This document shows, one piece after another, positions 1 through 54,077 of a stretch of 54,077 nt of DNA (its first letter is position 1; every line of letters begins with the position of its first letter). Source of the stretch: a virus; the IMG/VR virus record IMGVR_UViG_3300046095_000185, positions 1-54,077 of that record. One strand, 5' to 3'. A program made the position numbers and the translations under genes. The notes under the pieces are model-generated. The model was not told the origin of the DNA. It saw only the letters and a list, made by a program, of their open reading frames with translations, and ran no database searches.

Positions 1-546
1 CAGTCCGGTTGTCGTATCGAACAGGCTCGTATAGGCTTTCATCAGCCCATCATATTGCAGTTTCAAATCAGTGTACAATCTTTTTTGTTCTTCCAATGCC
101 CGTATATAATCATCGGTCTGGCTGTGCATATTCACCGTTAAGCTGTCGCTATAATCTTTGTACTCATTGTACAGATACGCGAAGTTCTGAACCTGCTCGG
201 CCAGGCTATCGCACTTCCTTCCGAATTCGGTTGTATCAACTTTCGACAACACCTTAACTTCAACAGCCAGCCGGTTGGCAGTGGTTGTAGTTTTGTCAAG
301 GGCTTTACGGGCAATGGCCTGTTCGGTCTTTAATGCAGCGATAACAGTATCCTTTTGCTTGCCGGCTGATTCAGAGCTATCGATCATGCGTAGCCCTATT
401 GCTTCACGAACTTTAAAGCTGTCGCGTTCGGCAATTGCTCTCGCATATTCCTGCCTGAATTTACCGGCAGTCTTATCAGGGCACATAACCATGAACATGA
501 TTATCGCGAAAAGTGCCAGGCATAATATCCAGAGTCCGTATTTCAT
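1..546 (-). CDS. Spanin-like two-membrane-anchor coiled-coil protein, N-terminal part (gene split by contig ends)
   Basis: Reading leftward from the ATG at 546, the frame stays open to base 1 and continues across the circular junction into 53860-53951, giving a protein of about 210 residues. Residues 5-22 form an N-terminal membrane segment. A long charged helical, probably coiled-coil stretch follows, and the far end (residues about 192-210) is a second hydrophobic segment. This layout and the position among lysis genes suggest a spanin or Rz-like protein joining inner and outer membranes. That is an inference: the residues before Cys22 are not a clear lipobox. The start codon overlaps the stop of the upstream holin candidate as ATGA, indicating translational coupling. 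Confidence 0.75.
   Translation of the reverse strand, partial: MKYGLWILCLALFAIIMFMVMCPDKTAGKFRQEYARAIAERDSFKVREAIGLRMIDSSESAGKQKDTVIAALKTEQAIARKALDKTTTTANRLAVEVKVLSKVDTTEFGRKCDSLAEQVQNFAYLYNEYKDYSDSLTVNMHSQTDDYIRALEEQKRLYTDLKLQYDGLMKAYTSLFDTTTGL
6..131. repeat. Terminal direct repeat (circular overlap), left copy
   Basis: These 126 bases are identical to 53952-54077. The repeat lies inside one continuous reading frame, so it is best read as assembly overlap of a circular or circularly permuted genome rather than a physical terminal repeat. Bases 1-5 do not match the corresponding bases 53947-53951. Confidence 0.95.
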
Positions 547-785
547 TCTCCCTCCTTTTTAGCTTTATCGCCTTCTGCTTTTGAACTACCGAAGTAATAA
601 CCTGCAACCGCAGCCAGCGGTCCACCGAACAACATACCGGCAATAATATTTAAGAGGTCTTTGTTGGCAGCAGGAACTTCTTTAATAACCAGGAAATAAA
701 ACAGCACATAGCTGCCTACTACGATTATCACCGCCAGTACATTACGTATGTCTTTGCTTGTTATCTTCCTTAGAAATTCTGTCAT
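543..785 (-). CDS. Holin candidate (small protein, two membrane segments)
   Basis: An 80-residue protein with two hydrophobic segments (about residues 15-34 and 44-66) and a charged, lysine-rich C-terminus. Size, topology and position just upstream of the spanin-like gene and five genes upstream of the amidase fit a class II-type holin that permeabilises the inner membrane at lysis. It overlaps the 742-972 gene by 44 bases and the downstream gene by ATGA. No family-specific motif was recognised; 742-972 is an equally small membrane protein and either one could be the holin, or one the antiholin. Confidence 0.6.
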   Translation of the reverse strand: MTEFLRKITSKDIRNVLAVIIVVGSYVLFYFLVIKEVPAANKDLLNIIAGMLFGGPLAAVAGYYFGSSKAEGDKAKKEGE

Positions 786-972
786 GAGATTTATTTTTAC
801 TGTCTTTATAAAACTTGTATACGTTATACCCGCCAGTTGTTACACCTGCGAAGATCGCCGCTAATGCCGCGCCATCACTGAGTGTAAAGTGGGATATAAA
901 GTATAATACTATTGTTGCGATTGATCCATAAACGTTTCCATAGTGCTGTTGCTCCATTGTGTTCTGTGCCAT
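742..972 (-). CDS. Small membrane protein, holin or antiholin candidate
   Basis: A 76-residue protein with two predicted membrane helices (about residues 16-31 and 34-52) and a basic, hydrophilic C-terminus. It is first in the lysis block, immediately after the tail fibre gene, and its 3' end overlaps the next gene by 44 bases. A second in-frame Met at residue 6 is an alternative start. The role as holin or antiholin is inferred from size, topology and neighbours only. Confidence 0.55.
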   Translation of the reverse strand: MAQNTMEQQHYGNVYGSIATIVLYFISHFTLSDGAALAAIFAGVTTGGYNVYKFYKDSKNKSHDRISKEDNKQRHT

Positions 973-1015
973 TTTATACCGATTTTAATCGGGTTCGGGT
1001 TAAGTAATGTATAGG

Positions 1016-4000
1016 TTATTGACAAAAAGTAATTTTCCAATATTCTGCTGAAATATCATTACTGCCACCAGTGGCACCCCCAGCCGTTGCTGTAATCTTG
1101 AATATATTTGTAGTGGTGTAATCAAAGCTCCCGCTGTACAATGACCCACCCTGATATATTTTAGCTGAAGCAGTTGGCACAGTAATTTCAGCAAACACTT
1201 TTCCCGCATTAGTTCCTGTCCTTACAATATATCCTGTCATACGCCACGTACCCCCCGCCGCCGTTATCGCTCCTGTCGTCATGAAAGAACTACCGCCCCA
1301 ATATGCTTTTATTTCTATCGTATTCGTGGCATCGTTAGTTACTATGCCCCATGCTTCAAAATTAATAGTATTGCCGTTAGCGGCCATCTGATTAGCGGCA
1401 ACCGTTTTGGTGTACATATCCGTTTCAGAAGTGCCAGAATTATTCACTGTAGCGTATTGCACGTCGATAGGATATTGATAAGATGTTATTGTATGTGTAT
1501 TACTAGCCGTATTAATCGAAATACCGCTACCTGCTGCAATTGTTTGCGATGCGCCAGTTTCTGAATTAATGGATGTAACGCCTGAACCGCCTGATGGTGC
1601 AGCAGTCATCATCACCTTCCCGTCGCTTGCCCGCCTGCAAAGAAATCCACCAACTGCAGTTCCTGTGCTATCAACTGCCCCCAGCCGAACGTTTCCGCTA
1701 TTAATATTCAACGACCAGGGAGTTGTTACCGTAGCCGATGTACCAGCGAACGGGGCCCCTTCGATGTATAAGGAAGATGGATTGGTAAAAGTTGTTGATC
1801 CTGTTCCCTGAATTTTCATTGGGAAGATTGAGAAGTTATTGAGATTATTGGTAGTAGTGCTATTGTTCATCGTGTAGGTGTTGCTGTCAAGATTGAACCC
1901 AATCCCTTTTGTAGACTGCTCCATAGGAAACGCTCTGTCCTGCAAGATATTAAACATGCCTCTCGGTCTGCCTGTTATGATCGGGTTTGTACCAATTGCC
2001 ATTAGCCCATTTACGTCTAAAAATAATTTTCCAGTTCCATTGACCAACCATTGATAAATCCCCCCCTGTGCAATATTACCAAAGGCGTCACTTGTTGTTC
2101 TGTCAAGCACACCAAAAAAACCGCTTGTTCCGCTAACATATGCAGCCCCGTCTATAGCGAGTCGAGTATTCGCGACCTGTGGAACTGCCTTAGAGAAGTT
2201 AGTTGATACCGTTACCATTGCCCCATCGTCATGCATTATTGAAGGAACCATGTTATTAGTAGTATCGAACCTCGGGATATAATTCGGCACCCGTGTTGCA
2301 TCAAATGCCATATGCAGATTGTTGCCCGTAAACGTTATAAACCCATCGTTAGCGATGAATGGAGTGCGCCGCTTCGTACTAATTGTAGTTAGTTTCCCGG
2401 ATGCTATCAGGGTAGCCGCAACTACTGCATTACCGGCTGCGTTTGGATGTATATTATCACCGCTATTGTACGCAGCATCGAGCACGTTAGATGTACTTAA
2501 ATCGTCCCACACAGCGGATATGTAATTATTTGGATATGTGGCAGCTAACCAGTTATGCACAGCCGTTAACCCAACGGTTGATCCTGCCCCTGTAGTATCT
2601 TCAGGCATCATACATATATATACTCGCGTCTGACCTGCGCGTGATAGCTTGGTATATACATCCGCAAACATCACCTGGAACTGCGCCAGTGTCATCCCTG
2701 CCGCGATATCATTTCTGCCTAAATCAGCTATTACAATCCATTCTGGGTTGAGGGCGTATAGTTCATCGATTTTATTATATACACCGGACAGTTTATTGTT
2801 TTGTCCTGCGTTGAGAACTACATTCGGATAGGCCGCATTTAGGGCAGTCCAATAGCGTTCAACGAAAGTGCCAGTATAATATCCATCGCTCTTACTATCG
2901 CCAAGGATCAACCCCGTTGGTGTCTTTACTTCTGTGCTACTAAACTCATGCGATATAATATTGAAATCATCAGCAAACGTAACCATGTGAAAGTAACCGT
3001 CGTTGGGTATTAATGTACCCCCGCTAACTGCCGTATATGTCTTACTGATAGTATGCGTAGCCGAACTTGTAGTAACATTTCTAACACTCCCGGTTATAAC
3101 GCTATCGGTACGTGTAATGATAAATTCAATTATATCATTGTCGTTAATCGTTGGCCCGGTACCGCTGGCTAATGTTGTGCCCGACACGGCCGACCTCATA
3201 AAGAATCCCGTTGAAGCAGTTGACACATAAAAGTGAAAGCCTGAATTATCTCCACTATAAATACTCATTAAGCCAGGCCCGAAGCCAACCACTTGGCTCG
3301 TTGACCTACACCTTGTCCTGAATGCCCAATTGTGTAAATTGGTTGCTCTGTACTTCTTAATAGCCACCTGCGCCGCATCTGCTGCTGTAGCATTCGTTAC
3401 CGCAACTACCCCACTGGATAACGTGATTGTAGGACCGCCGGAAGGAATGAAATCGTGTAAATAAACGAATGCGGAATCATACCAAATACGCCCCATTGTG
3501 CTCGGTGCAGGGTAGGTGTAAAATGTATCTATGTTTGCATTCTTTAATAGTCCCGTGACTGCATTATCGCTGTTAATATTAACCGCACCAAAGCCGACGC
3601 CTGACCCGCTTCGCCTTAACACCTGATTGTCGGTTGCTGCTGTAATATCTGCCACATTCCCGGTGCTGTTGGCTGATCTACCTATTACAGATAGGCCGGC
3701 TGATTGTCGGAGCTTCGCATCGGTCACGACGTTAGCGGCGATGGTTGCCGCCTGTGAACCTGAACCAGGGCCTGCTGTTACATCGCCGGTTAGTTGATTA
3801 ATACCGCTGACGATCTGCGTCAGATCGTACTGCGTTGCGATCTCGGCAGTGTCCACCCTGGCCGATAGTGAATTTGCCGCTGAATCCCATTTTACGGTTG
3901 TAGTGTTTTCGACGGTTTTTATTTGACCATCAGCTGTTTTAACCCACCTATAGCCAGAGCCGACGTTAGAGAGGGTTGCGGAGCCAGAGCCCGACCCCAT

Positions 4001-4252
4001 TGTTTGCCATGCGGCCCCATCCCACCGATAAACGATCTTATCGAGGTGCATCATAATAGCACCCGCTTTTTGTGGCTTGAATCGAGCAGTATCATAGTAA
4101 GGGATATGCAAAGCGCTATCACCCCATAATCTCGGCCACCTAACCCCATACTGATTTTGATACCGGATATACTTTGTACTATCATCGCCTTGCCCAATCT
4201 GCCCGAATGATACAGCGCTTATCAATAACAATAATGATAATATCCATTTCAT
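1016..4252 (-). CDS. Tail fibre/receptor-binding protein with signal peptide and SGNH esterase domain
   Basis: A 1078-residue protein. Residues 1-18 look like a Sec signal peptide (Lys, hydrophobic core, SFG/Q cleavage site), which is odd for a virion protein. Residues about 20-200 are low-complexity Ser/Thr/Gly/Asn repeats as in fibre shafts. A SGNH/GDSL hydrolase domain spans about 440-620: block I GDSK near 450, block III GRND near 512, and a D-x-x-HP catalytic pair near 600. Such domains deacetylate or cleave esters on surface glycans. The Asn/Thr-rich C-terminus (about 930-1078) is probably a trimerising or receptor-binding tip. It follows the tail completion candidate by one base and precedes the lysis block. 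The fibre role is inferred from length, composition and position; the esterase motifs are visible. Confidence 0.8.
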   Translation of the reverse strand: MKWILSLLLLISAVSFGQIGQGDDSTKYIRYQNQYGVRWPRLWGDSALHIPYYDTARFKPQKAGAIMMHLDKIVYRWDGAAWQTMGSGSGSATLSNVGSGYRWVKTADGQIKTVENTTTVKWDSAANSLSARVDTAEIATQYDLTQIVSGINQLTGDVTAGPGSGSQAATIAANVVTDAKLRQSAGLSVIGRSANSTGNVADITAATDNQVLRRSGSGVGFGAVNINSDNAVTGLLKNANIDTFYTYPAPSTMGRIWYDSAFVYLHDFIPSGGPTITLSSGVVAVTNATAADAAQVAIKKYRATNLHNWAFRTRCRSTSQVVGFGPGLMSIYSGDNSGFHFYVSTASTGFFMRSAVSGTTLASGTGPTINDNDIIEFIITRTDSVITGSVRNVTTSSATHTISKTYTAVSGGTLIPNDGYFHMVTFADDFNIISHEFSSTEVKTPTGLILGDSKSDGYYTGTFVERYWTALNAAYPNVVLNAGQNNKLSGVYNKIDELYALNPEWIVIADLGRNDIAAGMTLAQFQVMFADVYTKLSRAGQTRVYICMMPEDTTGAGSTVGLTAVHNWLAATYPNNYISAVWDDLSTSNVLDAAYNSGDNIHPNAAGNAVVAATLIASGKLTTISTKRRTPFIANDGFITFTGNNLHMAFDATRVPNYIPRFDTTNNMVPSIMHDDGAMVTVSTNFSKAVPQVANTRLAIDGAAYVSGTSGFFGVLDRTTSDAFGNIAQGGIYQWLVNGTGKLFLDVNGLMAIGTNPIITGRPRGMFNILQDRAFPMEQSTKGIGFNLDSNTYTMNNSTTTNNLNNFSIFPMKIQGTGSTTFTNPSSLYIEGAPFAGTSATVTTPWSLNINSGNVRLGAVDSTGTAVGGFLCRRASDGKVMMTAAPSGGSGVTSINSETGASQTIAAGSGISINTASNTHTITSYQYPIDVQYATVNNSGTSETDMYTKTVAANQMAANGNTINFEAWGIVTNDATNTIEIKAYWGGSSFMTTGAITAAGGTWRMTGYIVRTGTNAGKVFAEITVPTASAKIYQGGSLYSGSFDYTTTNIFKITATAGGATGGSNDISAEYWKITFCQ

Positions 4253-4253
4253 A

Positions 4254-4964
4254 TTAATAATTTCTAAAGAGAATTAAATAACGTTCACCTGGCGCTGCAA
4301 CCGCCGCTCCTAATGTTATCACGGTGTCATTCCAGATATATTCCGATCCGGTTGGAGAGTTGCTTACTTTGTACAGCGGTGAACTCTCGCGTGTTATAAA
4401 TAATACCTTCTTCCCGACAATCTCCGGAATAGATAAGGTTGTTCCTTCGCTACCGGTTGCCACATATTTTATATCATAAACAAATTTCATATCGTTATCA
4501 GTTGGGATATAATCGGTAATGTCGGTTGGTATCTGACAAATGTTTTGCTCAAACATTATGCGAATGGATAAATCAATAACACAACCGGCATGCATATCAT
4601 TTTCACTCTCCACAAACAATTGCAGGTTATTATCTGCACTAACTATCCAATCGTTATAATTTCCGTTATTCATTTGCGCCAGCAAGTCCATCGCAATACT
4701 CACCATATCACTCTCGACGTCTTGCTCATTGTCTTTACTGTCTGCGTTCACATGAACCAAATCCGCAAAGAATAACTTATACGTTAAGGTAGTAGCATGA
4801 CCGGTAAGGCTTATACTCCCGCCAAAATCCTGTAAACAAACGGCCGGATACTTCGCTGTTTTATCTGCAAATAAATCACCGAGTAGTCCCTTTCGGAATG
4901 ACCTTACCTGCTTGTGCCCCAGTGACAGTTGCTCCACGCGTTTTATTACCTGATTGAGAGTCAT
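4254..4964 (-). CDS. Tail terminator/neck-type virion protein with a shared C-terminal module
   Basis: 236 residues. The N-terminal part (1-160) has the size and position (just after the head-tail connector) of a tail completion or terminator protein; this is inference. The C-terminal about 73 residues (from KYVATGSEG to the end) closely resemble the C-terminus of the 121-residue protein at 15722-16087, including KYVATGSEG, RES-PLY, WNDT, LGAAV and GERxLIL. The common module is probably a virion-attached domain used at two sites. The gene is separated by one base from the downstream fibre gene, so the two are probably co-translated. Confidence 0.6.
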   Translation of the reverse strand: MTLNQVIKRVEQLSLGHKQVRSFRKGLLGDLFADKTAKYPAVCLQDFGGSISLTGHATTLTYKLFFADLVHVNADSKDNEQDVESDMVSIAMDLLAQMNNGNYNDWIVSADNNLQLFVESENDMHAGCVIDLSIRIMFEQNICQIPTDITDYIPTDNDMKFVYDIKYVATGSEGTTLSIPEIVGKKVLFITRESSPLYKVSNSPTGSEYIWNDTVITLGAAVAAPGERYLILFRNY

Positions 4965-5023
4965 TGATTTTACTTAAATAAAGTTTGAGCTTAGTTTCGT
5001 TTTTCTTATTCGGCTTTTTCATA

Positions 5024-5623
5024 TTAATCATGATAGGGTTGTCCGTTAAATCCGCCTTTGTTGCACCAAGGGTTATCGTTTCCGTCACTATCGCCCAGGT
5101 AAACCGGCAAAGTAAAATTCCTCTGCTCTGGCGTTACGGTGTCAATGGTGCTGCCAGGGCGCGTATATTCTTGATACTTTTGTTCCCGGGAATTTTGATC
5201 GATTATAAACAGCTTCATGCGGTTGGCATAGTACTCAGCCTTGTTTTTGTATCTACCTGCCAGATCAATCAACTCGCTCATTGAAGGCATTTCGGTATTC
5301 TCGCCTTGCTTCCGTACCACTCCTTTATTCCATGTTTGAAAACTTATATCAACCTGTAGCTCTGATTTCACATACCAGATGATCGTATCTATCAGGTATT
5401 CGTCGAGCAGTAATTTATAGTCAGCATTACCGGCGTCTGTTATCGTACCAGCATCAATGAGCGCTTGTAGTTTATCAAAAAGAGCAGTACCGAGAATAGG
5501 TTTAATAAAAGCATCCTGCACGTACTTGATGTGCGGGTATATCAACTTCGCATCGACATTACCGTGAATGTCAGTCCGCTCCTTTAGTATCTCAACTGAT
5601 ATGAGTAAAATATTTTTTGACAT
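5024..5623 (-). CDS. Head-tail connector-like protein
   Basis: 199 residues, mostly helical in the first 150. The N-terminal phrase IYPHIKYVQDAFIKPILGT is typical of a conserved protein seen next to portal genes in Bacteroidota phages and prophages (DUF6712-type), thought to be an adaptor at the head-tail joint. It lies directly after the portal, separated from it only by a homing endonuclease gene. Assignment rests on that sequence resemblance and position; no structural motif was verified. Confidence 0.6.
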   Translation of the reverse strand: MSKNILLISVEILKERTDIHGNVDAKLIYPHIKYVQDAFIKPILGTALFDKLQALIDAGTITDAGNADYKLLLDEYLIDTIIWYVKSELQVDISFQTWNKGVVRKQGENTEMPSMSELIDLAGRYKNKAEYYANRMKLFIIDQNSREQKYQEYTRPGSTIDTVTPEQRNFTLPVYLGDSDGNDNPWCNKGGFNGQPYHD

Positions 5624-5628
5624 GGCTA

Positions 5629-6270
5629 CTAGTCTTTGTATTTCCAGAAATACCCACCAGCGCGTTTTCGTGTTGGGTGGGTTCCGGCAGCAACTGCTGC
5701 AATACTTCTGTGATCTATCCCGGTTTTTGCATGAGCTATGCGAACGCCGTCAAACTCGCCGACTATGTTGCCCTCTTTATCTATTTGAATGACGGGCTTA
5801 CATAGAACTTTTTTTGCCAATTCTTTTTGCTTAAATAAATCCAGATTGAATGCGCCGTATGTCCATTGAAAGCCATGCGTGGTGTATCTATCAACTCGGG
5901 GACGAATCCCTGTTATCTCAAAAGCTCTTTTGCCATCAGTATACTCACTGATAAGCTGCCCGAACTTATTGTACTGCTTAAGAGTAACATTATTTCTGAT
6001 ATTAAATAATTTCACGCCGCATTTCATGTACGATACAATAGCTGCATTTTCTTTTATTAACGCATCCCTTCTATCTTCTGCGGTATCTATAATCTCAAAT
6101 AAAGGCTTCAATCCAATGGCTCGTAACGTGCTTACCCATTCTAATTTATCTTCACTATCATACCGCTGCCCCTTACAATGCGCAGTATATCTAACTTTTG
6201 GGTTTGATGTTTCACCCACATAAACAACCTCCTTACTAATCGGATCTTTCAATAAATAGATGTATCTCAT
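5629..6270 (-). CDS. GIY-YIG homing endonuclease (1)
   Basis: Start set at the ATG at 6270 (MRYIYLL), since the longer frame would run into the portal gene. The N-terminal nuclease domain shows YIYLL...VVYVGETSNPKVRY, the GIY-YIG signature variant with the catalytic Arg after the strand, then an Asn/Glu-containing helix. The C-terminal half carries repeated DNA-binding elements of NUMOD type (ITGIRPRVDRYTTHGFQW and HRSIAAVAAGTHPTRKRAGGYFWKY). It is a freestanding element inserted 5 bases after the portal stop and 5 bases before the connector start, so it disrupts neither. The homing role is inferred from family knowledge. Confidence 0.88.
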   Translation of the reverse strand: MRYIYLLKDPISKEVVYVGETSNPKVRYTAHCKGQRYDSEDKLEWVSTLRAIGLKPLFEIIDTAEDRRDALIKENAAIVSYMKCGVKLFNIRNNVTLKQYNKFGQLISEYTDGKRAFEITGIRPRVDRYTTHGFQWTYGAFNLDLFKQKELAKKVLCKPVIQIDKEGNIVGEFDGVRIAHAKTGIDHRSIAAVAAGTHPTRKRAGGYFWKYKD

Positions 6271-6275
6271 TTTAT

Positions 6276-8369
6276 TTATTTTTTCTTTACCACAATCGAA
6301 CTGCGCCATAAATGCCTGCACTCCGGACTGCTTCCCCACCAGCCGCCTTTGCGATCGAACACGCTGTAGCCCAACCGCAATGAAATCTTTTCGATTTCTG
6401 CCCGAGAATAAAACCGGTTGAGGCCGATCATCTTTATACAGAATGGTCGAGATGTTGGGATAAGTGGTGGGCCAATGTTCGGCTTAACCTCGTAGCTATA
6501 TTTAACCGATACCTGAACGGGTGGGTTTTTAATTATGTCAGGCGGCACGATCTCGATGCTCTCAGGAACGGCCCGCGAAATGATCGAATCCGTACCGATT
6601 GTTTCGGTTGATGTTTCCAAATACCCGCGTTTAACCAGGCTACTCAGTTTTGATTTGACGTAGCTTTCCGTTTGCTTGATCGCATCAGCTATAACTTTTG
6701 GCGTGACCTTCGGATCTTTCTTTATCATCTGCAGGATCGCATCTTCGGTCTTTGTAACATCCTTCGTTTTGAATGCCTCCTCGATGAATATCGTTTCATC
6801 TTCCTCCGCTTCCAGGTCGGAACCGAAACAAACTTTTTTTGATTTCAGTATTTCGAAGTCATCGCGGCTGTCACCGCACTCGTCGAACATGGCAATGATC
6901 GCATCTTCCTGCTCGGCGAATGATAGGGCTACTGCTTTGATCCCAAGAATGTCATTTATCTCGGTATCGGTAAATCCAAGGCTGGTACGCAGCAAAGCCT
7001 TTGCTGCCAATTCCGTAAGTATGCCTTTTGAATATTCTCGAATAATTCGCTTTAATTGCTGGTGCTGTTTAGTCGAAAGGTTTTTAGCATGGTCATTAAC
7101 CGGTATTGCAGGTTCGTCGCTATCAAGGGTTGGCGCTGCCGTTGATGGCGCCGGTATTGCTGGTGTACCTGCAATATTCGGGGTAGCCCATTTGTCTTTG
7201 GGGATGCCCAGTTTCTCAAAGATGAACTCAATTGGTATGGAGCTTATCACATCCTTTACGTCGAACTGCAGACCAATCGGATCAGTTTGTTTCAATTCAT
7301 AAGTACCTGGCCACATCGAATAAGAAAGTAAAAAGTTTACCTCTTTGTCAAAAGCATTGGCCTTCGGCTTCGCATAAGTATTAATGAAAATATCGTAGGC
7401 GGTTTTCAGTTCTGTATTCCCGCCTAACTGCCCCTCTGTTTTTATACCGAACAACATCGGGCTGGTTACCAGGTGACCGCTGAATATTTCCTGCTGACAG
7501 GTTTTATTCAGTTCGATCATGTGCTTATCCAGCTCACTGGCTGACAGGTCATCGATCTGAACAGACTTCGAGGCATTCACATCATTGAACACCAGAATGA
7601 ATTTCCCTGCGTTTTCAGACCCGGCAAACTTCTTACCGAACCGGTGCTCGATTTCTCTTTTCTTATCTTCCGTTGGTTCGCCCTTGAAAAACTGAATCAT
7701 TTTAGAAGGCATCATGCCGTTACGGATAGCTGATAGATAGTACTTACTGATCTCGATATCCGTTTCAATATAGTTGTTGCTGCCAATGTAAGAAGGCAGC
7801 GGATAAAACCGGGTCATCGGGCGGTACTCGTTATATGCGAATATTTGCGACCCGACCGGATATGATGGATTAAAAGCGGGTATGAATATTTCTTCATCAC
7901 GGTTATTGATATCCCAACATTCTTTATACCAGTAGCCGCTTTCCTTGCCTACCCTGATGGTGGTATAATCAATGTGGTATATTTCGCTCACTCGCATGGC
8001 TGCATTCCAAATGATTTCCAGCCGGAAGCCGCCGTATATTTCTACATCGAGAATTGCTTTTTTTGCAATGTCGTTCAGGGTTTCGTTCAGCCGGTTGACT
8101 ATTGCCTTTCCGTTTTCGTATCCTTCGCCGAAAATATAAAAAGCCTTGCCGGTTAAGATGGCGTTATGCTTCGCTGACTTATTGAATAGATGGGTAAGGT
8201 ATTCAGGGTACCGGTTGTCATCACCGTACTTAATGTAGTCCTTGTTCCTGCTCTCTTTAAAAATCGGAATCCGAGAGTCCGCAAACTTTAATACAATGAT
8301 ATCCGGCGAGCTATCAACCTCGGCTGAACTTTTCGGAACTGTCTTTATATCGATTACAGGATTATCCAT
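6276..8369 (-). CDS. Portal protein with C-terminal winged-helix-like and minor-head-like extensions
   Basis: About 697 residues from the ATG at 8367-8369 (MDNPVIDIK). Residues 1-430 fit a phage portal: conserved YIKYGDDNRYPEYL near the N-terminus, NGMMPSKMIQFF, and a Gln/Gly-rich stretch ending with SPMLFGIKTEGQLGGN. After a Pro/Ala linker, residues about 565-640 look like a winged-helix HTH (DAILQMIKKDPKVTPKVIADAIK...VKRGYL). The last about 70 residues carry RPFC...NRFYSR...LGYSVFDRKGGWW...RHLW, a pattern seen in minor head proteins. The fusion of portal with a minor-head-type tail is the notable point. The portal call is firm for the family; the sub-domain readings are inference. Confidence 0.8.
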   Translation of the reverse strand: MDNPVIDIKTVPKSSAEVDSSPDIIVLKFADSRIPIFKESRNKDYIKYGDDNRYPEYLTHLFNKSAKHNAILTGKAFYIFGEGYENGKAIVNRLNETLNDIAKKAILDVEIYGGFRLEIIWNAAMRVSEIYHIDYTTIRVGKESGYWYKECWDINNRDEEIFIPAFNPSYPVGSQIFAYNEYRPMTRFYPLPSYIGSNNYIETDIEISKYYLSAIRNGMMPSKMIQFFKGEPTEDKKREIEHRFGKKFAGSENAGKFILVFNDVNASKSVQIDDLSASELDKHMIELNKTCQQEIFSGHLVTSPMLFGIKTEGQLGGNTELKTAYDIFINTYAKPKANAFDKEVNFLLSYSMWPGTYELKQTDPIGLQFDVKDVISSIPIEFIFEKLGIPKDKWATPNIAGTPAIPAPSTAAPTLDSDEPAIPVNDHAKNLSTKQHQQLKRIIREYSKGILTELAAKALLRTSLGFTDTEINDILGIKAVALSFAEQEDAIIAMFDECGDSRDDFEILKSKKVCFGSDLEAEEDETIFIEEAFKTKDVTKTEDAILQMIKKDPKVTPKVIADAIKQTESYVKSKLSSLVKRGYLETSTETIGTDSIISRAVPESIEIVPPDIIKNPPVQVSVKYSYEVKPNIGPPLIPTSRPFCIKMIGLNRFYSRAEIEKISLRLGYSVFDRKGGWWGSSPECRHLWRSSIVVKKK

Positions 8370-8748
8370 TATATACTTTGTAACTCGTTGATGAATCGTA
8401 CTGCGTATATGCAAATTCAGTTGCCCGGTCCAGTATGAGCTTGCCTTCTTCGAGCAAGTCACCAGCTGCAGCAGGATCAATATTTACCGCGCTCGCCTGT
8501 TCATATACCTTGTAATGCCATTCGCTCGTAGGTTGATCCAGGAACACGGCAGCCGCGTCGATCGTAAATTGATTGTAGCGCTGAGGGTATAGGCTTTCGT
8601 CATCAGCTTCGCTTTTCACAAACACCACCACGTTCTTTGTTTCTACGTGCGCAAAAACAAACAGGTAGTACGGTGCCGGGATCGTCACGAATTCCGTCAA
8701 CGTCAGGATCATTACCGCCGCCGAATTGTCTTGTTTGAATTGCAGCAT
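8362..8748 (-). CDS. Conserved hypothetical structural-region protein
   Basis: 128 residues from the ATG at 8748 (MLQFKQDNSAAV). The longer open frame upstream is rejected because a strong terminator hairpin at 8765-8792 lies inside it. The protein is acidic, rich in aromatic and Ala residues, with no recognised motif. It overlaps the portal start by 8 bases, so it is coupled to the portal. Position suggests a small head or tail accessory protein. Confidence 0.7.
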   Translation of the reverse strand: MLQFKQDNSAAVMILTLTEFVTIPAPYYLFVFAHVETKNVVVFVKSEADDESLYPQRYNQFTIDAAAVFLDQPTSEWHYKVYEQASAVNIDPAAAGDLLEEGKLILDRATEFAYTQYDSSTSYKVYNG

Positions 8749-8764
8749 CGTCAATAAATAGAAA

Positions 8765-8792
8765 AAACCGTGTTTTGTTTCAAACACGGTTT
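8765..8792 (-). terminator. Rho-independent terminator after the tail tube candidate
   Basis: On the leftward strand a perfect 11-bp stem (AAACCGTGTTT / AAACACGGTTT) with a 6-base loop is followed by a T-rich run. It starts 24 bases after the stop of the 8816-9331 gene, fitting high expression of that gene with reduced read-through into the portal region. Confidence 0.85.
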
Positions 8793-8815
8793 CGTTTATG
8801 TTAAGTTCTAACCCA

Positions 8816-9331
8816 TTAAGTTTGTAAGGTGGCAATTACTGCATCGGCTACGAAGGGCGCCAGCTCCAATTCATTACCTGTGAAGTTGAGCGTATATCCA
8901 TTACGATCTCCCCAGGCTGTTCCAGTAGACGCCGTGCCCGTCTGCAGCATCAGCCCGAATTCCCGGCCCAATAATCGGTAAGTAAGGTTATTGTCTTTAA
9001 CGACCATTGCCAGCCTGTTCTTTGCCAGCAAAAGGATCTCATTACGAACTGCAACGTTTTGCTTGTTGATAATGATCGTTCCTTTCTGAGAATAGAACAG
9101 GGTACCATTTTGGCGGTTGCCTACAATGTCTTCATCGAAGGCAGCGGTTTCCAGCACCAATTGATACTTACGGAATATCTTACCAGATACTTTAGTGATG
9201 ACCGTTAGCGTACCGGAGCTTTCTGTATAGCTGGAAATGTTTTCCAACTCGATCAGGTAGACTTCTTTGGAGCCGCCTATCCCAACGTCACATGAAAAAC
9301 TGTAATCGCTCGTCAACGCACAATTTGCCAT
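8816..9331 (-). CDS. Major tail tube protein candidate
   Basis: 171 residues, beta-rich, starting MANCALTSDYSFSCDVGIGG. It lies two genes after the major capsid gene (separated by a homing endonuclease) and has its own strong terminator, as expected for a highly expressed virion protein. Size and composition fit a tail tube subunit, and the capsid and tape measure are encoded in the same block. No diagnostic motif was confirmed; it could instead be a head decoration protein. Confidence 0.55.
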   Translation of the reverse strand: MANCALTSDYSFSCDVGIGGSKEVYLIELENISSYTESSGTLTVITKVSGKIFRKYQLVLETAAFDEDIVGNRQNGTLFYSQKGTIIINKQNVAVRNEILLLAKNRLAMVVKDNNLTYRLLGREFGLMLQTGTASTGTAWGDRNGYTLNFTGNELELAPFVADAVIATLQT

Positions 9332-9335
9332 ATAG

Positions 9336-9986
9336 TTAATTTTTTAAATACCGTAAATTCTTTTTTCCGTTTTTCCTGTCAGGGCGGATAATTTCCTTAA
9401 ACTGACTGATACTTAACCCTAAATCTTTCATGCACTCATTTCGATTATTCCACAGCCGCCCCGTTAATATGCATTGGACTTTATAGCAAGATTTCTGTCT
9501 CTCGATTTTTGCTTTATTGAGTGCGCTAATTGATTTCGCTTTTTGCTCCGTGCTTTGTTTAACCCCTCGCTTTGCATCACTCATTTTCTTTTTTTCTTCC
9601 TCGGTCCTTGCTATTCCGTAATTCCAAGTTTTTTTACCATAGTTTGGGTTCCCGTTCCCTAGCTTAGCCTTACTTACCTTGCTTATAGTTTCTTGCGTTG
9701 GCTTATGGCCTGACATCCCTTGTCCTCCATATGTCATATTAACCAATACGCCACCGTTAATTTGTAGATCGTGCTTTTTAATATATTCAATTTCGATTTC
9801 GAAAGCTTGATCTTCCGTAAGGCCATCTGCTAATTTTATTCCGGCAAACCCATATTTATTAGCTACATTCTGCCAGTGCTTATTCCTTCCGTTTAAGGAG
9901 TTGATGCGATTACATTTCCCCTTGCCTATATAAAAGAACTTCTTTGTAATTGGGTTGATATGCGCGTACACATAATATTCACCCAT
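9336..9986 (-). CDS. GIY-YIG homing endonuclease (2) with NUMOD3-type repeats
   Basis: 216 residues. The nuclease domain at residues 1-90 has YYVYAHINPITKKFFYIGKGK with an Arg shortly after, and a conserved Glu in AFEIEIEYI. The middle part has NUMOD3-like DNA-binding segments (GNGNPNYGKKTWNYG, KKMSDAKRG), and the C-terminus has a helix-turn-helix-like segment. It is inserted between the capsid gene terminator hairpin and the tail tube candidate, 4 bases upstream of the latter's start, so both neighbours stay intact. Confidence 0.9.
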   Translation of the reverse strand: MGEYYVYAHINPITKKFFYIGKGKCNRINSLNGRNKHWQNVANKYGFAGIKLADGLTEDQAFEIEIEYIKKHDLQINGGVLVNMTYGGQGMSGHKPTQETISKVSKAKLGNGNPNYGKKTWNYGIARTEEEKKKMSDAKRGVKQSTEQKAKSISALNKAKIERQKSCYKVQCILTGRLWNNRNECMKDLGLSISQFKEIIRPDRKNGKKNLRYLKN

Positions 9987-9999
9987 AATGATATGATTA

Positions 10000-10020
10000 A
10001 GCCCGGTTGTAAGCCGGGCT
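10000..10020 (-). terminator. Hairpin after the capsid gene
   Basis: AGCCCGG / CCGGGCT stem with a 7-base loop, 6 bases beyond the capsid stop codon on the leftward strand. The run of T after it is weak (CTTAATCA), so it may act as a partial terminator or as a 3' stabiliser of the capsid message. Confidence 0.65.
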
Positions 10021-10025
10021 ATTGA

Positions 10026-11021
10026 TTAAACTAATTTGAATGTTACGATTTCATCAAGGAAGCCAACTTGCACGCCGAACCGGAAGCGCATTTTGAACCG
10101 CAGGAAATCATCGAACTGGTCGGGCATCATTACGAAATCTTCATAATCGCTTTCCAGATCGGTAGCTTCAACCATGTTTCCAAGCTGCAGACCAAACAAC
10201 CGGTTAGTTCCATCCAATCCATGAACGGCAGTCAGTTTGTAGTTCGTGCCCGGAATTATCACTACGCCGTTTGCCGCGCTCACCTCGCTGCCAGTAGGCG
10301 CAAAATTGAACAGGTTCTGATCGGTGAAGGCGTTGATGAATTTGTTGAACGTATCCCATCCACAGAAGATCCGGATATCATCCTTACCCATAATGTCCGC
10401 AGGGAATGCTAGCCATACTGAGTTGACGACTGCCTTTACATTTGCAAGGGTAATGCCGGTTGCGGTTGAAATAGACCCGCCGGTAATATAAGCCGCAGCG
10501 TTAGATAATACAGCACCAGCAACGGCATCGATGATTTTGATAAACCCGTCAAACTTGTTCAGGTTAACATCCACCGAAGTGGTATCACCTTTCCAGATTG
10601 CAATTTCAATCTGCTTGGCAACTGTGTTCGCTTTAAGCTCAGAGTACTCCTGCTCGAAAGGAAGTTTATTGTTGTTTGCTCCACGCGCCATTTTATTGGC
10701 TACATACTTTTTCTCCAGGTCATACACGCAGATATCCTCAACCACCGCAATCGTGCCGACTGTTATCTGACGTTGAGTAAGCGAAGTGTTACCGCTCGAT
10801 ACCCTTGTACAACCGGTGCCGTCCTGAAAGATGGCATCGGTAGCAAGGATGGAAATCTTTTCCGTTGACTTTACGCCCAACATAAGATTGCCTTCAGCGG
10901 CAATAAGGTCAGCAGTTTTGCCACCGAACAAAGATTTGGTAAGGAGTATCTCTTCATTCTCCTTAATGTAGTCTACCAGACCGGTGACATTTAATGCAAA
11001 CTCGCCTTTAACTTTGGCCAT
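10026..11021 (-). CDS. Major capsid protein (HK97 fold type)
   Basis: 331 residues: an N-terminal helix-rich arm (residues 1-60), a central Asp/Gly and Ala-rich domain, and a C-terminal segment DDFLRFKMRFRFGVQVGFLDEIVTFKL typical of the final strands of Bacteroidota phage capsid proteins. It is preceded by a scaffold-like gene and a XkdF-type protease and followed by a hairpin, the normal head-morphogenesis context. Family assignment is from overall resemblance and context. Confidence 0.85.
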   Translation of the reverse strand: MAKVKGEFALNVTGLVDYIKENEEILLTKSLFGGKTADLIAAEGNLMLGVKSTEKISILATDAIFQDGTGCTRVSSGNTSLTQRQITVGTIAVVEDICVYDLEKKYVANKMARGANNNKLPFEQEYSELKANTVAKQIEIAIWKGDTTSVDVNLNKFDGFIKIIDAVAGAVLSNAAAYITGGSISTATGITLANVKAVVNSVWLAFPADIMGKDDIRIFCGWDTFNKFINAFTDQNLFNFAPTGSEVSAANGVVIIPGTNYKLTAVHGLDGTNRLFGLQLGNMVEATDLESDYEDFVMMPDQFDDFLRFKMRFRFGVQVGFLDEIVTFKLV

Positions 11022-11042
11022 GATATAAATAATTTAATGTGG

Positions 11043-11801
11043 TTACGCTAATGATTTTTGTTTCTTCAGGGCTTCGGCCATTTTTTGTAGGCGTTCTTCC
11101 CTGGCGCTCGTTTTATCGAACTTTGCCTTTTGCGATTCGGTAAGTGTTACCGGATCAGCAGTAGGCATTTCGACCAACTGCGTACACAGTTCGAACAGTC
11201 CGGTAATTGTTTCCTGCTGTTTTGTATTAATTGCTTTCTGTTCGTCGAGTGCGGTTTGAGATGAAGCCATAAGACTTGATACCTGCAGGGCGACGCTGTC
11301 TTTATACGCTTGCACAGCCGCATCTTCGGAAGCCTCACGGATTTGATAGCCGTAGTTGCATTCCATTAATGCCTTGCACATTGTTTCCAGGTTTCCGATC
11401 CTGTCTTCGGTCGAACCGGTAGCAAACTTTGCAAACATGATCTCCATCTGCGCCTGTGTGATCGGAACAGCGGGAGCGATTATGGCAGGGGCTGGTGGTA
11501 CGACAGGCGGCGCTGCCATTGCTGTATACACGGTGATCATTCCTGTTGCGTCAACTGTAATGGTCGAACCATCTTCCAGCGTGTAGGTATTAGCCGGAGC
11601 CGGAACGCCATTGATCATAACAGTATCACCGGCGGCGGGTAATTCACCAGCCTGGGTAATCGATAGCTCGGTAACACCGTCCTGCAGCTTGTATGTTTTC
11701 ATAACAGGGGCTGCCGGAACTGCTGGTGCAGCGGGTGGCGCTGGTGGCATTGGTAAATCAAATGCCGCTTTTATTTTCAGTAAAATTTCTTTCGCTGTCA
11801 T
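11043..11801 (-). CDS. Scaffold-like head assembly protein, Pro/Ala rich
   Basis: 252 residues. It has a short N-terminal helix, a Pro/Ala linker (about 17-32), and a beta domain at about 35-90 (TYKLQDG...DTVMINGVPAPA...YTLEDGSTITVDATG). A second Pro/Ala linker follows, then a helical C-terminal half (about 115-252) likely to form coiled coil and ending in Lys-rich residues. Position between the protease and the major capsid protein fits a scaffolding protein removed during maturation. The function is inferred from context and architecture. Confidence 0.65.
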   Translation of the reverse strand: MTAKEILLKIKAAFDLPMPPAPPAAPAVPAAPVMKTYKLQDGVTELSITQAGELPAAGDTVMINGVPAPANTYTLEDGSTITVDATGMITVYTAMAAPPVVPPAPAIIAPAVPITQAQMEIMFAKFATGSTEDRIGNLETMCKALMECNYGYQIREASEDAAVQAYKDSVALQVSSLMASSQTALDEQKAINTKQQETITGLFELCTQLVEMPTADPVTLTESQKAKFDKTSAREERLQKMAEALKKQKSLA

Positions 11802-11812
11802 GCTTATAAATA

Positions 11813-12421
11813 TTAGTCTTCGATAATTGTTTCGTTTATGAATCGTTCAATGAACTTCACAGCATCGTCGCTGGTCATCTTTACCTTTTTAACCGGCACA
11901 TAATTGAATAGCCCTTCCACACTGAAACCCTTTATGGTGCCAGCTTTCACGTTATCCCATACTGCTTGATTATTTACTTTTGCGGAGATGAACCAAGAGC
12001 CATCGGCAACATCTTCGAACCCGGTGAGCGGAGCTACACCCAGCTCTTTGTCAGTCACAAATGAGTTGAATATGGTCACATCGCTGACCTGCTGTTGTGC
12101 GTTATGAAAGAGGTTGAAGTTTTTGAGGTAACCCTTTGCGGAAAACTTTTCAACGATAGCTTGGATAGCTGCCTTGTCGAATATTACATAGTACTCACCG
12201 AGCTGATCGTCTTTACGGTACAGTGGCATATCGGCAATCATTGCCGCACCACTTATAATCCGTTTCTCTTCGTTCAAAACAAAGGCGGCTTTCTTTTGAT
12301 GATCCCTGAATGCCTGAAAGTTGCGCTCGATGGCCGGCCGGTCAACCAGCCCGATGTAGTTAACTTCAAGATCTGAGGTTATAGAAGGGTCGATTTGCGC
12401 CCGGTATACCTGTAGCTCCAT
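11813..12421 (-). CDS. XkdF-type prohead protease candidate
   Basis: 202 residues. It contains VDRPAIERNFQAF, YYVIFDKAAI, NLFHN, GSWFISAKVNN and IKGFSVEGLF, the ordered motifs of the XkdF-like phage serine protease family (Peptidase_S78_2 type). The His in NLFHN and a downstream Ser are the likely catalytic residues by analogy. It lies directly upstream of the scaffold-like and capsid genes, where prohead proteases are found. Confidence 0.75.
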   Translation of the reverse strand: MELQVYRAQIDPSITSDLEVNYIGLVDRPAIERNFQAFRDHQKKAAFVLNEEKRIISGAAMIADMPLYRKDDQLGEYYVIFDKAAIQAIVEKFSAKGYLKNFNLFHNAQQQVSDVTIFNSFVTDKELGVAPLTGFEDVADGSWFISAKVNNQAVWDNVKAGTIKGFSVEGLFNYVPVKKVKMTSDDAVKFIERFINETIIED

Positions 12422-12445
12422 ACTGTAAGTATTCAGGAGCCTGGC

Positions 12446-12476
12446 TTGTTTCGTTTAGGGGATTATTGTATCTTTC
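12446..12476 (+). promoter_or_regulatory. Promoter for the lipoprotein gene
   Basis: TTG(T) at 12446-12449, then 19 bases, then TATCTTTC at 12469-12476. This is one or two mismatches from the Bacteroidota TTTG / TAnnTTTG pattern. It lies about 20 bases upstream of the chosen ATG and is the only rightward promoter in the leftward structural block. Confidence 0.5.
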
Positions 12477-12496
12477 GCGTTAAACTTAAAAGCTAT

Positions 12497-12796
12497 ATGA
12501 AATTTCTATTAACCATTATGATTATCAGTGTGTTATACAGTTGTTCAAATAACAATAATCTTACGACCCAATTACTGAATGAGAAGAAAGTTGTCGAAGA
12601 CAGCATAAAAGATTTCAGCAATTATGAATCATATTATACGCAAAAGGCAAAAGAAGAAATGCATACCTCACACGATTCTTTAAAATGGAAACCTATTTTG
12701 GACAGCTCAACCTATTACTTCAGCCAGGGCCATGCTTTAAAAGAAAAACTAAAAACCATTGAATTCTCCCTGGATAGTTTATCAAAGATGAAATAA
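12497..12796 (+). CDS. Small lipoprotein, candidate superinfection-exclusion (moron) gene
   Basis: 99 residues from the ATG at 12497. An N-terminal Lys-hydrophobic segment ends in the lipobox-like VLYSC, followed by an Asn/Ser-rich spacer and a helical, charged domain. This predicts a lipid-anchored envelope protein. It is the only rightward gene within about 46 kb of leftward genes. It has its own promoter and stops exactly where the convergent tape measure gene stops. Solitary, independently expressed lipoproteins in phages often block receptor use by a second phage, or act in lysogens; that role is inference. Confidence 0.75.
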   Translation: MKFLLTIMIISVLYSCSNNNNLTTQLLNEKKVVEDSIKDFSNYESYYTQKAKEEMHTSHDSLKWKPILDSSTYYFSQGHALKEKLKTIEFSLDSLSKMK

Positions 12797-15013
12797 CTAA
12801 CCACCCAACACCGCCGCCCCTTGTAACCTGGCGGCCCTATTCATAGCCTCTGCGCTATCCTGTTCCAAAACATATGCCCTGACCGCATTAACGCCACCGG
12901 CTGCCGCATTGCCAACTGCATTGATGCTATTAGCGTCGAGGCTGGTTGAGGTTTGTGTTGGCGCTATGGGAGCAGCAGCGACAGATACTGTAGTTGGCGC
13001 TGCTCCCCCCGCATCGCCTGCACCGGGTACTTTTGTTGCAATTATTTTCTTCACCGCATCGAGTCCGGTTTTTAATGCACCGGCTGCGGCTACAACGCCA
13101 AGCCCAATGCCGATTGGTCCGGGGATGGTTGTCACCATTCCTTTATAAGCACCTATAGCAGACTGATAAGTCTGTATTGTTGTCTGTGCAATAGCTAGGG
13201 CTTTACCTGCTACGGTTTGCTTTCCGGCAATATCTGCCAGGGTTCCGAATGTACTTGCGATGGCGCCGGCAATTGCCTCATTATGCGCCCGCTCTTGATC
13301 GCGTATTGATTGCCTGGCTGTGGATAATGCCGCAACCTTCGTGTTGTAATCCTGTTCGGTTATTAATTTATTATCGAAAGCAGTCTGAACCAATGCCTGT
13401 TCCTGGTTAACGGCCAATTGCTTTGCCTCAAAATCGAAATTCTTTTTTGCAATTTCGGCCTGTAGCCTTTGCTCTTCCAACGCAAACGCTTTCTTATCAT
13501 CTTCCTCCTTTAACTTCGCTTCCTTCGCAGCCTTATCAGCCCGGTACTGATCATCGAGTGCGGTTTGAATCTGCGCTAACTTGCCAGCATCATCTTTATA
13601 CTTCTCAATAGCCTGGGCCAGTTTTTCCTGGTAACCAATTTCAAGCTGAACAAGCTCCGATTGCCTGGTGTCTTTTATGCCGTCAATACGGATCTTGCCT
13701 GTTATGCCGGCCAACTCTTTTTGGAAGGCCGATTCTTTTGCTGCCACTTCCTTATTGCGCTTATCATCAATTGCGTCTTTCTGAATATTTGCCTGAATAT
13801 CGAGCGCTGCATTGAGCTGATTCAACTGTTCGCGGGTTATCTTTCTATCGTTAAAGGATAGTTGATTGACGCGCTTCTCATCGGCAATACGATTTTCCAG
13901 CGCCTTTAATTCTTTTTCATAACCATCTTTGATCAATGCCAGTTCATTATCCTGCTGAAGTTTGGTGAGCTTGTTAGTGAACTCAATGTATTCCTGTCTG
14001 CGTTTTTTAGCTTCATCGGCTGCCTTCTGTGCAGCAGCTTTCTGCTCTGCCAGTTCCTGTTTTTCAGCAGCGGTTACCTGTTTACCTATACGCCGAAGCT
14101 CATTTGCATTTTCGGTTTCGCCTTTAATCTGTTCAATCTTTATTTTATTGATCTCATCCTGATTCTTTCGGGCGCCATCTTTTTCCAGGGTAAGTTGTGC
14201 AATCTTATTTTCGGCAGTTCTCTTTGCCAGGTCGATGTCCTCTTTTGCATTTTTCTCTGCTTCTTCCTTTAATTCAAGTAGAGCTTTCTTTCTTTTTGCT
14301 AATGGTATGGTATCGTCGCCGGCCTGTTCCCGCAATATCGCTAATTTCTTTTCGCGTTCCGCCTGGTCAAGATCGTTTGCCAGTTGTTCTTTATGTAAGT
14401 CCTGCGCCTGCTTAGTCAGCTTAGCCATGGCCGTATACGCATCACCTGCGGCCTTCACCACTCCCTTAATTTCATCAACGGCCCCGCTAAAATCGAATGT
14501 AAAGAACTTTACCAGGGCGCTTGCCAGCCTTCCCATGTTATCGAATAGCGCCTGCGCAGCCGCTTTCAATCCGGCAAATACTTCCTCAACTTTTTGCGCC
14601 CCTTCAAATGTATTAGTAAACGCCTTATACAAAAGCGTAAGCGCTACAACGATAGCGGCAATCACCAACCCTACAGGATTTGCAAGTAACTTTTTAAACT
14701 GCGATTCAAGTCCTGCGACCCCTTGTCCAGCTGCACCTGTTGCCCCTGGTAATGCACCAAGCCCTTCCTTGATCTTACTAAAATGTCCGCTGGCTTCTTT
14801 GCCGCTGTCCGCCAAATGCTTATTCGCCTTCGCCAAATCTTCCTCAGCGGTCTTTAGTTTCTTGAAAGCAGCTACCTGTTCATCGCTTCCGGCCTTAGTG
14901 TTCGCCAGTTCCTTTTTAAGATCGGCTACGGCGCCCTTTAACTTCAATACGTTCTTTACCGCATCATCTGAATTGACGGATAGTGACGCTGCTATTATTT
15001 GAGTGTCGCTCAT
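12797..15013 (-). CDS. Tape measure protein
   Basis: 738 residues. It has an N-terminal helical part, a hydrophobic segment at about residues 112-130 (VGLVIAAIVVALTLLYKAF), a very long Lys/Glu/Ala-rich coiled coil (about 200-560), and Ala/Gly-rich hydrophobic stretches near the C-terminus (AIAGAIASTFGTLADIAG, IGIGLGVVAAAGALK). This is the standard pattern of the protein that sets tail length and may help DNA enter the cell. At roughly 0.15 nm per residue the tail would be about 110 nm. Its start overlaps the upstream gene by ATGA. Confidence 0.88.
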   Translation of the reverse strand: MSDTQIIAASLSVNSDDAVKNVLKLKGAVADLKKELANTKAGSDEQVAAFKKLKTAEEDLAKANKHLADSGKEASGHFSKIKEGLGALPGATGAAGQGVAGLESQFKKLLANPVGLVIAAIVVALTLLYKAFTNTFEGAQKVEEVFAGLKAAAQALFDNMGRLASALVKFFTFDFSGAVDEIKGVVKAAGDAYTAMAKLTKQAQDLHKEQLANDLDQAEREKKLAILREQAGDDTIPLAKRKKALLELKEEAEKNAKEDIDLAKRTAENKIAQLTLEKDGARKNQDEINKIKIEQIKGETENANELRRIGKQVTAAEKQELAEQKAAAQKAADEAKKRRQEYIEFTNKLTKLQQDNELALIKDGYEKELKALENRIADEKRVNQLSFNDRKITREQLNQLNAALDIQANIQKDAIDDKRNKEVAAKESAFQKELAGITGKIRIDGIKDTRQSELVQLEIGYQEKLAQAIEKYKDDAGKLAQIQTALDDQYRADKAAKEAKLKEEDDKKAFALEEQRLQAEIAKKNFDFEAKQLAVNQEQALVQTAFDNKLITEQDYNTKVAALSTARQSIRDQERAHNEAIAGAIASTFGTLADIAGKQTVAGKALAIAQTTIQTYQSAIGAYKGMVTTIPGPIGIGLGVVAAAGALKTGLDAVKKIIATKVPGAGDAGGAAPTTVSVAAAPIAPTQTSTSLDANSINAVGNAAAGGVNAVRAYVLEQDSAEAMNRAARLQGAAVLGG

Positions 15014-15720
15014 GCTAAACTTTTATTCGATTTTCTTAATTGCTCTGCCTCGTACCTTGCCTTTGCCTTCAGGTACACCAGGTCGTTAAAAGCTTGCCTG
15101 ACCGGTAGGGCAAACGCTTCGTCGTTGGTTATCCGTTCGTACTCCGCAACCTGGGAAGCTGAATAAATCCAGCCGTACCGCTTATTGAATACATCTTCCT
15201 GCACGTCACCAGATACTTCTTTATCAACACCGAATAAACCTTTGTACTCTTTGTTGAACTCTGCGAAGTTTTCTGTGATTCGATTCAGGGCGCCTATAAT
15301 TTTATCAATCGGTTGATCCAAAAAGTAACTCGCTTTCTTACGGTGATCGCTTGCTGTATGTTTTCTTAACCACCGGGTACCGATGGTCGCCATTACATAA
15401 TGCGCATGCTGAATTGGGCTGTTTGATAAAAAGAAAGCAAGCTCGATATATTGCCCGAATGTCATCTTTGAAATATCGTAGTTTATAAAGTATCTACCGA
15501 TCTTGTTAAAAGGCTTCGCATTAAACGGGGTTTCAAAAATAGATTGCACCTTGCTCATCATCTTAACTACTTTCTTCGGATCGGAATTATCTAACTGGAA
15601 TTCCGTCATATCAAAAACTATACATGCACTGAACAGCACCCGGTCAATGTCCGGTATTTCACGACTATTTATTTCTTCAATCTGTTGAAACTTTCCCAGT
15701 GTTATTTTATTCCAGTTCAT
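15010..15720 (-). CDS. Tail assembly chaperone-like protein
   Basis: 236 residues, helical, starting MNWNKITLGKFQQIEEI. It is encoded immediately upstream of the tape measure gene and coupled to it by an ATGA overlap, the usual place of tail assembly chaperones, which coat the tape measure during assembly. I see no separate frameshifted extension product, so the call rests on position and on the helical, charged composition. Confidence 0.55.
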   Translation of the reverse strand: MNWNKITLGKFQQIEEINSREIPDIDRVLFSACIVFDMTEFQLDNSDPKKVVKMMSKVQSIFETPFNAKPFNKIGRYFINYDISKMTFGQYIELAFFLSNSPIQHAHYVMATIGTRWLRKHTASDHRKKASYFLDQPIDKIIGALNRITENFAEFNKEYKGLFGVDKEVSGDVQEDVFNKRYGWIYSASQVAEYERITNDEAFALPVRQAFNDLVYLKAKARYEAEQLRKSNKSLA

Positions 15721-15721
15721 A

Positions 15722-16087
15722 TTAGTAGGTCTTATACAGTATCAAAAATCTTTCACCTGCACCACTAACAGCAGCGCCCAAAACAATGTCCGTATCGTTC
15801 CATGTAAATTCACTGCTATCTGGTGCCGAACCCACTTCGTATAATGGCCCGCTCTCCCTCATGATCAGTAGTATCGAATAACCCAATAACGCTGGTATTG
15901 TCAGCGTTGATCCTTCTGAGCCGGTCGCCACGTACTTTAATTTCTTTGTAGCATACACTTCCTTTGCCTGGGCAACGGTCATCTTTTCTGCGATGCCGGT
16001 TACCGGATCAGCCTGCGCTAATAGCCAGCTATCATTCTTAGCATGCGCATCGCTTATTGGATCGAGTTGATTTATTTTCTTGCTCAT
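15722..16087 (-). CDS. Small tail protein sharing a C-terminal module with 4254-4964
   Basis: 121 residues. The N-terminal about 45 residues (KKINQLDPISDAHAKNDSWLLAQADP...) resemble the start of tail or fibre proteins from Bacteroidota phages. Residues about 50-121 are a close relative of the last 73 residues of the protein at 4254-4964, with the same motifs in the same order. It sits one base upstream of the chaperone-like gene and 5 bases downstream of the large tail protein at 16093. The role as an attachment domain is inferred. Confidence 0.65.
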   Translation of the reverse strand: MSKKINQLDPISDAHAKNDSWLLAQADPVTGIAEKMTVAQAKEVYATKKLKYVATGSEGSTLTIPALLGYSILLIMRESGPLYEVGSAPDSSEFTWNDTDIVLGAAVSGAGERFLILYKTY

Positions 16088-16092
16088 GTTGC

Positions 16093-18300
16093 TTATTGAT
16101 AAAGTAATTCATTGCCTACGCCCGTATTAAAATCCAGCGTTTCGCCATCGGCCCACAATAGGTAATTACCAGTTGGCGGACTATCGCCATCACCGGCCTC
16201 CGTATAATTCGTGAAATTGACTTTTATTAATTCAACCTCGCAATCTGCTGGCTTTGAGGCGTTGTAATTTTTAATCGCATTCAACCGAAACAATACACCA
16301 TCCAGGTATATATATTTCGAGAAGTCCAATTCTAGTATATCCTTCGGTGTTAAATAGAAACTGCCCTCAAACAGTCTACTGTCTTTGTTGGTTATCTCGG
16401 CCATGTAGCCAGACCAGTAAACATTAAACTGGTTGTTGCTGAGGTTGCCAGTAGTTAGAACAAAAAACAATTCCCTGGTTGCGCCGAAATTAATATCATC
16501 GGTTGGCGCATCTGGATCATTGAAGTGTCCTGCATAACCATAACGAGTAAGTGTGTTTAAAACGGTTGCGCCATTTTTAATATCCCATAGTGCGACCCCG
16601 GTTATTTTCTTTGTTTGCAGAATGCGGATATTGCTATCGGTATTTTCTTCTACAACCGTTGGGGGATTACCGGTTTGCTTGAATATTGTGGAGTAAACTT
16701 TTTCTTCACCACCGTATCCTATCAATGGAGTTGCGCTGAATACGACCTCAAAAGATTTCTCTTGTTCGGTGAACTCAAACTCACTATCGTAGGTCTTGTC
16801 ACCATAACCTTCACTGTAGCGTTTCCGGTACAGGTCATTAAAGTAATCGCTGTCTGATTTAAATTTGAACTTATAAACCTTTGCATTTAGTTCTGACATC
16901 GGCTTTATTTTTAAAGCCTTATTCCGATTTAATTTATATGTCCAGTCTACCGAATTTTGATTATCGGTACTGTAATAATCAATGTAAGGCTTCAGGTATA
17001 TTAGGTTAGTATCAAAACGATCCTCATAAACATACAGGTTGAATATTTTCACGATGGCCAATAAGAAATCAATTTGCCGAATGTTCTTAGGAATGTTTTC
17101 GTTTAAAGTGACGGTGTCGCCTATTTGAATTGGGACGGCAACCGTTGCTCCACCTGCGGATGTCACATTAAAATCCGAAGTATCAAAATTTAGATTACTA
17201 ATTGAACTCGCAAACCCCTGCCCTATCCTAAACTCAATGGTATCTCCCGGAGCAATACTTATGTTAATGGTTGAAATTGGAGCCAGCACGAAAGGGCTTG
17301 TTGTAATAGCGTTTTCATGAACCGGCGTTAAGGATGCTTCTCCGTTTTTCCAAAGCATTACTGCTAGCTGATCAAAACCACCCCCGGACGTAAATGTTCC
17401 ATTGAAAGAATAATCAATTGTAACGTTCGTTGTTACTAGTCCGTTAAACGTGAACACTGTTTTATCCGGCCCAGCATTTGGAGTAAATCCTGATCCTATT
17501 GTTGTATTAAACCTTACGAGCGTTCCCCCTACATTGGAGAAGATCGGAAGCGCCGGCGGGGTGCCATAGTAAGTAGCGACACTATGAGCGGAAAATAAAT
17601 CGGTTAATGAAATCGTCATCACCTTCTTATTCGATGGTACCGCTAATTTCTTAAACCTCGTACTGTCAATCAGATCAGAGTTCCACCGAAAACCAGCAGC
17701 GGTAAACATCTTATCAATGTACTCACGTGCATAAAGAGCCGGGCGAAAAGTTTTTATATCCCAATCATGTTTATTAGTGCTATAAGTTCCGTAGTCTATC
17801 AGCGGGTAATATACACCACTGCCACCGGGGTTGTCCCAGCTTGCTACAATATTGCTATCATTGTAGATATGATCATATGCGCTAAAGTCCAGGTCTTCAA
17901 GCAGGCCGCCACTCAGCGCCACATTAAGCCCTGTTAACTTACCAGATATTGAAACCTCGTAATCCATCCGACCGTTAATGATATTGATCTGTAGCAGCCT
18001 GAGAACCCCCTTGAATGTCTGCATCTGATCCTGAAAGATTATGCAGTCGGCGGATTTAGCCGCATTGAAATTATAGCCTACGTTGTCTGAGGCTGCATTA
18101 AATTCATTGGCTTGTCCTATCTGAAATATATGTCCGAAATAATGGTTGTTTCGGCTGGTGCCCGGCATGACAATGGTCCTGCTCCATGTAGTTGAACGAG
18201 CAGAGAAATCCTTTATATCGTCAATGGCAAAGTTTAATAACGCCGAAATGTCGGTAGTTAAATCAAGCCTGAAATCTTCTAAATATAATTCGGTGTTCAT
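16093..18300 (-). CDS. Large tail protein (baseplate/hub candidate)
   Basis: 735 residues, beta-rich, with an N-terminal section (LYLEDFRLDLTTDISALLNF) followed by a section typical of tail-tip proteins in Bacteroidota phages (STTWSRTIVMPGTSRNN). Several Ile/Tyr/Asn-rich beta domains and no signal peptide are seen. It sits upstream of the tape measure and chaperone genes, downstream of another large tail protein, and its ATG overlaps the stop of the small gene at 18300-18467 (TAATG). The exact position in the tail is unknown. Confidence 0.6.
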   Translation of the reverse strand: MNTELYLEDFRLDLTTDISALLNFAIDDIKDFSARSTTWSRTIVMPGTSRNNHYFGHIFQIGQANEFNAASDNVGYNFNAAKSADCIIFQDQMQTFKGVLRLLQINIINGRMDYEVSISGKLTGLNVALSGGLLEDLDFSAYDHIYNDSNIVASWDNPGGSGVYYPLIDYGTYSTNKHDWDIKTFRPALYAREYIDKMFTAAGFRWNSDLIDSTRFKKLAVPSNKKVMTISLTDLFSAHSVATYYGTPPALPIFSNVGGTLVRFNTTIGSGFTPNAGPDKTVFTFNGLVTTNVTIDYSFNGTFTSGGGFDQLAVMLWKNGEASLTPVHENAITTSPFVLAPISTINISIAPGDTIEFRIGQGFASSISNLNFDTSDFNVTSAGGATVAVPIQIGDTVTLNENIPKNIRQIDFLLAIVKIFNLYVYEDRFDTNLIYLKPYIDYYSTDNQNSVDWTYKLNRNKALKIKPMSELNAKVYKFKFKSDSDYFNDLYRKRYSEGYGDKTYDSEFEFTEQEKSFEVVFSATPLIGYGGEEKVYSTIFKQTGNPPTVVEENTDSNIRILQTKKITGVALWDIKNGATVLNTLTRYGYAGHFNDPDAPTDDINFGATRELFFVLTTGNLSNNQFNVYWSGYMAEITNKDSRLFEGSFYLTPKDILELDFSKYIYLDGVLFRLNAIKNYNASKPADCEVELIKVNFTNYTEAGDGDSPPTGNYLLWADGETLDFNTGVGNELLYQ

Positions 18301-18467
18301 TAATTAGTATTCTTAATAAGTTCTGCAGCTTTCTCAAATACTTCTCTGCCATCAAAAGAATTATGAACCCAAACCCCATCTTTTAAAATTGGGTTGCAAT
18401 GACAAGTCGGTAAAGAATCGTGATCCTTTATATCATTCGTCGGTATAACATGTAGAGGTTTATTCAT
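18300..18467 (-). CDS. Small conserved protein with CxC and HNSFDGRE motifs
   Basis: A 55-residue frame from ATG 18467 to TAA 18300, filling the only gap between two tail genes. It begins MNKPLHVIPTNDIKDH, then has a Cys-His-Cys cluster (PTCHCNP) and VWVHNSFDGREVFEKA. This combination (HVIP-D-x-H, Cys pair, VHNSFDGRE) is familiar to me from very small proteins in other Bacteroidota phages. Its stop overlaps the downstream start (TAATG) and its start overlaps the upstream gene by 4 bases. The function is unknown. Confidence 0.8.
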   Translation of the reverse strand: MNKPLHVIPTNDIKDHDSLPTCHCNPILKDGVWVHNSFDGREVFEKAAELIKNTN

Positions 18468-19672
18468 CGGAACTGTGCATTAAAAATATCTCCAAATTCA
18501 ATATTCAGCGTCAGGTTGGTAAGATCGTCGTTAATTGTTTTTTTGAATTCATAATCACTACTCGTAACGACAATGGGTATAAAATAATCGCCCATCTGCA
18601 TGTAGATCATTGGCGATAATACCAGATCACCCAGCCACACGTATTCAGCATCAGTGAGTATATCAGTATTCAGCACCATCTTCTCCTTATACTGACTGGC
18701 GTATATGCTTCTGGTTTCGTTGTAAACCTTATTTGAATTATGGTAGGAAATGTTACCGCTTGAATCCATCGTATAAGGCAACTTTCCAAATTCACTTTTC
18801 TCGATATTGATAGTCTTCCTGCTGACCTTCGTGAAGTCCCTACTTTCGAAACCACCAAACCGGTTAAGGAAATGAAGGGTGAACACTTCAAACTTCGGCT
18901 CACATACCAGATTGAACCGGTAAATGCTATCGTCTGTTATGTTGGTGGTGCTGAACTCAACTGTGTAGTACGTAATGAATGAGGATATGAAACCAGGGGA
19001 AGCGGCGTTGATGGCTGCCGGTGATACATTGAACAGCTGCTGCTCATTGAAACTGGCGGCTGTTGGAGTGAATGGCTGTGTGGTAGTTGCAACCAGACCG
19101 CCGCCGTTATAACTTTTGATAACCAGATTAATTGTAGTGTCATCGGTGGCAAGAAAAGGAATGAAGCTAAATGTGGCCGATCGATAAACGGAAGTGGTAG
19201 CCGGTCTTACCGACATTACCTTATCGAGATAATTAATTAAGGAGGTATTTTGCCCAAGTAGTCTTCCGTTATAGTGGTTGAAATAAGTTCTTTGCGCATC
19301 AGTGAGGACATTGGTATACGTTGTGAAGCCGTATTCCTCGCCGAACTGCATCTGTGCCGTAATATAAAATTCGATATTCCCCAGCTTCTGCGCTCTCAGT
19401 TGAGAGGCAGCCGGGTTAAATTGGGTGTTCGATAAATAATTTCTTACAATACTGCCGACATTAAATATCCCAACTTTACTGTCCGGATGCGGTACGGCCT
19501 TTAGCCGGGCGACCAATGTAACGCCGCCCAAGATCATATATACATCGCATACATATTTATAGTCAGGGTATGTAACGGGGTCGCTCGCCTTTACCGAATC
19601 GAGAACCGTAAAGATTATATCCCCGTGCGCACTATAGTAGGTGCCTGGATTGTAAGCCAGTGTCATTGCCAT
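18464..19672 (-). CDS. Tail-associated protein
   Basis: 402 residues, beta-rich with many Tyr, Thr and Asn, starting MAMTLAYNPGTYYSAHGDIIFTV. Composition and place in the tail cluster suggest a distal tail or baseplate component, in analogy with Dit-like proteins. No motif allows a firmer call. The 3' end overlaps the small gene at 18300-18467 by 4 bases. About 36 bases separate it from the upstream gp10-like gene. Confidence 0.5.
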   Translation of the reverse strand: MAMTLAYNPGTYYSAHGDIIFTVLDSVKASDPVTYPDYKYVCDVYMILGGVTLVARLKAVPHPDSKVGIFNVGSIVRNYLSNTQFNPAASQLRAQKLGNIEFYITAQMQFGEEYGFTTYTNVLTDAQRTYFNHYNGRLLGQNTSLINYLDKVMSVRPATTSVYRSATFSFIPFLATDDTTINLVIKSYNGGGLVATTTQPFTPTAASFNEQQLFNVSPAAINAASPGFISSFITYYTVEFSTTNITDDSIYRFNLVCEPKFEVFTLHFLNRFGGFESRDFTKVSRKTINIEKSEFGKLPYTMDSSGNISYHNSNKVYNETRSIYASQYKEKMVLNTDILTDAEYVWLGDLVLSPMIYMQMGDYFIPIVVTSSDYEFKKTINDDLTNLTLNIEFGDIFNAQFR

Positions 19673-19708
19673 GCCAATAAATAGAAAAAGGCATGGTTTG
19701 TTTTTGAC

Positions 19709-20326
19709 CTATTTATCGGTTATCCCATCGATCACATCGATCTTTAGTGCGGCGCCCAGGCGGTCGATGACTTTGCTTTTTGTCGTTGCTACGGCCTTAT
19801 CGAGGAAGCCGGTAGGCTTTAAGCCGTACATCTTAATAGCCCTTGCGGTTGCGTAGGTGCTGTCGTACTGCGCTATTGACTTGCGCTTTACTTCATGTTT
19901 GCCGTACCCTTTATATTTCTTTACGGTCCGGGTAGTCCTCTTTGCTCGCTTGATCCATTTATTAATAGCGTTATACATTTTATCGGACACGATCTCGTTC
20001 TTGAAGCTGTAGCCTGCCGTGCTGCGGCCGCTTCTCGTGCCCTTCACGCCTTTGTTATGGAAGGCCCCGTAGAAGTTCATCAGCACATCAATGCGAACCG
20101 TACTTCCGTTCTGAGTGGGTTCGTCGGCAATAAGCGATTCGGATAGCTTGCCGGTATTGGTAATATTTGCCCGATTCAAATTGTCCTGGCAATCTTCAAT
20201 GAGTTCGCCAGCCAATAGAAAAAGTTCGGTCAGGGTGTTGCGGGGAGCGAATCCTTCCTTGCTCGATCCGATGGTATCGAGGAATCCTTCGGCGAGGGCC
20301 TTTGCTTGGGACTTGGAGATTGACAT
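19709..20326 (-). CDS. HK97 gp10-like tail completion protein
   Basis: 205 residues, very basic in the C-terminal half (KRAKRTTRTVKKYKGYGKHEVKRKS). The pattern YGAFHNKGVKGTRSG followed by a C-terminal TGFLDKAV matches that of gp10-like head-tail or minor tail proteins, where H-x-G and FL-KA motifs are common. It is the first gene after the terminator at 20344-20367. The assignment is moderate; a scaffold or connector role is an alternative. Confidence 0.55.
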   Translation of the reverse strand: MSISKSQAKALAEGFLDTIGSSKEGFAPRNTLTELFLLAGELIEDCQDNLNRANITNTGKLSESLIADEPTQNGSTVRIDVLMNFYGAFHNKGVKGTRSGRSTAGYSFKNEIVSDKMYNAINKWIKRAKRTTRTVKKYKGYGKHEVKRKSIAQYDSTYATARAIKMYGLKPTGFLDKAVATTKSKVIDRLGAALKIDVIDGITDK

Positions 20327-20343
20327 AATTTAAAGTTACCAAA

Positions 20344-20367
20344 AAAGGGACGCACTTGCATCCCTTT
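20344..20367 (-). terminator. Terminator between the packaging/sugar block and the tail block
   Basis: Leftward strand: AAAGGGATGC / GCGTCCCTTT stem with a 4-base AAGT loop and one mismatch, followed by TTTTTT. It overlaps the stop of the 39-codon frame at 20366-20485. Only 17 bases separate it from the next ATG (20326), so either termination is partial or that gene is translated from read-through or processed RNA. Confidence 0.85.
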
Positions 20368-20485
20368 AATTTAGCTGTCTGAAGTTCAGTTGCCTGTCAT
20401 TGCCCCCAATGATTTCGAATATTCGATCCTTGGAGGTATATGTAAGCAACCCATTGACTGAAACAGCCATGGTAGAACTTAACAT
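20366..20485 (-). CDS. Possible 39-residue small protein
   Basis: An in-frame ATG at 20485 opens a frame to TAA at 20366 in the gap after the HNH endonuclease, ending inside a terminator stem as real genes often do. The product begins MLSSTMAVSVNGLLTYTSKD; Met6 is another possible start. It matches nothing I recognise. It may be a real small gene or the remnant of one cut short by the endonuclease insertion. Confidence 0.4.
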   Translation of the reverse strand: MLSSTMAVSVNGLLTYTSKDRIFEIIGGNDRQLNFRQLN

Positions 20486-20508
20486 AGGTGGGCAAGATAC
20501 GACCGGTT

Positions 20509-20997
20509 TTAATAATGCGCAAATTCCCCATGTAGTTTACTGGCTGCCGCTTTGTATGCCTCGTGGGCAAGTTCGGCGGTTTCATATGAGCCTAAATTTT
20601 TAGTTTTGCCATTCATTCTTATTGATGGCATCCACTTCCCTGTCTTTTTTCTATACGATACACCCTTATAGCCGCTTGTGTTATTTTTCTTTATCGGAAC
20701 ATTGTAATGATTCTGTGGCCTCGTTGCAAGTCGAAGGTTGTCAATATTGTTATTGTCTTTAATATTATCCCGGTGATCAATAAAGAACCCCTCTGGAATA
20801 TCTCCATTGTGCAACATCCATATTACCCTATGCTCTAAATAGTACTTCATGTCGATTCTCACATTCCGATATCCACCATGATGCAATGACCCAGCACGAG
20901 AACCGGCTTTTGTTTGATTTTTAACTTTGGGATTCTTCCAAAATATCATACCGTCCCGGTATTCAAATATTTCATTCAAATATTCTTTAGTGACCAT
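20509..20997 (-). CDS. HNH homing endonuclease with AP2 DNA-binding domain (1)
   Basis: 162 residues. The HNH core lies at about 50-95: YLEHRVIWML, FIDHRDNIKDNN, NLRLAT, with the catalytic His in DH and Asn in NLRLAT. An AP2-like domain follows at about 108-155 (GYKGVSYRKKTGKW, LGSYETAELAHEAYKAA). It is close to the second HNH-AP2 gene at 27316-27798 along its whole length. It sits 27 bases after the large terminase gene. Freestanding elements of this type home into genes next door. Confidence 0.92.
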   Translation of the reverse strand: MVTKEYLNEIFEYRDGMIFWKNPKVKNQTKAGSRAGSLHHGGYRNVRIDMKYYLEHRVIWMLHNGDIPEGFFIDHRDNIKDNNNIDNLRLATRPQNHYNVPIKKNNTSGYKGVSYRKKTGKWMPSIRMNGKTKNLGSYETAELAHEAYKAAASKLHGEFAHY

Positions 20998-21024
20998 AAT
21001 GTAACATACATTTTTATAACGTTA

Positions 21025-22230
21025 TTACCAAACCGAAATGTTACCAGACGTTGCGGCATTTCTATGTATTCGTACAGCCAGCGCTAATGAACATACGCAA
21101 TCATCATGAAGCCCGTAAGGGGCTGTGTATTTTACACCATGTGCAGAATATTCGTACTCAAAAGAATCGAGCTCATCTTTCATTACACCTTCAAGAACGG
21201 TCACCTCTCTATTCTGAATAGCATATGCAAGACCTTCTATTAATTGTTGTTTGCTTCGTTGCGTAAAAACAAACATTTCGGTTTCTCGAACCCGCGCAAT
21301 GCTTTCCGCTATAGGATCACCCGCTCCGGTTGAATCAATGCAAAGGGGGCCAGGCGGCAAAGAGAGAATTGTTTTAGTTATAGATTCCCAGTCCCTTTGA
21401 AATCTATCAAAATAGGATACGCGCCCAAATTTATCGAGGCCGGTTATTACGGTCCAGTCACCGGTTACCGGGTTCTTTCCTTTTGCTAAATCAATTCCGA
21501 AGCAAACAGATGGCTCCGCGCTCATGCCGTACACCGCACGGCTTATATGCGTTATTCCTATTGGATTTGATCCGTCCTCACTAGCCTCCGCTAAGTAGAG
21601 CTCTTTAAATACCGCCTCCGGCAAATCCCTTTTTGCTTCTTCAATTTCTTCCAGCTTAAGTATCCCCGCCTTAACAGCATCGTAAGCTGTGATCTTCTTA
21701 TAAAAATAGTTTGATTCACCGGCCTTTGCCCGCATCGCCATCTTGTAAAAGAAATTCTTGCGGCCCCTGACGTTACCGATCAGTTTGCACTTTCCGTTAG
21801 TGGCAGTCAGCGTAGACCGAATGGCAATCCATGACGCCTCTCGCATACGACTAGCCTCATCAAGCACTGCCGCATAGCAATCATTTCCGTATAGACTATC
21901 AGGGGTATCGCCGCTTTTAAATTCAATTATAGATCCATGTGCGAGCGTAAGCGTGAGCCGGGTTTCGTTTACCTTGAAAAACTCCCTATCGCTTATCTGC
22001 GCCCGCATTCTATCAAATGCAATTTTGGATTGCATATATATTGGAGCTACCCAAAAAACAGATTTATTTGGCCCGCACTTTAACGCTTGCTCTAAAAGCC
22101 AAACGATCATGCAGGCCGTTTTGCCCGCCTTCGTACTTGCTTCTATGCACGCAAAGCGTTGCTCACAGTCCATGATCTCGACTTGGTAGTCGGTCATTTT
22201 AGGGCGGGTATAGTTTATTTTAACCGCCAT
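21025..22230 (-). CDS. terL: Terminase large subunit
   Basis: About 401 residues; the ATG at 22230 is preferred (a GTG at 22233 is one codon earlier). ATPase part: Walker A-like EASTKAGKTA near 30-40, Walker B YAAVLDEASRM near 120, coupling motif SGDTPDSLYG. The C-terminal RNase H-like nuclease has acidic residues in CFGIDLAKGK, LCIDSTGAGDP and LHDDCVCSLALA. It cuts and packages DNA into the prohead. Its ATG overlaps the stop of the upstream acyltransferase (TGATG), so it is translationally tied to the sugar cassette. Confidence 0.92.
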   Translation of the reverse strand: MAVKINYTRPKMTDYQVEIMDCEQRFACIEASTKAGKTACMIVWLLEQALKCGPNKSVFWVAPIYMQSKIAFDRMRAQISDREFFKVNETRLTLTLAHGSIIEFKSGDTPDSLYGNDCYAAVLDEASRMREASWIAIRSTLTATNGKCKLIGNVRGRKNFFYKMAMRAKAGESNYFYKKITAYDAVKAGILKLEEIEEAKRDLPEAVFKELYLAEASEDGSNPIGITHISRAVYGMSAEPSVCFGIDLAKGKNPVTGDWTVITGLDKFGRVSYFDRFQRDWESITKTILSLPPGPLCIDSTGAGDPIAESIARVRETEMFVFTQRSKQQLIEGLAYAIQNREVTVLEGVMKDELDSFEYEYSAHGVKYTAPYGLHDDCVCSLALAVRIHRNAATSGNISVW

Positions 22231-22799
22231 CACCCAATCTTTTTAACCGGGTTCCCAACATACACCCCCGGCTCTGTTATATCTTTAACCACTACTCCGC
22301 CTGCGCCAATGGTCACATCCGAGCAGATGGTTATCTTATCCCGTATAACCGCATTGCTGCCGATGTAGCACATATCACCGATGATCACATTGCCCGAGAT
22401 GTTAGCGCCGGGAGAGATCGTTACAAAGTCACCTATAATGCAATCGTGCCCGATGGTACAGTTGAGGTTGATCAGGCAGTGAACACCGAGCCTGACATTA
22501 ACGGTCAGTATTGAGCCGGGGCAGATGATGGCGCCTGCGCCGATGCTGTTATTGTGACTATAGCACATGCCTACATCGAACTGGCAAAAGTAAATGTGTT
22601 TGAATTGTTCGGCAACCTTTTGCCTTATCGATACATCGCCTATAGCAATAACAGCCCCGATTCCCGGAATAATTCCTTTGCACTCGTTTTCATACATCCT
22701 GTAAGGTACGCGGGCGTTATCAGCGTATGCGGCCACTTCGCGAGCGAACCCGCCTTTGCCAATGATCTGTAGTTTTATAGCTTGAAACTCTATTGCCAT
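22230..22799 (-). CDS. NeuD/PglD-type sugar O- or N-acyltransferase
   Basis: 189 residues from ATG 22799 (MAIEFQAIKLQIIGKGGF). The N-terminal Rossmann-like part has IIGKGGFAREVA, typical of NeuD/PglD proteins. The C-terminal two thirds form a left-handed beta-helix with hexapeptide repeats (IGAGAIICPGSIL, IGHDCIIGDF, IGSNAVIRD, IGAGGVVVKD) and a likely catalytic His in GHDCIIGD. The family acylates amino sugars or sialic acid on a nucleotide or glycan. It overlaps the aminotransferase gene by 10 bases, suggesting the pair acts in sequence: amination then acylation. Confidence 0.85.
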   Translation of the reverse strand: MAIEFQAIKLQIIGKGGFAREVAAYADNARVPYRMYENECKGIIPGIGAVIAIGDVSIRQKVAEQFKHIYFCQFDVGMCYSHNNSIGAGAIICPGSILTVNVRLGVHCLINLNCTIGHDCIIGDFVTISPGANISGNVIIGDMCYIGSNAVIRDKITICSDVTIGAGGVVVKDITEPGVYVGNPVKKIG

Positions 22800-23497
22800 A
22801 GTTTGAATTTTGAAAGATCCGGGTACGGCAAACACAGGTCATCGTTATGCCTCGGCGTTCCATCCTGGTTGTAGAACTGTATCATCATTTGCAATCCACG
22901 GGCGGCTATCTCCGGCATTAAATACATGTTCCAGCCGACCACGGGATTGTCGTCAAAGTTATCATCATGGTACGAGCATTCCGAACGTCCGCTGAACCGG
23001 GCTTTCTTAAACCACTTGTACGCCTGTTCGTCGTCCGTAAGGATCGCGCCCCCTTTGCCCAGTTTCAAATGTTTGTAAGGGCCAGTGAATGAAATGCACA
23101 TGTGCGTAGCTGGCTGATACATGTTGCAAGTAAACCGCAAGGCCGAATCCAAAACTTTTGTAGGGCTTAATTGATAGGAGCCTGTTATTGTTCCTTTAGG
23201 ATTATCTATGCCCTGAAGTGCATTATAGAAATCATTATCCATAAACCCAACTATGCCGCCTGCATGTATTATTTCACATGCAACGGAAGGGTATGTATGT
23301 TTAGGAATTATAATCTCTGGCTTACAGACTAACCCCTCTGTGGTATCGTGCTTATGATAATCCTGTACCTGCAATTCATAATACAACGCCAGGAACAACG
23401 CATTGCTGCAGTTGTCAACACAGACGCAATAAGCGCTACCGGTATATTCGCATAGTGCTTTTTCGAACTCAGCGGTTATCGTGTGTGGGTTCATCAT
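22790..23497 (-). CDS. DegT/DnrJ/EryC1-type sugar aminotransferase, short form
   Basis: 235 residues against about 370 for typical members. It keeps the N-terminal region (FEKALCEYTGSAYCVCVDNCSNALFLAL, PKHTYPSVACEIIHAGG) and a segment CISFTGPYKHLKLGKGGAILTDDE. In the latter, a Lys near the end of the loop corresponds to the PLP-binding Lys of the family's SF-x-K-x-L-GGA motif. The C-terminal half of the fold is strongly shortened. It likely transfers an amino group to a nucleotide-linked keto-sugar, but the small size leaves the activity uncertain. Confidence 0.75.
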   Translation of the reverse strand: MMNPHTITAEFEKALCEYTGSAYCVCVDNCSNALFLALYYELQVQDYHKHDTTEGLVCKPEIIIPKHTYPSVACEIIHAGGIVGFMDNDFYNALQGIDNPKGTITGSYQLSPTKVLDSALRFTCNMYQPATHMCISFTGPYKHLKLGKGGAILTDDEQAYKWFKKARFSGRSECSYHDDNFDDNPVVGWNMYLMPEIAARGLQMMIQFYNQDGTPRHNDDLCLPYPDLSKFKLWQ

Positions 23498-23527
23498 TGG
23501 GCTTTACAGGATAATGTTGTGCTATTC

Positions 23528-24184
23528 TCATTTGAGTTCTTTTAAAATGTCTTGCGACGTAAGGCCATTGAAGTGAAGGATGGCCGGTATCCTATTCGTG
23601 ATCTTGTTCTTTAACACAGAGCCGGGAATATCTTTATCCATACAAACGACTACGCAAAACTCACTCGGATCAGCAAACGCCATCGTCTGGAATATCTCAC
23701 ACTTGGTATCCAGCTTAATCGGAAAGCCATCTTTCTCCGCTGCCAGGTAAGCTATCATCTGCTCATGCTGACCATTCGCATCGTTCGGCAACTTATCCAA
23801 TCCGTACCGCTCAAAGAACTCGATGATCAGTTTTAGCGGGCCGCCATAGCCGCCACCGTTTAAATACTTCCACTTTGATTTGGTCGGCTTGTACTGTTTA
23901 GCTAACTCTGTTTGAGGATAACAGGCTTTTTCTGTGCTGTACAGGATGTGATCAGTCGGTACATCGAACCGGCGTTGACAGAATGTATCGGCCCCATCCG
24001 TGTAAGCAAATAGTTCATGGCCGGTCACTGCTCGTTTATAACAGGCCAGCATATCACGCAGTACCTGGCCGTTGCCAGTGAAAGGGGCGCTATTGATGGC
24101 AAGCTCGTACCCATGGCGCTCGAATGAATCTACAGTTTGTTTGGTCCGTTCGTTGGGGGAATAGATGTTGGTGATGATGATCAT
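23528..24184 (-). CDS. PLOD/GT25-like glycosyltransferase
   Basis: 218 residues. The motifs FAYTDGADTF (metal-binding DxD-type), YSTEKACYP, LNGGGYGGPL and a C-terminal HFNGLT resemble the glycosyltransferase domain of the procollagen galactosyltransferase/PLOD family and related phage or viral enzymes. It probably adds a hexose to a protein or glycan. The start overlaps the upstream homing endonuclease stop by ATGA, and 30 bases separate it from the aminotransferase gene. Confidence 0.75.
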   Translation of the reverse strand: MIIITNIYSPNERTKQTVDSFERHGYELAINSAPFTGNGQVLRDMLACYKRAVTGHELFAYTDGADTFCQRRFDVPTDHILYSTEKACYPQTELAKQYKPTKSKWKYLNGGGYGGPLKLIIEFFERYGLDKLPNDANGQHEQMIAYLAAEKDGFPIKLDTKCEIFQTMAFADPSEFCVVVCMDKDIPGSVLKNKITNRIPAILHFNGLTSQDILKELK

Positions 24185-25038
24185 TGAAAATTTTTTATAT
24201 CCGAGTGCTTATACTGCCAAATAAAACCAAATGCTGATCCTCTCTTTCCACGGCATACGGCACTTACCAGCGTACCGTCTCTGGTTTTTTTGCCCATAGA
24301 ATGCATTGCATTTTTAATCGAATCCCATTCGCGAATAAATTCACCGTTTTTGGTAAATTGAATAATTGGCGCAAAGTTTCTATTCCTTATTGTTTCGAAC
24401 GGTTCTCCTTTAAATCTCCAGGCAAAACCTCCAGCCGTTTTGCACTCTGGCCTCCTGACACATATGCTTGAAATGTTACTAATCTCCAAACCAGTTCTTC
24501 TAGCTGCTTCAGAAATAGATGGATATTCAGCAATCACCTGTCCAGTTAATGAATATTGAACAACGGCTTTTTGCTTAGCCTTTAATAGCTTATCCATTAA
24601 TTCCTTTGGCCTCTTTCTCCCATACATAGGATTGTCTTTCCCGTGTAATCCTTTGCCGTAGTTTGGATTCTTGTCTCCTGATATACGGCCAACTGCCTTT
24701 GCTTTCATTATCTTGCGGGCTTCGTCCGTATGCTTATAACCCTTGCTCCCTTCACCCCCTTCGGTAAGATTCAATAATTCAACGCCGCAATCATGGTATT
24801 GCCTAATATAAAGCCTTTCATAATCGTTCATTACAGACTGTAATACATCGGCAGGCAATGTATGAATCATTTCGAAACTGTGGTTACCTACGCCATGCTT
24901 CTTTAATGAATTATACAACTTGCCACCAATCGATACCCTGTCCATACGCTTATAAGTCCCGAATCTTGCGCGACTGTCGAACGTCTGCCCGATATAGACC
25001 TTACCGGTTGGACTTGTTATTTTGTATATGCCTATCAT
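24181..25038 (-). CDS. GIY-YIG homing endonuclease (3)
   Basis: 285 residues from the ATG at 25038 (MIGIYKIT). Nuclease domain: GIYKITSPTGKVYIGQTFDSRARFGTY, with the catalytic Arg and a downstream Glu in YERLYIRQY. NUMOD3-like repeats (SGDKNPNYGKGLHGKDNPMYGRKRP) and two NUMOD1-like repeats (AVVQYSLTGQVIAEYPSISEAARRTGL and PIIQFTKNGEFIREWDSI...) follow. It fits exactly between two glycosyltransferase genes with ATGA overlaps on both sides, so insertion kept translational coupling intact. Confidence 0.92.
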   Translation of the reverse strand: MIGIYKITSPTGKVYIGQTFDSRARFGTYKRMDRVSIGGKLYNSLKKHGVGNHSFEMIHTLPADVLQSVMNDYERLYIRQYHDCGVELLNLTEGGEGSKGYKHTDEARKIMKAKAVGRISGDKNPNYGKGLHGKDNPMYGRKRPKELMDKLLKAKQKAVVQYSLTGQVIAEYPSISEAARRTGLEISNISSICVRRPECKTAGGFAWRFKGEPFETIRNRNFAPIIQFTKNGEFIREWDSIKNAMHSMGKKTRDGTLVSAVCRGKRGSAFGFIWQYKHSDIKNFQ

Positions 25039-25844
25039 TCGAATGGGTGCCAATGAGGTTGTTTAAAATCGTACATATCTCTAACGTATTGGATCACCTG
25101 TTGAGTATGTTCTCCGCTATGCTTTTCTTTCCAGCTTTGATACGGCGTGTCACCTGGATCGATATGATCAATGTTTATATGCGGAAGGAAGCATGAGTAA
25201 AATCCGGCTATATGGCATTTATGCGAATAGATAACATCGTCATAGCCGTATTTCCCAAATTGGAATAGACCGCCGCATTTGTCCAGCAACGCCGCACTAT
25301 GCATCACACAGCTTCCTATCGTATGCTTTACCTTCTCGACCACCTGCCATGGTTCACCGGGGGTATGCGGTAGCATATGCAGTTCACTTTTCCAGTCGGC
25401 TTCCGGATGGCCCGGCCACTCCCAACAGTCCTTACGCTTCAGTCCTACCTGACCGATGTTCGGATCTCGCCTTATCGCTTCTTCCATTTCATCTACCCAG
25501 CCGGCAGAGTTGATGATAATATCGTTGTCCATCTTAATGCAGTGCTCCCCGGGCCGTCGCAGCTTCCAGGCCTGGTTAATCGCCCTCGCCGTCCCGACAT
25601 TCTCGGGCATATCAATGATGCTGATGTTCGGATGCATGCCAGTTGCGTATTCGGTATCGATGATATAATTGAGTAACCATTTATAAACTTCTCGTGTGGC
25701 CTTGCAACTATTATTATCAACTACGATCAGCCTATGTTTAACCAGGTCAACGGTATCGATAATACATTCCAGAGTTTGCCGGGTCAGTTCGGTTCGTAAA
25801 TTTTCGTCGGTATCGAATACTGCGACGGCAATCATTGCGCACAT
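25035..25844 (-). CDS. Family 2-like glycosyltransferase
   Basis: 269 residues, GT-A fold. N-terminal nucleotide-binding strand (MIAVAVFDTDENLR), RLIVVDNNSC, MPENVGTARAINQAW, then the DxD-type metal site in CIKMDNDIIIN, and a later acceptor-side region with KYGYDDVIYSHKC. It transfers a sugar from a nucleotide donor. It lies between the GT4-like gene and the homing endonuclease, forming part of the sugar cassette. Donor and acceptor cannot be read from sequence. Confidence 0.82.
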   Translation of the reverse strand: MCAMIAVAVFDTDENLRTELTRQTLECIIDTVDLVKHRLIVVDNNSCKATREVYKWLLNYIIDTEYATGMHPNISIIDMPENVGTARAINQAWKLRRPGEHCIKMDNDIIINSAGWVDEMEEAIRRDPNIGQVGLKRKDCWEWPGHPEADWKSELHMLPHTPGEPWQVVEKVKHTIGSCVMHSAALLDKCGGLFQFGKYGYDDVIYSHKCHIAGFYSCFLPHINIDHIDPGDTPYQSWKEKHSGEHTQQVIQYVRDMYDFKQPHWHPFE

Positions 25845-25845
25845 A

Positions 25846-26121
25846 TTATTCGCTGTTTTTATTTGATGGAAAATTAGCTTGTACTGTCACCGACTGCTGC
25901 GCTAACCATTCATCATAATGGCGATAGAGCTTTACAAGCATCTCGACAAGGCACGGGGGGCACCAGAGATCAGCGGAATATCCCGGTTGAAACTCTTCCC
26001 TCATGACCCGCTGCATCCCTTCACGCTCATTCGCATTCAACCCCCTTACGTAAAAAGCCTTTACGTAAGTGTCGTAATGATGTCTATTATCATCGAGGAA
26101 CTTTTTGTTTTCTGGCTTCAT
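25846..26121 (-). CDS. Small conserved protein with a CPPC motif
   Basis: 91 residues, helical, with WCPPCLVEMLVKLYRHY in the centre and a charged N-terminus (MKPENKKFLDDNRHHYD). The Cys pair might bind metal or form a disulfide. Its start overlaps the upstream gene by ATGA, and one base separates it from the glycosyltransferase downstream. It matches small conserved proteins near phage glycosyltransferases that I know only as unnamed; no function is claimed. Confidence 0.65.
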   Translation of the reverse strand: MKPENKKFLDDNRHHYDTYVKAFYVRGLNANEREGMQRVMREEFQPGYSADLWCPPCLVEMLVKLYRHYDEWLAQQSVTVQANFPSNKNSE

Positions 26122-26336
26122 CTGAATAACCTATTTATTCTATAGACCAATGTCTGCCAGGATGATCTATATGTAACCTTCCAATTCGCCACCAACTCAA
26201 CCTCGTTAGCTGGTAACCCCATCCCTATTGAATAGCCGTTCATAAAATCCCTCCACGCAAAGCCGGTTGACCCGTTATGGTTAAGCTGCCAAATGTTTGT
26301 TGGTTTAAACCAAATCCTTTTTACTTTCATACTCAA
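26118..26336 (-). CDS. Small hypothetical protein in the sugar cassette
   Basis: 72 residues, rich in Trp and basic residues (VKRIWFKPTNIWQLNHNGSTGFAW). It overlaps the end of the GT4-like gene by 32 bases (to the ATG at 26336; Met3 at 26330 is an alternative) and the next gene by ATGA. No motif is recognised. The tight overlaps at both ends support a real, co-translated gene. Confidence 0.55.
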   Translation of the reverse strand: MSMKVKRIWFKPTNIWQLNHNGSTGFAWRDFMNGYSIGMGLPANEVELVANWKVTYRSSWQTLVYRINRLFR

Positions 26337-27312
26337 ATATTTGCTTCCTCATGTTATTAATCTTGTTGAAATTGTAGTGCTCGGCACAGTACTCCGCCAA
26401 CTGCTGCCCCGCTTCTTTCTGTCGCTTCCTGCTTTCCGCCAGACGCTTAATGTATTTTACCCAGTCGCCGGCATGCTTTGCATACAACACAGGCATATCG
26501 AGGTAAGGATGAACCTCAGAACAGATCACCGGCACCCCCAGGTTGGCCGCTTCCAGTATTTTGAGTGGCGATTTACATCTATTGAACTTGGAATTGATCA
26601 ACGGCACAAGGCAGATGTCGGCATGCGCATATGCCGCGTAATACTCCGTAACCTTCGTAGCGCCAATCAGCTTATATTGATGTTTCAGGTTCGCCGTGTA
26701 GTCATGGGCCATCTCGTGCCACTCTGCATTATCTTCAGCGTATCCCGCCATAATCATTTTGATCTTACCGGCTATCGGCCCCAGTTTATCGAGCGGTGTT
26801 TTCAATAGGGCAATATCAGCCTTGTGTGTATCGCTTCCTTGCCAGAACAACCGGGTGAGATAATAAGGCTCTCGCTCAATATCGAACTGTCCAGCCTTTG
26901 GTATCGCGTTGGGGCATACGTGAACGTTCGGGTTATGTACGGCTACTTCTTCGGCAAGGCGGGAATGGGTGACCAGGATAACGTCGGCATCTTTGATCTG
27001 CTGTATTTGTTTACCCGCAAACCCGATAGCCTGGTAGTGCTGATATAATACGTGATGCTCGTCGAGCTGCCAAAAATCGTCGAGATCAACACATATCTTG
27101 AAGTCGTATTTATTCCGTAACTCCTTAATAATGGGCAAGGCATGATCAGGCAGGATGCGGTTGTACATGAACAGATCGCAACCCTTTTCGAAATCCTCGA
27201 CCGTCAGGTTGTTGGTGACATAAACATCAATGTCCTTCATTAACATGAGTGGCATGATGATGCGGTGATATGATGGCCCGCTGTTGCCGTTGACATAAGC
27301 GATTATGCGCAT
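26305..27312 (-). CDS. Family 4-like glycosyltransferase
   Basis: 335 residues, GT-B fold. Start MRIIAYVNGNSGPSYHRI, typical of small GT4-like enzymes. The second half contains NVHVCPNAIPKAG, RLFWQGSDTHKADI and a donor-site motif KSPLKILEAANLGVPVICSE with the conserved E-x7-like spacing of GT4 enzymes. It is the first gene of the sugar cassette, 4 bases after a homing endonuclease. The substrate is unknown. Confidence 0.83.
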   Translation of the reverse strand: MRIIAYVNGNSGPSYHRIIMPLMLMKDIDVYVTNNLTVEDFEKGCDLFMYNRILPDHALPIIKELRNKYDFKICVDLDDFWQLDEHHVLYQHYQAIGFAGKQIQQIKDADVILVTHSRLAEEVAVHNPNVHVCPNAIPKAGQFDIEREPYYLTRLFWQGSDTHKADIALLKTPLDKLGPIAGKIKMIMAGYAEDNAEWHEMAHDYTANLKHQYKLIGATKVTEYYAAYAHADICLVPLINSKFNRCKSPLKILEAANLGVPVICSEVHPYLDMPVLYAKHAGDWVKYIKRLAESRKRQKEAGQQLAEYCAEHYNFNKINNMRKQIFEYESKKDLV

Positions 27313-27315
27313 AGG

Positions 27316-27798
27316 CTAATAGTTTGCGAACTCTCCATGAAGTTCGATTGCAGCTTTTTTATATGCTTGGTGTGCCTGTTCGGGCGAATTGTAATATCCC
27401 AAATAAATTCGCTTCCCATTATGCCTGATTGATGCGAACCATTTCTTATCCCTCTTATGAAATGCTGCGCCTTTTAATCCTGTCTTACTATGTTTTGTTG
27501 CGCTTACATTGTATTGGTTCTCGCTTGGGGTTGCTAGTCGCAGGTTTTCTATTTTATTATTATCCTTTACTTCGTCAATGTGATCAATTTCATAACCTTT
27601 GGGAATGTCGCCATAATGAAACATCCATATTACACGATGCTCCATATGATATTTTTTGTAAAGCGTAAGCACTCTGTACCCGGACTCCCTCAATGTACCC
27701 ACCCTATCCCCAATGCGGATGCAGGGCGCAGTCTTTTTCTTCCAAAACAGCTTACCATCATAGTATTCAAAAACATCATTTAGCATTTCTTTTGTCAT
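27316..27798 (-). CDS. HNH homing endonuclease with AP2 DNA-binding domain (2)
   Basis: 160 residues. HNH core MEHRVIWMFHYGDIPKGYEIDHIDEVKDN...NLRLAT; AP2-like region GLKGAAFHKRDKKW...YYNSPEQAHQAYKKAA. The whole protein parallels 20509-20997, down to the last residues LHGEFA-Y, so the two copies are recent relatives. It sits between a small membrane protein and the first glycosyltransferase without breaking either. Confidence 0.92.
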   Translation of the reverse strand: MTKEMLNDVFEYYDGKLFWKKKTAPCIRIGDRVGTLRESGYRVLTLYKKYHMEHRVIWMFHYGDIPKGYEIDHIDEVKDNNKIENLRLATPSENQYNVSATKHSKTGLKGAAFHKRDKKWFASIRHNGKRIYLGYYNSPEQAHQAYKKAAIELHGEFANY

Positions 27799-27807
27799 AT
27801 ACTATTT

Positions 27808-28131
27808 TTAAAGCCAGCGCATACGCACTTCAGAATAGAGAGCCGCGAATGTCATTCCAATTGGCATATATGCGATGCCCCAAAAACCAATAGACCAGCA
27901 GCCAAGTATCAATGAAAACCAACCGCAAAGGCAGGTTACGCAATTGAAGGGTTTAACCACACCCCACTTTAACACGTACACCCAAACGAATGCGCATGAG
28001 AATGCAAGAATTATTATCTCGATGCTGTTTAGGTGGATAGCCGGTAGATTAACGTATTTGAATAACATCACGATGCCGACTATAACAGCCAGCATGATGA
28101 TCCATTGTACAATTGCACCTAATATCTTCAT
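27808..28131 (-). CDS. Membrane protein with four hydrophobic segments
   Basis: 107 residues with hydrophobic stretches at about 3-24, 36-55, 66-82 and 83-98, and a CVTCLC motif between the second and third. Its start overlaps the stop of the sigma-like gene by ATGA. The role is unknown; it may be an inner-membrane partner of the sugar cassette or an accessory host-interaction protein. Confidence 0.65.
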   Translation of the reverse strand: MKILGAIVQWIIMLAVIVGIVMLFKYVNLPAIHLNSIEIIILAFSCAFVWVYVLKWGVVKPFNCVTCLCGWFSLILGCWSIGFWGIAYMPIGMTFAALYSEVRMRWL

Positions 28132-28640
28132 CGTAAAACCTTTTCTTTTATTATCTCAATTGATTTCTTAACGGTCTTGTATGCGCTGCTGTAGGGTATC
28201 ATCGTATCCTTTTCGATCGCCCGGTAGTTGCCATGCTTCATGTATAATCGAATGATACCCTTGTTGTACCAGTACAGGTTATCCACTTCCTTCAACGCCT
28301 TGTCCTCTATTTCTTCCCTGGTCAATCGCTCCTCGAAGTCTTGATCTTCGCCCGCCGTGAACCTGTCCACCAATTCGGCTACCTGCTGCCGGTATCGCTT
28401 ATAAAATAAACTGGTCTTTGACTGGATTAGGTTAAGTATTATCCGCACCGTGTAGAACTTCAAGCCGTTAGGGCCTGACTCATGTATGCTCACCAGCTTC
28501 CTTTCATCCGTCTCCAATAGTATCAATACTACCTCTGCCCGCAGGTCATCACGCAGATGCTCAGGCTCCATCTTAGCAATGCAATCGTTGAACTCCTTGC
28601 TATTATATAACTCGGTAACGATTTCATTTCTGGTCGCCAC
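28128..28640 (-). CDS. Sigma-70-like protein (third sigma-type factor)
   Basis: 170 residues. The N-terminal half has a region-2-like pattern (LRDDLRAEVVLILLE, then FYTVRIILNLIQSKTSLFYKRYR), and the C-terminal 45 residues form a region-4-like HTH (NYRAIEKDTMIPYSSAYKTVKKSIEIIKEK). It follows the small terminase candidate by one base, suggesting late-phase expression. It may direct RNA polymerase to structural promoters. The resemblance is weaker than for the two ECF factors, so a different DNA-binding role is possible. Confidence 0.6.
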   Translation of the reverse strand: MATRNEIVTELYNSKEFNDCIAKMEPEHLRDDLRAEVVLILLETDERKLVSIHESGPNGLKFYTVRIILNLIQSKTSLFYKRYRQQVAELVDRFTAGEDQDFEERLTREEIEDKALKEVDNLYWYNKGIIRLYMKHGNYRAIEKDTMIPYSSAYKTVKKSIEIIKEKVLR

Positions 28641-28641
28641 A

Positions 28642-28974
28642 CTATTTATTCAGGTTTAATGTGATATCGAATTTGGTTTCGATAGGTCCGCCGTCGGGGC
28701 CTGAAAGTTCGTGCCGTTCTTTTACCTTGCCATAGGCGCGCTCTAAAAGAACTTCGGCAGCTCTAACATCGCCTTTAGTTGCCTTAGCTCTTAGGGCCAT
28801 TAGAATAACTTGGGCTGCGGTTTTGCCATCCTTTTCCTCACCCAATACTTCAGCGAGCAATTCATCTATAGCAGGAATTTTTTTTGGCCTCCCTTTCGGG
28901 TTTCCTGATTGGCCTGGCTTAAATCGCGTGTGTTTTGGCGGCTTGTTTTTTCCTGTTTCTTCCCTGCTTTTCAT
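28642..28974 (-). CDS. Small terminase subunit candidate (DUF5681-type)
   Basis: 110 residues. The N-terminal FKPGQSGNPKGRPKK motif is the hallmark of DUF5681 proteins, often found just upstream of phage terminase genes and basic enough to bind DNA. The C-terminal part ends in an acidic, beta-type tail. It is about 6.4 kb upstream of the large subunit, which is unusual and explained by the sugar cassette between them. The terminase role is inferred. Confidence 0.6.
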   Translation of the reverse strand: MKSREETGKNKPPKHTRFKPGQSGNPKGRPKKIPAIDELLAEVLGEEKDGKTAAQVILMALRAKATKGDVRAAEVLLERAYGKVKERHELSGPDGGPIETKFDITLNLNK

Positions 28975-28995
28975 AATCTGATTTCTATTATTATA

Positions 28996-29802
28996 TTACC
29001 TTGAATTATTCAATGCCAAATAATCCATATCTATCTCATTATTAGATAGATATAAGCCTTCTGGCCTGAACTCTAAAAGGTCTTTTTTTATATAAAATTT
29101 TTTATTATACTTTCTCATTATTGCAACTGAATCAACCAGGAACTTGGGCCAATCGAATTTTTCTTCATGCTTTTTAAAGTGATTTAACTTACCGATTTTA
29201 TAAGCATCGACGTACGAATTGGTAATTTCCATGATTTCTAAAGACTGATCGGGGAATATTACCGGCTCCATACTCGCCCAGGTCCTGATACCGTTTTCGT
29301 GCAATACTTTTAATGCCTCAAATCGTTCTTCAGGTATTGCCGCGCCTTTCTCCCACTTAATGGAATCTTTTAAGCTACTGAATGTTAAAGATGCGCCAAC
29401 TTGGATATTATCACCGAATGCTTTGATTATATCGATGTCCTCAAGAATTCGCAATCCCCCTTTTGACAAAATCGATACTGGTATATTGTGATCAAGTAAT
29501 ATCTGCAATACCCTACCGGTAAGTTTTGTCTTGTGGTTGAAAGAACTGTACGGATCAGTAAGGAATGACAGGAAAACCTGCTTGTCTGAATTTCTGTATT
29601 TCCTGGCTGATGCGGTTACCTCTTTAATCAACGCGCTTTCTTCTTTAATATAAACATCCGAATGCACATACCCGGCATTAAACCGTTTCATCATCTTTGG
29701 TACATAACAATAGACACACCCATGATCACATCCTTTTATGTAATTAAGAGCTAATGGGGAGTACTCTCTTGCTGCGCCTTTCGGCTCGTAAATTGCTGAC
29801 AT
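28996..29802 (-). CDS. Radical SAM protein, spore photoproduct lyase-like
   Basis: 268 residues. The Cys cluster CDHGCVYC at residues 25-32 (C-x3-C-x2-C) binds the iron-sulfur cluster; FLSFLTDPYSSF, ILSKGGLRILED and TWASMEPVIFPDQS follow as in the small SPL-like radical SAM family. Such proteins use SAM radicals on nucleic acid or peptide substrates. It is encoded 12 bases after the ParB-methyltransferase gene, so the two are probably co-expressed and may act on the same DNA. The substrate is not known. Confidence 0.82.
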   Translation of the reverse strand: MSAIYEPKGAAREYSPLALNYIKGCDHGCVYCYVPKMMKRFNAGYVHSDVYIKEESALIKEVTASARKYRNSDKQVFLSFLTDPYSSFNHKTKLTGRVLQILLDHNIPVSILSKGGLRILEDIDIIKAFGDNIQVGASLTFSSLKDSIKWEKGAAIPEERFEALKVLHENGIRTWASMEPVIFPDQSLEIMEITNSYVDAYKIGKLNHFKKHEEKFDWPKFLVDSVAIMRKYNKKFYIKKDLLEFRPEGLYLSNNEIDMDYLALNNSR

Positions 29803-29814
29803 AATAATATTGTT

Positions 29815-30939
29815 TTAGTCATCCAATTTACTGACTTCCAGCGACTTGTGCAAATAATTATCCCCATTTCTTTTTATCTCGGTTTCTGGATATTTCTTTA
29901 AGAAACGATCGACAATAGCATAACAATACTTAGGCTCCAATTCTTGCATGTAACACCTTCTATTAAGTTGTTCGCACGCCATCATAGTACTACCCGAGTG
30001 ACCAAATAGATCAAGGACAATGTTTCCTGTATCCGTGTAATGCTGAATGAACGTTGCTGGTAATTCGATTTTTTTAGCCATAGGCATCTCTTTTCTACCA
30101 GCCCTGTCTGTAGCAACCTGAATGAGCGTAGAAAAGCCGTCATTCAGGTTATTGATTTTACGGGTACCGAATTTTACTATAAGGGTATGCCGCTGCATTG
30201 ACCTGGTATTGGAAATAAGGTTTGGAATTCTGAAATCATGCACGTAGAAATGGCTGAACCTCTCATAATCGTTTGCGGCCAACCGGACTGCTTGCTTGTC
30301 TCCACAAATCCAAAAACCAAAACCTTTTGAATGAATAATCGAATTTGAGTATGCTTGCCTTAATAGCTCCCATGACATAGAGAAATCCGGATCAGTAAAC
30401 ACCATATCCGCAATCGCTCCATCCATTAACTTCTCCGTCTGGTCGGCATCCGTACTGTCTCCGCATAATAGTCGATGATTGCCTATCTGGAATAAATCAC
30501 CAAGTGCAATATCCGTGACAATACTGTCGGCGAAATCATACTCATCTTCCTCGATCTCTTCTTTTGCGGGTTCAAAATCTGGGAGGTCCAGCCCCCAACT
30601 TTCAAGCTGGTTTGCTTCCCAGTCATCTGTAAGCGTTTCCCAATCCCATTCCCCGTAGCCGATGTTATCTTTAATTATAAATTCTCTTTTTTGATCTTCT
30701 GTTAATTCGTCTGCCTTCTTTACCCACGCATCGGGGATTTCGTCATAGCCAATTTCTTCAAGTGCTTTCAGGCGCATATTACCGCCTAATGTTGTGTTGT
30801 TTTCATCAATAACCATTGGCCGTAATTCCAACATCTTCGGAAAATCCTTTATAGATTGAACTAGTTTTTTAAACTTTTCATCTTTAATCACCCGTGGGTT
30901 CCTTGGGTTTGGCTTTATTTCCGATAGTTTTATAGGCAT
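29815..30939 (-). CDS. ParB-like/DNA methyltransferase fusion with altered catalytic motif
   Basis: 374 residues. The N-terminal ParB/Srx-like domain lies at about 5-110 (PNPRNPRVIKD, LGGNMRLKALEEIG). The methyltransferase part is in the DNA N4/N6 beta-class layout: motif IV region GAIADMVFTDPDFSMS with DPDF at 183-186 in place of the usual DPPY/F, then motif I LDLFGHSGST at 309-318 and ELEPKYC. The central region is shorter than in typical ParB-methylases. It would modify DNA bases, but the changed motif raises doubt about normal adenine or cytosine methylation. A terminator ends just before its start. Confidence 0.8.
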   Translation of the reverse strand: MPIKLSEIKPNPRNPRVIKDEKFKKLVQSIKDFPKMLELRPMVIDENNTTLGGNMRLKALEEIGYDEIPDAWVKKADELTEDQKREFIIKDNIGYGEWDWETLTDDWEANQLESWGLDLPDFEPAKEEIEEDEYDFADSIVTDIALGDLFQIGNHRLLCGDSTDADQTEKLMDGAIADMVFTDPDFSMSWELLRQAYSNSIIHSKGFGFWICGDKQAVRLAANDYERFSHFYVHDFRIPNLISNTRSMQRHTLIVKFGTRKINNLNDGFSTLIQVATDRAGRKEMPMAKKIELPATFIQHYTDTGNIVLDLFGHSGSTMMACEQLNRRCYMQELEPKYCYAIVDRFLKKYPETEIKRNGDNYLHKSLEVSKLDD

Positions 30940-30940
30940 A

Positions 30941-30966
30941 AAAAAACCGCAACCGATTGATTGCGG
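30941..30966 (-). terminator. Terminator upstream of the ParB-methyltransferase gene
   Basis: Leftward strand CCGCAA / TTGCGG with an 8-base loop, then TTTTTT, ending 1 base before the ATG at 30939. It separates the LuxR-type regulator unit from the methyltransferase/radical SAM/terminase unit. Confidence 0.85.
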
Positions 30967-31006
30967 AATAAAGTTATGTCTATGTTTCGTTTAGTGGCTC
31001 CTATCT

Positions 31007-31246
31007 TTAGATAGTTTCACGTGGAGCGAGGGTGTCCAGTAGTGCCAGTTGTACCCGGTTCTTGCAATTGTACTTTCGCAATAGGCGGTGAATGCGATCT
31101 TTAACAGCGACTTCCGAAATATGGATCTCATCTGCAATTTCCTTATTTGCCTTGCCTTCTCGTATCAACTCGATTATATATTTCTCATCAGTTTGGTTTC
31201 TCATCAGTTTTGGTTTTATTTTAATTTCTCCCACATCTTCCTCCAC
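31007..31246 (-). CDS. LuxR-type HTH regulator
   Basis: 79 residues; the C-terminal two thirds are a GerE/LuxR helix-turn-helix: IIELIREGKANKEIADEIHISEVAVKDRIHRLLRKY, with the recognition helix around EVAVKDRIHRLL. There is no sensor domain. It probably regulates phage or host promoters. It lies at the end of a regulatory block with two ECF sigma factors, followed at 30947 by a terminator. Confidence 0.82.
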   Translation of the reverse strand: MEEDVGEIKIKPKLMRNQTDEKYIIELIREGKANKEIADEIHISEVAVKDRIHRLLRKYNCKNRVQLALLDTLAPRETI

Positions 31247-31259
31247 CCCTCTTTAGTGA

Positions 31260-31598
31260 TTACCGCATAGCCGTTGATGTTTCATCCAACCATTCGTGCT
31301 GAAGTACAATATCGCATTTAAACAGGTCAGCCAATTGATTTGCGGTCATATATCTTACCATGTAATTGCCGCCTATGGTCTGCCATTTAACAATAAATAA
31401 CCTGGGTGGCGTGGTAGCTACAGGCAGCCGGCTTGACGCCTGCACCCATTCCGCACCTTGTTGTTTAATTGATGGTACATACATTTCACGCACATTACAA
31501 TGGCTTTCCCCATCATGTGAGGTGTAGCTTCCTACTGCCCTCTGGTCATTTTCTGCGCATGGAGTAAAGACAAGTTCGTACGGGTATTTCTTTTCCAT
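31260..31598 (-). CDS. DUF551-like protein
   Basis: 112 residues. The phrase EWVQASSRLPVATTPPRLFIVKW resembles the conserved W-x-x-A/V-S-E-R-LP core of DUF551 proteins common in phages, with a C-terminal aromatic/Glu segment (LQHEWLDE). Function in that family is unknown. It is closely packed with neighbours. Confidence 0.6.
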   Translation of the reverse strand: MEKKYPYELVFTPCAENDQRAVGSYTSHDGESHCNVREMYVPSIKQQGAEWVQASSRLPVATTPPRLFIVKWQTIGGNYMVRYMTANQLADLFKCDIVLQHEWLDETSTAMR

Positions 31599-31601
31599 TA
31601 T

Positions 31602-31829
31602 TTATTGGTTAATTATTACTTGATACATTTGCATCCGTATTACTACTGCCCATTCTGGCACTTCGAAAACGTCAGACAGCTCCTTTATTCTTTTTTCTTC
31701 AATAAGGCTTAATCTTTTTTCAACCTCAACTTTAAATATTTCAAATGGCATAAGTAAAGCACAGGCAAAAGCATTAGCCTCTTCCTCCTGCTTCAATTCT
31801 TTTTTGCTGTACCACTTGTTCATACTCAT
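31602..31829 (-). CDS. ImmA/IrrE-like metallopeptidase fragment (no HExxH)
   Basis: 75 residues. EEANAFACALLMPFEIF and a later SDVFEVPEWAVVIRMQMY match the C-terminal half of ImmA/IrrE proteases (EANxFAxxLLMP, then the V-S-xxAVxxR-like region). The catalytic HExxH helix that normally precedes this is absent from this gene. It may be a remnant or a stand-alone partner that binds without cutting. It overlaps the upstream gene by ATGA. Confidence 0.6.
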   Translation of the reverse strand: MSMNKWYSKKELKQEEEANAFACALLMPFEIFKVEVEKRLSLIEEKRIKELSDVFEVPEWAVVIRMQMYQVIINQ

Positions 31830-32134
31830 TCTCCATCTTTTAACTGGTTAGTGGTTTTTTGTAGCCTATCAATTTCGGCTGCTATTAAAGCCCCGGCCTT
31901 TACTAACTCCCTAACCCTATCATCCGATGGCTTCCATGCTCTGGAATCCCAGGGGAACAAGTGAGTCCTCTTGAACCCTTTCACTTTATTTGCTTCAGGC
32001 GGGCACGCATATGCTGCTGCCGCAAAAGCCAATTGCCCATAATCATTTTGTTCTTTATCATGTGTTGCCGTGTACCCTTCTTCGTCTATCTGGCGCTTTC
32101 TTTCTTCGGCAATTAATTCGATTCCTGTTTTCAT
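31826..32134 (-). CDS. Conserved phage protein (ERxRQIDEEGY...LVKAGALI type)
   Basis: 102 residues of a widespread phage family: IAEERKRQIDEEGYTATHD, GQLAFAAAAYA, LFPWDSRAWKPSDDRVRELVKAGALIAAEIDRL. The helical layout and acidic residues recall MazG-like nucleotide pyrophosphohydrolases, but no activity is established to my knowledge. Tight overlaps at both ends indicate cotranscription. Confidence 0.75.
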   Translation of the reverse strand: MKTGIELIAEERKRQIDEEGYTATHDKEQNDYGQLAFAAAAYACPPEANKVKGFKRTHLFPWDSRAWKPSDDRVRELVKAGALIAAEIDRLQKTTNQLKDGE

Positions 32135-32238
32135 TTTCTATCTTTTAAAAAATCATTAATAGTTTTTTCTTCATCGTACTCTCGGCTACCTGATTTGTAG
32201 CCGACCATAAATCCAATGCAATAAATAATAGCTAACAT
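32131..32238 (-). CDS. Possible 35-residue membrane protein
   Basis: ATG at 32238 to TGA at 32131, ending in an ATGA overlap with the next gene. It starts MLAIIYCIGFMVGYKSGS (a short hydrophobic segment) followed by a charged tail. It overlaps the end of the 32186-32386 frame by 53 bases in another frame, so one of the two may be wrong or a frameshift may join them. Confidence 0.4.
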   Translation of the reverse strand: MLAIIYCIGFMVGYKSGSREYDEEKTINDFLKDRK

Positions 32239-32386
32239 CAGTAATTGCTATCGCAGCCATGAATCCCTGCATAAAATGCTGATTTTGCTTTTGATACTCA
32301 ACGGTATTTTTTTTCCTTTTGCCGGTTTTCGCATAATCATTAGCGAGTTTTTCGCCGTACTTAATTATATTTTCAAGTTCTTTCAT
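32186..32386 (-). CDS. Small hypothetical protein
   Basis: 66 residues: Lys-rich helical N-terminus (KELENIIKYGEKLANDYAKTGKRKK) and a hydrophobic C-terminal part (MQGFMAAIAITDVSYYLLHW). It sits between an ECF sigma gene and small phage genes. No family is recognised. The overlap with 32131-32238 leaves its C-terminus doubtful. Confidence 0.45.
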   Translation of the reverse strand: MKELENIIKYGEKLANDYAKTGKRKKNTVEYQKQNQHFMQGFMAAIAITDVSYYLLHWIYGRLQIR

Positions 32387-32404
32387 AAAATCAGGTTTAA
32401 AGTT

Positions 32405-32427
32405 GCCCCAGACTGGAAAGCCGGGGC
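32405..32427 (-). terminator. Hairpin after the ECF sigma gene (weak)
   Basis: GCCCC / GGGGC stem around a 13-base interior, similar in sequence to the stronger hairpin at 34447-34474 (both GCCCC-AGA...CCGGGGC on the plus strand). No strong T run follows. It lies between the sigma stop (32454) and the next ATG (32386). Confidence 0.45.
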
Positions 32428-32453
32428 GTTACATTATGATCTAGTTTTCCAAC

Positions 32454-32945
32454 TTATTTCATAACTACCTCCTTTTTTAAGATCATGCGAATATTTTTTA
32501 GACCGGTACATAACTGATTTCTTATTGATGAATCACTTAATCCCAATAGTTTCGAAATCTTACGGGGCTCGATACCTTCGATATATTTCATCCTGATAAG
32601 TCTTTTTTGCTGTGCAGGTAACCGGTCTATGATCTTTTCAATGTCTTTAAAATAAATCCTTTCTTCTACACGATCCTCATGCGTGCCTTCATAATCGGTT
32701 AATGAATATTTATCAACCATGTATGATCGATGCCTTATGAAATCTACGCAGGCGTTACGTGTGATTGTCTTTATGTAAGTTAAGATTGATTCCATTCGAA
32801 TCGATCCGTGTTGTTTCCATAGTTTTAAAAATACGGCGTTAGTTATATCTTCTGCATCCTGGTAATGATGCAACCTGCTTCTACAGTAATTGAACACCGC
32901 CTGCCTGTATTGTTGAACAGTTAAAATGAATTCATCTGGGCTCAT
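32454..32945 (-). CDS. ECF-type sigma factor (1)
   Basis: 163 residues with region 2 (AVFNYCRSRLHHYQDAEDITNAVFLKLWKQ, YIKTITRNACVDFIRHR) and region 4 (IIDRLPAQQKRLIRMKYIEGIEPRKISKLLGLSDSSIRNQLCTGLKNIR). It would bind host core RNA polymerase and choose promoters. It lies 27 bases after the second ECF gene, with which it forms a tandem pair; no anti-sigma gene is visible next to them. Confidence 0.9.
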   Translation of the reverse strand: MSPDEFILTVQQYRQAVFNYCRSRLHHYQDAEDITNAVFLKLWKQHGSIRMESILTYIKTITRNACVDFIRHRSYMVDKYSLTDYEGTHEDRVEERIYFKDIEKIIDRLPAQQKRLIRMKYIEGIEPRKISKLLGLSDSSIRNQLCTGLKNIRMILKKEVVMK

Positions 32946-32972
32946 GTGATAAGGTTTAAGTGTGATTTAATT

Positions 32973-33458
32973 TTATTTCATCAGTGCGAACAATTTATTT
33001 AGTGCATACCTTTTAATCGACCTTATTGTTGCCGCTGGCTTGTGTAACAAATGCCCGATCTCGATACAGGTTTTCTCTTGCATGTAGTACAGATCAATTA
33101 CCTGCTTTGATTCGGATGGTAGCTTTTCCATAGCAGCGGTTAATAATTTCAGCACATTGGCTTCCAGCATTTCATATGGGATATCTTCCGGTAGTGGTAT
33201 TCTGTTGATCGTTGCGTGTCGTTCCAGCGATCTCAAATGATCAATACAGCTATTTTTCACAGCGACATAAAGCATGTGCCGGACATTCTTATCATCACAA
33301 CTGCGATCAGTGAACTTTATAAAAGAATCGATAACTACATCCTCTGCGGCCTGCCTGTCGTGAATAAACTTTAAGGCATAATACACAAGCTCCTGGTGAT
33401 ATAGTAGGTATAACTCTTTCACTGATCTTCTTTTTTTACGGACCTTAAACATCCCCAA
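32973..33458 (-). CDS. ECF-type sigma factor (2)
   Basis: 161 residues: basic N-terminus, region 2 (ELVYYALKFIHDRQAAEDVVIDSFIKF, MLYVAVKNSCIDHLRS) and region 4 (AMEKLPSESKQVIDLYYMQEKTCIEIGHLLHKPAATIRSIKRYALNKL). It is diverged from the neighbouring ECF factor, so the pair is not a recent duplication. Two such factors could give successive waves of phage gene expression. Confidence 0.9.
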   Translation of the reverse strand: MGMFKVRKKRRSVKELYLLYHQELVYYALKFIHDRQAAEDVVIDSFIKFTDRSCDDKNVRHMLYVAVKNSCIDHLRSLERHATINRIPLPEDIPYEMLEANVLKLLTAAMEKLPSESKQVIDLYYMQEKTCIEIGHLLHKPAATIRSIKRYALNKLFALMK

Positions 33459-33736
33459 ACTTTCACCGGCAACTTAATCACCCTCCTACGGCTATCCAGA
33501 TGACCGGTACACCAGCCGTTTTGTTGGATGCAGAAACCATCAATCGAGTGACAGAAGGCCGGGGTTTTGGACGTAATGAGTAATGTGGAACGCAGGGTGT
33601 CAATGTTGGACTGCATCTTAATATCCAGCCTCAGCGTATCAGGGGCGCCGTTGTTGCCCCGGAATATCTTGTGGGTTGGCTGCGCTATCCCATCGAGGGA
33701 GCCGCTGAATATCCAGATGAGAAATAGTTTTTTCAT
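33419..33736 (-). CDS. Exported small protein with signal peptide
   Basis: 105 residues starting MKKLFLIWIFSGSLDGIAQ, a plausible Sec signal with cleavage after AQ or GIA. The mature part has four Cys residues (CHSIDGFCIQQNGWC...WGC) that could form disulfides in the periplasm. Its end overlaps the second ECF sigma gene by 40 bases. The role is unknown; an envelope-acting phage factor is one possibility. Confidence 0.55.
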   Translation of the reverse strand: MKKLFLIWIFSGSLDGIAQPTHKIFRGNNGAPDTLRLDIKMQSNIDTLRSTLLITSKTPAFCHSIDGFCIQQNGWCTGHLDSRRRVIKLPVKVWGCLRSVKKEDQ

Positions 33737-33746
33737 TGTTTTTATT

Positions 33747-34424
33747 TTAAAATGGTAAATCTTCTGGTTGATAATCTAATGCAGGCTGAGATGGCGGTGG
33801 CTGATATTTAGTTTTTCTCATAAAAGGGATTGCCTTCCGGCCATACCTGATGATATGAGCAATATTGTTCGGCCAATTTCGGGGGCGCAACCACCAATAC
33901 CTGGAACATCGCCAACCGCGACCAATGGATTTATACCAGCGCTTCCAATATCCTTTCCAGTCGTATAACAGAAAAAGAATAGTCCGCGCATTCTTGCCGA
34001 ATTTAGTCCGCTTGTGGTCGATATAACCCTGGATTACTTCCGGACCTAAATTTAACCTGAGGTCTTCGGGCATATAATCACTCTGTATGTAAGGGTTTTT
34101 AGACTGCAATTTTCGTTCGATTGGCTTATGGAAAATACACCGTCCGAATCGGATGCGCTGCAGCAATACCCAAGCAGGAGATTTATACCAACCTCCCCAA
34201 CAGTGATAACAGTCGGCGGTATTATAATAATGTCCATAACCATATCTATAATGAAAGCCTTTACCACCGCAGGAACGGCATTTTTTACCCTCAATAAATT
34301 GCACATCATGCCCAACTACTTTACCGTACTTGGTAAGGATCCTGTTCTTTATTCGGTAGAATTCTTCCGATCGATATTCCCGGTTTGCGTGGTGAAGCAG
34401 GTATGCAAGAATGAGTTTGATCAT
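33747..34424 (-). CDS. Protein with DnaJ-type zinc-binding Cys motifs
   Basis: 225 residues from ATG 34424; the upstream extension is rejected because a terminator hairpin (34447-34474) lies in it. Near residue 45 there is KCRSCGGKGFHY...ADCYHCWGGW, paired C-x2-C-G-G-K-G style motifs as in the DnaJ zinc domain. The rest is very rich in Trp, Tyr, Arg and Lys, and ends in a Pro/Asp tail (PPPSQPALDYQPEDLPF). It likely binds zinc and nucleic acid; the function is unknown. Confidence 0.65.
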   Translation of the reverse strand: MIKLILAYLLHHANREYRSEEFYRIKNRILTKYGKVVGHDVQFIEGKKCRSCGGKGFHYRYGYGHYYNTADCYHCWGGWYKSPAWVLLQRIRFGRCIFHKPIERKLQSKNPYIQSDYMPEDLRLNLGPEVIQGYIDHKRTKFGKNARTILFLLYDWKGYWKRWYKSIGRGWRCSRYWWLRPRNWPNNIAHIIRYGRKAIPFMRKTKYQPPPSQPALDYQPEDLPF

Positions 34425-34446
34425 TGTTCTTGTTTTGTTTAAAAAT

Positions 34447-34474
34447 AGGCCCCAGAATTCCCATACCGGGGCCT
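34447..34474 (-). terminator. Terminator upstream of the zinc-binding protein gene
   Basis: Leftward strand AGGCCCC / GGGGCCT, 7-bp stem, 14-base loop, followed by ATTTTTA. It lies 52 bases after the stop of the HTH gene at 34526. Confidence 0.8.
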
Positions 34475-34525
34475 CCAAGCGCATAGATTAGATTAAAATA
34501 TTAACTCATGGCTTAACCTCCTTTT

Positions 34526-34789
34526 TTAAATATTCATGTTTAAGTACTTATTAATAATTTCCTCCCTGCTTATATTGCTGTATTGTGTAACTTTCTTTAT
34601 CGGCTCACCTTCAGGTATAGTACTCTTTGCCTCTTGTCTATATTTTTTATAGCCTTTTCGGAAGCAATAGCCCCGAACGGTGTGAACCGATATTTTTAAC
34701 TCATCGGCAATCTGCTTATGTGTTTTATTAAGATAATTTTCTTTGATGAATTCTTTATGTTCATCGGATATGGTTAGTTTCTTTTTCAT
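34526..34789 (-). CDS. HTH DNA-binding protein
   Basis: 87 residues; a helix-turn-helix at about 10-45 (EHKEFIKENYLNKTHKQIADELKISVHTVRGYCFRKG) and a charged C-terminus. The style (THKQIADELKIS-xxTVR) resembles DNA-binding parts of resolvases and small phage regulators, and is akin to the two HTH units in the early gene at 48147. It likely regulates transcription in this unit. Confidence 0.7.
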   Translation of the reverse strand: MKKKLTISDEHKEFIKENYLNKTHKQIADELKISVHTVRGYCFRKGYKKYRQEAKSTIPEGEPIKKVTQYSNISREEIINKYLNMNI

Positions 34790-34792
34790 TTA

Positions 34793-34981
34793 TTATTCTT
34801 TATAATGTTCAAGTAATTCTTTCTTAACCTCGTTCGCCCGCTTCATACTTTTGATATCTTCTTTCTGCTTGTAATCAATCGCCATCCATACGCCCAGGTA
34901 AAATTTTGAAACAATTAAATAATAGTTCCAGCCGTCAGGGCATTTACTTCGGGTGATTTCAACCATTACTTTTTCTTCCAT
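34793..34981 (-). CDS. Small hypothetical protein
   Basis: 62 residues with Trp and Tyr in the centre (CPDGWNYYLIVSKFYLGVWMAI) and a Lys-rich end. It overlaps the end of the upstream gene by 16 bases and is 3 bases from the HTH gene downstream. No motif is recognised. Confidence 0.6.
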   Translation of the reverse strand: MEEKVMVEITRSKCPDGWNYYLIVSKFYLGVWMAIDYKQKEDIKSMKRANEVKKELLEHYKE

Positions 34982-35277
34982 AAACTGTTATTTTGATTTT
35001 TCATAATGCTTTGTTCGTTCTCAATGATCTGCAGCAAAAACTTTTCGTATTCTTCCGGATCCACATCGGCCGGCTGGATCCTGGCCGGCATGATAAAACA
35101 GAATGTATGCGGGCTATAGATAACCAGCCCCACCTCTGCCTTACACTTTTCAATGATCTGGGCCCAAAGGCGTTCCTTTTCTTCGATTCCTACAAGGCAA
35201 TAGGGCTCGTGGTAATCGGCACGATCAAATTCCCAGGTACGGTACAACTGGCCGTGTATGTATAGCTCTACAAGCAT
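34966..35277 (-). CDS. Hypothetical protein
   Basis: 103 residues; an alpha/beta composition with LYIHGQLYRTWEFDRADYHEPYCLVG at the start and an acidic then Lys-rich C-terminus. Its start overlaps the resolvase stop at 35277 by one base. The function is unknown. Confidence 0.6.
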   Translation of the reverse strand: MLVELYIHGQLYRTWEFDRADYHEPYCLVGIEEKERLWAQIIEKCKAEVGLVIYSPHTFCFIMPARIQPADVDPEEYEKFLLQIIENEQSIMKNQNNSLWKKK

Positions 35278-35741
35278 TAGTATCCGTATACAAGCATGGC
35301 GGCATCCCGGGCATGTTCAGAAGTGGAGCCGTTATACTTTGTTAATTTTTTAAAGTAATCAGCAGCCACCTTTGTCTTGTTGTTTTTCGGCGCCACCATT
35401 TCAAATGGAACATTTAACCACTGCAGATAATCTTCCCAAATAATAGCATCTCGTTTTACACTGCCAGCCCCCTCTCGCTTACCGCGTTCTGCTTTTTCAT
35501 CCTTTTGCCAGGGTATCCAGGTCCGCTTTCGCGCATCTTCGACCCGAACAAACACATCACCGGGATTGGATTGATGCCAAAACTTTACGCCTTCCATAGC
35601 CTCGTGTATCCTAACAGTAGCAATGTGGCGTATGCATTTATCTTCCCGGTTCCATACGCACATGCCGGTGTTTACCCCGCAATCGATGCCTATGAGGTAG
35701 TTGTAGTTAGTGAGCGGTATGGGGCGGGTGGTGGTTTTCAT
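35277..35741 (-). CDS. RuvC-like Holliday junction resolvase
   Basis: 154 residues of RNase H fold: first acidic residue in YLIGIDCGVNTGMCVW (Asp20), second in FVRVEDARK, last in SEHARDAAMLVYGY near the C-terminus. Such phage enzymes cut branched DNA before packaging and after recombination. It lies in the replication and recombination block, overlapping the upstream gene by ATGA. Confidence 0.8.
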   Translation of the reverse strand: MKTTTRPIPLTNYNYLIGIDCGVNTGMCVWNREDKCIRHIATVRIHEAMEGVKFWHQSNPGDVFVRVEDARKRTWIPWQKDEKAERGKREGAGSVKRDAIIWEDYLQWLNVPFEMVAPKNNKTKVAADYFKKLTKYNGSTSEHARDAAMLVYGY

Positions 35742-36343
35742 AATGTTTCAAGATTTACTGATGCCGGCCTACACTGAATCGCAACTGCTATCAACCATTT
35801 TGCTAATTCAATCGGCGTCTGCTCACGTTCTGCTCTTGTGATTTCTTTCTTAACACCTGGTCGCCGTCCAAACTTGTTTTTTTTATTTACGTTTACGCAA
35901 TGCGTAACCGCATCAAACCGCATTGGAATTGGTGGCAAATCGCCTTGACAGCAACCGCAGATGTACAAAAGCGTTCGTTTCTGCGCCTTGTGCCAGAACC
36001 AGAATTGATCTATGCAAATACTAAAGCCGCCGTATTCATCGTATAGCCCAGGCATTGGTAAGTTTAATTCAGGCCATAACCGGCTTGCTGCCGGGTGTTC
36101 CAATACGCCGCCCCACTGCCTGATCCATTCAATTGATTTTATAGCCAATTCTTTTTCCCCTGGTCTTGGATTGGCAGACCATGAGAACTTACCCCATGCC
36201 CTACAAGGAGGGTGTGCAATGATAGGATTACCCCCAGGCCATTGTATTGCATCACGTTCAATGTCCCAGCAATCAATCCCAAGCGTTTTATAAACGCTAT
36301 CGCTGCGAACGAACAAGACTGATATAGTTGGATCTATTTTCAA
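35738..36343 (-). CDS. C5-cytosine-methyltransferase-like protein, reduced
   Basis: 201 residues. NPIIAHPPCRAWGKFSW recalls motif IV (PPC) of C5-methyltransferases and GGVLEHPAASRLW the motif VI region (EN/EHP). There is no clear SAM-binding motif I at the N-terminus, so it may be a substrate-recognition relative or an inactive form. It has a Cys-rich centre (YICGCCQGDLPP) and ends with a helix rich in Arg/Glu. It overlaps neighbours by 4 bases at each end. Confidence 0.5.
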   Translation of the reverse strand: MKIDPTISVLFVRSDSVYKTLGIDCWDIERDAIQWPGGNPIIAHPPCRAWGKFSWSANPRPGEKELAIKSIEWIRQWGGVLEHPAASRLWPELNLPMPGLYDEYGGFSICIDQFWFWHKAQKRTLLYICGCCQGDLPPIPMRFDAVTHCVNVNKKNKFGRRPGVKKEITRAEREQTPIELAKWLIAVAIQCRPASVNLETL

Positions 36344-36516
36344 AATGTAAAAAACTTTTTACCGTACTCTTTTTCTTCCGCCTTCAATCGTTCTTCCTTC
36401 GCTTTCTCACAGGCCTTGCACTTGCTTTGCCGCCCGTCGTACGATTCGGATGATCTCCTGAATTCGCTCAATGGCTTTTTGATCTTGCAGGTTGTGCAGG
36501 TGCGGGTTTGGGTCAT
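36340..36516 (-). CDS. Small zinc-finger protein
   Basis: 58 residues from ATG 36516. A C-x2-C pair (RTCTTCKIKKPLSEF) is followed by a second pair (CKACEKAK), a compact zinc ribbon of the type found near HNH nucleases and in phage DNA-binding proteins. The start lies 2 bases past the primase stop. It probably binds nucleic acid; the exact role is unknown. Confidence 0.65.
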   Translation of the reverse strand: MTQTRTCTTCKIKKPLSEFRRSSESYDGRQSKCKACEKAKEERLKAEEKEYGKKFFTF

Positions 36517-36517
36517 G

Positions 36518-38311
36518 TTAGAAGGGTTGATCGTCGTTTGTGAATAACTCTTCTTTTTCCGGAGGCAATTGCTTCCAACTACCATTTCCTAATTCAATGG
36601 GAACTATCGGGTGTTCAGCTTTCATCCGGTCGGATTCTTTATGCATCGGCTGGCATTCCATAAAAACATACTGCCGTGTAAAAACATCATATCGATATGA
36701 GATATATCCTTTCTGACCCAGCCAGCTTTGTTTTACTTTTTGAATATAAACGGTCACAATGCCAGTAGCGAAATCAATGTAAACTGTAAGGCCATTATGA
36801 GTTTTATTGAAGAAATGCGCTGAACCGGAAATGTTGTACAGGTTTGGAATTTCAAACTTGCCGCTTTTATCTTTACCGATTTTAGTAGTATGAGCGATCA
36901 CAAAAACATGCACATCTCTTTTCCTGGCCCATTTAATAATCTTCGTATAAACAACACTCACGTATTCGGTGCCTTCAATACCGGTATTATTTTCGATCCA
37001 GTTCCAGGGATTAAGCCTTAGCCCGCGAATGCCGTGTTTTAAAACTAGCCTGTCAGCAATTGCAAGTAGCGAATCAATATCCGTTTCGATTTCCTCCGTT
37101 TTATAAAAAAAGAAATAGTGACCAATGAGCGTTATTGCTTCTTCAAATTCTTCAAATGATATTCGCTGATAGCTATCCTTTCTAAAATCAAATGATTTGC
37201 CAACTATTTTTTCCGCAAGTTTTGTTACTGTTTGCTCTGGCTCTTCCTCAAATCCAGCATCCGCCCATTTCCACTCGCAGTTAACAGCCAGTTTCGCCAT
37301 TGCCCAATTCGTATATTCATCCTTTCCATGGCCAGGTATACCTGTTATTGTTGTGACTTGCCTGGGGGCGAATGTTAACATTTGATCCAGTCCTGGTATT
37401 CCGGCTTTTGACCCTTTCGGGTAACCGTGTTCGTACCAACTCCTGATAGTATCGTACATTTCATCCATAGTTACTATCCCCTCCAATGGCCATTCTTTTG
37501 CTTTTTCAATCATTTCTTTCACAGCATCCTTGCCGTGAATTAAGAGCACTTCGTTCGAATCTTTACAGCCGTCTGGGTACTGAATCATAAAACATCTTTC
37601 CTTACCTAATCGCCGGGCAAGCTCCTCGCGTAATGCCAGCCCTGGTTCATCATAATCAACTGCGAGAATGATTTTTGTTTTCCCTTCAAACTCCTGCCAA
37701 CAGTTATCCAAGTACTCGAGTTTCATGCTTCCCCGGCTTGCTCCATTAGGAACACTCACTGAGTTGTAGATTCCGCATTCATGCATTGTCAAACAGTCGA
37801 TCTCGCCTTCAACGATAATAGCCGTTTCTTCGTCCCTTATCGCGTCCAGGTTGTAGAATATCATCTCAGCATCTTTAGCCATTTTAAAAGCCTTCTTCGG
37901 GCCTCTGAACTTGATGTTAACGAGTTGTTCCTCCCGGAAATAATTAAAGCAAATTACCCGGACATCTTTTTCAAATTGCGGCATCCATTCCATTGACTCC
38001 GTAACCTTAAATCGAAGCAGTGTATTGTTGCTGATCATGCGGTCCTTCTCAAAAAATGCCATCCCCTTTTCTGTGAGCTTTTCCAGCCTTGGCTGTGGTT
38101 TGACAAACTCTTTTTTAGGCCGATTCCTTTCGATTGCGTAACCTCTATACTCGCAGTTGTGACAATTGAAAGCGCCGGTTTGCGTGTCCACGCTGAGTGA
38201 TCTATTTTTTTTGTGCTTCCGTTCGTTGTGACATTTAGGGCAGTAAGCCTTTCCGCCTGAAACCTTTTGTGGGTCTATGCCGTATTTTTCCCAATTGAAT
38301 TTCATCAACAT
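36518..38311 (-). CDS. Primase-helicase (T7 gp4/Twinkle-like)
   Basis: About 597 residues (38305 is an alternative start two codons later). Zinc-binding CPKC...NCHNC lies at about 24-54; a TOPRIM domain at about 150-260 (AIIVEGEIDCLTMHE, ILAVDYDEPG). The RecA-type helicase core starts near 320 with Walker A TITGIPGHGKDEY, where Asp follows the invariant Lys instead of Ser/Thr, and has a VFVIAHTTK sensor region. It unwinds and primes the replication fork. The 5' end overlaps the replisome organiser. Confidence 0.87.
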   Translation of the reverse strand: MLMKFNWEKYGIDPQKVSGGKAYCPKCHNERKHKKNRSLSVDTQTGAFNCHNCEYRGYAIERNRPKKEFVKPQPRLEKLTEKGMAFFEKDRMISNNTLLRFKVTESMEWMPQFEKDVRVICFNYFREEQLVNIKFRGPKKAFKMAKDAEMIFYNLDAIRDEETAIIVEGEIDCLTMHECGIYNSVSVPNGASRGSMKLEYLDNCWQEFEGKTKIILAVDYDEPGLALREELARRLGKERCFMIQYPDGCKDSNEVLLIHGKDAVKEMIEKAKEWPLEGIVTMDEMYDTIRSWYEHGYPKGSKAGIPGLDQMLTFAPRQVTTITGIPGHGKDEYTNWAMAKLAVNCEWKWADAGFEEEPEQTVTKLAEKIVGKSFDFRKDSYQRISFEEFEEAITLIGHYFFFYKTEEIETDIDSLLAIADRLVLKHGIRGLRLNPWNWIENNTGIEGTEYVSVVYTKIIKWARKRDVHVFVIAHTTKIGKDKSGKFEIPNLYNISGSAHFFNKTHNGLTVYIDFATGIVTVYIQKVKQSWLGQKGYISYRYDVFTRQYVFMECQPMHKESDRMKAEHPIVPIELGNGSWKQLPPEKEELFTNDDQPF

Positions 38312-38958
38312 ACCATACCTCCCGCTTCAGTTGCATATTCAGTAAAACGCTTTGCGCCCCAATTGTGAAAATGTTTTCGCCATTCGATATAATTCGGATG
38401 ACTTTTGCCTTCGGCTAAAAGCATGATTTCAAAGTCACTGATCATTTTTTTGATCTCGTGATCGCTCAGTCGCCAATTCATGAGCAAGGGAACAGAAAAT
38501 GCCTTATCGTTTAAAAATGTTTCTTCGTGGGCGTGTTCTACTTCCTCTTCTACTTCTACTTCTAATTCAACTTCAGGCGGCGGGTGGCCGCCATTAGCGG
38601 CGGGTGGCGGCGGGTCTATTTCGTTCAAAAATTCGGGCGGACAGTCAGGGAAGCGTTTCTTTTTATTCCGTAAACGCTGTCCGAAGTTGTGTATTCGCAG
38701 GAACGTTTTGCCAGCATTCTTATAGACAACGATCAAACCGGCCTTCAGGAGCTCGTCCATCCAACGGGATATGTCGGCATCACGAACGGTGTCAATTCGT
38801 AGCGGATAACAATTCGATTTAATCAACTTTACATTACCATAGAAACTTCCATAATCATCAGCCTTCATCATTAACCTGTAAAACAATACCTCCGCATGTG
38901 CAGACAGTTTATCAACGTTTTCGCTATCAGTACAATCGCGGAGCATCCTATTCGCCAT
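38305..38958 (-). CDS. Replisome organiser-like protein
   Basis: 217 residues. The N-terminal about 110 residues have the winged-helix layout of phage replication initiation or organiser proteins (LSAHAEVLFYRLMMKADDYGSFYGN, WMDELLKAGLIVVYKNAGKTFLRI). A Pro linker and Glu/Val-rich acidic stretch follow (PPEVELEVEVEEEVE), then a helical C-terminal domain (NYIEWRKHFHNWGAKRF). It lies directly upstream of the primase-helicase, as usual. The acidic patch is notable. Confidence 0.7.
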   Translation of the reverse strand: MANRMLRDCTDSENVDKLSAHAEVLFYRLMMKADDYGSFYGNVKLIKSNCYPLRIDTVRDADISRWMDELLKAGLIVVYKNAGKTFLRIHNFGQRLRNKKKRFPDCPPEFLNEIDPPPPAANGGHPPPEVELEVEVEEEVEHAHEETFLNDKAFSVPLLMNWRLSDHEIKKMISDFEIMLLAEGKSHPNYIEWRKHFHNWGAKRFTEYATEAGGMVC

Positions 38959-38967
38959 CTGTAATTT

Positions 38968-39660
38968 TTATGGGTTATTGGATTTTCGGTTTTCTTTTTT
39001 CATTCGTTCTATCGAATCATGGCAAGGGCCACAAACAGAAACCAGATCGAAGCACGGTTCGCTGCCAAATAGATCAACGAATTCATAGCTTTTGTGATGA
39101 ACCTGGGTGGCGTAATTATTTAAACAACATTGACATATGTAATTATCCCGCTTCAATACCAAGTCACGCTTATTCTTCCATTCAGGACTTTGCAGGTATT
39201 TAGTATATAACCGCATCCATTCATCGCGCCTTGATTCACGCTGTTGGGCATGCTGTTTATTTCTGACTTCATTTATCTTGCTATTAGCAAGGCGGTATTG
39301 CTCCCGCATTGTTGCAAATCTCAACTCCCGCAATGGCTCATTTAAAATTGGTAGTGATTCTTTTTGCTCTTTCGTTAAGCCACCCAGGGCGCCTGGCTTA
39401 ACATTTCCGCAATTATGGCATTGTTCTTTAACTTGAATAGTTCCGGCAGATGTGATCAGTTTTACTTTCTTGTAATCAGAATTATTACAACAGGTGTCAT
39501 GATCTGTTATTTTACTGTAGTCGAAACAATTCTCACATATTTCAACCTTCATGTGAGGTAATTCCTCAATAGTTAATTTATGGTCACATCTTGGGCATCT
39601 CGTGGCATCCGTCTTATTGGACTGCTCCCGTATTCTATTTAAAACATCTCTGGTACTCAT
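38968..39660 (-). CDS. HNH nuclease with N-terminal zinc ribbons
   Basis: 230 residues. Cys pairs CPRC, CENC, CC and CHNC in the first 90 residues suggest two zinc ribbons. Near the C-terminus is an HNH core: YICQCC...YATQVHHKSYEFV...CFDLVSVCGPCHDSIER, with catalytic His in VHH. The long N-terminus and position in the replication block suggest a phage DNA-processing nuclease, not a homing enzyme, though the latter cannot be excluded. Confidence 0.78.
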   Translation of the reverse strand: MSTRDVLNRIREQSNKTDATRCPRCDHKLTIEELPHMKVEICENCFDYSKITDHDTCCNNSDYKKVKLITSAGTIQVKEQCHNCGNVKPGALGGLTKEQKESLPILNEPLRELRFATMREQYRLANSKINEVRNKQHAQQRESRRDEWMRLYTKYLQSPEWKNKRDLVLKRDNYICQCCLNNYATQVHHKSYEFVDLFGSEPCFDLVSVCGPCHDSIERMKKENRKSNNP

Positions 39661-39696
39661 TTCTACAACTCCTTTTAGTTAGGTTGTAGGGTCGGA

Positions 39697-39888
39697 TCAA
39701 AATAGAAACACGTAATTATTCCTGCTCAAATACCTTCTCCTGATTGCCTGGTCAACGCTAACGGTATCGGTCGCCTCTATGCTGTCAAGCTCTTTAACGA
39801 TTTCCAGGTAATCCTTTATCGTTGCGTCGGCATTCTCTTTAACCAGGTCGCGTATCAACTTATCTTTCGCTGCAAGGGTCATACTCAC
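39697..39888 (-). CDS. Small helical hypothetical protein
   Basis: 63 residues, mostly charged helices (AKDKLIRDLVKENADATIKDYLEIVKELDS), ending in an aromatic tail. No motif is recognised. It lies between the HNH nuclease and a conserved protein of unknown function; 36 and 19 bases separate it from them. Confidence 0.6.
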   Translation of the reverse strand: MSMTLAAKDKLIRDLVKENADATIKDYLEIVKELDSIEATDTVSVDQAIRRRYLSRNNYVFLF

Positions 39889-39907
39889 GGTATTGGGTCA
39901 CTTAAAA

Positions 39908-40657
39908 TTATTTCCACACAATTACATAATCGTGGCAGGCTTCAAGTTCTGCGTTCAGAATCTTATCCCCTTCCAGTTCTGTTAACTCCGCCAGTTCTAC
40001 GGACTCTAACCAGAACTTTGTAGACCCATCAGATGAATCAAGGATGATTTCAATGCGAATTTTTTTAGAATCCTGCCCTTTAAAAATCGGAATGTTCAAA
40101 ATGAAATCTTCCGGGATATTACTGATAATGGTTTTATCAAAAGAATTAGAACGGTTACCGCGATTATCGGCAGCGTTGTTCTTAAGATCAGCAGTCACTT
40201 TAACATCAAGGCACATATATGCCTTCAGTAATGTTTCATATGCTGGCACATCATGAAACCAGCGTTTTGTAAACTTTAATAGTTTTATGAGTTCTTGCTG
40301 TGTGAATTTTTTGCCAGTGTTGATAGCAAACTTTTCCAGGTCGGGGTTCGGTTCCATCTTTGCGGTGATTATAGCGCCATTGGGATCTTCCGGATTGAGC
40401 GAAAGTGTGATCATCTTTTTTTCTCTGTCAACTTCAACAATGGCGCGATCGGGAATGATTTCCTGCAATCCGGGATTTCCATTATACATTACTCCATCAA
40501 AGCCTTTTAATTTCCTTTTCTCAATGAAAGACGTCACAGTTTTAATATCGCCAGTGATCCTGATCTTCTCGGGCAATAATAACGGCAGCGCATCACCTTC
40601 CCGGATGGTCAACGTTGTTCCTTCTAACTGTTCAATTTTAACATGTAAATTCTCCAT
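39908..40657 (-). CDS. Conserved hypothetical protein in the recombination block
   Basis: 249 residues, alpha/beta, without recognised motifs. Segments such as LPLLLPEKIRITGDIKTVTSFIEKR and KFTQQELIKLLKFTKRWFHD are reminiscent of uncharacterised proteins found beside phage recombinases (DUF2303-like layout). The assignment is tentative. Confidence 0.65.
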   Translation of the reverse strand: MENLHVKIEQLEGTTLTIREGDALPLLLPEKIRITGDIKTVTSFIEKRKLKGFDGVMYNGNPGLQEIIPDRAIVEVDREKKMITLSLNPEDPNGAIITAKMEPNPDLEKFAINTGKKFTQQELIKLLKFTKRWFHDVPAYETLLKAYMCLDVKVTADLKNNAADNRGNRSNSFDKTIISNIPEDFILNIPIFKGQDSKKIRIEIILDSSDGSTKFWLESVELAELTELEGDKILNAELEACHDYVIVWK

Positions 40658-40707
40658 GATGTTATTTAAGGAGTGAATGAATGAGTTTGAAGGGCCGGAT
40701 TAAAATG

Positions 40708-41130
40708 TTATTGATCATTAGCAGCGGGCTTCAGAAAGTTGATACGCTGCTGCTGTTCTTCCGGACGTAACCTGCGCGATGAAACGAATTCACCATTAGC
40801 ATCGTAGGTAATCATTAGCTTATCATCAAAGTCGGGCACAAAGAAAAGCTCACCTTTTACCTCGGCCTGGCCGGTATCGATCTCGTGCATAAGATCGTTA
40901 TTACGAGCTGCCAGGGGTTCTGTTTGGGCCTTAAAATCACCCTTGATTTCCTTTAATTCTTCATCGAGCTTGAACTTTTTTATTGAGTTGATCGCGAGCT
41001 CATGTTGCCGGGTATCAATCTCATCCTGGTTGAGTTGTTTGTAATAAGTTTCGACCGCGCTGTCGTGGTTGTCCTTGAGTACCCTCAGTCTTTCTTCGGG
41101 CTTTAGTTCCGGCATAAATGTTTTCGACAT
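40708..41130 (-). CDS. Helical hypothetical protein
   Basis: 140 residues. The first 90 are strongly helical and charged, probably coiled coil; a short beta region with GELFFVPDFDDKLMITYDANGEF and a basic, Gln-rich C-terminus follow. It lies next to the SMC-like ATPase and could be its partner; this is only a position-based idea. Confidence 0.6.
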   Translation of the reverse strand: MSKTFMPELKPEERLRVLKDNHDSAVETYYKQLNQDEIDTRQHELAINSIKKFKLDEELKEIKGDFKAQTEPLAARNNDLMHEIDTGQAEVKGELFFVPDFDDKLMITYDANGEFVSSRRLRPEEQQQRINFLKPAANDQ

Positions 41131-41161
41131 GTTATTGATTTTGGTTTTGAATATTGGGTGG

Positions 41162-42589
41162 TTAAGCGCTCAATGTTTCCCCTTTCACTTCCTCATAATC
41201 TTCCACTATACAATTATCACGAAGCAAAATGCAATTCTTATCAGCCACTTTTGTTTTGCCGACCATTTCAACGACAAGCTGAAAGCCTTTACCGGTGAGA
41301 TATTCTTCAATCTCTTTCTGCTTGTCTTCATCCATGAGGTTAAAGTCCTGGAGGAATACATACTTTAGTTCGGGCTGAGTGGTAGCAATGAGTACCGGTA
41401 TGATTTTCAAAAGTTCGCCGGTACTGAAATACTCTTGCTTTATTGGCTTGCCATTAAGCAGCAATTCACCGTCTTCGCCTACTGATAGGTTACTAAATGG
41501 GAATTTAAAAGACTTGATGTAATCCAGGCGTTCAGCTTCGGTTGCTGCTTGCGCTTCCTTGTTGGTTTTGAGCGCAGTTTCGTAAACGCCTTTCTTTGTT
41601 TTCTTTTCGAGGTACTGCTCGTAAAGCATTGCGCTGTTGTTTGTTTCACCGGCGGCAACAATCTGCGTATCGATGGCATCAAGCTCGGCGCGGTCGGGAA
41701 GTTCGGGGATGTATGTAGGTTCGGTAGGGTATAGCGGTTCAGAGCTTTTTGTTTCTTCTGGCTTTCCTAACGACTTAATCCAGTCGCTTACTTCGTATCC
41801 ACCGTAACCCAACCCTTCAAGTTGAGAATATAACTTAGTGGCCTGCTCGATGGTGTTTTCCAGTGCAATCTGCACGTTATTGAAAACAGAGCATTCCTTA
41901 TCAACCAAATCACAGGCTTCTTCCCATGCCTTCTTAGTCGCCTCATTTGCCTTTTTGTTTTCCAGGTACAAGGTATTCAGCTTATCGGCTATCTCTTTCT
42001 TTTGAGCCTGCAATGCGCTTACGTCCACCTTTTCAACTTTCTCCATTTCGGAGAGATCGCCGAACGATCTGTATACCGCATTGATTTCCGTGTATTCTTT
42101 TTTCTTTGTAGCAATAGCATCGTCGAACGTTTTCGTGTCGATCCCCAGGGCTTTCGCCTGGTCGCGGGCTGATAGATCGAGAAACCGTTTCGGGCTGATA
42201 AGGAAAATATTAAATAATGAATTCAGCCATTCCTGATCGAGTGCACCGTAGCTTTCGGGCGCCTCAATTTGCAATTCACTGCCGGTCTTTGTAATCTTCC
42301 GGCTGATCTTAATTTCTGCGTTGTCGTTCTTTTCGTCAACCAAAATGATATGATTCTTTGAGGTGGCGCCATTGTCGCCTATAAACCTGAATCGTTCCGA
42401 GATCACCGGGGTAGTGCCGTTTGTTGCTTTTTCGGCTATGCCTTGAAATATCGCCTGTACGCCTGTTAGGCCTAACGTGCTTTTCCCACTTCCGTTCTTC
42501 CCTACAAAAAAATTGACATTTGGGTCAAGGCTGACAGTTACTTTCGAATATTCAGCAAAGTTGTTAAGTGATATTTCTTTGATTTTCAT
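41162..42589 (-). CDS. SMC/RecF-type AAA ATPase (SbcC-like recombination protein)
   Basis: 475 residues. The N-terminal ATPase half has Walker A FFVGKNGSGKSTLGL near residue 33; a long coiled coil occupies about 150-340. The C-terminal half has the ABC signature-like YFSTGELLKI and Walker B ELKYVFLQDF. Phage SMC-like proteins act with exonucleases in end processing; here the YqaJ exonuclease gene lies 271 bases upstream. No separate Mre11/SbcD-type nuclease was seen. Confidence 0.85.
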   Translation of the reverse strand: MKIKEISLNNFAEYSKVTVSLDPNVNFFVGKNGSGKSTLGLTGVQAIFQGIAEKATNGTTPVISERFRFIGDNGATSKNHIILVDEKNDNAEIKISRKITKTGSELQIEAPESYGALDQEWLNSLFNIFLISPKRFLDLSARDQAKALGIDTKTFDDAIATKKKEYTEINAVYRSFGDLSEMEKVEKVDVSALQAQKKEIADKLNTLYLENKKANEATKKAWEEACDLVDKECSVFNNVQIALENTIEQATKLYSQLEGLGYGGYEVSDWIKSLGKPEETKSSEPLYPTEPTYIPELPDRAELDAIDTQIVAAGETNNSAMLYEQYLEKKTKKGVYETALKTNKEAQAATEAERLDYIKSFKFPFSNLSVGEDGELLLNGKPIKQEYFSTGELLKIIPVLIATTQPELKYVFLQDFNLMDEDKQKEIEEYLTGKGFQLVVEMVGKTKVADKNCILLRDNCIVEDYEEVKGETLSA

Positions 42590-42592
42590 GGC

Positions 42593-42841
42593 TTATAAAG
42601 AATTGAATTCGTTTTCTAATTGTTCGAGTTCCTTTTTGTAACCGGCAAGGGAAAGAGCTTTTGCTACATCGAAAGGTATGTGCTTAGCATGTACATAACT
42701 GTAATTTTGATTTGGAAAATTGGAACCAATTTCAGCGCTACCTTTAAATGATGTAGCCTTTTCCCAGCGATCAATATTTGTTTTTGTGGCTGCTATTTTT
42801 GGCAACAATTCTTCTGCCCTTTTAAATGATTCTCCTGTCAT
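42593..42841 (-). CDS. Small hypothetical protein
   Basis: 82 residues, helical, starting MTGESFKRAEELLPKIAATK, with a central Asn/Tyr-rich segment (SNFPNQNYSYVHAKHI) and a Leu/Glu-rich end. It sits 3 bases before the SMC-like ATPase. The function is unknown. Confidence 0.62.
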   Translation of the reverse strand: MTGESFKRAEELLPKIAATKTNIDRWEKATSFKGSAEIGSNFPNQNYSYVHAKHIPFDVAKALSLAGYKKELEQLENEFNSL

Positions 42842-42859
42842 ATTTATTTTTTAATGGGG

Positions 42860-43594
42860 TTAAACAATTAAAGCATTTGCATCCTGTACTACAATAGCGT
42901 TTACCTCTTTATCGTGTTCTGCAATCATTACCGGCGGATTTCCCAACACATCAACAAAGATGATTTCACGCAGCATGGCAACGGCCCTTTTCAACCGTTC
43001 GTCAAGCTCCTTACAATATGCTGCGTCATAAGGAACAGACAGAACTTTCAGCCGAACTTCACGCGATAATGGCCGTGGATCATAGCTTACAAAGTATCCG
43101 TTCTTAAACCCGGTACACATCATATTGAACTGCAGTTGCCCGTAATATAATGGCTTTACATCTTTCAAATCGGCGCCATCTTTCATGCGCCAATACTTAA
43201 TATGGTGCGTTGATACTTCCGGGCATTTGATTTCAAAGACCGATCGCAATTGTGGCACAATTCCATCAGGCGAACCGCCCGCCCATTGTTTAACTGGTTC
43301 GTAGGGGTAAAACTTCGGGCTGTTCTTGCCGTAATACTCAATGCTGATTTTTAAATGTTCAGCAAATGCCGCAGCAGCTTCTGCTTCGTATTGATTCCCC
43401 CACTCAATAGCTTTCATTCCGTCCAGGTCGGCAACTGGTAACTGGTTGAATATTTCGGCGGCCCGGCTTTCGATGTAGGTTTCTGCTGTATCAGAGAAGT
43501 ACTGATCTTTTGCGCGTCCTTTACCAATCAGCTTCCCGATTTCGGAGGCTGAGAATTTTCCCAGCCTTTCCGATTTCCATTCCTTTTCGTTCAT
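42860..43594 (-). CDS. YqaJ-type (lambda-exonuclease-like) recombinase nuclease
   Basis: 244 residues. Nuclease motifs: GKFSASEIGKLIGKGR, KAIEWGNQYEAEAA, WAGGSPDGIV (catalytic Asp), SVFEIKCPE (Glu-x-Lys), followed by YYGQLQFNMM. This is the PD-(D/E)xK fold that resects 5' ends to give 3' tails for the RecT-like protein encoded just upstream with an ATGA overlap. The exonuclease plus annealing protein form a complete two-gene recombination module. Confidence 0.9.
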   Translation of the reverse strand: MNEKEWKSERLGKFSASEIGKLIGKGRAKDQYFSDTAETYIESRAAEIFNQLPVADLDGMKAIEWGNQYEAEAAAAFAEHLKISIEYYGKNSPKFYPYEPVKQWAGGSPDGIVPQLRSVFEIKCPEVSTHHIKYWRMKDGADLKDVKPLYYGQLQFNMMCTGFKNGYFVSYDPRPLSREVRLKVLSVPYDAAYCKELDERLKRAVAMLREIIFVDVLGNPPVMIAEHDKEVNAIVVQDANALIV

Positions 43595-44316
43595 TGCTTC
43601 AGCGCATTTAAGGCGTTATTCATTTGGCCGGTCCGTTGATCCGTATTAGCCAACTCAGCGTTGGAAATGTCTTCTGATTCATCAGCGGTACCCATGCCCA
43701 TTAACACATCGGGCGCGTACAGCCGACCGAAGAAAGCGGCTGCCCGGTAACGGAACATTAGTTCCGGCATGGTCTTCCATTTGCTCCCCCCTTTGGTTGT
43801 CCAGCCTTCGGCAGTCGCCATTTTCCATGTAACTTTTGGCCCTTCCAGGATCTCACCACTTTGATCTTTCGCCCATGCGGTGCAACCATATTCATCACCC
43901 TCGCCGTCCATTTTGAAACGAAGCGGGCTGAAGCGTTTACAACTGTTTAAGGCCGATATAATAAACTGACTACTCCATGATGGTCGACCCTGAATGATGT
44001 TTAGATTTTGCATTACCATCAGCGGAGAGGCGCCGATCCGGTTGGCCATTTCCAGCGCGATCATGATGTTGGGAATATTGTTCTGGTATTCTTTTGGCAC
44101 CAGGCTTGATGTGGTCATCATCTTCGCAACTCGTTGCGAATGCTCGAACACGGCCTTGTCGGCGAATACCGGCATCGCTGGTAGCATGGTTAACGCTTGC
44201 TGATCAATCACGGCTGGGACTGTAGCGGGAGGCTGAGCCTCGGCCACAGGCGCAACTGCTTCCGCAGTTGTCGCTGGCGCTTTGTCTTCGAATGGTAGCG
44301 TTTGTTTATTTTCCAT
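43591..44316 (-). CDS. RecT-like single-strand annealing protein
   Basis: 241 residues. An Ala/Pro-rich start is followed by the RecT-like core: FEHSQRVAKMMTTSSLVPKEYQN, NIMIALEMANRIGASPLMVMQNL, GRPSWSSQFIISALN, GCTAWAKDQSG...GPKVTWKMA, then a FFGRLYAPDV segment. It anneals complementary single strands during recombination-driven replication. The ATGA overlap with the YqaJ exonuclease gene fits functional pairing. Confidence 0.88.
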   Translation of the reverse strand: MENKQTLPFEDKAPATTAEAVAPVAEAQPPATVPAVIDQQALTMLPAMPVFADKAVFEHSQRVAKMMTTSSLVPKEYQNNIPNIMIALEMANRIGASPLMVMQNLNIIQGRPSWSSQFIISALNSCKRFSPLRFKMDGEGDEYGCTAWAKDQSGEILEGPKVTWKMATAEGWTTKGGSKWKTMPELMFRYRAAAFFGRLYAPDVLMGMGTADESEDISNAELANTDQRTGQMNNALNALKQ

Positions 44317-44399
44317 AACTTTATCCTGTTTATAATGTTGATTGTGTTTTAAAGTAGAGCCGGCGCTAACCGACTCCCTCGCTTTGCTGCTTCGCTCCT

Positions 44400-44513
44400 T
44401 TAACCTTCTGTCGTTCCTTCTTCTGCATCCTGCGTTTCCATCGCAGTGTCCTGCGCCGCTGATTCAGTGGCTGCTACGGTTGCTTCTTCTGTTTTTACGT
44501 TCGGATCTATCAT
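44400..44513 (-). CDS. Possible 37-residue acidic small protein
   Basis: ATG at 44513 to TAA at 44400, with AGGAGG 10 bases upstream of the ATG, an unusually clear Shine-Dalgarno sequence here. The product (MIDPNVKTEEATVAATESAA..., Glu/Thr/Ala rich) is acidic and probably disordered. It may be a DNA-mimic-like or regulatory peptide, or untranslated; the composition resembles the Ala/Pro-rich start of RecT downstream. Confidence 0.45.
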   Translation of the reverse strand: MIDPNVKTEEATVAATESAAQDTAMETQDAEEGTTEG

Positions 44514-44539
44514 ATTTAAAGCCCCTCCTGTGGGCTGGT

Positions 44540-44845
44540 TTAAACTTTCTCGTAAACAATCACTTTCTTTTCAACTTCTTTAACTTCACAAATTGAATTA
44601 ATATCATATTCCAATCCCATATCCGATGGACTATTATCGCCAGTCATGTAAAAGTCATTAAACCCTATATTCATTCCTTTTATATCCACCACGTTAAACA
44701 TATCATCATACCATCTATGGCTGCCAATCTTTTCAGAGTAAACCTTTTTAGCCTCCCTTACAATTTCAAATAATGTAAGGTCATCGGTTTGCCAATTTCT
44801 AGAAATAGCATACTCTGTTAAATGCTGTTTTATTTTTTCATTCAT
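44540..44845 (-). CDS. Hypothetical acidic protein
   Basis: 101 residues; helical N-terminus (KIKQHLTEYAISRNWQTDDLTLFEIVREAKKVYSEKI), then aromatic/Asp-rich region (WYDDMFNVVDIKGMNIGFNDFYMTGD) and a Val/Lys/Glu end. Its start lies 26 bases after a terminator, so it may have its own promoter or rely on read-through. No family is recognised. Confidence 0.62.
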   Translation of the reverse strand: MNEKIKQHLTEYAISRNWQTDDLTLFEIVREAKKVYSEKIGSHRWYDDMFNVVDIKGMNIGFNDFYMTGDNSPSDMGLEYDINSICEVKEVEKKVIVYEKV

Positions 44846-44871
44846 ATACTTAATTATTTGCTTTTTAAAAA

Positions 44872-44897
44872 CCCCGACGGCAGATAAACCGCCGGGG
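44872..44897 (-). terminator. Terminator ending the RNA-rich stretch
   Basis: Leftward strand CCCCGGCGG / CCGTCGGGG (one G-U pair), 8-base loop, followed by TTTTT. It separates the small-gene/RNA unit from the recombination unit. Confidence 0.85.
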
Positions 44898-44948
44898 ACC
44901 CATTAAACCAAATCCTATAAAAATAAACCCGTAGAACTCTTTTAAGAA

Positions 44949-44970
44949 GGCCCCGGTATACGCCAGGGCC
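44949..44970 (-). terminator. Hairpin downstream of the tRNA-like element
   Basis: GGCCCTGG / CCGGGGCC, 8-bp stem with one G-U pair and a 6-base loop, followed by TTCTTAAAAG on the leftward strand. It is 44 bases beyond the tRNA-like 3' end. It is a weak terminator or processing signal. Confidence 0.6.
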
Positions 44971-45014
44971 GTTGTTGTGCCTTATCAAGCACAGCTAACA
45001 TTAAACCTTCCTAG

Positions 45015-45081
45015 TGGATCGGAGCAGAATTGAACTACTATTGCCCGTATACAAGGCGTCCTACCGTTAGACGACCGACCC
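45015..45081 (-). tRNA. Degenerate tRNA-like cloverleaf (reduced anticodon arm)
   Basis: On the leftward strand, 67 nt with a 7-bp acceptor stem (GGGTCGG / CCGATCC), positions 8-9 TC, a D arm GTCT...GGAC with the familiar AACGGTA loop, a T arm AGTAG-TTCAATT-CTGCT, then discriminator A. The part for the anticodon arm and variable loop is about 5 nt too short: GCC-TTGTATACG-GGC gives a 3-4 bp stem, and no standard anticodon can be set with confidence. No CCA is encoded. It is either a decayed tRNA gene or a tRNA mimic. Confidence 0.6.
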
Positions 45082-45155
45082 GTCAACCGGTCTTTACTTA
45101 CTATCCCGCAGATCCGGTTAACAGCGAATGAAGAATTATTGACCACACCAACATT

Positions 45156-45215
45156 AAACCGCCACCCTTAGCTGGTCGGGCGTTAACACTAACCCCGTTG
45201 GGGATCGCGCGGCTT
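45156..45215 (-). ncRNA. Two-arm structured RNA element
   Basis: Leftward strand: ends AAGCCGC and GCGGTTT pair over 7 bp (one G-U). Inside are one hairpin CCCC-AA-CGGGG and another CGCCC / GGGTG with a 10-base loop. It does not fit a tRNA. It immediately precedes GGTTTAATG. It may be an attenuator or a stable RNA; no known family is recognised. Confidence 0.4.
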
Positions 45216-45258
45216 TTAGTAGTCAATAAAGAATTTAATTCAAAGAGCTTTTAAAAAT

Positions 45259-45280
45259 CCAGCATGTAGAAACATGCCGG
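45259..45280 (-). terminator. Terminator after the small membrane protein genes
   Basis: Leftward strand CCGGCATGT / ACATGCTGG, 9-bp stem with one G-U pair and a TTCT loop, followed by ATTTTTAAAAG. It lies 30 bases after the stop at 45310. Confidence 0.8.
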
Positions 45281-45309
45281 CTGTTGATAGTGGGCCGTTA
45301 TGAAAAACT

Positions 45310-45501
45310 TCATTCAATCTCTTTAGCTGCTTCCTCGTACCTCCTATCCAACCGCTCGAACAGTGATGCCATCCATGCCAATATTACCACTACTGCCATT
45401 CTGAATATTTTTAGGGTATAGAGTTCATACAGCACAAAGAACGTGATCAGCAACGCTGACGGCGCGGTTAGGGATAACAATATTATTGTTGACGCTTCCA
45501 T
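45310..45501 (-). CDS. Small membrane protein
   Basis: 63 residues with two hydrophobic segments (about 5-26, 31-47) and a charged Arg/Glu C-terminus. It abuts the next small membrane gene exactly (stop at 45502 side). It could be an early or middle host-membrane factor; the function is unknown. Confidence 0.6.
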   Translation of the reverse strand: MEASTIILLSLTAPSALLITFFVLYELYTLKIFRMAVVVILAWMASLFERLDRRYEEAAKEIE

Positions 45502-45696
45502 TTAATAATGCTCTTTATAACGTTCAATAAACGGGCGCTCACATTCAAGAAAATCTGACGATCCTGGTATGTCATCCATGTCATGCAGCTTCTTATACTC
45601 ATTTAAAATCTTTTTGTCTTCGCGAAATAACTTGAAACCATAAGCCATAAATCCTAAAAGGATAGATCCGAAAACTCCTGCGTATAACCATTCCAT
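45502..45696 (-). CDS. Small membrane-anchored protein
   Basis: 64 residues: one N-terminal membrane segment (WLYAGVFGSILLGFMAYGF) and a Lys/Glu-rich tail. It lies in tandem with 45310-45501, suggesting joint expression. No motif is recognised. Confidence 0.6.
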   Translation of the reverse strand: MEWLYAGVFGSILLGFMAYGFKLFREDKKILNEYKKLHDMDDIPGSSDFLECERPFIERYKEHY

Positions 45697-45723
45697 AGTA
45701 CGAGATTTAAAGGGTGAAAAACA

Positions 45724-45751
45724 AGCCGGCCACTGCCATCAATTCCCCGGC
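45724..45751 (-). terminator. Terminator-like hairpin
   Basis: Leftward strand GCCGG / CCGGC stem around a long interior, followed by TTGTTTTTC. It sits between the stop at 45773 and the ATG at 45696. Confidence 0.55.
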
Positions 45752-45772
45752 GAACCGTCCGACTGAAATTAT

Positions 45773-46081
45773 TTATACATGGGGCCAAATAAAGTTTGCC
45801 ATGTGCGGGTTGATATTATTCATATTCACCCCATTCGTTTCCTCACCATCAAACTCACAGGCCATCGTCGCCCGGTAGATTTCCCGCCAGTCGGCCCCGT
45901 TAACAATCGCATCGATCTGCGGCCCGAACATGTGTATAAGAATATCACTTGCCGGTAATTTCTTTCCGAAGGCATGAACCCAGATGCTTTTTATCTCGGT
46001 GACCGTGTTGGTTAACGGGGTATAGTACACGCTGATTTCAAGTATCTGGCCTTTATAGGTGATGGAGTGAGTTAGGAGCAT
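45773..46081 (-). CDS. Hypothetical protein
   Basis: 102 residues, beta-rich first half (SITYKGQILEISVYYTPLTNTVTEIKSIWV) then acidic, Asn-rich end. A stretch with IDAIVNGADWREIYRATMACEF lies in the middle. No family is recognised. It is 11 bases from the Cys-repeat gene upstream. Confidence 0.6.
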   Translation of the reverse strand: MLLTHSITYKGQILEISVYYTPLTNTVTEIKSIWVHAFGKKLPASDILIHMFGPQIDAIVNGADWREIYRATMACEFDGEETNGVNMNNINPHMANFIWPHV

Positions 46082-46092
46082 GTTGGTGGGTT

Positions 46093-46836
46093 TTAATTAG
46101 TTGCAGATTCCAGTTCAGCACATTTCTTAATGTCCTCCAACGCTATTTCATTGCTTTCGAAAAATCTCACAGGGCTTACTGCTACAGAACTTGATACCTT
46201 ATATATTTGCATGGCAGCGAATAGCGTTGAAGTTTGCCGTTCCAGCTTGGCGCCCGCATCCCCTGCTAACTGAACTACCCAACCGGCACGACAATGTGTT
46301 GTTTCGCAGGTATGCCATGTGGACATATCGAGGGCATCAGGGCGAGATGTAACGGCATCTAATATCCTATTATGAATGTTTTCAATCTTAGGATAATTAC
46401 CCATTACATTCTCATACAATGCGGCGGTTTCGTTCTTTTCTTCTTTGCGACCCGATTTGTATTCCAAGCCAGAGCAGCGAGAGCAGTCAGAGCAGCCAGA
46501 GCAGCCAGAGCAGCCAGAGCAGTCAGAGCAGTCAGAGCAGCGAGAGCAGTCAGAGCAGCGAGAGCAGCGAGAGCAGTCAGAGCAGCCAGAGCAGACAGAG
46601 CAGCGAGAGCAGCGAGAGCAGCGAGAGCAGACAGAGCAGCCAGAGCAGCCAGAGCAGTCATAGCAGCCAGAGCAGCGAGAGCAGTCAGAGCAGTCAGAGC
46701 AATTCCAGCAACCTTTATTACTCTCATTATCTTCTATATAATTAGGATATTCATGTGCGAAAGACTGCGACACTCCATTAATATCTTTATCTTCTCTGCT
46801 TAAAAATTTCGAATAGGTGGAAAATATCTTTGTCAT
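46093..46836 (-). CDS. Cys-Ser-x repeat protein
   Basis: 247 residues from the ATG at 46836 (a start at 46896, 20 codons earlier, would overlap the upstream gene by 29 bases). The core is 27 Cys residues at an exact spacing of three, nearly all as C-S-x with x = Asp, Arg, Gly or Val, coded by nearly identical 9-base units. The C-terminal about 95 residues form a separate domain with MSTWHTCETTHCRAGWVVQLAG and Phe/Glu-rich helices. Proteins of this kind recur in unrelated phages, but I know no proven function. A regular metal-binding or beta-solenoid-like rod is a reasonable idea. The N-terminal segment (about 1-40) is charged and helical. Confidence 0.78.
   Translation of the reverse strand: MTKIFSTYSKFLSREDKDINGVSQSFAHEYPNYIEDNESNKGCWNCSDCSDCSRCSGCYDCSGCSGCSVCSRCSRCSRCSVCSGCSDCSRCSRCSDCSRCSDCSDCSGCSGCSGCSDCSRCSGLEYKSGRKEEKNETAALYENVMGNYPKIENIHNRILDAVTSRPDALDMSTWHTCETTHCRAGWVVQLAGDAGAKLERQTSTLFAAMQIYKVSSSVAVSPVRFFESNEIALEDIKKCAELESATN
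46474..46710. repeat. 9-bp tandem repeat array coding for Cys-Ser-x
   Basis: 237 bases (79 codons) in which the unit TGC-TCT-NNC (on the leftward strand) repeats about 26 times, with variation limited almost entirely to the first two positions of the third codon. The array keeps all six frames almost free of stops, which creates several false open frames here. Copy number is expected to change by slippage. Confidence 0.9.
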
Positions 46837-46867
46837 ATTATACAGTTTCAAGATTTGCAGCAGTTTG

Positions 46868-47134
46868 TCAAATTCCCGCTTGATTTCCAGATCCATTGTC
46901 GATCGTTTTATAATGTTCAGCTATCTTGGCAGCAAACTCACGGCATATGGCAATTCCTTTCTCGTCTTTAGGATCTATGAATATATCAGCGCCACACCAA
47001 TCAGGATCACTATCGAAGTACGCACTTACACCATACCGTTCGATGGGCTTCGTTGCCGCCGCCTCAGCGCTCTTTATTATTTCTTGCATGGTGTCTTTGT
47101 ACATTCGAATTTCTTTACTTGTTTGCGATACCAT
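46868..47134 (-). CDS. Hypothetical protein
   Basis: 88 residues, helical N-terminus then VSAYFDSDPDWCGADIFIDPKDEKGIAICREFAAKIAEHYK, which looks like a small alpha/beta fold. It follows the small frame 47077-47196 and precedes the Cys-repeat gene. The function is unknown. Confidence 0.6.
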   Translation of the reverse strand: MVSQTSKEIRMYKDTMQEIIKSAEAAATKPIERYGVSAYFDSDPDWCGADIFIDPKDEKGIAICREFAAKIAEHYKTIDNGSGNQAGI

Positions 47135-47196
47135 ATCTCTGCGATGGTCCAGGTGATTGCGATTACTGATCCGATTTCGATAATGAATTCTAACAT
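47077..47196 (-). CDS. Possible 39-residue membrane protein
   Basis: ATG 47196 to TAA 47077; starts MLEFIIEIGSVIAITWTIAEIW, a likely single membrane helix, then a basic Cys-containing tail. It overlaps the next gene by 58 bases in another frame, so it is less certain than its neighbours. Confidence 0.4.
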   Translation of the reverse strand: MLEFIIEIGSVIAITWTIAEIWYRKQVKKFECTKTPCKK

Positions 47197-47270
47197 GGGG
47201 TACTTATTAAAGGGTTGTTAAAAGGGTGGGACGGGCTTGTCTGGTTGGGAAACTTTTGCATTATTGCAGG

Positions 47271-47489
47271 CTACTTAACCGGCGACTTTTCGGAAGCAAG
47301 TATTTCATCGTCATCAAGTCCAGTTTCCTCCCTGAGAACAATCAATGCAGATGGGGTTGTAAGGGGGCCGTTCTTTTTATTCTTTTCAACTAAACGGCCT
47401 ACCCAATACTCCGAGAACCCCAGAGCTATCGCCAGCTTTTGCCTTGTCTGTCTGTCGATCTTCTTGATAGCCTTCTTAGAAAGTTTCAT
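47271..47489 (-). CDS. HTH repressor-like regulator
   Basis: 72 residues. The N-terminal part (KKAIKKIDRQTRQKLAIALGFSEYWVGRLVEKNKKN) is an HTH with QKLAIALGFSEYWVGRLV as the likely core; the rest is acidic (REETGLDDDEILASE). It faces the early rightward genes across a control region full of repeated TTGAAAC sites. A TTTG...TACATTTG promoter lies just upstream. It is the best candidate for the master early regulator; with no integrase seen, the reason for repression is unclear. Confidence 0.72.
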   Translation of the reverse strand: MKLSKKAIKKIDRQTRQKLAIALGFSEYWVGRLVEKNKKNGPLTTPSALIVLREETGLDDDEILASEKSPVK

Positions 47490-47532
47490 CCTATAATCTG
47501 TTTTAGTATATTCGTTGAATCGTTTGTCGAAA

Positions 47533-47562
47533 CAAATGTACTACTTTTTTGAAACCATCAAA
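47533..47562 (-). promoter_or_regulatory. Leftward promoter of the HTH repressor gene
   Basis: On the leftward strand TTTG (47562-47559), 18 bases, then TACATTTG (47540-47533), a match to TAnnTTTG. Transcription would start near 47526, giving a leader of about 37 bases before the ATG at 47489. Confidence 0.65.
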
Positions 47563-47587
47563 ACATTATTGAAACTTTTTTGAAACC

Positions 47588-47595
47588 TATTTTTG
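47588..47595 (+). promoter_or_regulatory. Rightward early promoter -7 element
   Basis: TATTTTTG fits TAnnTTTG exactly, but no TTTG lies at the right spacing upstream. It would start transcription just before the ATG at 47610. An alternative -7 (TAGTTGCA at 47601) pairs with a TTTG at 47579-47582, 18 bases away. At least one rightward promoter must lie here. Confidence 0.45.
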
Positions 47596-47609
47596 AAACA
47601 TAGTTGCAA

Positions 47610-47762
47610 ATGCTAACAAAGGAGATAATAGATCAGTTTTACAAAGACGTGGAAGCCCTGGGCCTGGAACACCCTGTGGCCGCCCTTCAGGGCGACCGGT
47701 ACGCTAATAAAAGATTTAAGATCGCAAAGCCGGGATGGAGGGATTTGAAGGAGAGGGGTTGA
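47610..47762 (+). CDS. First early small protein
   Basis: 50 residues, ATG 47610 to TGA 47762, the first rightward gene after the control region. Starts MLTKEIIDQFYKDVEALGLE, helical and charged, with a basic C-terminus (KPGWRDLKERG). No family is recognised. Its position suggests an immediate early protein. Confidence 0.65.
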   Translation: MLTKEIIDQFYKDVEALGLEHPVAALQGDRYANKRFKIAKPGWRDLKERG

Positions 47763-47797
47763 TGGCGGTCAAGAAGTTTGGGAGTGTTGTAAAATGA

Positions 47798-47828
47798 TTT
47801 GCAATTATAGTTATTAGTCGTATGTTTG
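47798..47828 (+). promoter_or_regulatory. Rightward promoter upstream of the 47847 gene
   Basis: TTTG at 47798-47801, 19 bases, TATGTTTG at 47821-47828: a full match to the Bacteroidota promoter pattern. The expected start, near 47835, is 12 bases before the ATG at 47847, which supports that start over one at 47826. Confidence 0.75.
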
Positions 47829-47846
47829 TGGAACAAAAGCAAACAG

Positions 47847-48140
47847 ATGACACTCTCCGATAAAATATTGCAAGCGTTAAAAGAGGCAGACAAATACCCT
47901 TCTCAATATTTTACAGCGGAAGATCGCAATGGCGTTACCTGCAAGATAAGGGTGAGCAATCACTCCGCTAATCGGCAAAATAATGGCGACACAAAGACGC
48001 TGTCATTTGTTACAGCCACCCAAATGACCCAAGGGGGCAAGAAAATGACAAACGAATGGGTTGTTGATCTTGAAAACGAACTGACTGACACCTTTCAGAC
48101 AATCGAGGAAGTTCTCGATTGGGAGGATATTGATAATTAA
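47847..48140 (+). CDS. Early hypothetical protein
   Basis: 97 residues from ATG 47847. Starts MTLSDKILQALKEADKYPSQYF, with a beta-like middle containing SFVTATQMTQGGKKMTNEWVVDLENELTDTF and an acidic end (LDWEDIDN). The promoter at 47798-47828 supports the start. The function is unknown; it is among the first genes expressed. Confidence 0.7.
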   Translation: MTLSDKILQALKEADKYPSQYFTAEDRNGVTCKIRVSNHSANRQNNGDTKTLSFVTATQMTQGGKKMTNEWVVDLENELTDTFQTIEEVLDWEDIDN

Positions 48141-48146
48141 TTACTT

Positions 48147-48470
48147 ATGCAAAAACGAAACAAACCAGGCGGCGGCCGGCCGGTTAAAGGCTGGCCCCCG
48201 GACAAGATTAAGCTGCTTAAAAAGCTCTACCCGGTTACCGACAACGAAACAGTTGCCACTGTTCTGAAAGTGTCCGTATCGGCCCTACGTAATGCCGCGA
48301 ACCGGTTCGGGGTGAAGAAACAAGGGTGGACTGAGCAGGATATCCAGATCCTGAAAGACAACTTTCACCTGTCGTATCAAAAGATCGCGGATAAGATCGG
48401 GAAAACTAAGTGGCAGGTACGGAATAAGGCAGTGGAGATGAAATTGATCCCGGTCAAGAACTCAGAATAA
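48147..48470 (+). CDS. Early DNA-binding protein with two HTH units
   Basis: 107 residues. Gly/Arg-rich start, then two similar HTH stretches: NETVATVLKVSVSALRNAANRFGV (about 33-56) and SYQKIADKIGKTKWQVRNKAVEMKL (about 77-101). Duplicated HTH units of this type are found in regulators that read long or repeated DNA sites. It likely regulates early-to-middle transcription. It follows the previous gene by 6 bases. Confidence 0.72.
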   Translation: MQKRNKPGGGRPVKGWPPDKIKLLKKLYPVTDNETVATVLKVSVSALRNAANRFGVKKQGWTEQDIQILKDNFHLSYQKIADKIGKTKWQVRNKAVEMKLIPVKNSE

Positions 48471-48483
48471 TCTTGCAGATTGT

Positions 48484-48514
48484 TTTGTTATTATTGCAAT
48501 GTGTATTATATTTG
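48484..48514 (+). promoter_or_regulatory. Rightward promoter upstream of the 48559 gene
   Basis: TTTG at 48484-48487, 19 bases, TATATTTG at 48507-48514, another exact match, in the 88-base gap after the HTH gene. The predicted start is near 48521, with a 38-base leader to the ATG at 48559. Confidence 0.75.
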
Positions 48515-48558
48515 TTTCACCAAAGGCAATGAAGCTGGCGGGTTAAAAACTTCTAACA

Positions 48559-48816
48559 ATGTCAAAAAAAATCTACACCATCGATACAAACAAGACCATA
48601 ATCATTCCAAATACAATCGAAGATAGCAAGGGTAACACCTTACAGGTTGAACAAAAGACTTGGGAAAAGGAAGGTAAGAAGCGCGTTTACATTTCAGTAA
48701 TGTTCGCACGTAGCGGTAAAGTAAATTGCGGTTATGTAGATCTCGTTACCGGTGCAATCGGACTTAAGAGCAGCCCGGCATGGATTGCACAGGAAGTAAA
48801 AGCTAATATTGCCTAA
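48559..48816 (+). CDS. Early hypothetical protein
   Basis: 85 residues, beta-rich (KIYTIDTNKTIIIPNTIEDSKGNTLQVEQ) with KRVYISVMFARSGKVNCGYVDLVTGAIGL in the second half. It has its own upstream promoter. No family is recognised. Confidence 0.68.
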   Translation: MSKKIYTIDTNKTIIIPNTIEDSKGNTLQVEQKTWEKEGKKRVYISVMFARSGKVNCGYVDLVTGAIGLKSSPAWIAQEVKANIA

Positions 48817-48838
48817 GTATAATCTAAAACTTCGAAAC

Positions 48839-49135
48839 ATGAAAACACAATGGAACAAATTCACCGGCGAATGGGAGCCAGTATTGCAGGAGTGCTTTAC
48901 CGGACCAGAAGAATTTATAAATCAGGTAGCCGTGGGGGACCGGCTGCCTATCTCAGACCAAAAGGCGAACGCCCTGAAACGGACTGGCAAGGAAAGCCGT
49001 AATCCTGCCCCCGTATCGGGACAGGCATACAGGACGGAGCAGATCAGGTTGGAAGCGGAAGGTAAAAGCTATTTGGCAGATTTGCTGTTTTACCCAACCG
49101 GCCTGATCGAGATCCAGCGAGGATCAGACCTCTAG
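48839..49135 (+). CDS. Early hypothetical protein
   Basis: 98 residues from ATG 48839 (upstream open frame lacks a standard start). MKTQWNKFTGEWEPVLQECF...; the second half has basic and acidic patches and an ARG-like turn (QRGSDL). A 91-base gap follows with a GCCGG-GCAA-CCGGC hairpin. Confidence 0.65.
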   Translation: MKTQWNKFTGEWEPVLQECFTGPEEFINQVAVGDRLPISDQKANALKRTGKESRNPAPVSGQAYRTEQIRLEAEGKSYLADLLFYPTGLIEIQRGSDL

Positions 49136-49170
49136 CTTTTCCGCGCCCTGCGCAAATTTAATCGCACCAG

Positions 49171-49184
49171 GCCGGGCAACCGGC
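49171..49184 (+). ncRNA. Short hairpin with GCAA tetraloop
   Basis: GCCGG-GCAA-CCGGC, a perfect 5-bp stem capped by a GNRA loop, in the gap before the 49227 gene. GNRA loops commonly dock into RNA receptors or protect RNA ends; there is no T run, so it is not an obvious terminator. Confidence 0.55.
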
Positions 49185-49226
49185 TTAGGAATTAACTAAA
49201 CCCCGCAAGGGCACAAAACAACTCAT

Positions 49227-49403
49227 ATGGGTACAATTATTTTAAATACTCCTGATTATTTTCAAGAGCATTTACCATTTGAAAAATGGAACTACCATTA
49301 TGAAGCTCGTCGTAATTATGGTACTGCTGAACGTCCAAACTGGCAGACGATAGCGTATGGAAAATCAGAAAAAGAAGTGAAGGACAAATTAACGAACAAC
49401 TAA
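49227..49403 (+). CDS. Early small protein
   Basis: 58 residues, ATG 49227 to TAA 49403. Aromatic-rich (DYFQEHLPFEKWNYHYEA) with a Lys-rich C-terminus. It lies in the small-gene row whose members are preceded by stem-loops. The function is unknown. Confidence 0.68.
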   Translation: MGTIILNTPDYFQEHLPFEKWNYHYEARRNYGTAERPNWQTIAYGKSEKEVKDKLTNN

Positions 49404-49411
49404 AACCGCCA

Positions 49412-49428
49412 CCCGGACGGGAGCCGGG
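49412..49428 (+). promoter_or_regulatory. Leader stem-loop 1 (before the 49435 gene)
   Basis: CCCGG-ACGGGAG-CCGGG, 6 bases before the ATG at 49435, followed by GGAAAGT. It shares the loop core ACGG, the CCGG-type stem and the A-rich spacer with leaders 2 and 3 and, like them, starts after TAAA(A)CCGCC. Confidence 0.6.
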
Positions 49429-49434
49429 GAAAGT

Positions 49435-49701
49435 ATGAATCTATATAATTTACCAACCTCTGTATGGCAGTTATTCAATGAGGCGCAGCCTGAATACAGG
49501 ATGGATACTGATACGGAAATGGATAACAAACAGGCTATGCAGGAGTTTCTTTACAAGATCGGCGCAGCCTCGGAAAACATTGTCAGTGATGATGGCACAC
49601 AGGTTACATTAATGCATGGTCAATTCCCGCACCAGCTTATTATAGACTGCGGTGGATTGGGGGATTGCTATTCACATAAGTTCACTGTCTCCGAAAACTA
49701 A
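49435..49701 (+). CDS. Early hypothetical protein
   Basis: 88 residues, acidic (YRMDTDTEMDNKQAMQEFLYKI), with a beta segment containing GTQVTLMHGQFPHQLIIDCGGLGDCY. No family is recognised. It is preceded by stem-loop 1. Confidence 0.68.
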   Translation: MNLYNLPTSVWQLFNEAQPEYRMDTDTEMDNKQAMQEFLYKIGAASENIVSDDGTQVTLMHGQFPHQLIIDCGGLGDCYSHKFTVSEN

Positions 49702-49712
49702 CTAAACCCGCC

Positions 49713-49729
49713 CCGGCTACGGTGACCGG
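49713..49729 (+). promoter_or_regulatory. Leader stem-loop 2 (before the 49737 gene)
   Basis: CCGG-CTACGGTGA-CCGG, 7 bases before the ATG at 49737, followed by CTGAAAT. The loop contains ACGGTGA, close to ACGGTAA in leader 3 and ACGGGAG in leader 1. Confidence 0.6.
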
Positions 49730-49736
49730 CTGAAAT

Positions 49737-49970
49737 ATGACTACTGAGGAAAAGCTGTTACGGTTACCCGTTGCCTTCGACTGGGTTGAATATAAGGGTG
49801 AGACTGTTTTTGTTGGAGTGAACTTTCACGAAACGGAAAGGGTTGGCAGGCCCATGATTGATATTTTCTATTGCGCAACACAGGCGCTTAATCACAATGT
49901 TTTGAAAACCGTTCAATGGGATAAGGCTAAATTCAAGCCTTCGCGATTAGCTTTAACTTGGAAACTTTAA
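49737..49970 (+). CDS. Early hypothetical protein
   Basis: 77 residues with an acidic helical start (TTEEKLLRLPVAFDWVEYKGE), a beta-type middle (VGVNFHETERVGRPMIDIFYC) and a basic C-terminus. The function is unknown. It is preceded by stem-loop 2. Confidence 0.68.
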   Translation: MTTEEKLLRLPVAFDWVEYKGETVFVGVNFHETERVGRPMIDIFYCATQALNHNVLKTVQWDKAKFKPSRLALTWKL

Positions 49971-49977
49971 AACCGCC

Positions 49978-49996
49978 CGCCGCGACGGTAACGGCG
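49978..49996 (+). promoter_or_regulatory. Leader stem-loop 3 (before the 50004 gene)
   Basis: CGCCG-CGACGGTAA-CGGCG, a 5-bp stem with a 9-base loop, 7 bases before the ATG at 50004, followed by TAAAGGG. It carries the same loop core as leaders 1 and 2. Confidence 0.6.
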
Positions 49997-50003
49997 TAAA
50001 GGG

Positions 50004-50165
50004 ATGAGTAAGTGCAAGTACTGCGATAAAGAACCCGCAGTAGAAAGGACGGACCTAAAATGTAACCCGGTATTGTGCGATGATTGCTATAACGAGTACG
50101 AAGACCGTTCCGGCGATTGTTCGCTGGCTTGCTGCATAAGTCATGACTGCGACGGGAGTTGCTGA
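50004..50165 (+). CDS. Cys-rich zinc-finger-like small protein
   Basis: 53 residues, ATG 50004 to TGA 50165. Ten Cys residues in CKYC, CNPVLCDDC, CSLACC and CDGSC arrangements, consistent with one or two zinc-binding knuckles. It is in the early row, preceded by stem-loop 3. The function is unknown; a nucleic-acid or protein-binding early factor is plausible. Confidence 0.7.
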   Translation: MSKCKYCDKEPAVERTDLKCNPVLCDDCYNEYEDRSGDCSLACCISHDCDGSC

Positions 50166-50234
50166 AAAATCCGCTTCCGGTTTCCCGTAAGTTTCTATTA
50201 GCACCCACCACTACCTTTACTGAAACTTTAATCA

Positions 50235-50459
50235 ATGGGCAAAAAATTAACGAAAATGACATGGGATGATGTTCAGAAAGAAATGAGCATCGCAGGTAGC
50301 CCACAAAAAATAGCAGACTTTGGACGAAACATTGAAGAGCTGATAACATCTACTTTAGACCCAACAAACCGTGCCGAGCTTACAAACGTAGAGTTCATGC
50401 TACAGCGGATGACGGCTGAGGTGAGGTTGTGGCAGAGGATGTATGATAAATCGCATTAA
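50235..50459 (+). CDS. Last early small protein
   Basis: 74 residues, helical (DDVQKEMSIAGSPQKIADFGRNIEELITSTLDPTNRAELTNVEF), basic at the start and end. It is the last rightward gene, convergent with the G8/PA14 gene. Its 69-base upstream gap holds a degraded form of the leader stem-loop (CCGC..CCGG..CCCG). The function is unknown. Confidence 0.65.
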   Translation: MGKKLTKMTWDDVQKEMSIAGSPQKIADFGRNIEELITSTLDPTNRAELTNVEFMLQRMTAEVRLWQRMYDKSH

Positions 50460-50462
50460 ATA

Positions 50463-50484
50463 AGCCCCCACTTTCGCAGGGGCT
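50463..50484. terminator. Hairpin between convergent early and late genes
   Basis: AGCCCC / GGGGCT, 6-bp stem with a 10-base loop just after the stop of the 50235 gene. A weak T run is seen on neither side, but the place, between two converging transcripts, fits a bidirectional terminator. Confidence 0.55.
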
Positions 50485-50514
50485 CCCCGAACCCATATGT
50501 CATGAAAATAAAAA

Positions 50515-52701
50515 CTATTTAACGCTCACCGTCACATCATCTGTCCCTGTGCTTCCCTTATCATCGGTCACCGTCAGACGGAAAATATTCTCACCTTTAC
50601 TCAGCCCTGTTACCTTCGTAGTCGCCTCGGTAGGGCTTACAGTTACCGCTATTAATCCACCGACTTGCTCCCATTTGTAAGTAAGTTGGCCACCTTCGGG
50701 ATCTGTACCAGAACCGGTCAATATCGTTGTTATCTCAATATTCTGATCTATCCCTGCATCTGCAACTGGCGCTTTGTTAGGTACCGGATCAGGCGGCTTA
50801 ACGTCGAGCGGGTAAAGCTGCGACATCGGGATGAACTCGCGTTTAAGGCTGGCAGATGACCATTCCAGCGTACAGCCTGAGCGATCATCGGAGTTGAAGA
50901 ACTCTAATTTTATGTCGTATAACTTACCAGCTTCTGAGGTAGTCATAGTGCGTTTGATTTCGCCAGGATACCTTTCTTCCCAACTGTCGATTAATAGGAT
51001 GCCATTTACCCACAACCGGACCCCGCCACCTGATTTACAATAAAAAGTATACGATTCACTATACTGCGGCTGTATCTTCCCTATCCACCTGGCCGCAAAA
51101 CTCGTAGGTACCTTATAGTGCGGGCCCGGATGCGTGAGGTCGAACAGGTTGATGTTTGGTTCAACTCTCGATAGTAACAATGTCTTGAAATCAGGCGTGA
51201 AGTATTCGGCTAATAGACCGGTACCGGTGCCCCAGGCAGAAGGGGCGAATATGGCTATTGCCGTACTGCCGGTCTTTGTAATCTTCCATGCCGCTTGCCC
51301 TTCCTGTATGCGAATGAACTCGCCGGACAGTGCCGCCTTACTTACAATTACCTGGCTGTTCGTAATTCCGCAATCTACCACATCGACATTCTTTTTACCC
51401 GCCCCAGGATTCTGGTTAAGTATCGCAGCCTTTTTGTAGTTAATGAATTTGCAATTTCGAAACAGTATCGGCGCCGCCCCGGTAAGTGGCCCTTCATTGA
51501 TGATCACGCAATAGTCGCCGCCATCGGCATCAAATGTCACGCCTTCAAATCGGATCCGATTGGTAGTGGCGCTGGCTGCCCTTATATCCACATAGCCGCC
51601 CTTATAGTATCCGCCAACCCGGCAATAATCGTTCTGGTATGCACCATGAAATGTCGGATGTTGACAATTGATCGAGGTAGTATTTCTATTAATATGATGG
51701 TGCAAGTTATTTTGCCACACCTGTTCGGTAGACGGGCAATTTACGCCGGTATTGTTTTCGAATATCCAGGTATCTTCTAACTGCTTCGTGTTGTCCGCAT
51801 CGTCACGAAGTTCCGGCCAGATGTACCCACCGGCACTACGCGGATCTCCGGACGTTCCGATCACTACGTTTCCCCTGCAGATATTCCCATCGCCCGATCC
51901 CAGCACGAACCCGCCGGCGCCGAACGTGGGCGCGTCATCTGAGTCCTGGTCCATTGCCCTGGGTACATAGTTTACTTTTACGACCAGGTTATTCTCCAAT
52001 ACAAGATCATGCGTCCGGTGCCCGAAGTCGTACCAGAACGGCGTTTCAATTACATTGTATACTATGTTATTTCGGAAGGTAATTCCATGCGATCCATGCG
52101 GAACAAAGCAGTGATTATTACAATCGCGGGCGATACAGCCTTCGACAATACTTCCGCGACTACCTTCATCGCAGTGATGGAAGTGAACGGCGTACCGACC
52201 GGTGACGAGTTCTTTCACGCCGTCGCCATCACGGTCTTTGCGGGGACCGAGATAGCGAAAGCCTACATATTTAATAGACTGCGGTTTAGATGACTTTATA
52301 AAGATGTGACTTTGCCCCGTTGCCGTCCCTTCGATGTTCATGTTGCTACCGATGGATGCCGCGAAACTTTCCATGGCTGCATAATCAGTGCCGTATTGTT
52401 TCCAGTCGTGCTTGATACTGCTTTCCAGGTCGAGTTGCCCGGCGTTCATACACCACAATCCTATATCCGTATCCAGCACTGTATCCCCGCTGCCAACGAA
52501 TTTATTTTCATCGATGTTTATAAAGCGGATGGTATGTTTAACGTCCGGGTTCGGTTTGCTTATCAGCTTACCGGTAACGATAATATTCTTGGTCGTGGTA
52601 ATTGTGACGTTCTTCGTTGGATCGAGAGTGAGAGTGCCTTCGACTTCGAGGATCTCGGTGAGGTCGAGATCGGTGGTGAGGGTCTGAGTTGAGATTTTCA
52701 T
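50515..52701 (-). CDS. G8 / beta-helix / PA14 / PKD multidomain protein
   Basis: 728 residues, no signal peptide. Residues about 1-110 resemble a G8 domain (EVEGTLTLDPTKNVTITTTKNIIVTGKLISK..., with spaced glycines). Residues about 110-470 are a right-handed beta-helix with His-rich turns (YAVHFHHCDEGS, VPHGSHGITFRNNIVYNV, WYDFGHRTHDLVLENNL). Residues about 480-630 form a PA14 domain (GLLAEYFTPDFKTLLLSR...YTFYCKSGGGVRLWVNGILLIDSWEE), and about 645-728 a PKD/REJ-like domain (ADAGIDQNIEI...YKWEQVGG...TDDKGSTGTDDVTVSV). G8 with a beta-helix occurs in hyaluronan-active CEMIP/TMEM2-type proteins, so a polysaccharide-binding or -cutting role is likely. It is the last gene of the lysis/late unit. Confidence 0.78.
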   Translation of the reverse strand: MKISTQTLTTDLDLTEILEVEGTLTLDPTKNVTITTTKNIIVTGKLISKPNPDVKHTIRFINIDENKFVGSGDTVLDTDIGLWCMNAGQLDLESSIKHDWKQYGTDYAAMESFAASIGSNMNIEGTATGQSHIFIKSSKPQSIKYVGFRYLGPRKDRDGDGVKELVTGRYAVHFHHCDEGSRGSIVEGCIARDCNNHCFVPHGSHGITFRNNIVYNVIETPFWYDFGHRTHDLVLENNLVVKVNYVPRAMDQDSDDAPTFGAGGFVLGSGDGNICRGNVVIGTSGDPRSAGGYIWPELRDDADNTKQLEDTWIFENNTGVNCPSTEQVWQNNLHHHINRNTTSINCQHPTFHGAYQNDYCRVGGYYKGGYVDIRAASATTNRIRFEGVTFDADGGDYCVIINEGPLTGAAPILFRNCKFINYKKAAILNQNPGAGKKNVDVVDCGITNSQVIVSKAALSGEFIRIQEGQAAWKITKTGSTAIAIFAPSAWGTGTGLLAEYFTPDFKTLLLSRVEPNINLFDLTHPGPHYKVPTSFAARWIGKIQPQYSESYTFYCKSGGGVRLWVNGILLIDSWEERYPGEIKRTMTTSEAGKLYDIKLEFFNSDDRSGCTLEWSSASLKREFIPMSQLYPLDVKPPDPVPNKAPVADAGIDQNIEITTILTGSGTDPEGGQLTYKWEQVGGLIAVTVSPTEATTKVTGLSKGENIFRLTVTDDKGSTGTDDVTVSVK

Positions 52702-52702
52702 G

Positions 52703-53119
52703 TTATAGTTGTATAGTTTTCAGCCATGTTTTTACATCGAAAGAGGGACATGCTTTGGTAACGCCGGGGAAATCCCGGTGACCGCATATGATAGCATCGG
52801 GAAACATTGCATGGTATTTCTTCAATAAAACGATTTGAGTTGCCTTTTGCGCGTCCGTTCGGTTATCAATTGCATTGCCCTTTTTATCCACGCCGCCAAT
52901 ATAGCTTATGTGAATGCTATGTGCGTTGTGGCCCTGTACGCCGTTGCTCACTTCCTCAATTGGGAGTAAATTAACAATTGTACCATCCGGAACTATTATG
53001 TGATGATAGCCGGGCGACTTCCATTTCTTTACGTCTTTCCAATATCGCTGAATGCTGGCGACCTGTGCGTTCTGTGGCGTTGCCGTGCAGTGTAGGACGA
53101 TGTGTGTAATGTTCCTCAT
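52703..53119 (-). CDS. Endolysin: N-acetylmuramoyl-L-alanine amidase (T7 lysozyme type)
   Basis: 138 residues of the amidase 2/PGRP fold. Zinc ligands by analogy: His10 (ITHIVLHCTA), His114 (ICGHRDFPG) and Cys124 (ACPSFDV); Tyr38 and Lys122 align with the catalytic Tyr and Lys of T7 lysozyme. It cuts the amide between peptidoglycan sugar and peptide to release progeny. No signal sequence is present, so it relies on the holin. It overlaps the next gene by ATGA. Confidence 0.92.
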   Translation of the reverse strand: MRNITHIVLHCTATPQNAQVASIQRYWKDVKKWKSPGYHHIIVPDGTIVNLLPIEEVSNGVQGHNAHSIHISYIGGVDKKGNAIDNRTDAQKATQIVLLKKYHAMFPDAIICGHRDFPGVTKACPSFDVKTWLKTIQL

Positions 53120-53514
53120 ATAAATATTTTAACGATTAAACAAATCACCCACACCGCCCCGTACACGAACAGTGGAGCCCGGCCATTATAGCCAAATACC
53201 CGGATTTCTTGCCGGTCGAGCCAGGCCTTCGGGGGATTGGCCAGGGAAACGTAATCCCATTTTAAGCCGCGCCTTTTGTTAAGCGCCACATCAAACGACC
53301 ATTGCCGGTTGCAAAAAGCCGACACGCAAAAAAGGGTAATTACCCAAACGTTCCAGCGGGCAAGCCAGCACAGCACTGCACAAAAAAGGGTATATGTCCC
53401 GAAGTTTATGCCGTGGGCAATGGTCTTATTCTTCAATATCCGGTACGCATCAATGCGGGAGTTGATGAGATTGAACCCGGCCAGTGCTGCCTGGGCGAGT
53501 AGGTAGGTGATCAT
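53116..53514 (-). CDS. Membrane protein in the lysis block
   Basis: 132 residues with hydrophobic segments at about 1-18, 34-52, 53-70 and 115-132. Between the second pair and the end is a basic stretch (ALNKRRGLKWDYVSL). It is coupled to the amidase (downstream) and the next membrane protein (upstream) by ATGA overlaps, suggesting a lysis-related role such as holin partner or regulator. No family is recognised. Confidence 0.6.
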   Translation of the reverse strand: MITYLLAQAALAGFNLINSRIDAYRILKNKTIAHGINFGTYTLFCAVLCWLARWNVWVITLFCVSAFCNRQWSFDVALNKRRGLKWDYVSLANPPKAWLDRQEIRVFGYNGRAPLFVYGAVWVICLIVKIFI

Positions 53515-53789
53515 GTGTTAGATGCTATCGTGATGAATATATTTATCACTAATCCCACTCCCGCCCAGCCCCAGAAAGGATTTATAAATCCGTTTTCTGC
53601 AACTTTTTCTTTTGCGGTGGACAGGCCTACGAAAATTGCAGCGGCCAGCAGCGGCCAAACAGGGGTTAATATCCAGGGCCAAAACTTTCCGTGCTGATCA
53701 ATGTAATCCAGAAACCAAACGTTCCATAATAGAATTGGAGGTATCAATAATACGATGGCAGAGATTGCCCATTTAATGAATGTGTTCAT
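53511..53789 (-). CDS. Membrane protein in the lysis block, three segments
   Basis: 92 residues with predicted membrane segments at about 7-27, 39-58 and 68-88, which is class I holin-like topology. It could be the real holin in place of 543-785 or 742-972. It overlaps the next gene by ATGA, and a 70-base gap with two repeated elements lies upstream. Confidence 0.6.
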   Translation of the reverse strand: MNTFIKWAISAIVLLIPPILLWNVWFLDYIDQHGKFWPWILTPVWPLLAAAIFVGLSTAKEKVAENGFINPFWGWAGVGLVINIFITIASNT

Positions 53790-53859
53790 AAAATATATTT
53801 TTGTTATTGAATTTGATACAACTTTTAAGAAATTATTTGTACAACTTTTTAGGAATATT
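53790..53859. repeat. Short tandem elements upstream of the 53511 gene
   Basis: Two copies of TTTG-(A)TACAACTTTTWAGRAA lie about 28 bases apart in a 70-base AT-rich gap in the otherwise tightly packed lysis block. They may bind a late regulator or sigma factor; no standard promoter is seen here. Confidence 0.45.
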
Positions 53860-54077
53860 TTATTTCAGCACCGCAGCCGCTCCGGCAACCAGTGCCAGCA
53901 ATGCCACGATCTTTGTTTTTAATTTCTGCCTTTTCAAATCTTTCATTAGGTCGGTTGTCGTATCGAACAGGCTCGTATAGGCTTTCATCAGCCCATCATA
54001 TTGCAGTTTCAAATCAGTGTACAATCTTTTTTGTTCTTCCAATGCCCGTATATAATCATCGGTCTGGCTGTGCATAT
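53860..54077 (-). CDS. Spanin-like protein, C-terminal part (continues at 1-546)
   Basis: C-terminal piece of the gene described at 1-546. In circular coordinates the frame runs from the window start into 53951 and stops at 53860. The last 20 residues are a hydrophobic segment (TKIVALLALVAGAAAVLK) preceded by a Lys-rich stretch (KDLKRQKLK). Read alone it would look like a separate 71-residue protein, which is an artefact of the cut. Confidence 0.75.
   Translation of the reverse strand, partial: MHSQTDDYIRALEEQKRLYTDLKLQYDGLMKAYTSLFDTTTDLMKDLKRQKLKTKIVALLALVAGAAAVLK
53952..54077. repeat. Terminal direct repeat (circular overlap), right copy
   Basis: Identical to 6-131. See the left copy; the two should be merged when closing the circle. 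Confidence 0.95.

Follow-up and report, generated by a model that had tools for sequence, protein, structure and literature searches.

A glycosyltransferase gene conserved beside terL in Bacteroidota phages suggests that a variable sugar cassette decorates the phage particle

Introduction

The closest described counterparts of the gene block analyzed here come from mycobacteriophages. Corndog encodes an O-methyltransferase and glycosyltransferases between its portal and protease genes (PMC4351075), and capsid and tail-tube subunits of mycobacteriophages are reported to carry glycans (Freeman et al. 2023, as cited in PMC12619734). We analyzed a window of 54,077 nucleotides from a virus whose hosts are Bacteroidota and in which genes for building and attaching sugars form a block within the DNA-packaging operon. 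As in Corndog (Cluster O) and Che8-type phages, several glycosyltransferase genes are part of a virion-structure operon, accompanied by an O-methyltransferase gene (here in relatives), and the sugar-decorating genes are variable. The present locus differs in its Bacteroidota hosts, in the position of the slot, which is between terS and terL and not between portal and protease, and in an amination and acylation branch that is not described for the mycobacteriophages. In tblastn searches with the GT4, PLOD-type and GT2 glycosyltransferases, no Mycobacterium phage was among the matches listed, a few of the GT4-match groups being unnamed. The cassette may resemble Corndog-type cassettes in its working, without detected homology.

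Other known clusters share single elements. Those of Phapecoctavirus and phi92 (phrog_7162) contain GT4 homologues of about 32% identity beside further glycosyltransferase genes, but they adjoin replication genes and belong to large lytic myoviruses of enterobacteria. Flavobacterium phage immuto (NC_055915) has adjacent genes for a short DegT (57% identical) and a NeuD-type protein (37%) within a run of glycosyltransferase genes, but this cluster is much larger, belongs to a 160-kb phage, also encodes a full-length DegT and an epimerase, and is not at terL.

Results

The sugar genes are located between a DUF5681 gene and terL (Table 1). DUF5681 or HTH proteins of a similar kind precede terL in relatives. 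A sequence-only reading of the window had placed three glycosyltransferases (GT4, GT2 and PLOD-type), a DegT-type aminotransferase and a NeuD-type acyltransferase at this site, and we recovered all five there, on the minus strand; it had missed two homing endonucleases, a 107-aa membrane protein and a 170-aa protein. The short overlaps that it had described are real: successive genes either overlap (-1, -4, -4, -4 and -10 bases) or are separated by 1-30 bases, and all reading frames of the cassette are intact. The arrangement is not due to chance, because it recurs in related phages. A terminator-like hairpin at 30966, just upstream of a ParB-methyltransferase gene, is a possible upstream boundary of the transcription unit, and no minus-strand terminator of comparable strength was found within the run from the cassette to terL. 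Overall, promoter and terminator scans were not richer than those of shuffled sequences, and the total of hairpins was not above chance.

Table 1. Features of the cassette and its surroundings in the 54,077-nt window
Feature	Position	Strand	Evidence
terL, terminase large subunit	21025..22230 (start refined to 22230)	-	phrog_2 E 4e-26; PF03237; tblastn to annotated TerL genes
NeuD/PglD/VioB-type hexapeptide sugar N-acyltransferase	22230..22799 (start refined to 22799 from sequence)	-	TIGR03570 154.8 bits
Short DegT-like aminotransferase, PLP-domain-only form	22790..23497	-	PF01041 58.3 bits vs cut-off 19.8
PLOD-type glycosyltransferase domain (collagen glucosyltransferase superfamily)	23528..24184	-	PF25342 E 2.5e-16, 60.1 bits vs cut-off 27
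GIY-YIG/NUMOD homing endonuclease	24181..25053 (best ATG start 25038)	-	NUMOD1, NUMOD3, weak GIY-YIG matches
GT2-like glycosyltransferase	25035..25844	-	PF00535 E 1.3e-7
u91, small CxxC protein	25846..26121	-	Homologues in slot of 16 loci
u72, small protein	26118..26336 (ATG start near 26330)	-	71% identical homologue in L004
GT4 glycosyltransferase	26305..27312	-	phrog_7162 E 2e-64
HNH-AP2 homing endonuclease	27316..27798	-	PF13392 E 1e-19; PF00847 E 3e-8
107-aa membrane protein, KPFNCxxC motif	27808..28131	-	ORF and hydrophobicity by eye
g170, 170-aa protein	28128..28640	-	Sigma/HTH-like by eye only
DUF5681 protein, candidate small terminase subunit	28642..28974	-	PF18932, 68.4 bits vs cut-off 27.5; function inferred from position
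Terminator-like hairpin	30947..30966	-	8-bp stem and T run; consensus match only

When relatives were surveyed for sugar genes alongside terL, 74 of 80 related loci had a phrog_7162-type GT4 gene on the upstream side of terL. These loci represent 16 of the 21 TerL clusters defined at 90% identity, and in 54 loci the gene overlapped the terL start. The distance matrices of GT4 and TerL were correlated (r = 0.70; none of 999 permutations was as high). Hence, the coupling to packaging genes claimed for the window is not an accident of one genome, and GT4 stands out as the conserved core of the cassette. It is dispensable, since 5 of the 21 TerL clusters show none, one of these being a truncated contig. 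The loci with GT4 include Mucilaginibacter prophages, among them a prophage of Mucilaginibacter pedocola (L098) with a minimal slot containing GT4 only. Within the host family of Mucilaginibacter, the GT4 family occurred in one of 401 genomes, and this sole copy was the prophage copy; the enzyme is essentially phage-specific. The GT4 profile found no match when PDB sequences were searched, and a fold search was needed: the predicted model (pLDDT 93) has a GT-B fold, and Foldseek matched it to GlgM, PglA and BshA. An independent GT4 relative lies upstream of the terminase in Streptomyces phage Zuko; those in Phapecoctavirus and Arthrobacter phage Racecar adjoin replication or other non-virion genes. 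In a freshwater clade, a gene of 247-258 aa before GT4 looked GT9-like by eye but had no Pfam or PHROG match, and we do not claim it as a glycosyltransferase.

The other sugar genes (GT2, PLOD-type, O-methyltransferase, DegT and NeuD) differ among relatives. The related loci L003-L007, L021 and L029 have GT2 homologues in the matching position, and a PDB sequence search with GT2 gave no match. Homologues of the PLOD-type glycosyltransferase and of DegT are present in L006 and L007 (79% and 52% identity). The slot of other relatives carries sugar-type O-methyltransferases (TylF, FkbM, and a Methyltransf_24/CmcI-like domain fused to the PLOD-type glycosyltransferase), and therefore the outer sugars would be open to exchange, with GT4 retained. 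The nearest solved relatives of the PLOD-type enzyme are mimivirus R699 and human LH3 (PMC9546862), which belong to the same domain family and have the metal-binding DxxD in common with it (D63 and D66, invariant). Unlike them, the cassette enzyme has Phe and Tyr in place of the UDP-binding and gating Trp, and it lacks a hydroxylase domain. We rejected a collagen-like fibre as its substrate, as no Gly-X-Y protein is encoded in the window.

Membership of the aminotransferase in the DegT family (PF01041) held up, but the protein is a 235-aa form (204-226 aa in relatives) that lacks the C-terminal domain of the full two-domain architecture (about 370 aa; solved homologues have about 370-400 aa). 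Its model (pLDDT 88) best matched GDP-perosamine synthase in the PDB with a TMq of 0.56, and covers only part of the PDB chains (TMt about 0.37). The catalytic Lys142 and Asp117 are invariant in 33 short DegT sequences. Short DegTs form a large, virus-enriched family, with at least 545 viral loci versus one of 396 Bacteroidota genomes. An acyltransferase gene was located within 5 kb of the short DegT gene in 67 of 73 contexts, and the pairing recurs in unrelated phages; one small bacterial chromosomal cluster also combines a short DegT with NeuD and GT2. The NeuD-type protein scored just below the TIGR03570 cut-off of 160.8 and passed that of PglD_N (23.7 versus 23.4); VioB was its nearest structure (E 9e-30), followed by PglD (2e-18) and perosamine N-acetyltransferase (1e-14). 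The pairs PglE-PglD, VioA-VioB and perosamine synthase/N-acetyltransferase likewise couple a DegT-type aminotransferase to a NeuD/PglD-type N-acyltransferase, but the phage DegT (about 210-235 aa) has no C-terminal domain, and no dehydratase forming a keto-sugar nucleotide was seen in the window. The proposal of an N-acylated amino sugar is backed by a recurrent two-gene unit, but the pathway is incomplete in the window, and the keto-sugar precursor would come from the host.

The 107-aa membrane protein has no Pfam match and is a conserved upstream neighbour; L003-L008, L098 and other loci encode homologues with 33-48% identity to it. Many relatives have homologues of g170, which has no Pfam or PHROG match, on the upstream side of the slot. 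The HNH-AP2 endonuclease is a mobile insertion outside the sugar system; the GIY-YIG/NUMOD endonuclease is inserted between GT2 and the PLOD-type gene, and its presence varies among relatives. We set u91 aside as probably a packaging-region gene and not a sugar gene, because it is present in L028, which has no GT4. We also dropped u72 as a candidate sugar gene, as it had too few homologues to judge; it had no family match in profile searches.

Discussion

In a wide group of related phages, GT4 has been retained beside terL, the gene of the packaging motor. This suggests that the phages coat their own particles with sugar, although it is no proof. Our best explanation, which we give an even chance of being correct, is a cassette expressed late in infection that glycosylates a protein of the virion, the putative acceptor. 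The soluble GT4 would be the core enzyme, taking a sugar from a nucleotide donor of the host and adding it to an acceptor that is produced or put together late in infection, and GT2 and the PLOD-type enzyme could extend or branch this sugar. The short DegT may aminate a host-supplied keto-sugar nucleotide, and the NeuD-type enzyme may N-acylate the product, so that one of the transferases receives an N-acylated amino sugar. The gene identities, the coupling within the operon, the retention of GT4 at terL, the exchange of accessory genes and the pairing of short DegTs with acyltransferases are direct results; the enzyme activities, the substrates, the order in which the enzymes act, late expression and the virion target are inferred. 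Synteny with packaging genes speaks to timing and linkage and not to the acceptor, and by eye no Ser/Thr-rich C-terminal tail was obvious in the major capsid protein. The sequence-only reading had named the virion or the DNA as target: the former fits the position and the Corndog precedent, and the latter, like the host surface, is less supported.

It is unlikely, though worth weighing, that the transferases instead alter the LPS, O-antigen or capsule of the host, keeping the progeny from re-adsorbing to debris or shutting other phages out; in that case, the conserved late position would be of use for release and not for assembly. Polysaccharide loci typically contain GT2, GT4, DegT and NeuD genes, the bacterial chromosomal cluster with a short DegT points the same way, and some members are temperate, as indicated by integrase genes in two relatives and by the prophages. 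On the other hand, GT4 is tied to terL and not to lysogeny genes and is essentially confined to phages, and the cassette enzymes are predicted by eye to be soluble. Serotype conversion of the Gtr type is rejected, as a GtrA-type flippase (PF04138) is absent from 18 related records, a test that would miss a soluble enzyme using undecaprenyl-linked intermediates.

DNA-glycosylating transferases of phages are well known. We consider it quite improbable that the cassette decorates a modified base against restriction, the strategy of T-even phages and perhaps of YerA41, which has a thymidine substitution of roughly 1 kDa, apparently an oligosaccharide (PMC9023294). Besides this precedent, a ParB-DNA methyltransferase gene heads the same gene run in the window. 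However, no thymidylate-synthase/hydroxymethylase gene (PF00303) was found in 18 records (the window and 17 relatives, several being fragments) by a search whose control was positive in nine genomes and which covers only base activation of the thymidylate-synthase family. Moreover, Vequintavirinae and relatives are described as exceptionally susceptible to restriction despite the putative glycosylation machinery of phi92-like phages (PMC8594841), which are members of this group and, like Phapecoctavirus phages, carry GT4 relatives.

Least probable is that the PLOD-type, DegT and NeuD genes are recent acquisitions carried by DNA rich in homing endonucleases and do little or nothing in this phage, and that only GT4, perhaps with GT2, matters: the two endonucleases inside the block, the highly variable accessory set, the missing DegT domain and the loss of two Trp to which a function is ascribed in R699 and LH3 would fit, but the frames and overlaps are preserved, PLOD-type and DegT genes also occur in two related loci, the DegT catalytic residues are invariant, and the acyltransferase pairing is found in unrelated phages.

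Returning to the virion as target, we tentatively propose a broader model, which we think clearly less likely than not: a large group of Bacteroidota phages would keep glycosylation in the packaging module, GT4 would mark a conserved virion protein, and swappable genes would build lineage-specific outer sugars, here including an N-acylated amino sugar made via a minimal, PLP-domain-only and largely virus-confined aminotransferase. The short DegT family is in itself a large, virus-enriched and tractable target for enzymology, and the GT4-only slot of the M. pedocola prophage offers a simple test system. If virion proteins are indeed glycosylated, a large clade of Bacteroidota phages would have this modification as a standing trait, and it would not be a peculiarity of mycobacteriophages; GT4 would be conserved as packaging genes are, and the outer sugars would vary from lineage to lineage. 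This would bear on how phages evade recognition and on the abundance of unexplained glycosyltransferases in phage genomes.

Gene content of the slot upstream of terL

In this virus record of 54,077 bases, genes for a phrog_7162-type glycosyltransferase (GT4), a GT2, a PLOD-type glycosyltransferase (PLOD GT), a DegT-like protein and a NeuD-type protein lie on the minus strand between the gene for a DUF5681 protein, the small terminase candidate, and terL. The sequence-only reading had listed these five sugar genes correctly, but its list omitted two endonucleases and, in the upstream part of the block, two further genes, for a protein of 170 aa and a small membrane protein. Intergenic distances are short or negative (NeuD-terL, -1; DegT-NeuD, -10; endonuclease-PLOD GT, -4; -4 between the genes of the small proteins u72 and u91). 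For terL and NeuD, the sequence allowed the start codons to be refined. Five GIY-YIG or HNH endonuclease-like genes are scattered among the virion and packaging genes of the window, two confirmed by Pfam and three recognized by eye.

Coordinates of features in the window and in compared loci
Feature	Record	Positions	Strand	Remark
DUF5681 protein, small terminase candidate	window	28642-28974	minus	
terL	window	21025-22230	minus	
GIY-YIG/NUMOD endonuclease	window	24181-25038		inside block; Pfam
HNH-AP2 endonuclease	window	27316-27798		inside block; Pfam
Endonuclease-like genes	window	5629-6339, 9336-9986, 20509-20997		by eye
Radical SAM protein (PF04055)	window	28996-29802		between ParB-methyltransferase gene and small terminase candidate
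phrog_12600 protein	window	35738-36343		E 1e-56; function unknown in PHROG; AHPPCRAWG motif looks, by eye, like the cytosine methyltransferase catalytic loop
Protein with long Cys/Ser triplet-like repeat (CSGCSDCSRC...)	window	46093-46896		no Pfam match
Gene directly before GT4, freshwater clade	L031	8285-9046		example of 45 loci
Collagen-like tail fibre and neighbours	L017	2215-11071		Synechococcus phage S-CAM9
Short DegT cluster	L189	4215-7293		chromosome of G314, Bacteroidota

GT4 accompanies terL across related phages

In the close IMG/VR relatives L003-L008, terL is preceded by GT4, u91 (a CxxC protein), GT2 and often PLOD GT and DegT, arranged as in the window. A search with a TerL profile yielded 418 related viral loci or more; we kept 80 of them, together with the prophages described below. 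The sequence-only reading had proposed surveying related phages for the gene set beside terL; of 80 loci whose sequence reached 1 kb or more upstream of terL, 74 had a GT4 family member within 7 kb, its stop overlapping the terL start by 10 bases in 54. Because many of these loci are near-identical, we also counted by TerL cluster (90% identity), and 16 of 21 had GT4; among the other five, L027 is truncated near terL, and GT4 seems to be missing from L018, L028, L079 and L100. Over 17 representatives, the distance matrices of GT4 and TerL were correlated (r = 0.70; 0 of 999 permutations as high), as would fit long shared inheritance. Among 401 genomes from the host family, the GT4 family was found in just one, as the prophage copy itself. 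Related prophages in Mucilaginibacter pedocola, a Mucilaginibacter MAG and a Flammeovirgaceae MAG, with a more distant one in Fibrisoma, indicate Bacteroidota as hosts of the group and, by extension, probably of the window's virus.

The GT4 model has a confident GT-B fold (pLDDT 93), with GlgM, PglA and BshA as neighbours in a fold search and Lys247, Ser248 and Glu254 invariant; the modelled fold does not reveal the acceptor.

PLOD GT, DegT and NeuD

The nearest relatives of the window's PLOD GT are mimivirus R699 and human LH3. Like them it keeps DxxD, but it has Phe and Tyr at the positions of their Trp residues described as important. Because both are replaced, we do not claim collagen-type activity. 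In the cyanophage S-CAM9, the gene of a collagen-like tail fibre with G-x-K repeats has behind it two genes for 2OG-Fe(II) oxygenases and one in which a PLOD-GT is joined to a 2OG-Fe-like domain, an arrangement that suggests hydroxylation and glycosylation of the fibre.

DegT is the most unusual enzyme of the cassette. Its profile and fold matches are to the PLP domain that forms the N-terminal part of sugar aminotransferases; it lacks their C-terminal domain, and all 33 sequences compared have Lys142 and Asp117. It is a member of a large viral family, with at least 545 loci in IMG/VR as against 1 of 396 Bacteroidota genomes at E 1e-25. Of 73 contexts, 67 have a NeuD-like or other hexapeptide transferase no more than 5 kb away (adjacent in 36), and the sole bacterial copy has NeuD and GT2 beside it. 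Since this pairing recurs, the bacterial case included, amination followed by acylation is a reasonable predicted function for DegT and NeuD, the latter closest to VioB and PglD. The window showed no dehydratase that would make the keto sugar. The G314 cluster comprises BKACE-like, NeuD, GT2 and short DegT genes; some phages, too, have BKACE-like and MaoC-like genes (named by eye) close to their short DegTs, a hint that the acyl group may be an unusual one.

Possible targets of the cassette

Location in the packaging module, the phage-specific, terL-linked GT4 and precedents lead us to give an even chance that the cassette glycosylates a virion protein. Corndog has an O-methyltransferase and glycosyltransferases between portal and protease, proposed to modify the capsid (PMC4351075), and glycans are reported on mycobacteriophage capsid and tail-tube subunits, as cited in PMC12619734. 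The cassette would work like those of mycobacteriophages, a likeness of function and not of shown homology. In Streptomyces phage Zuko, the terminase is immediately preceded by a GT4 relative and UDP-glucose dehydrogenase; other GT4 relatives adjoin replication or other genes, and position alone cannot identify the acceptor.

Modification of the host surface is unlikely, as GtrA was absent from 18 records, yet it keeps some weight because several of these records are fragmentary and lipid-linked sugars can be substrates of soluble transferases. The sequence-only reading had favoured virion or DNA; its virion half gains from the evidence above, and its DNA half is improbable though it keeps some weight, with no thymidylate synthase-family gene in the same partly fragmentary records and with Vequintavirinae and relatives, including phi92-like phages carrying GT4 homologues, described as exceptionally restriction-sensitive (PMC8594841).

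Variation among slots

GT4 aside, slot content differs between relatives. M. pedocola has GT4 alone, with u91. L004, L021 and L029 share a set made up of GT2, a methyltransferase and a PLOD GT that carries a fused Methyltransf_24/CmcI-like domain. The slot of L008/L099 contains a TylF-type O-methyltransferase, and that of L024 an FkbM methyltransferase together with a GT2-like gene. PLOD GT and short DegT are common to the window and L006/L007, the window having NeuD as well. In the main freshwater clade, 45 loci have a 247-258-aa gene directly before GT4, GT9-like by eye and matching nothing in Pfam or PHROG.

What surprises most in this system is that GT4 has stayed tied to terL over the long term, and that viruses have so short a DegT family. 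Diversifying pressure on a surface glycan would be expected to leave such a pattern, a core that is conserved and decorations that can be exchanged, and this may be what these genes show.
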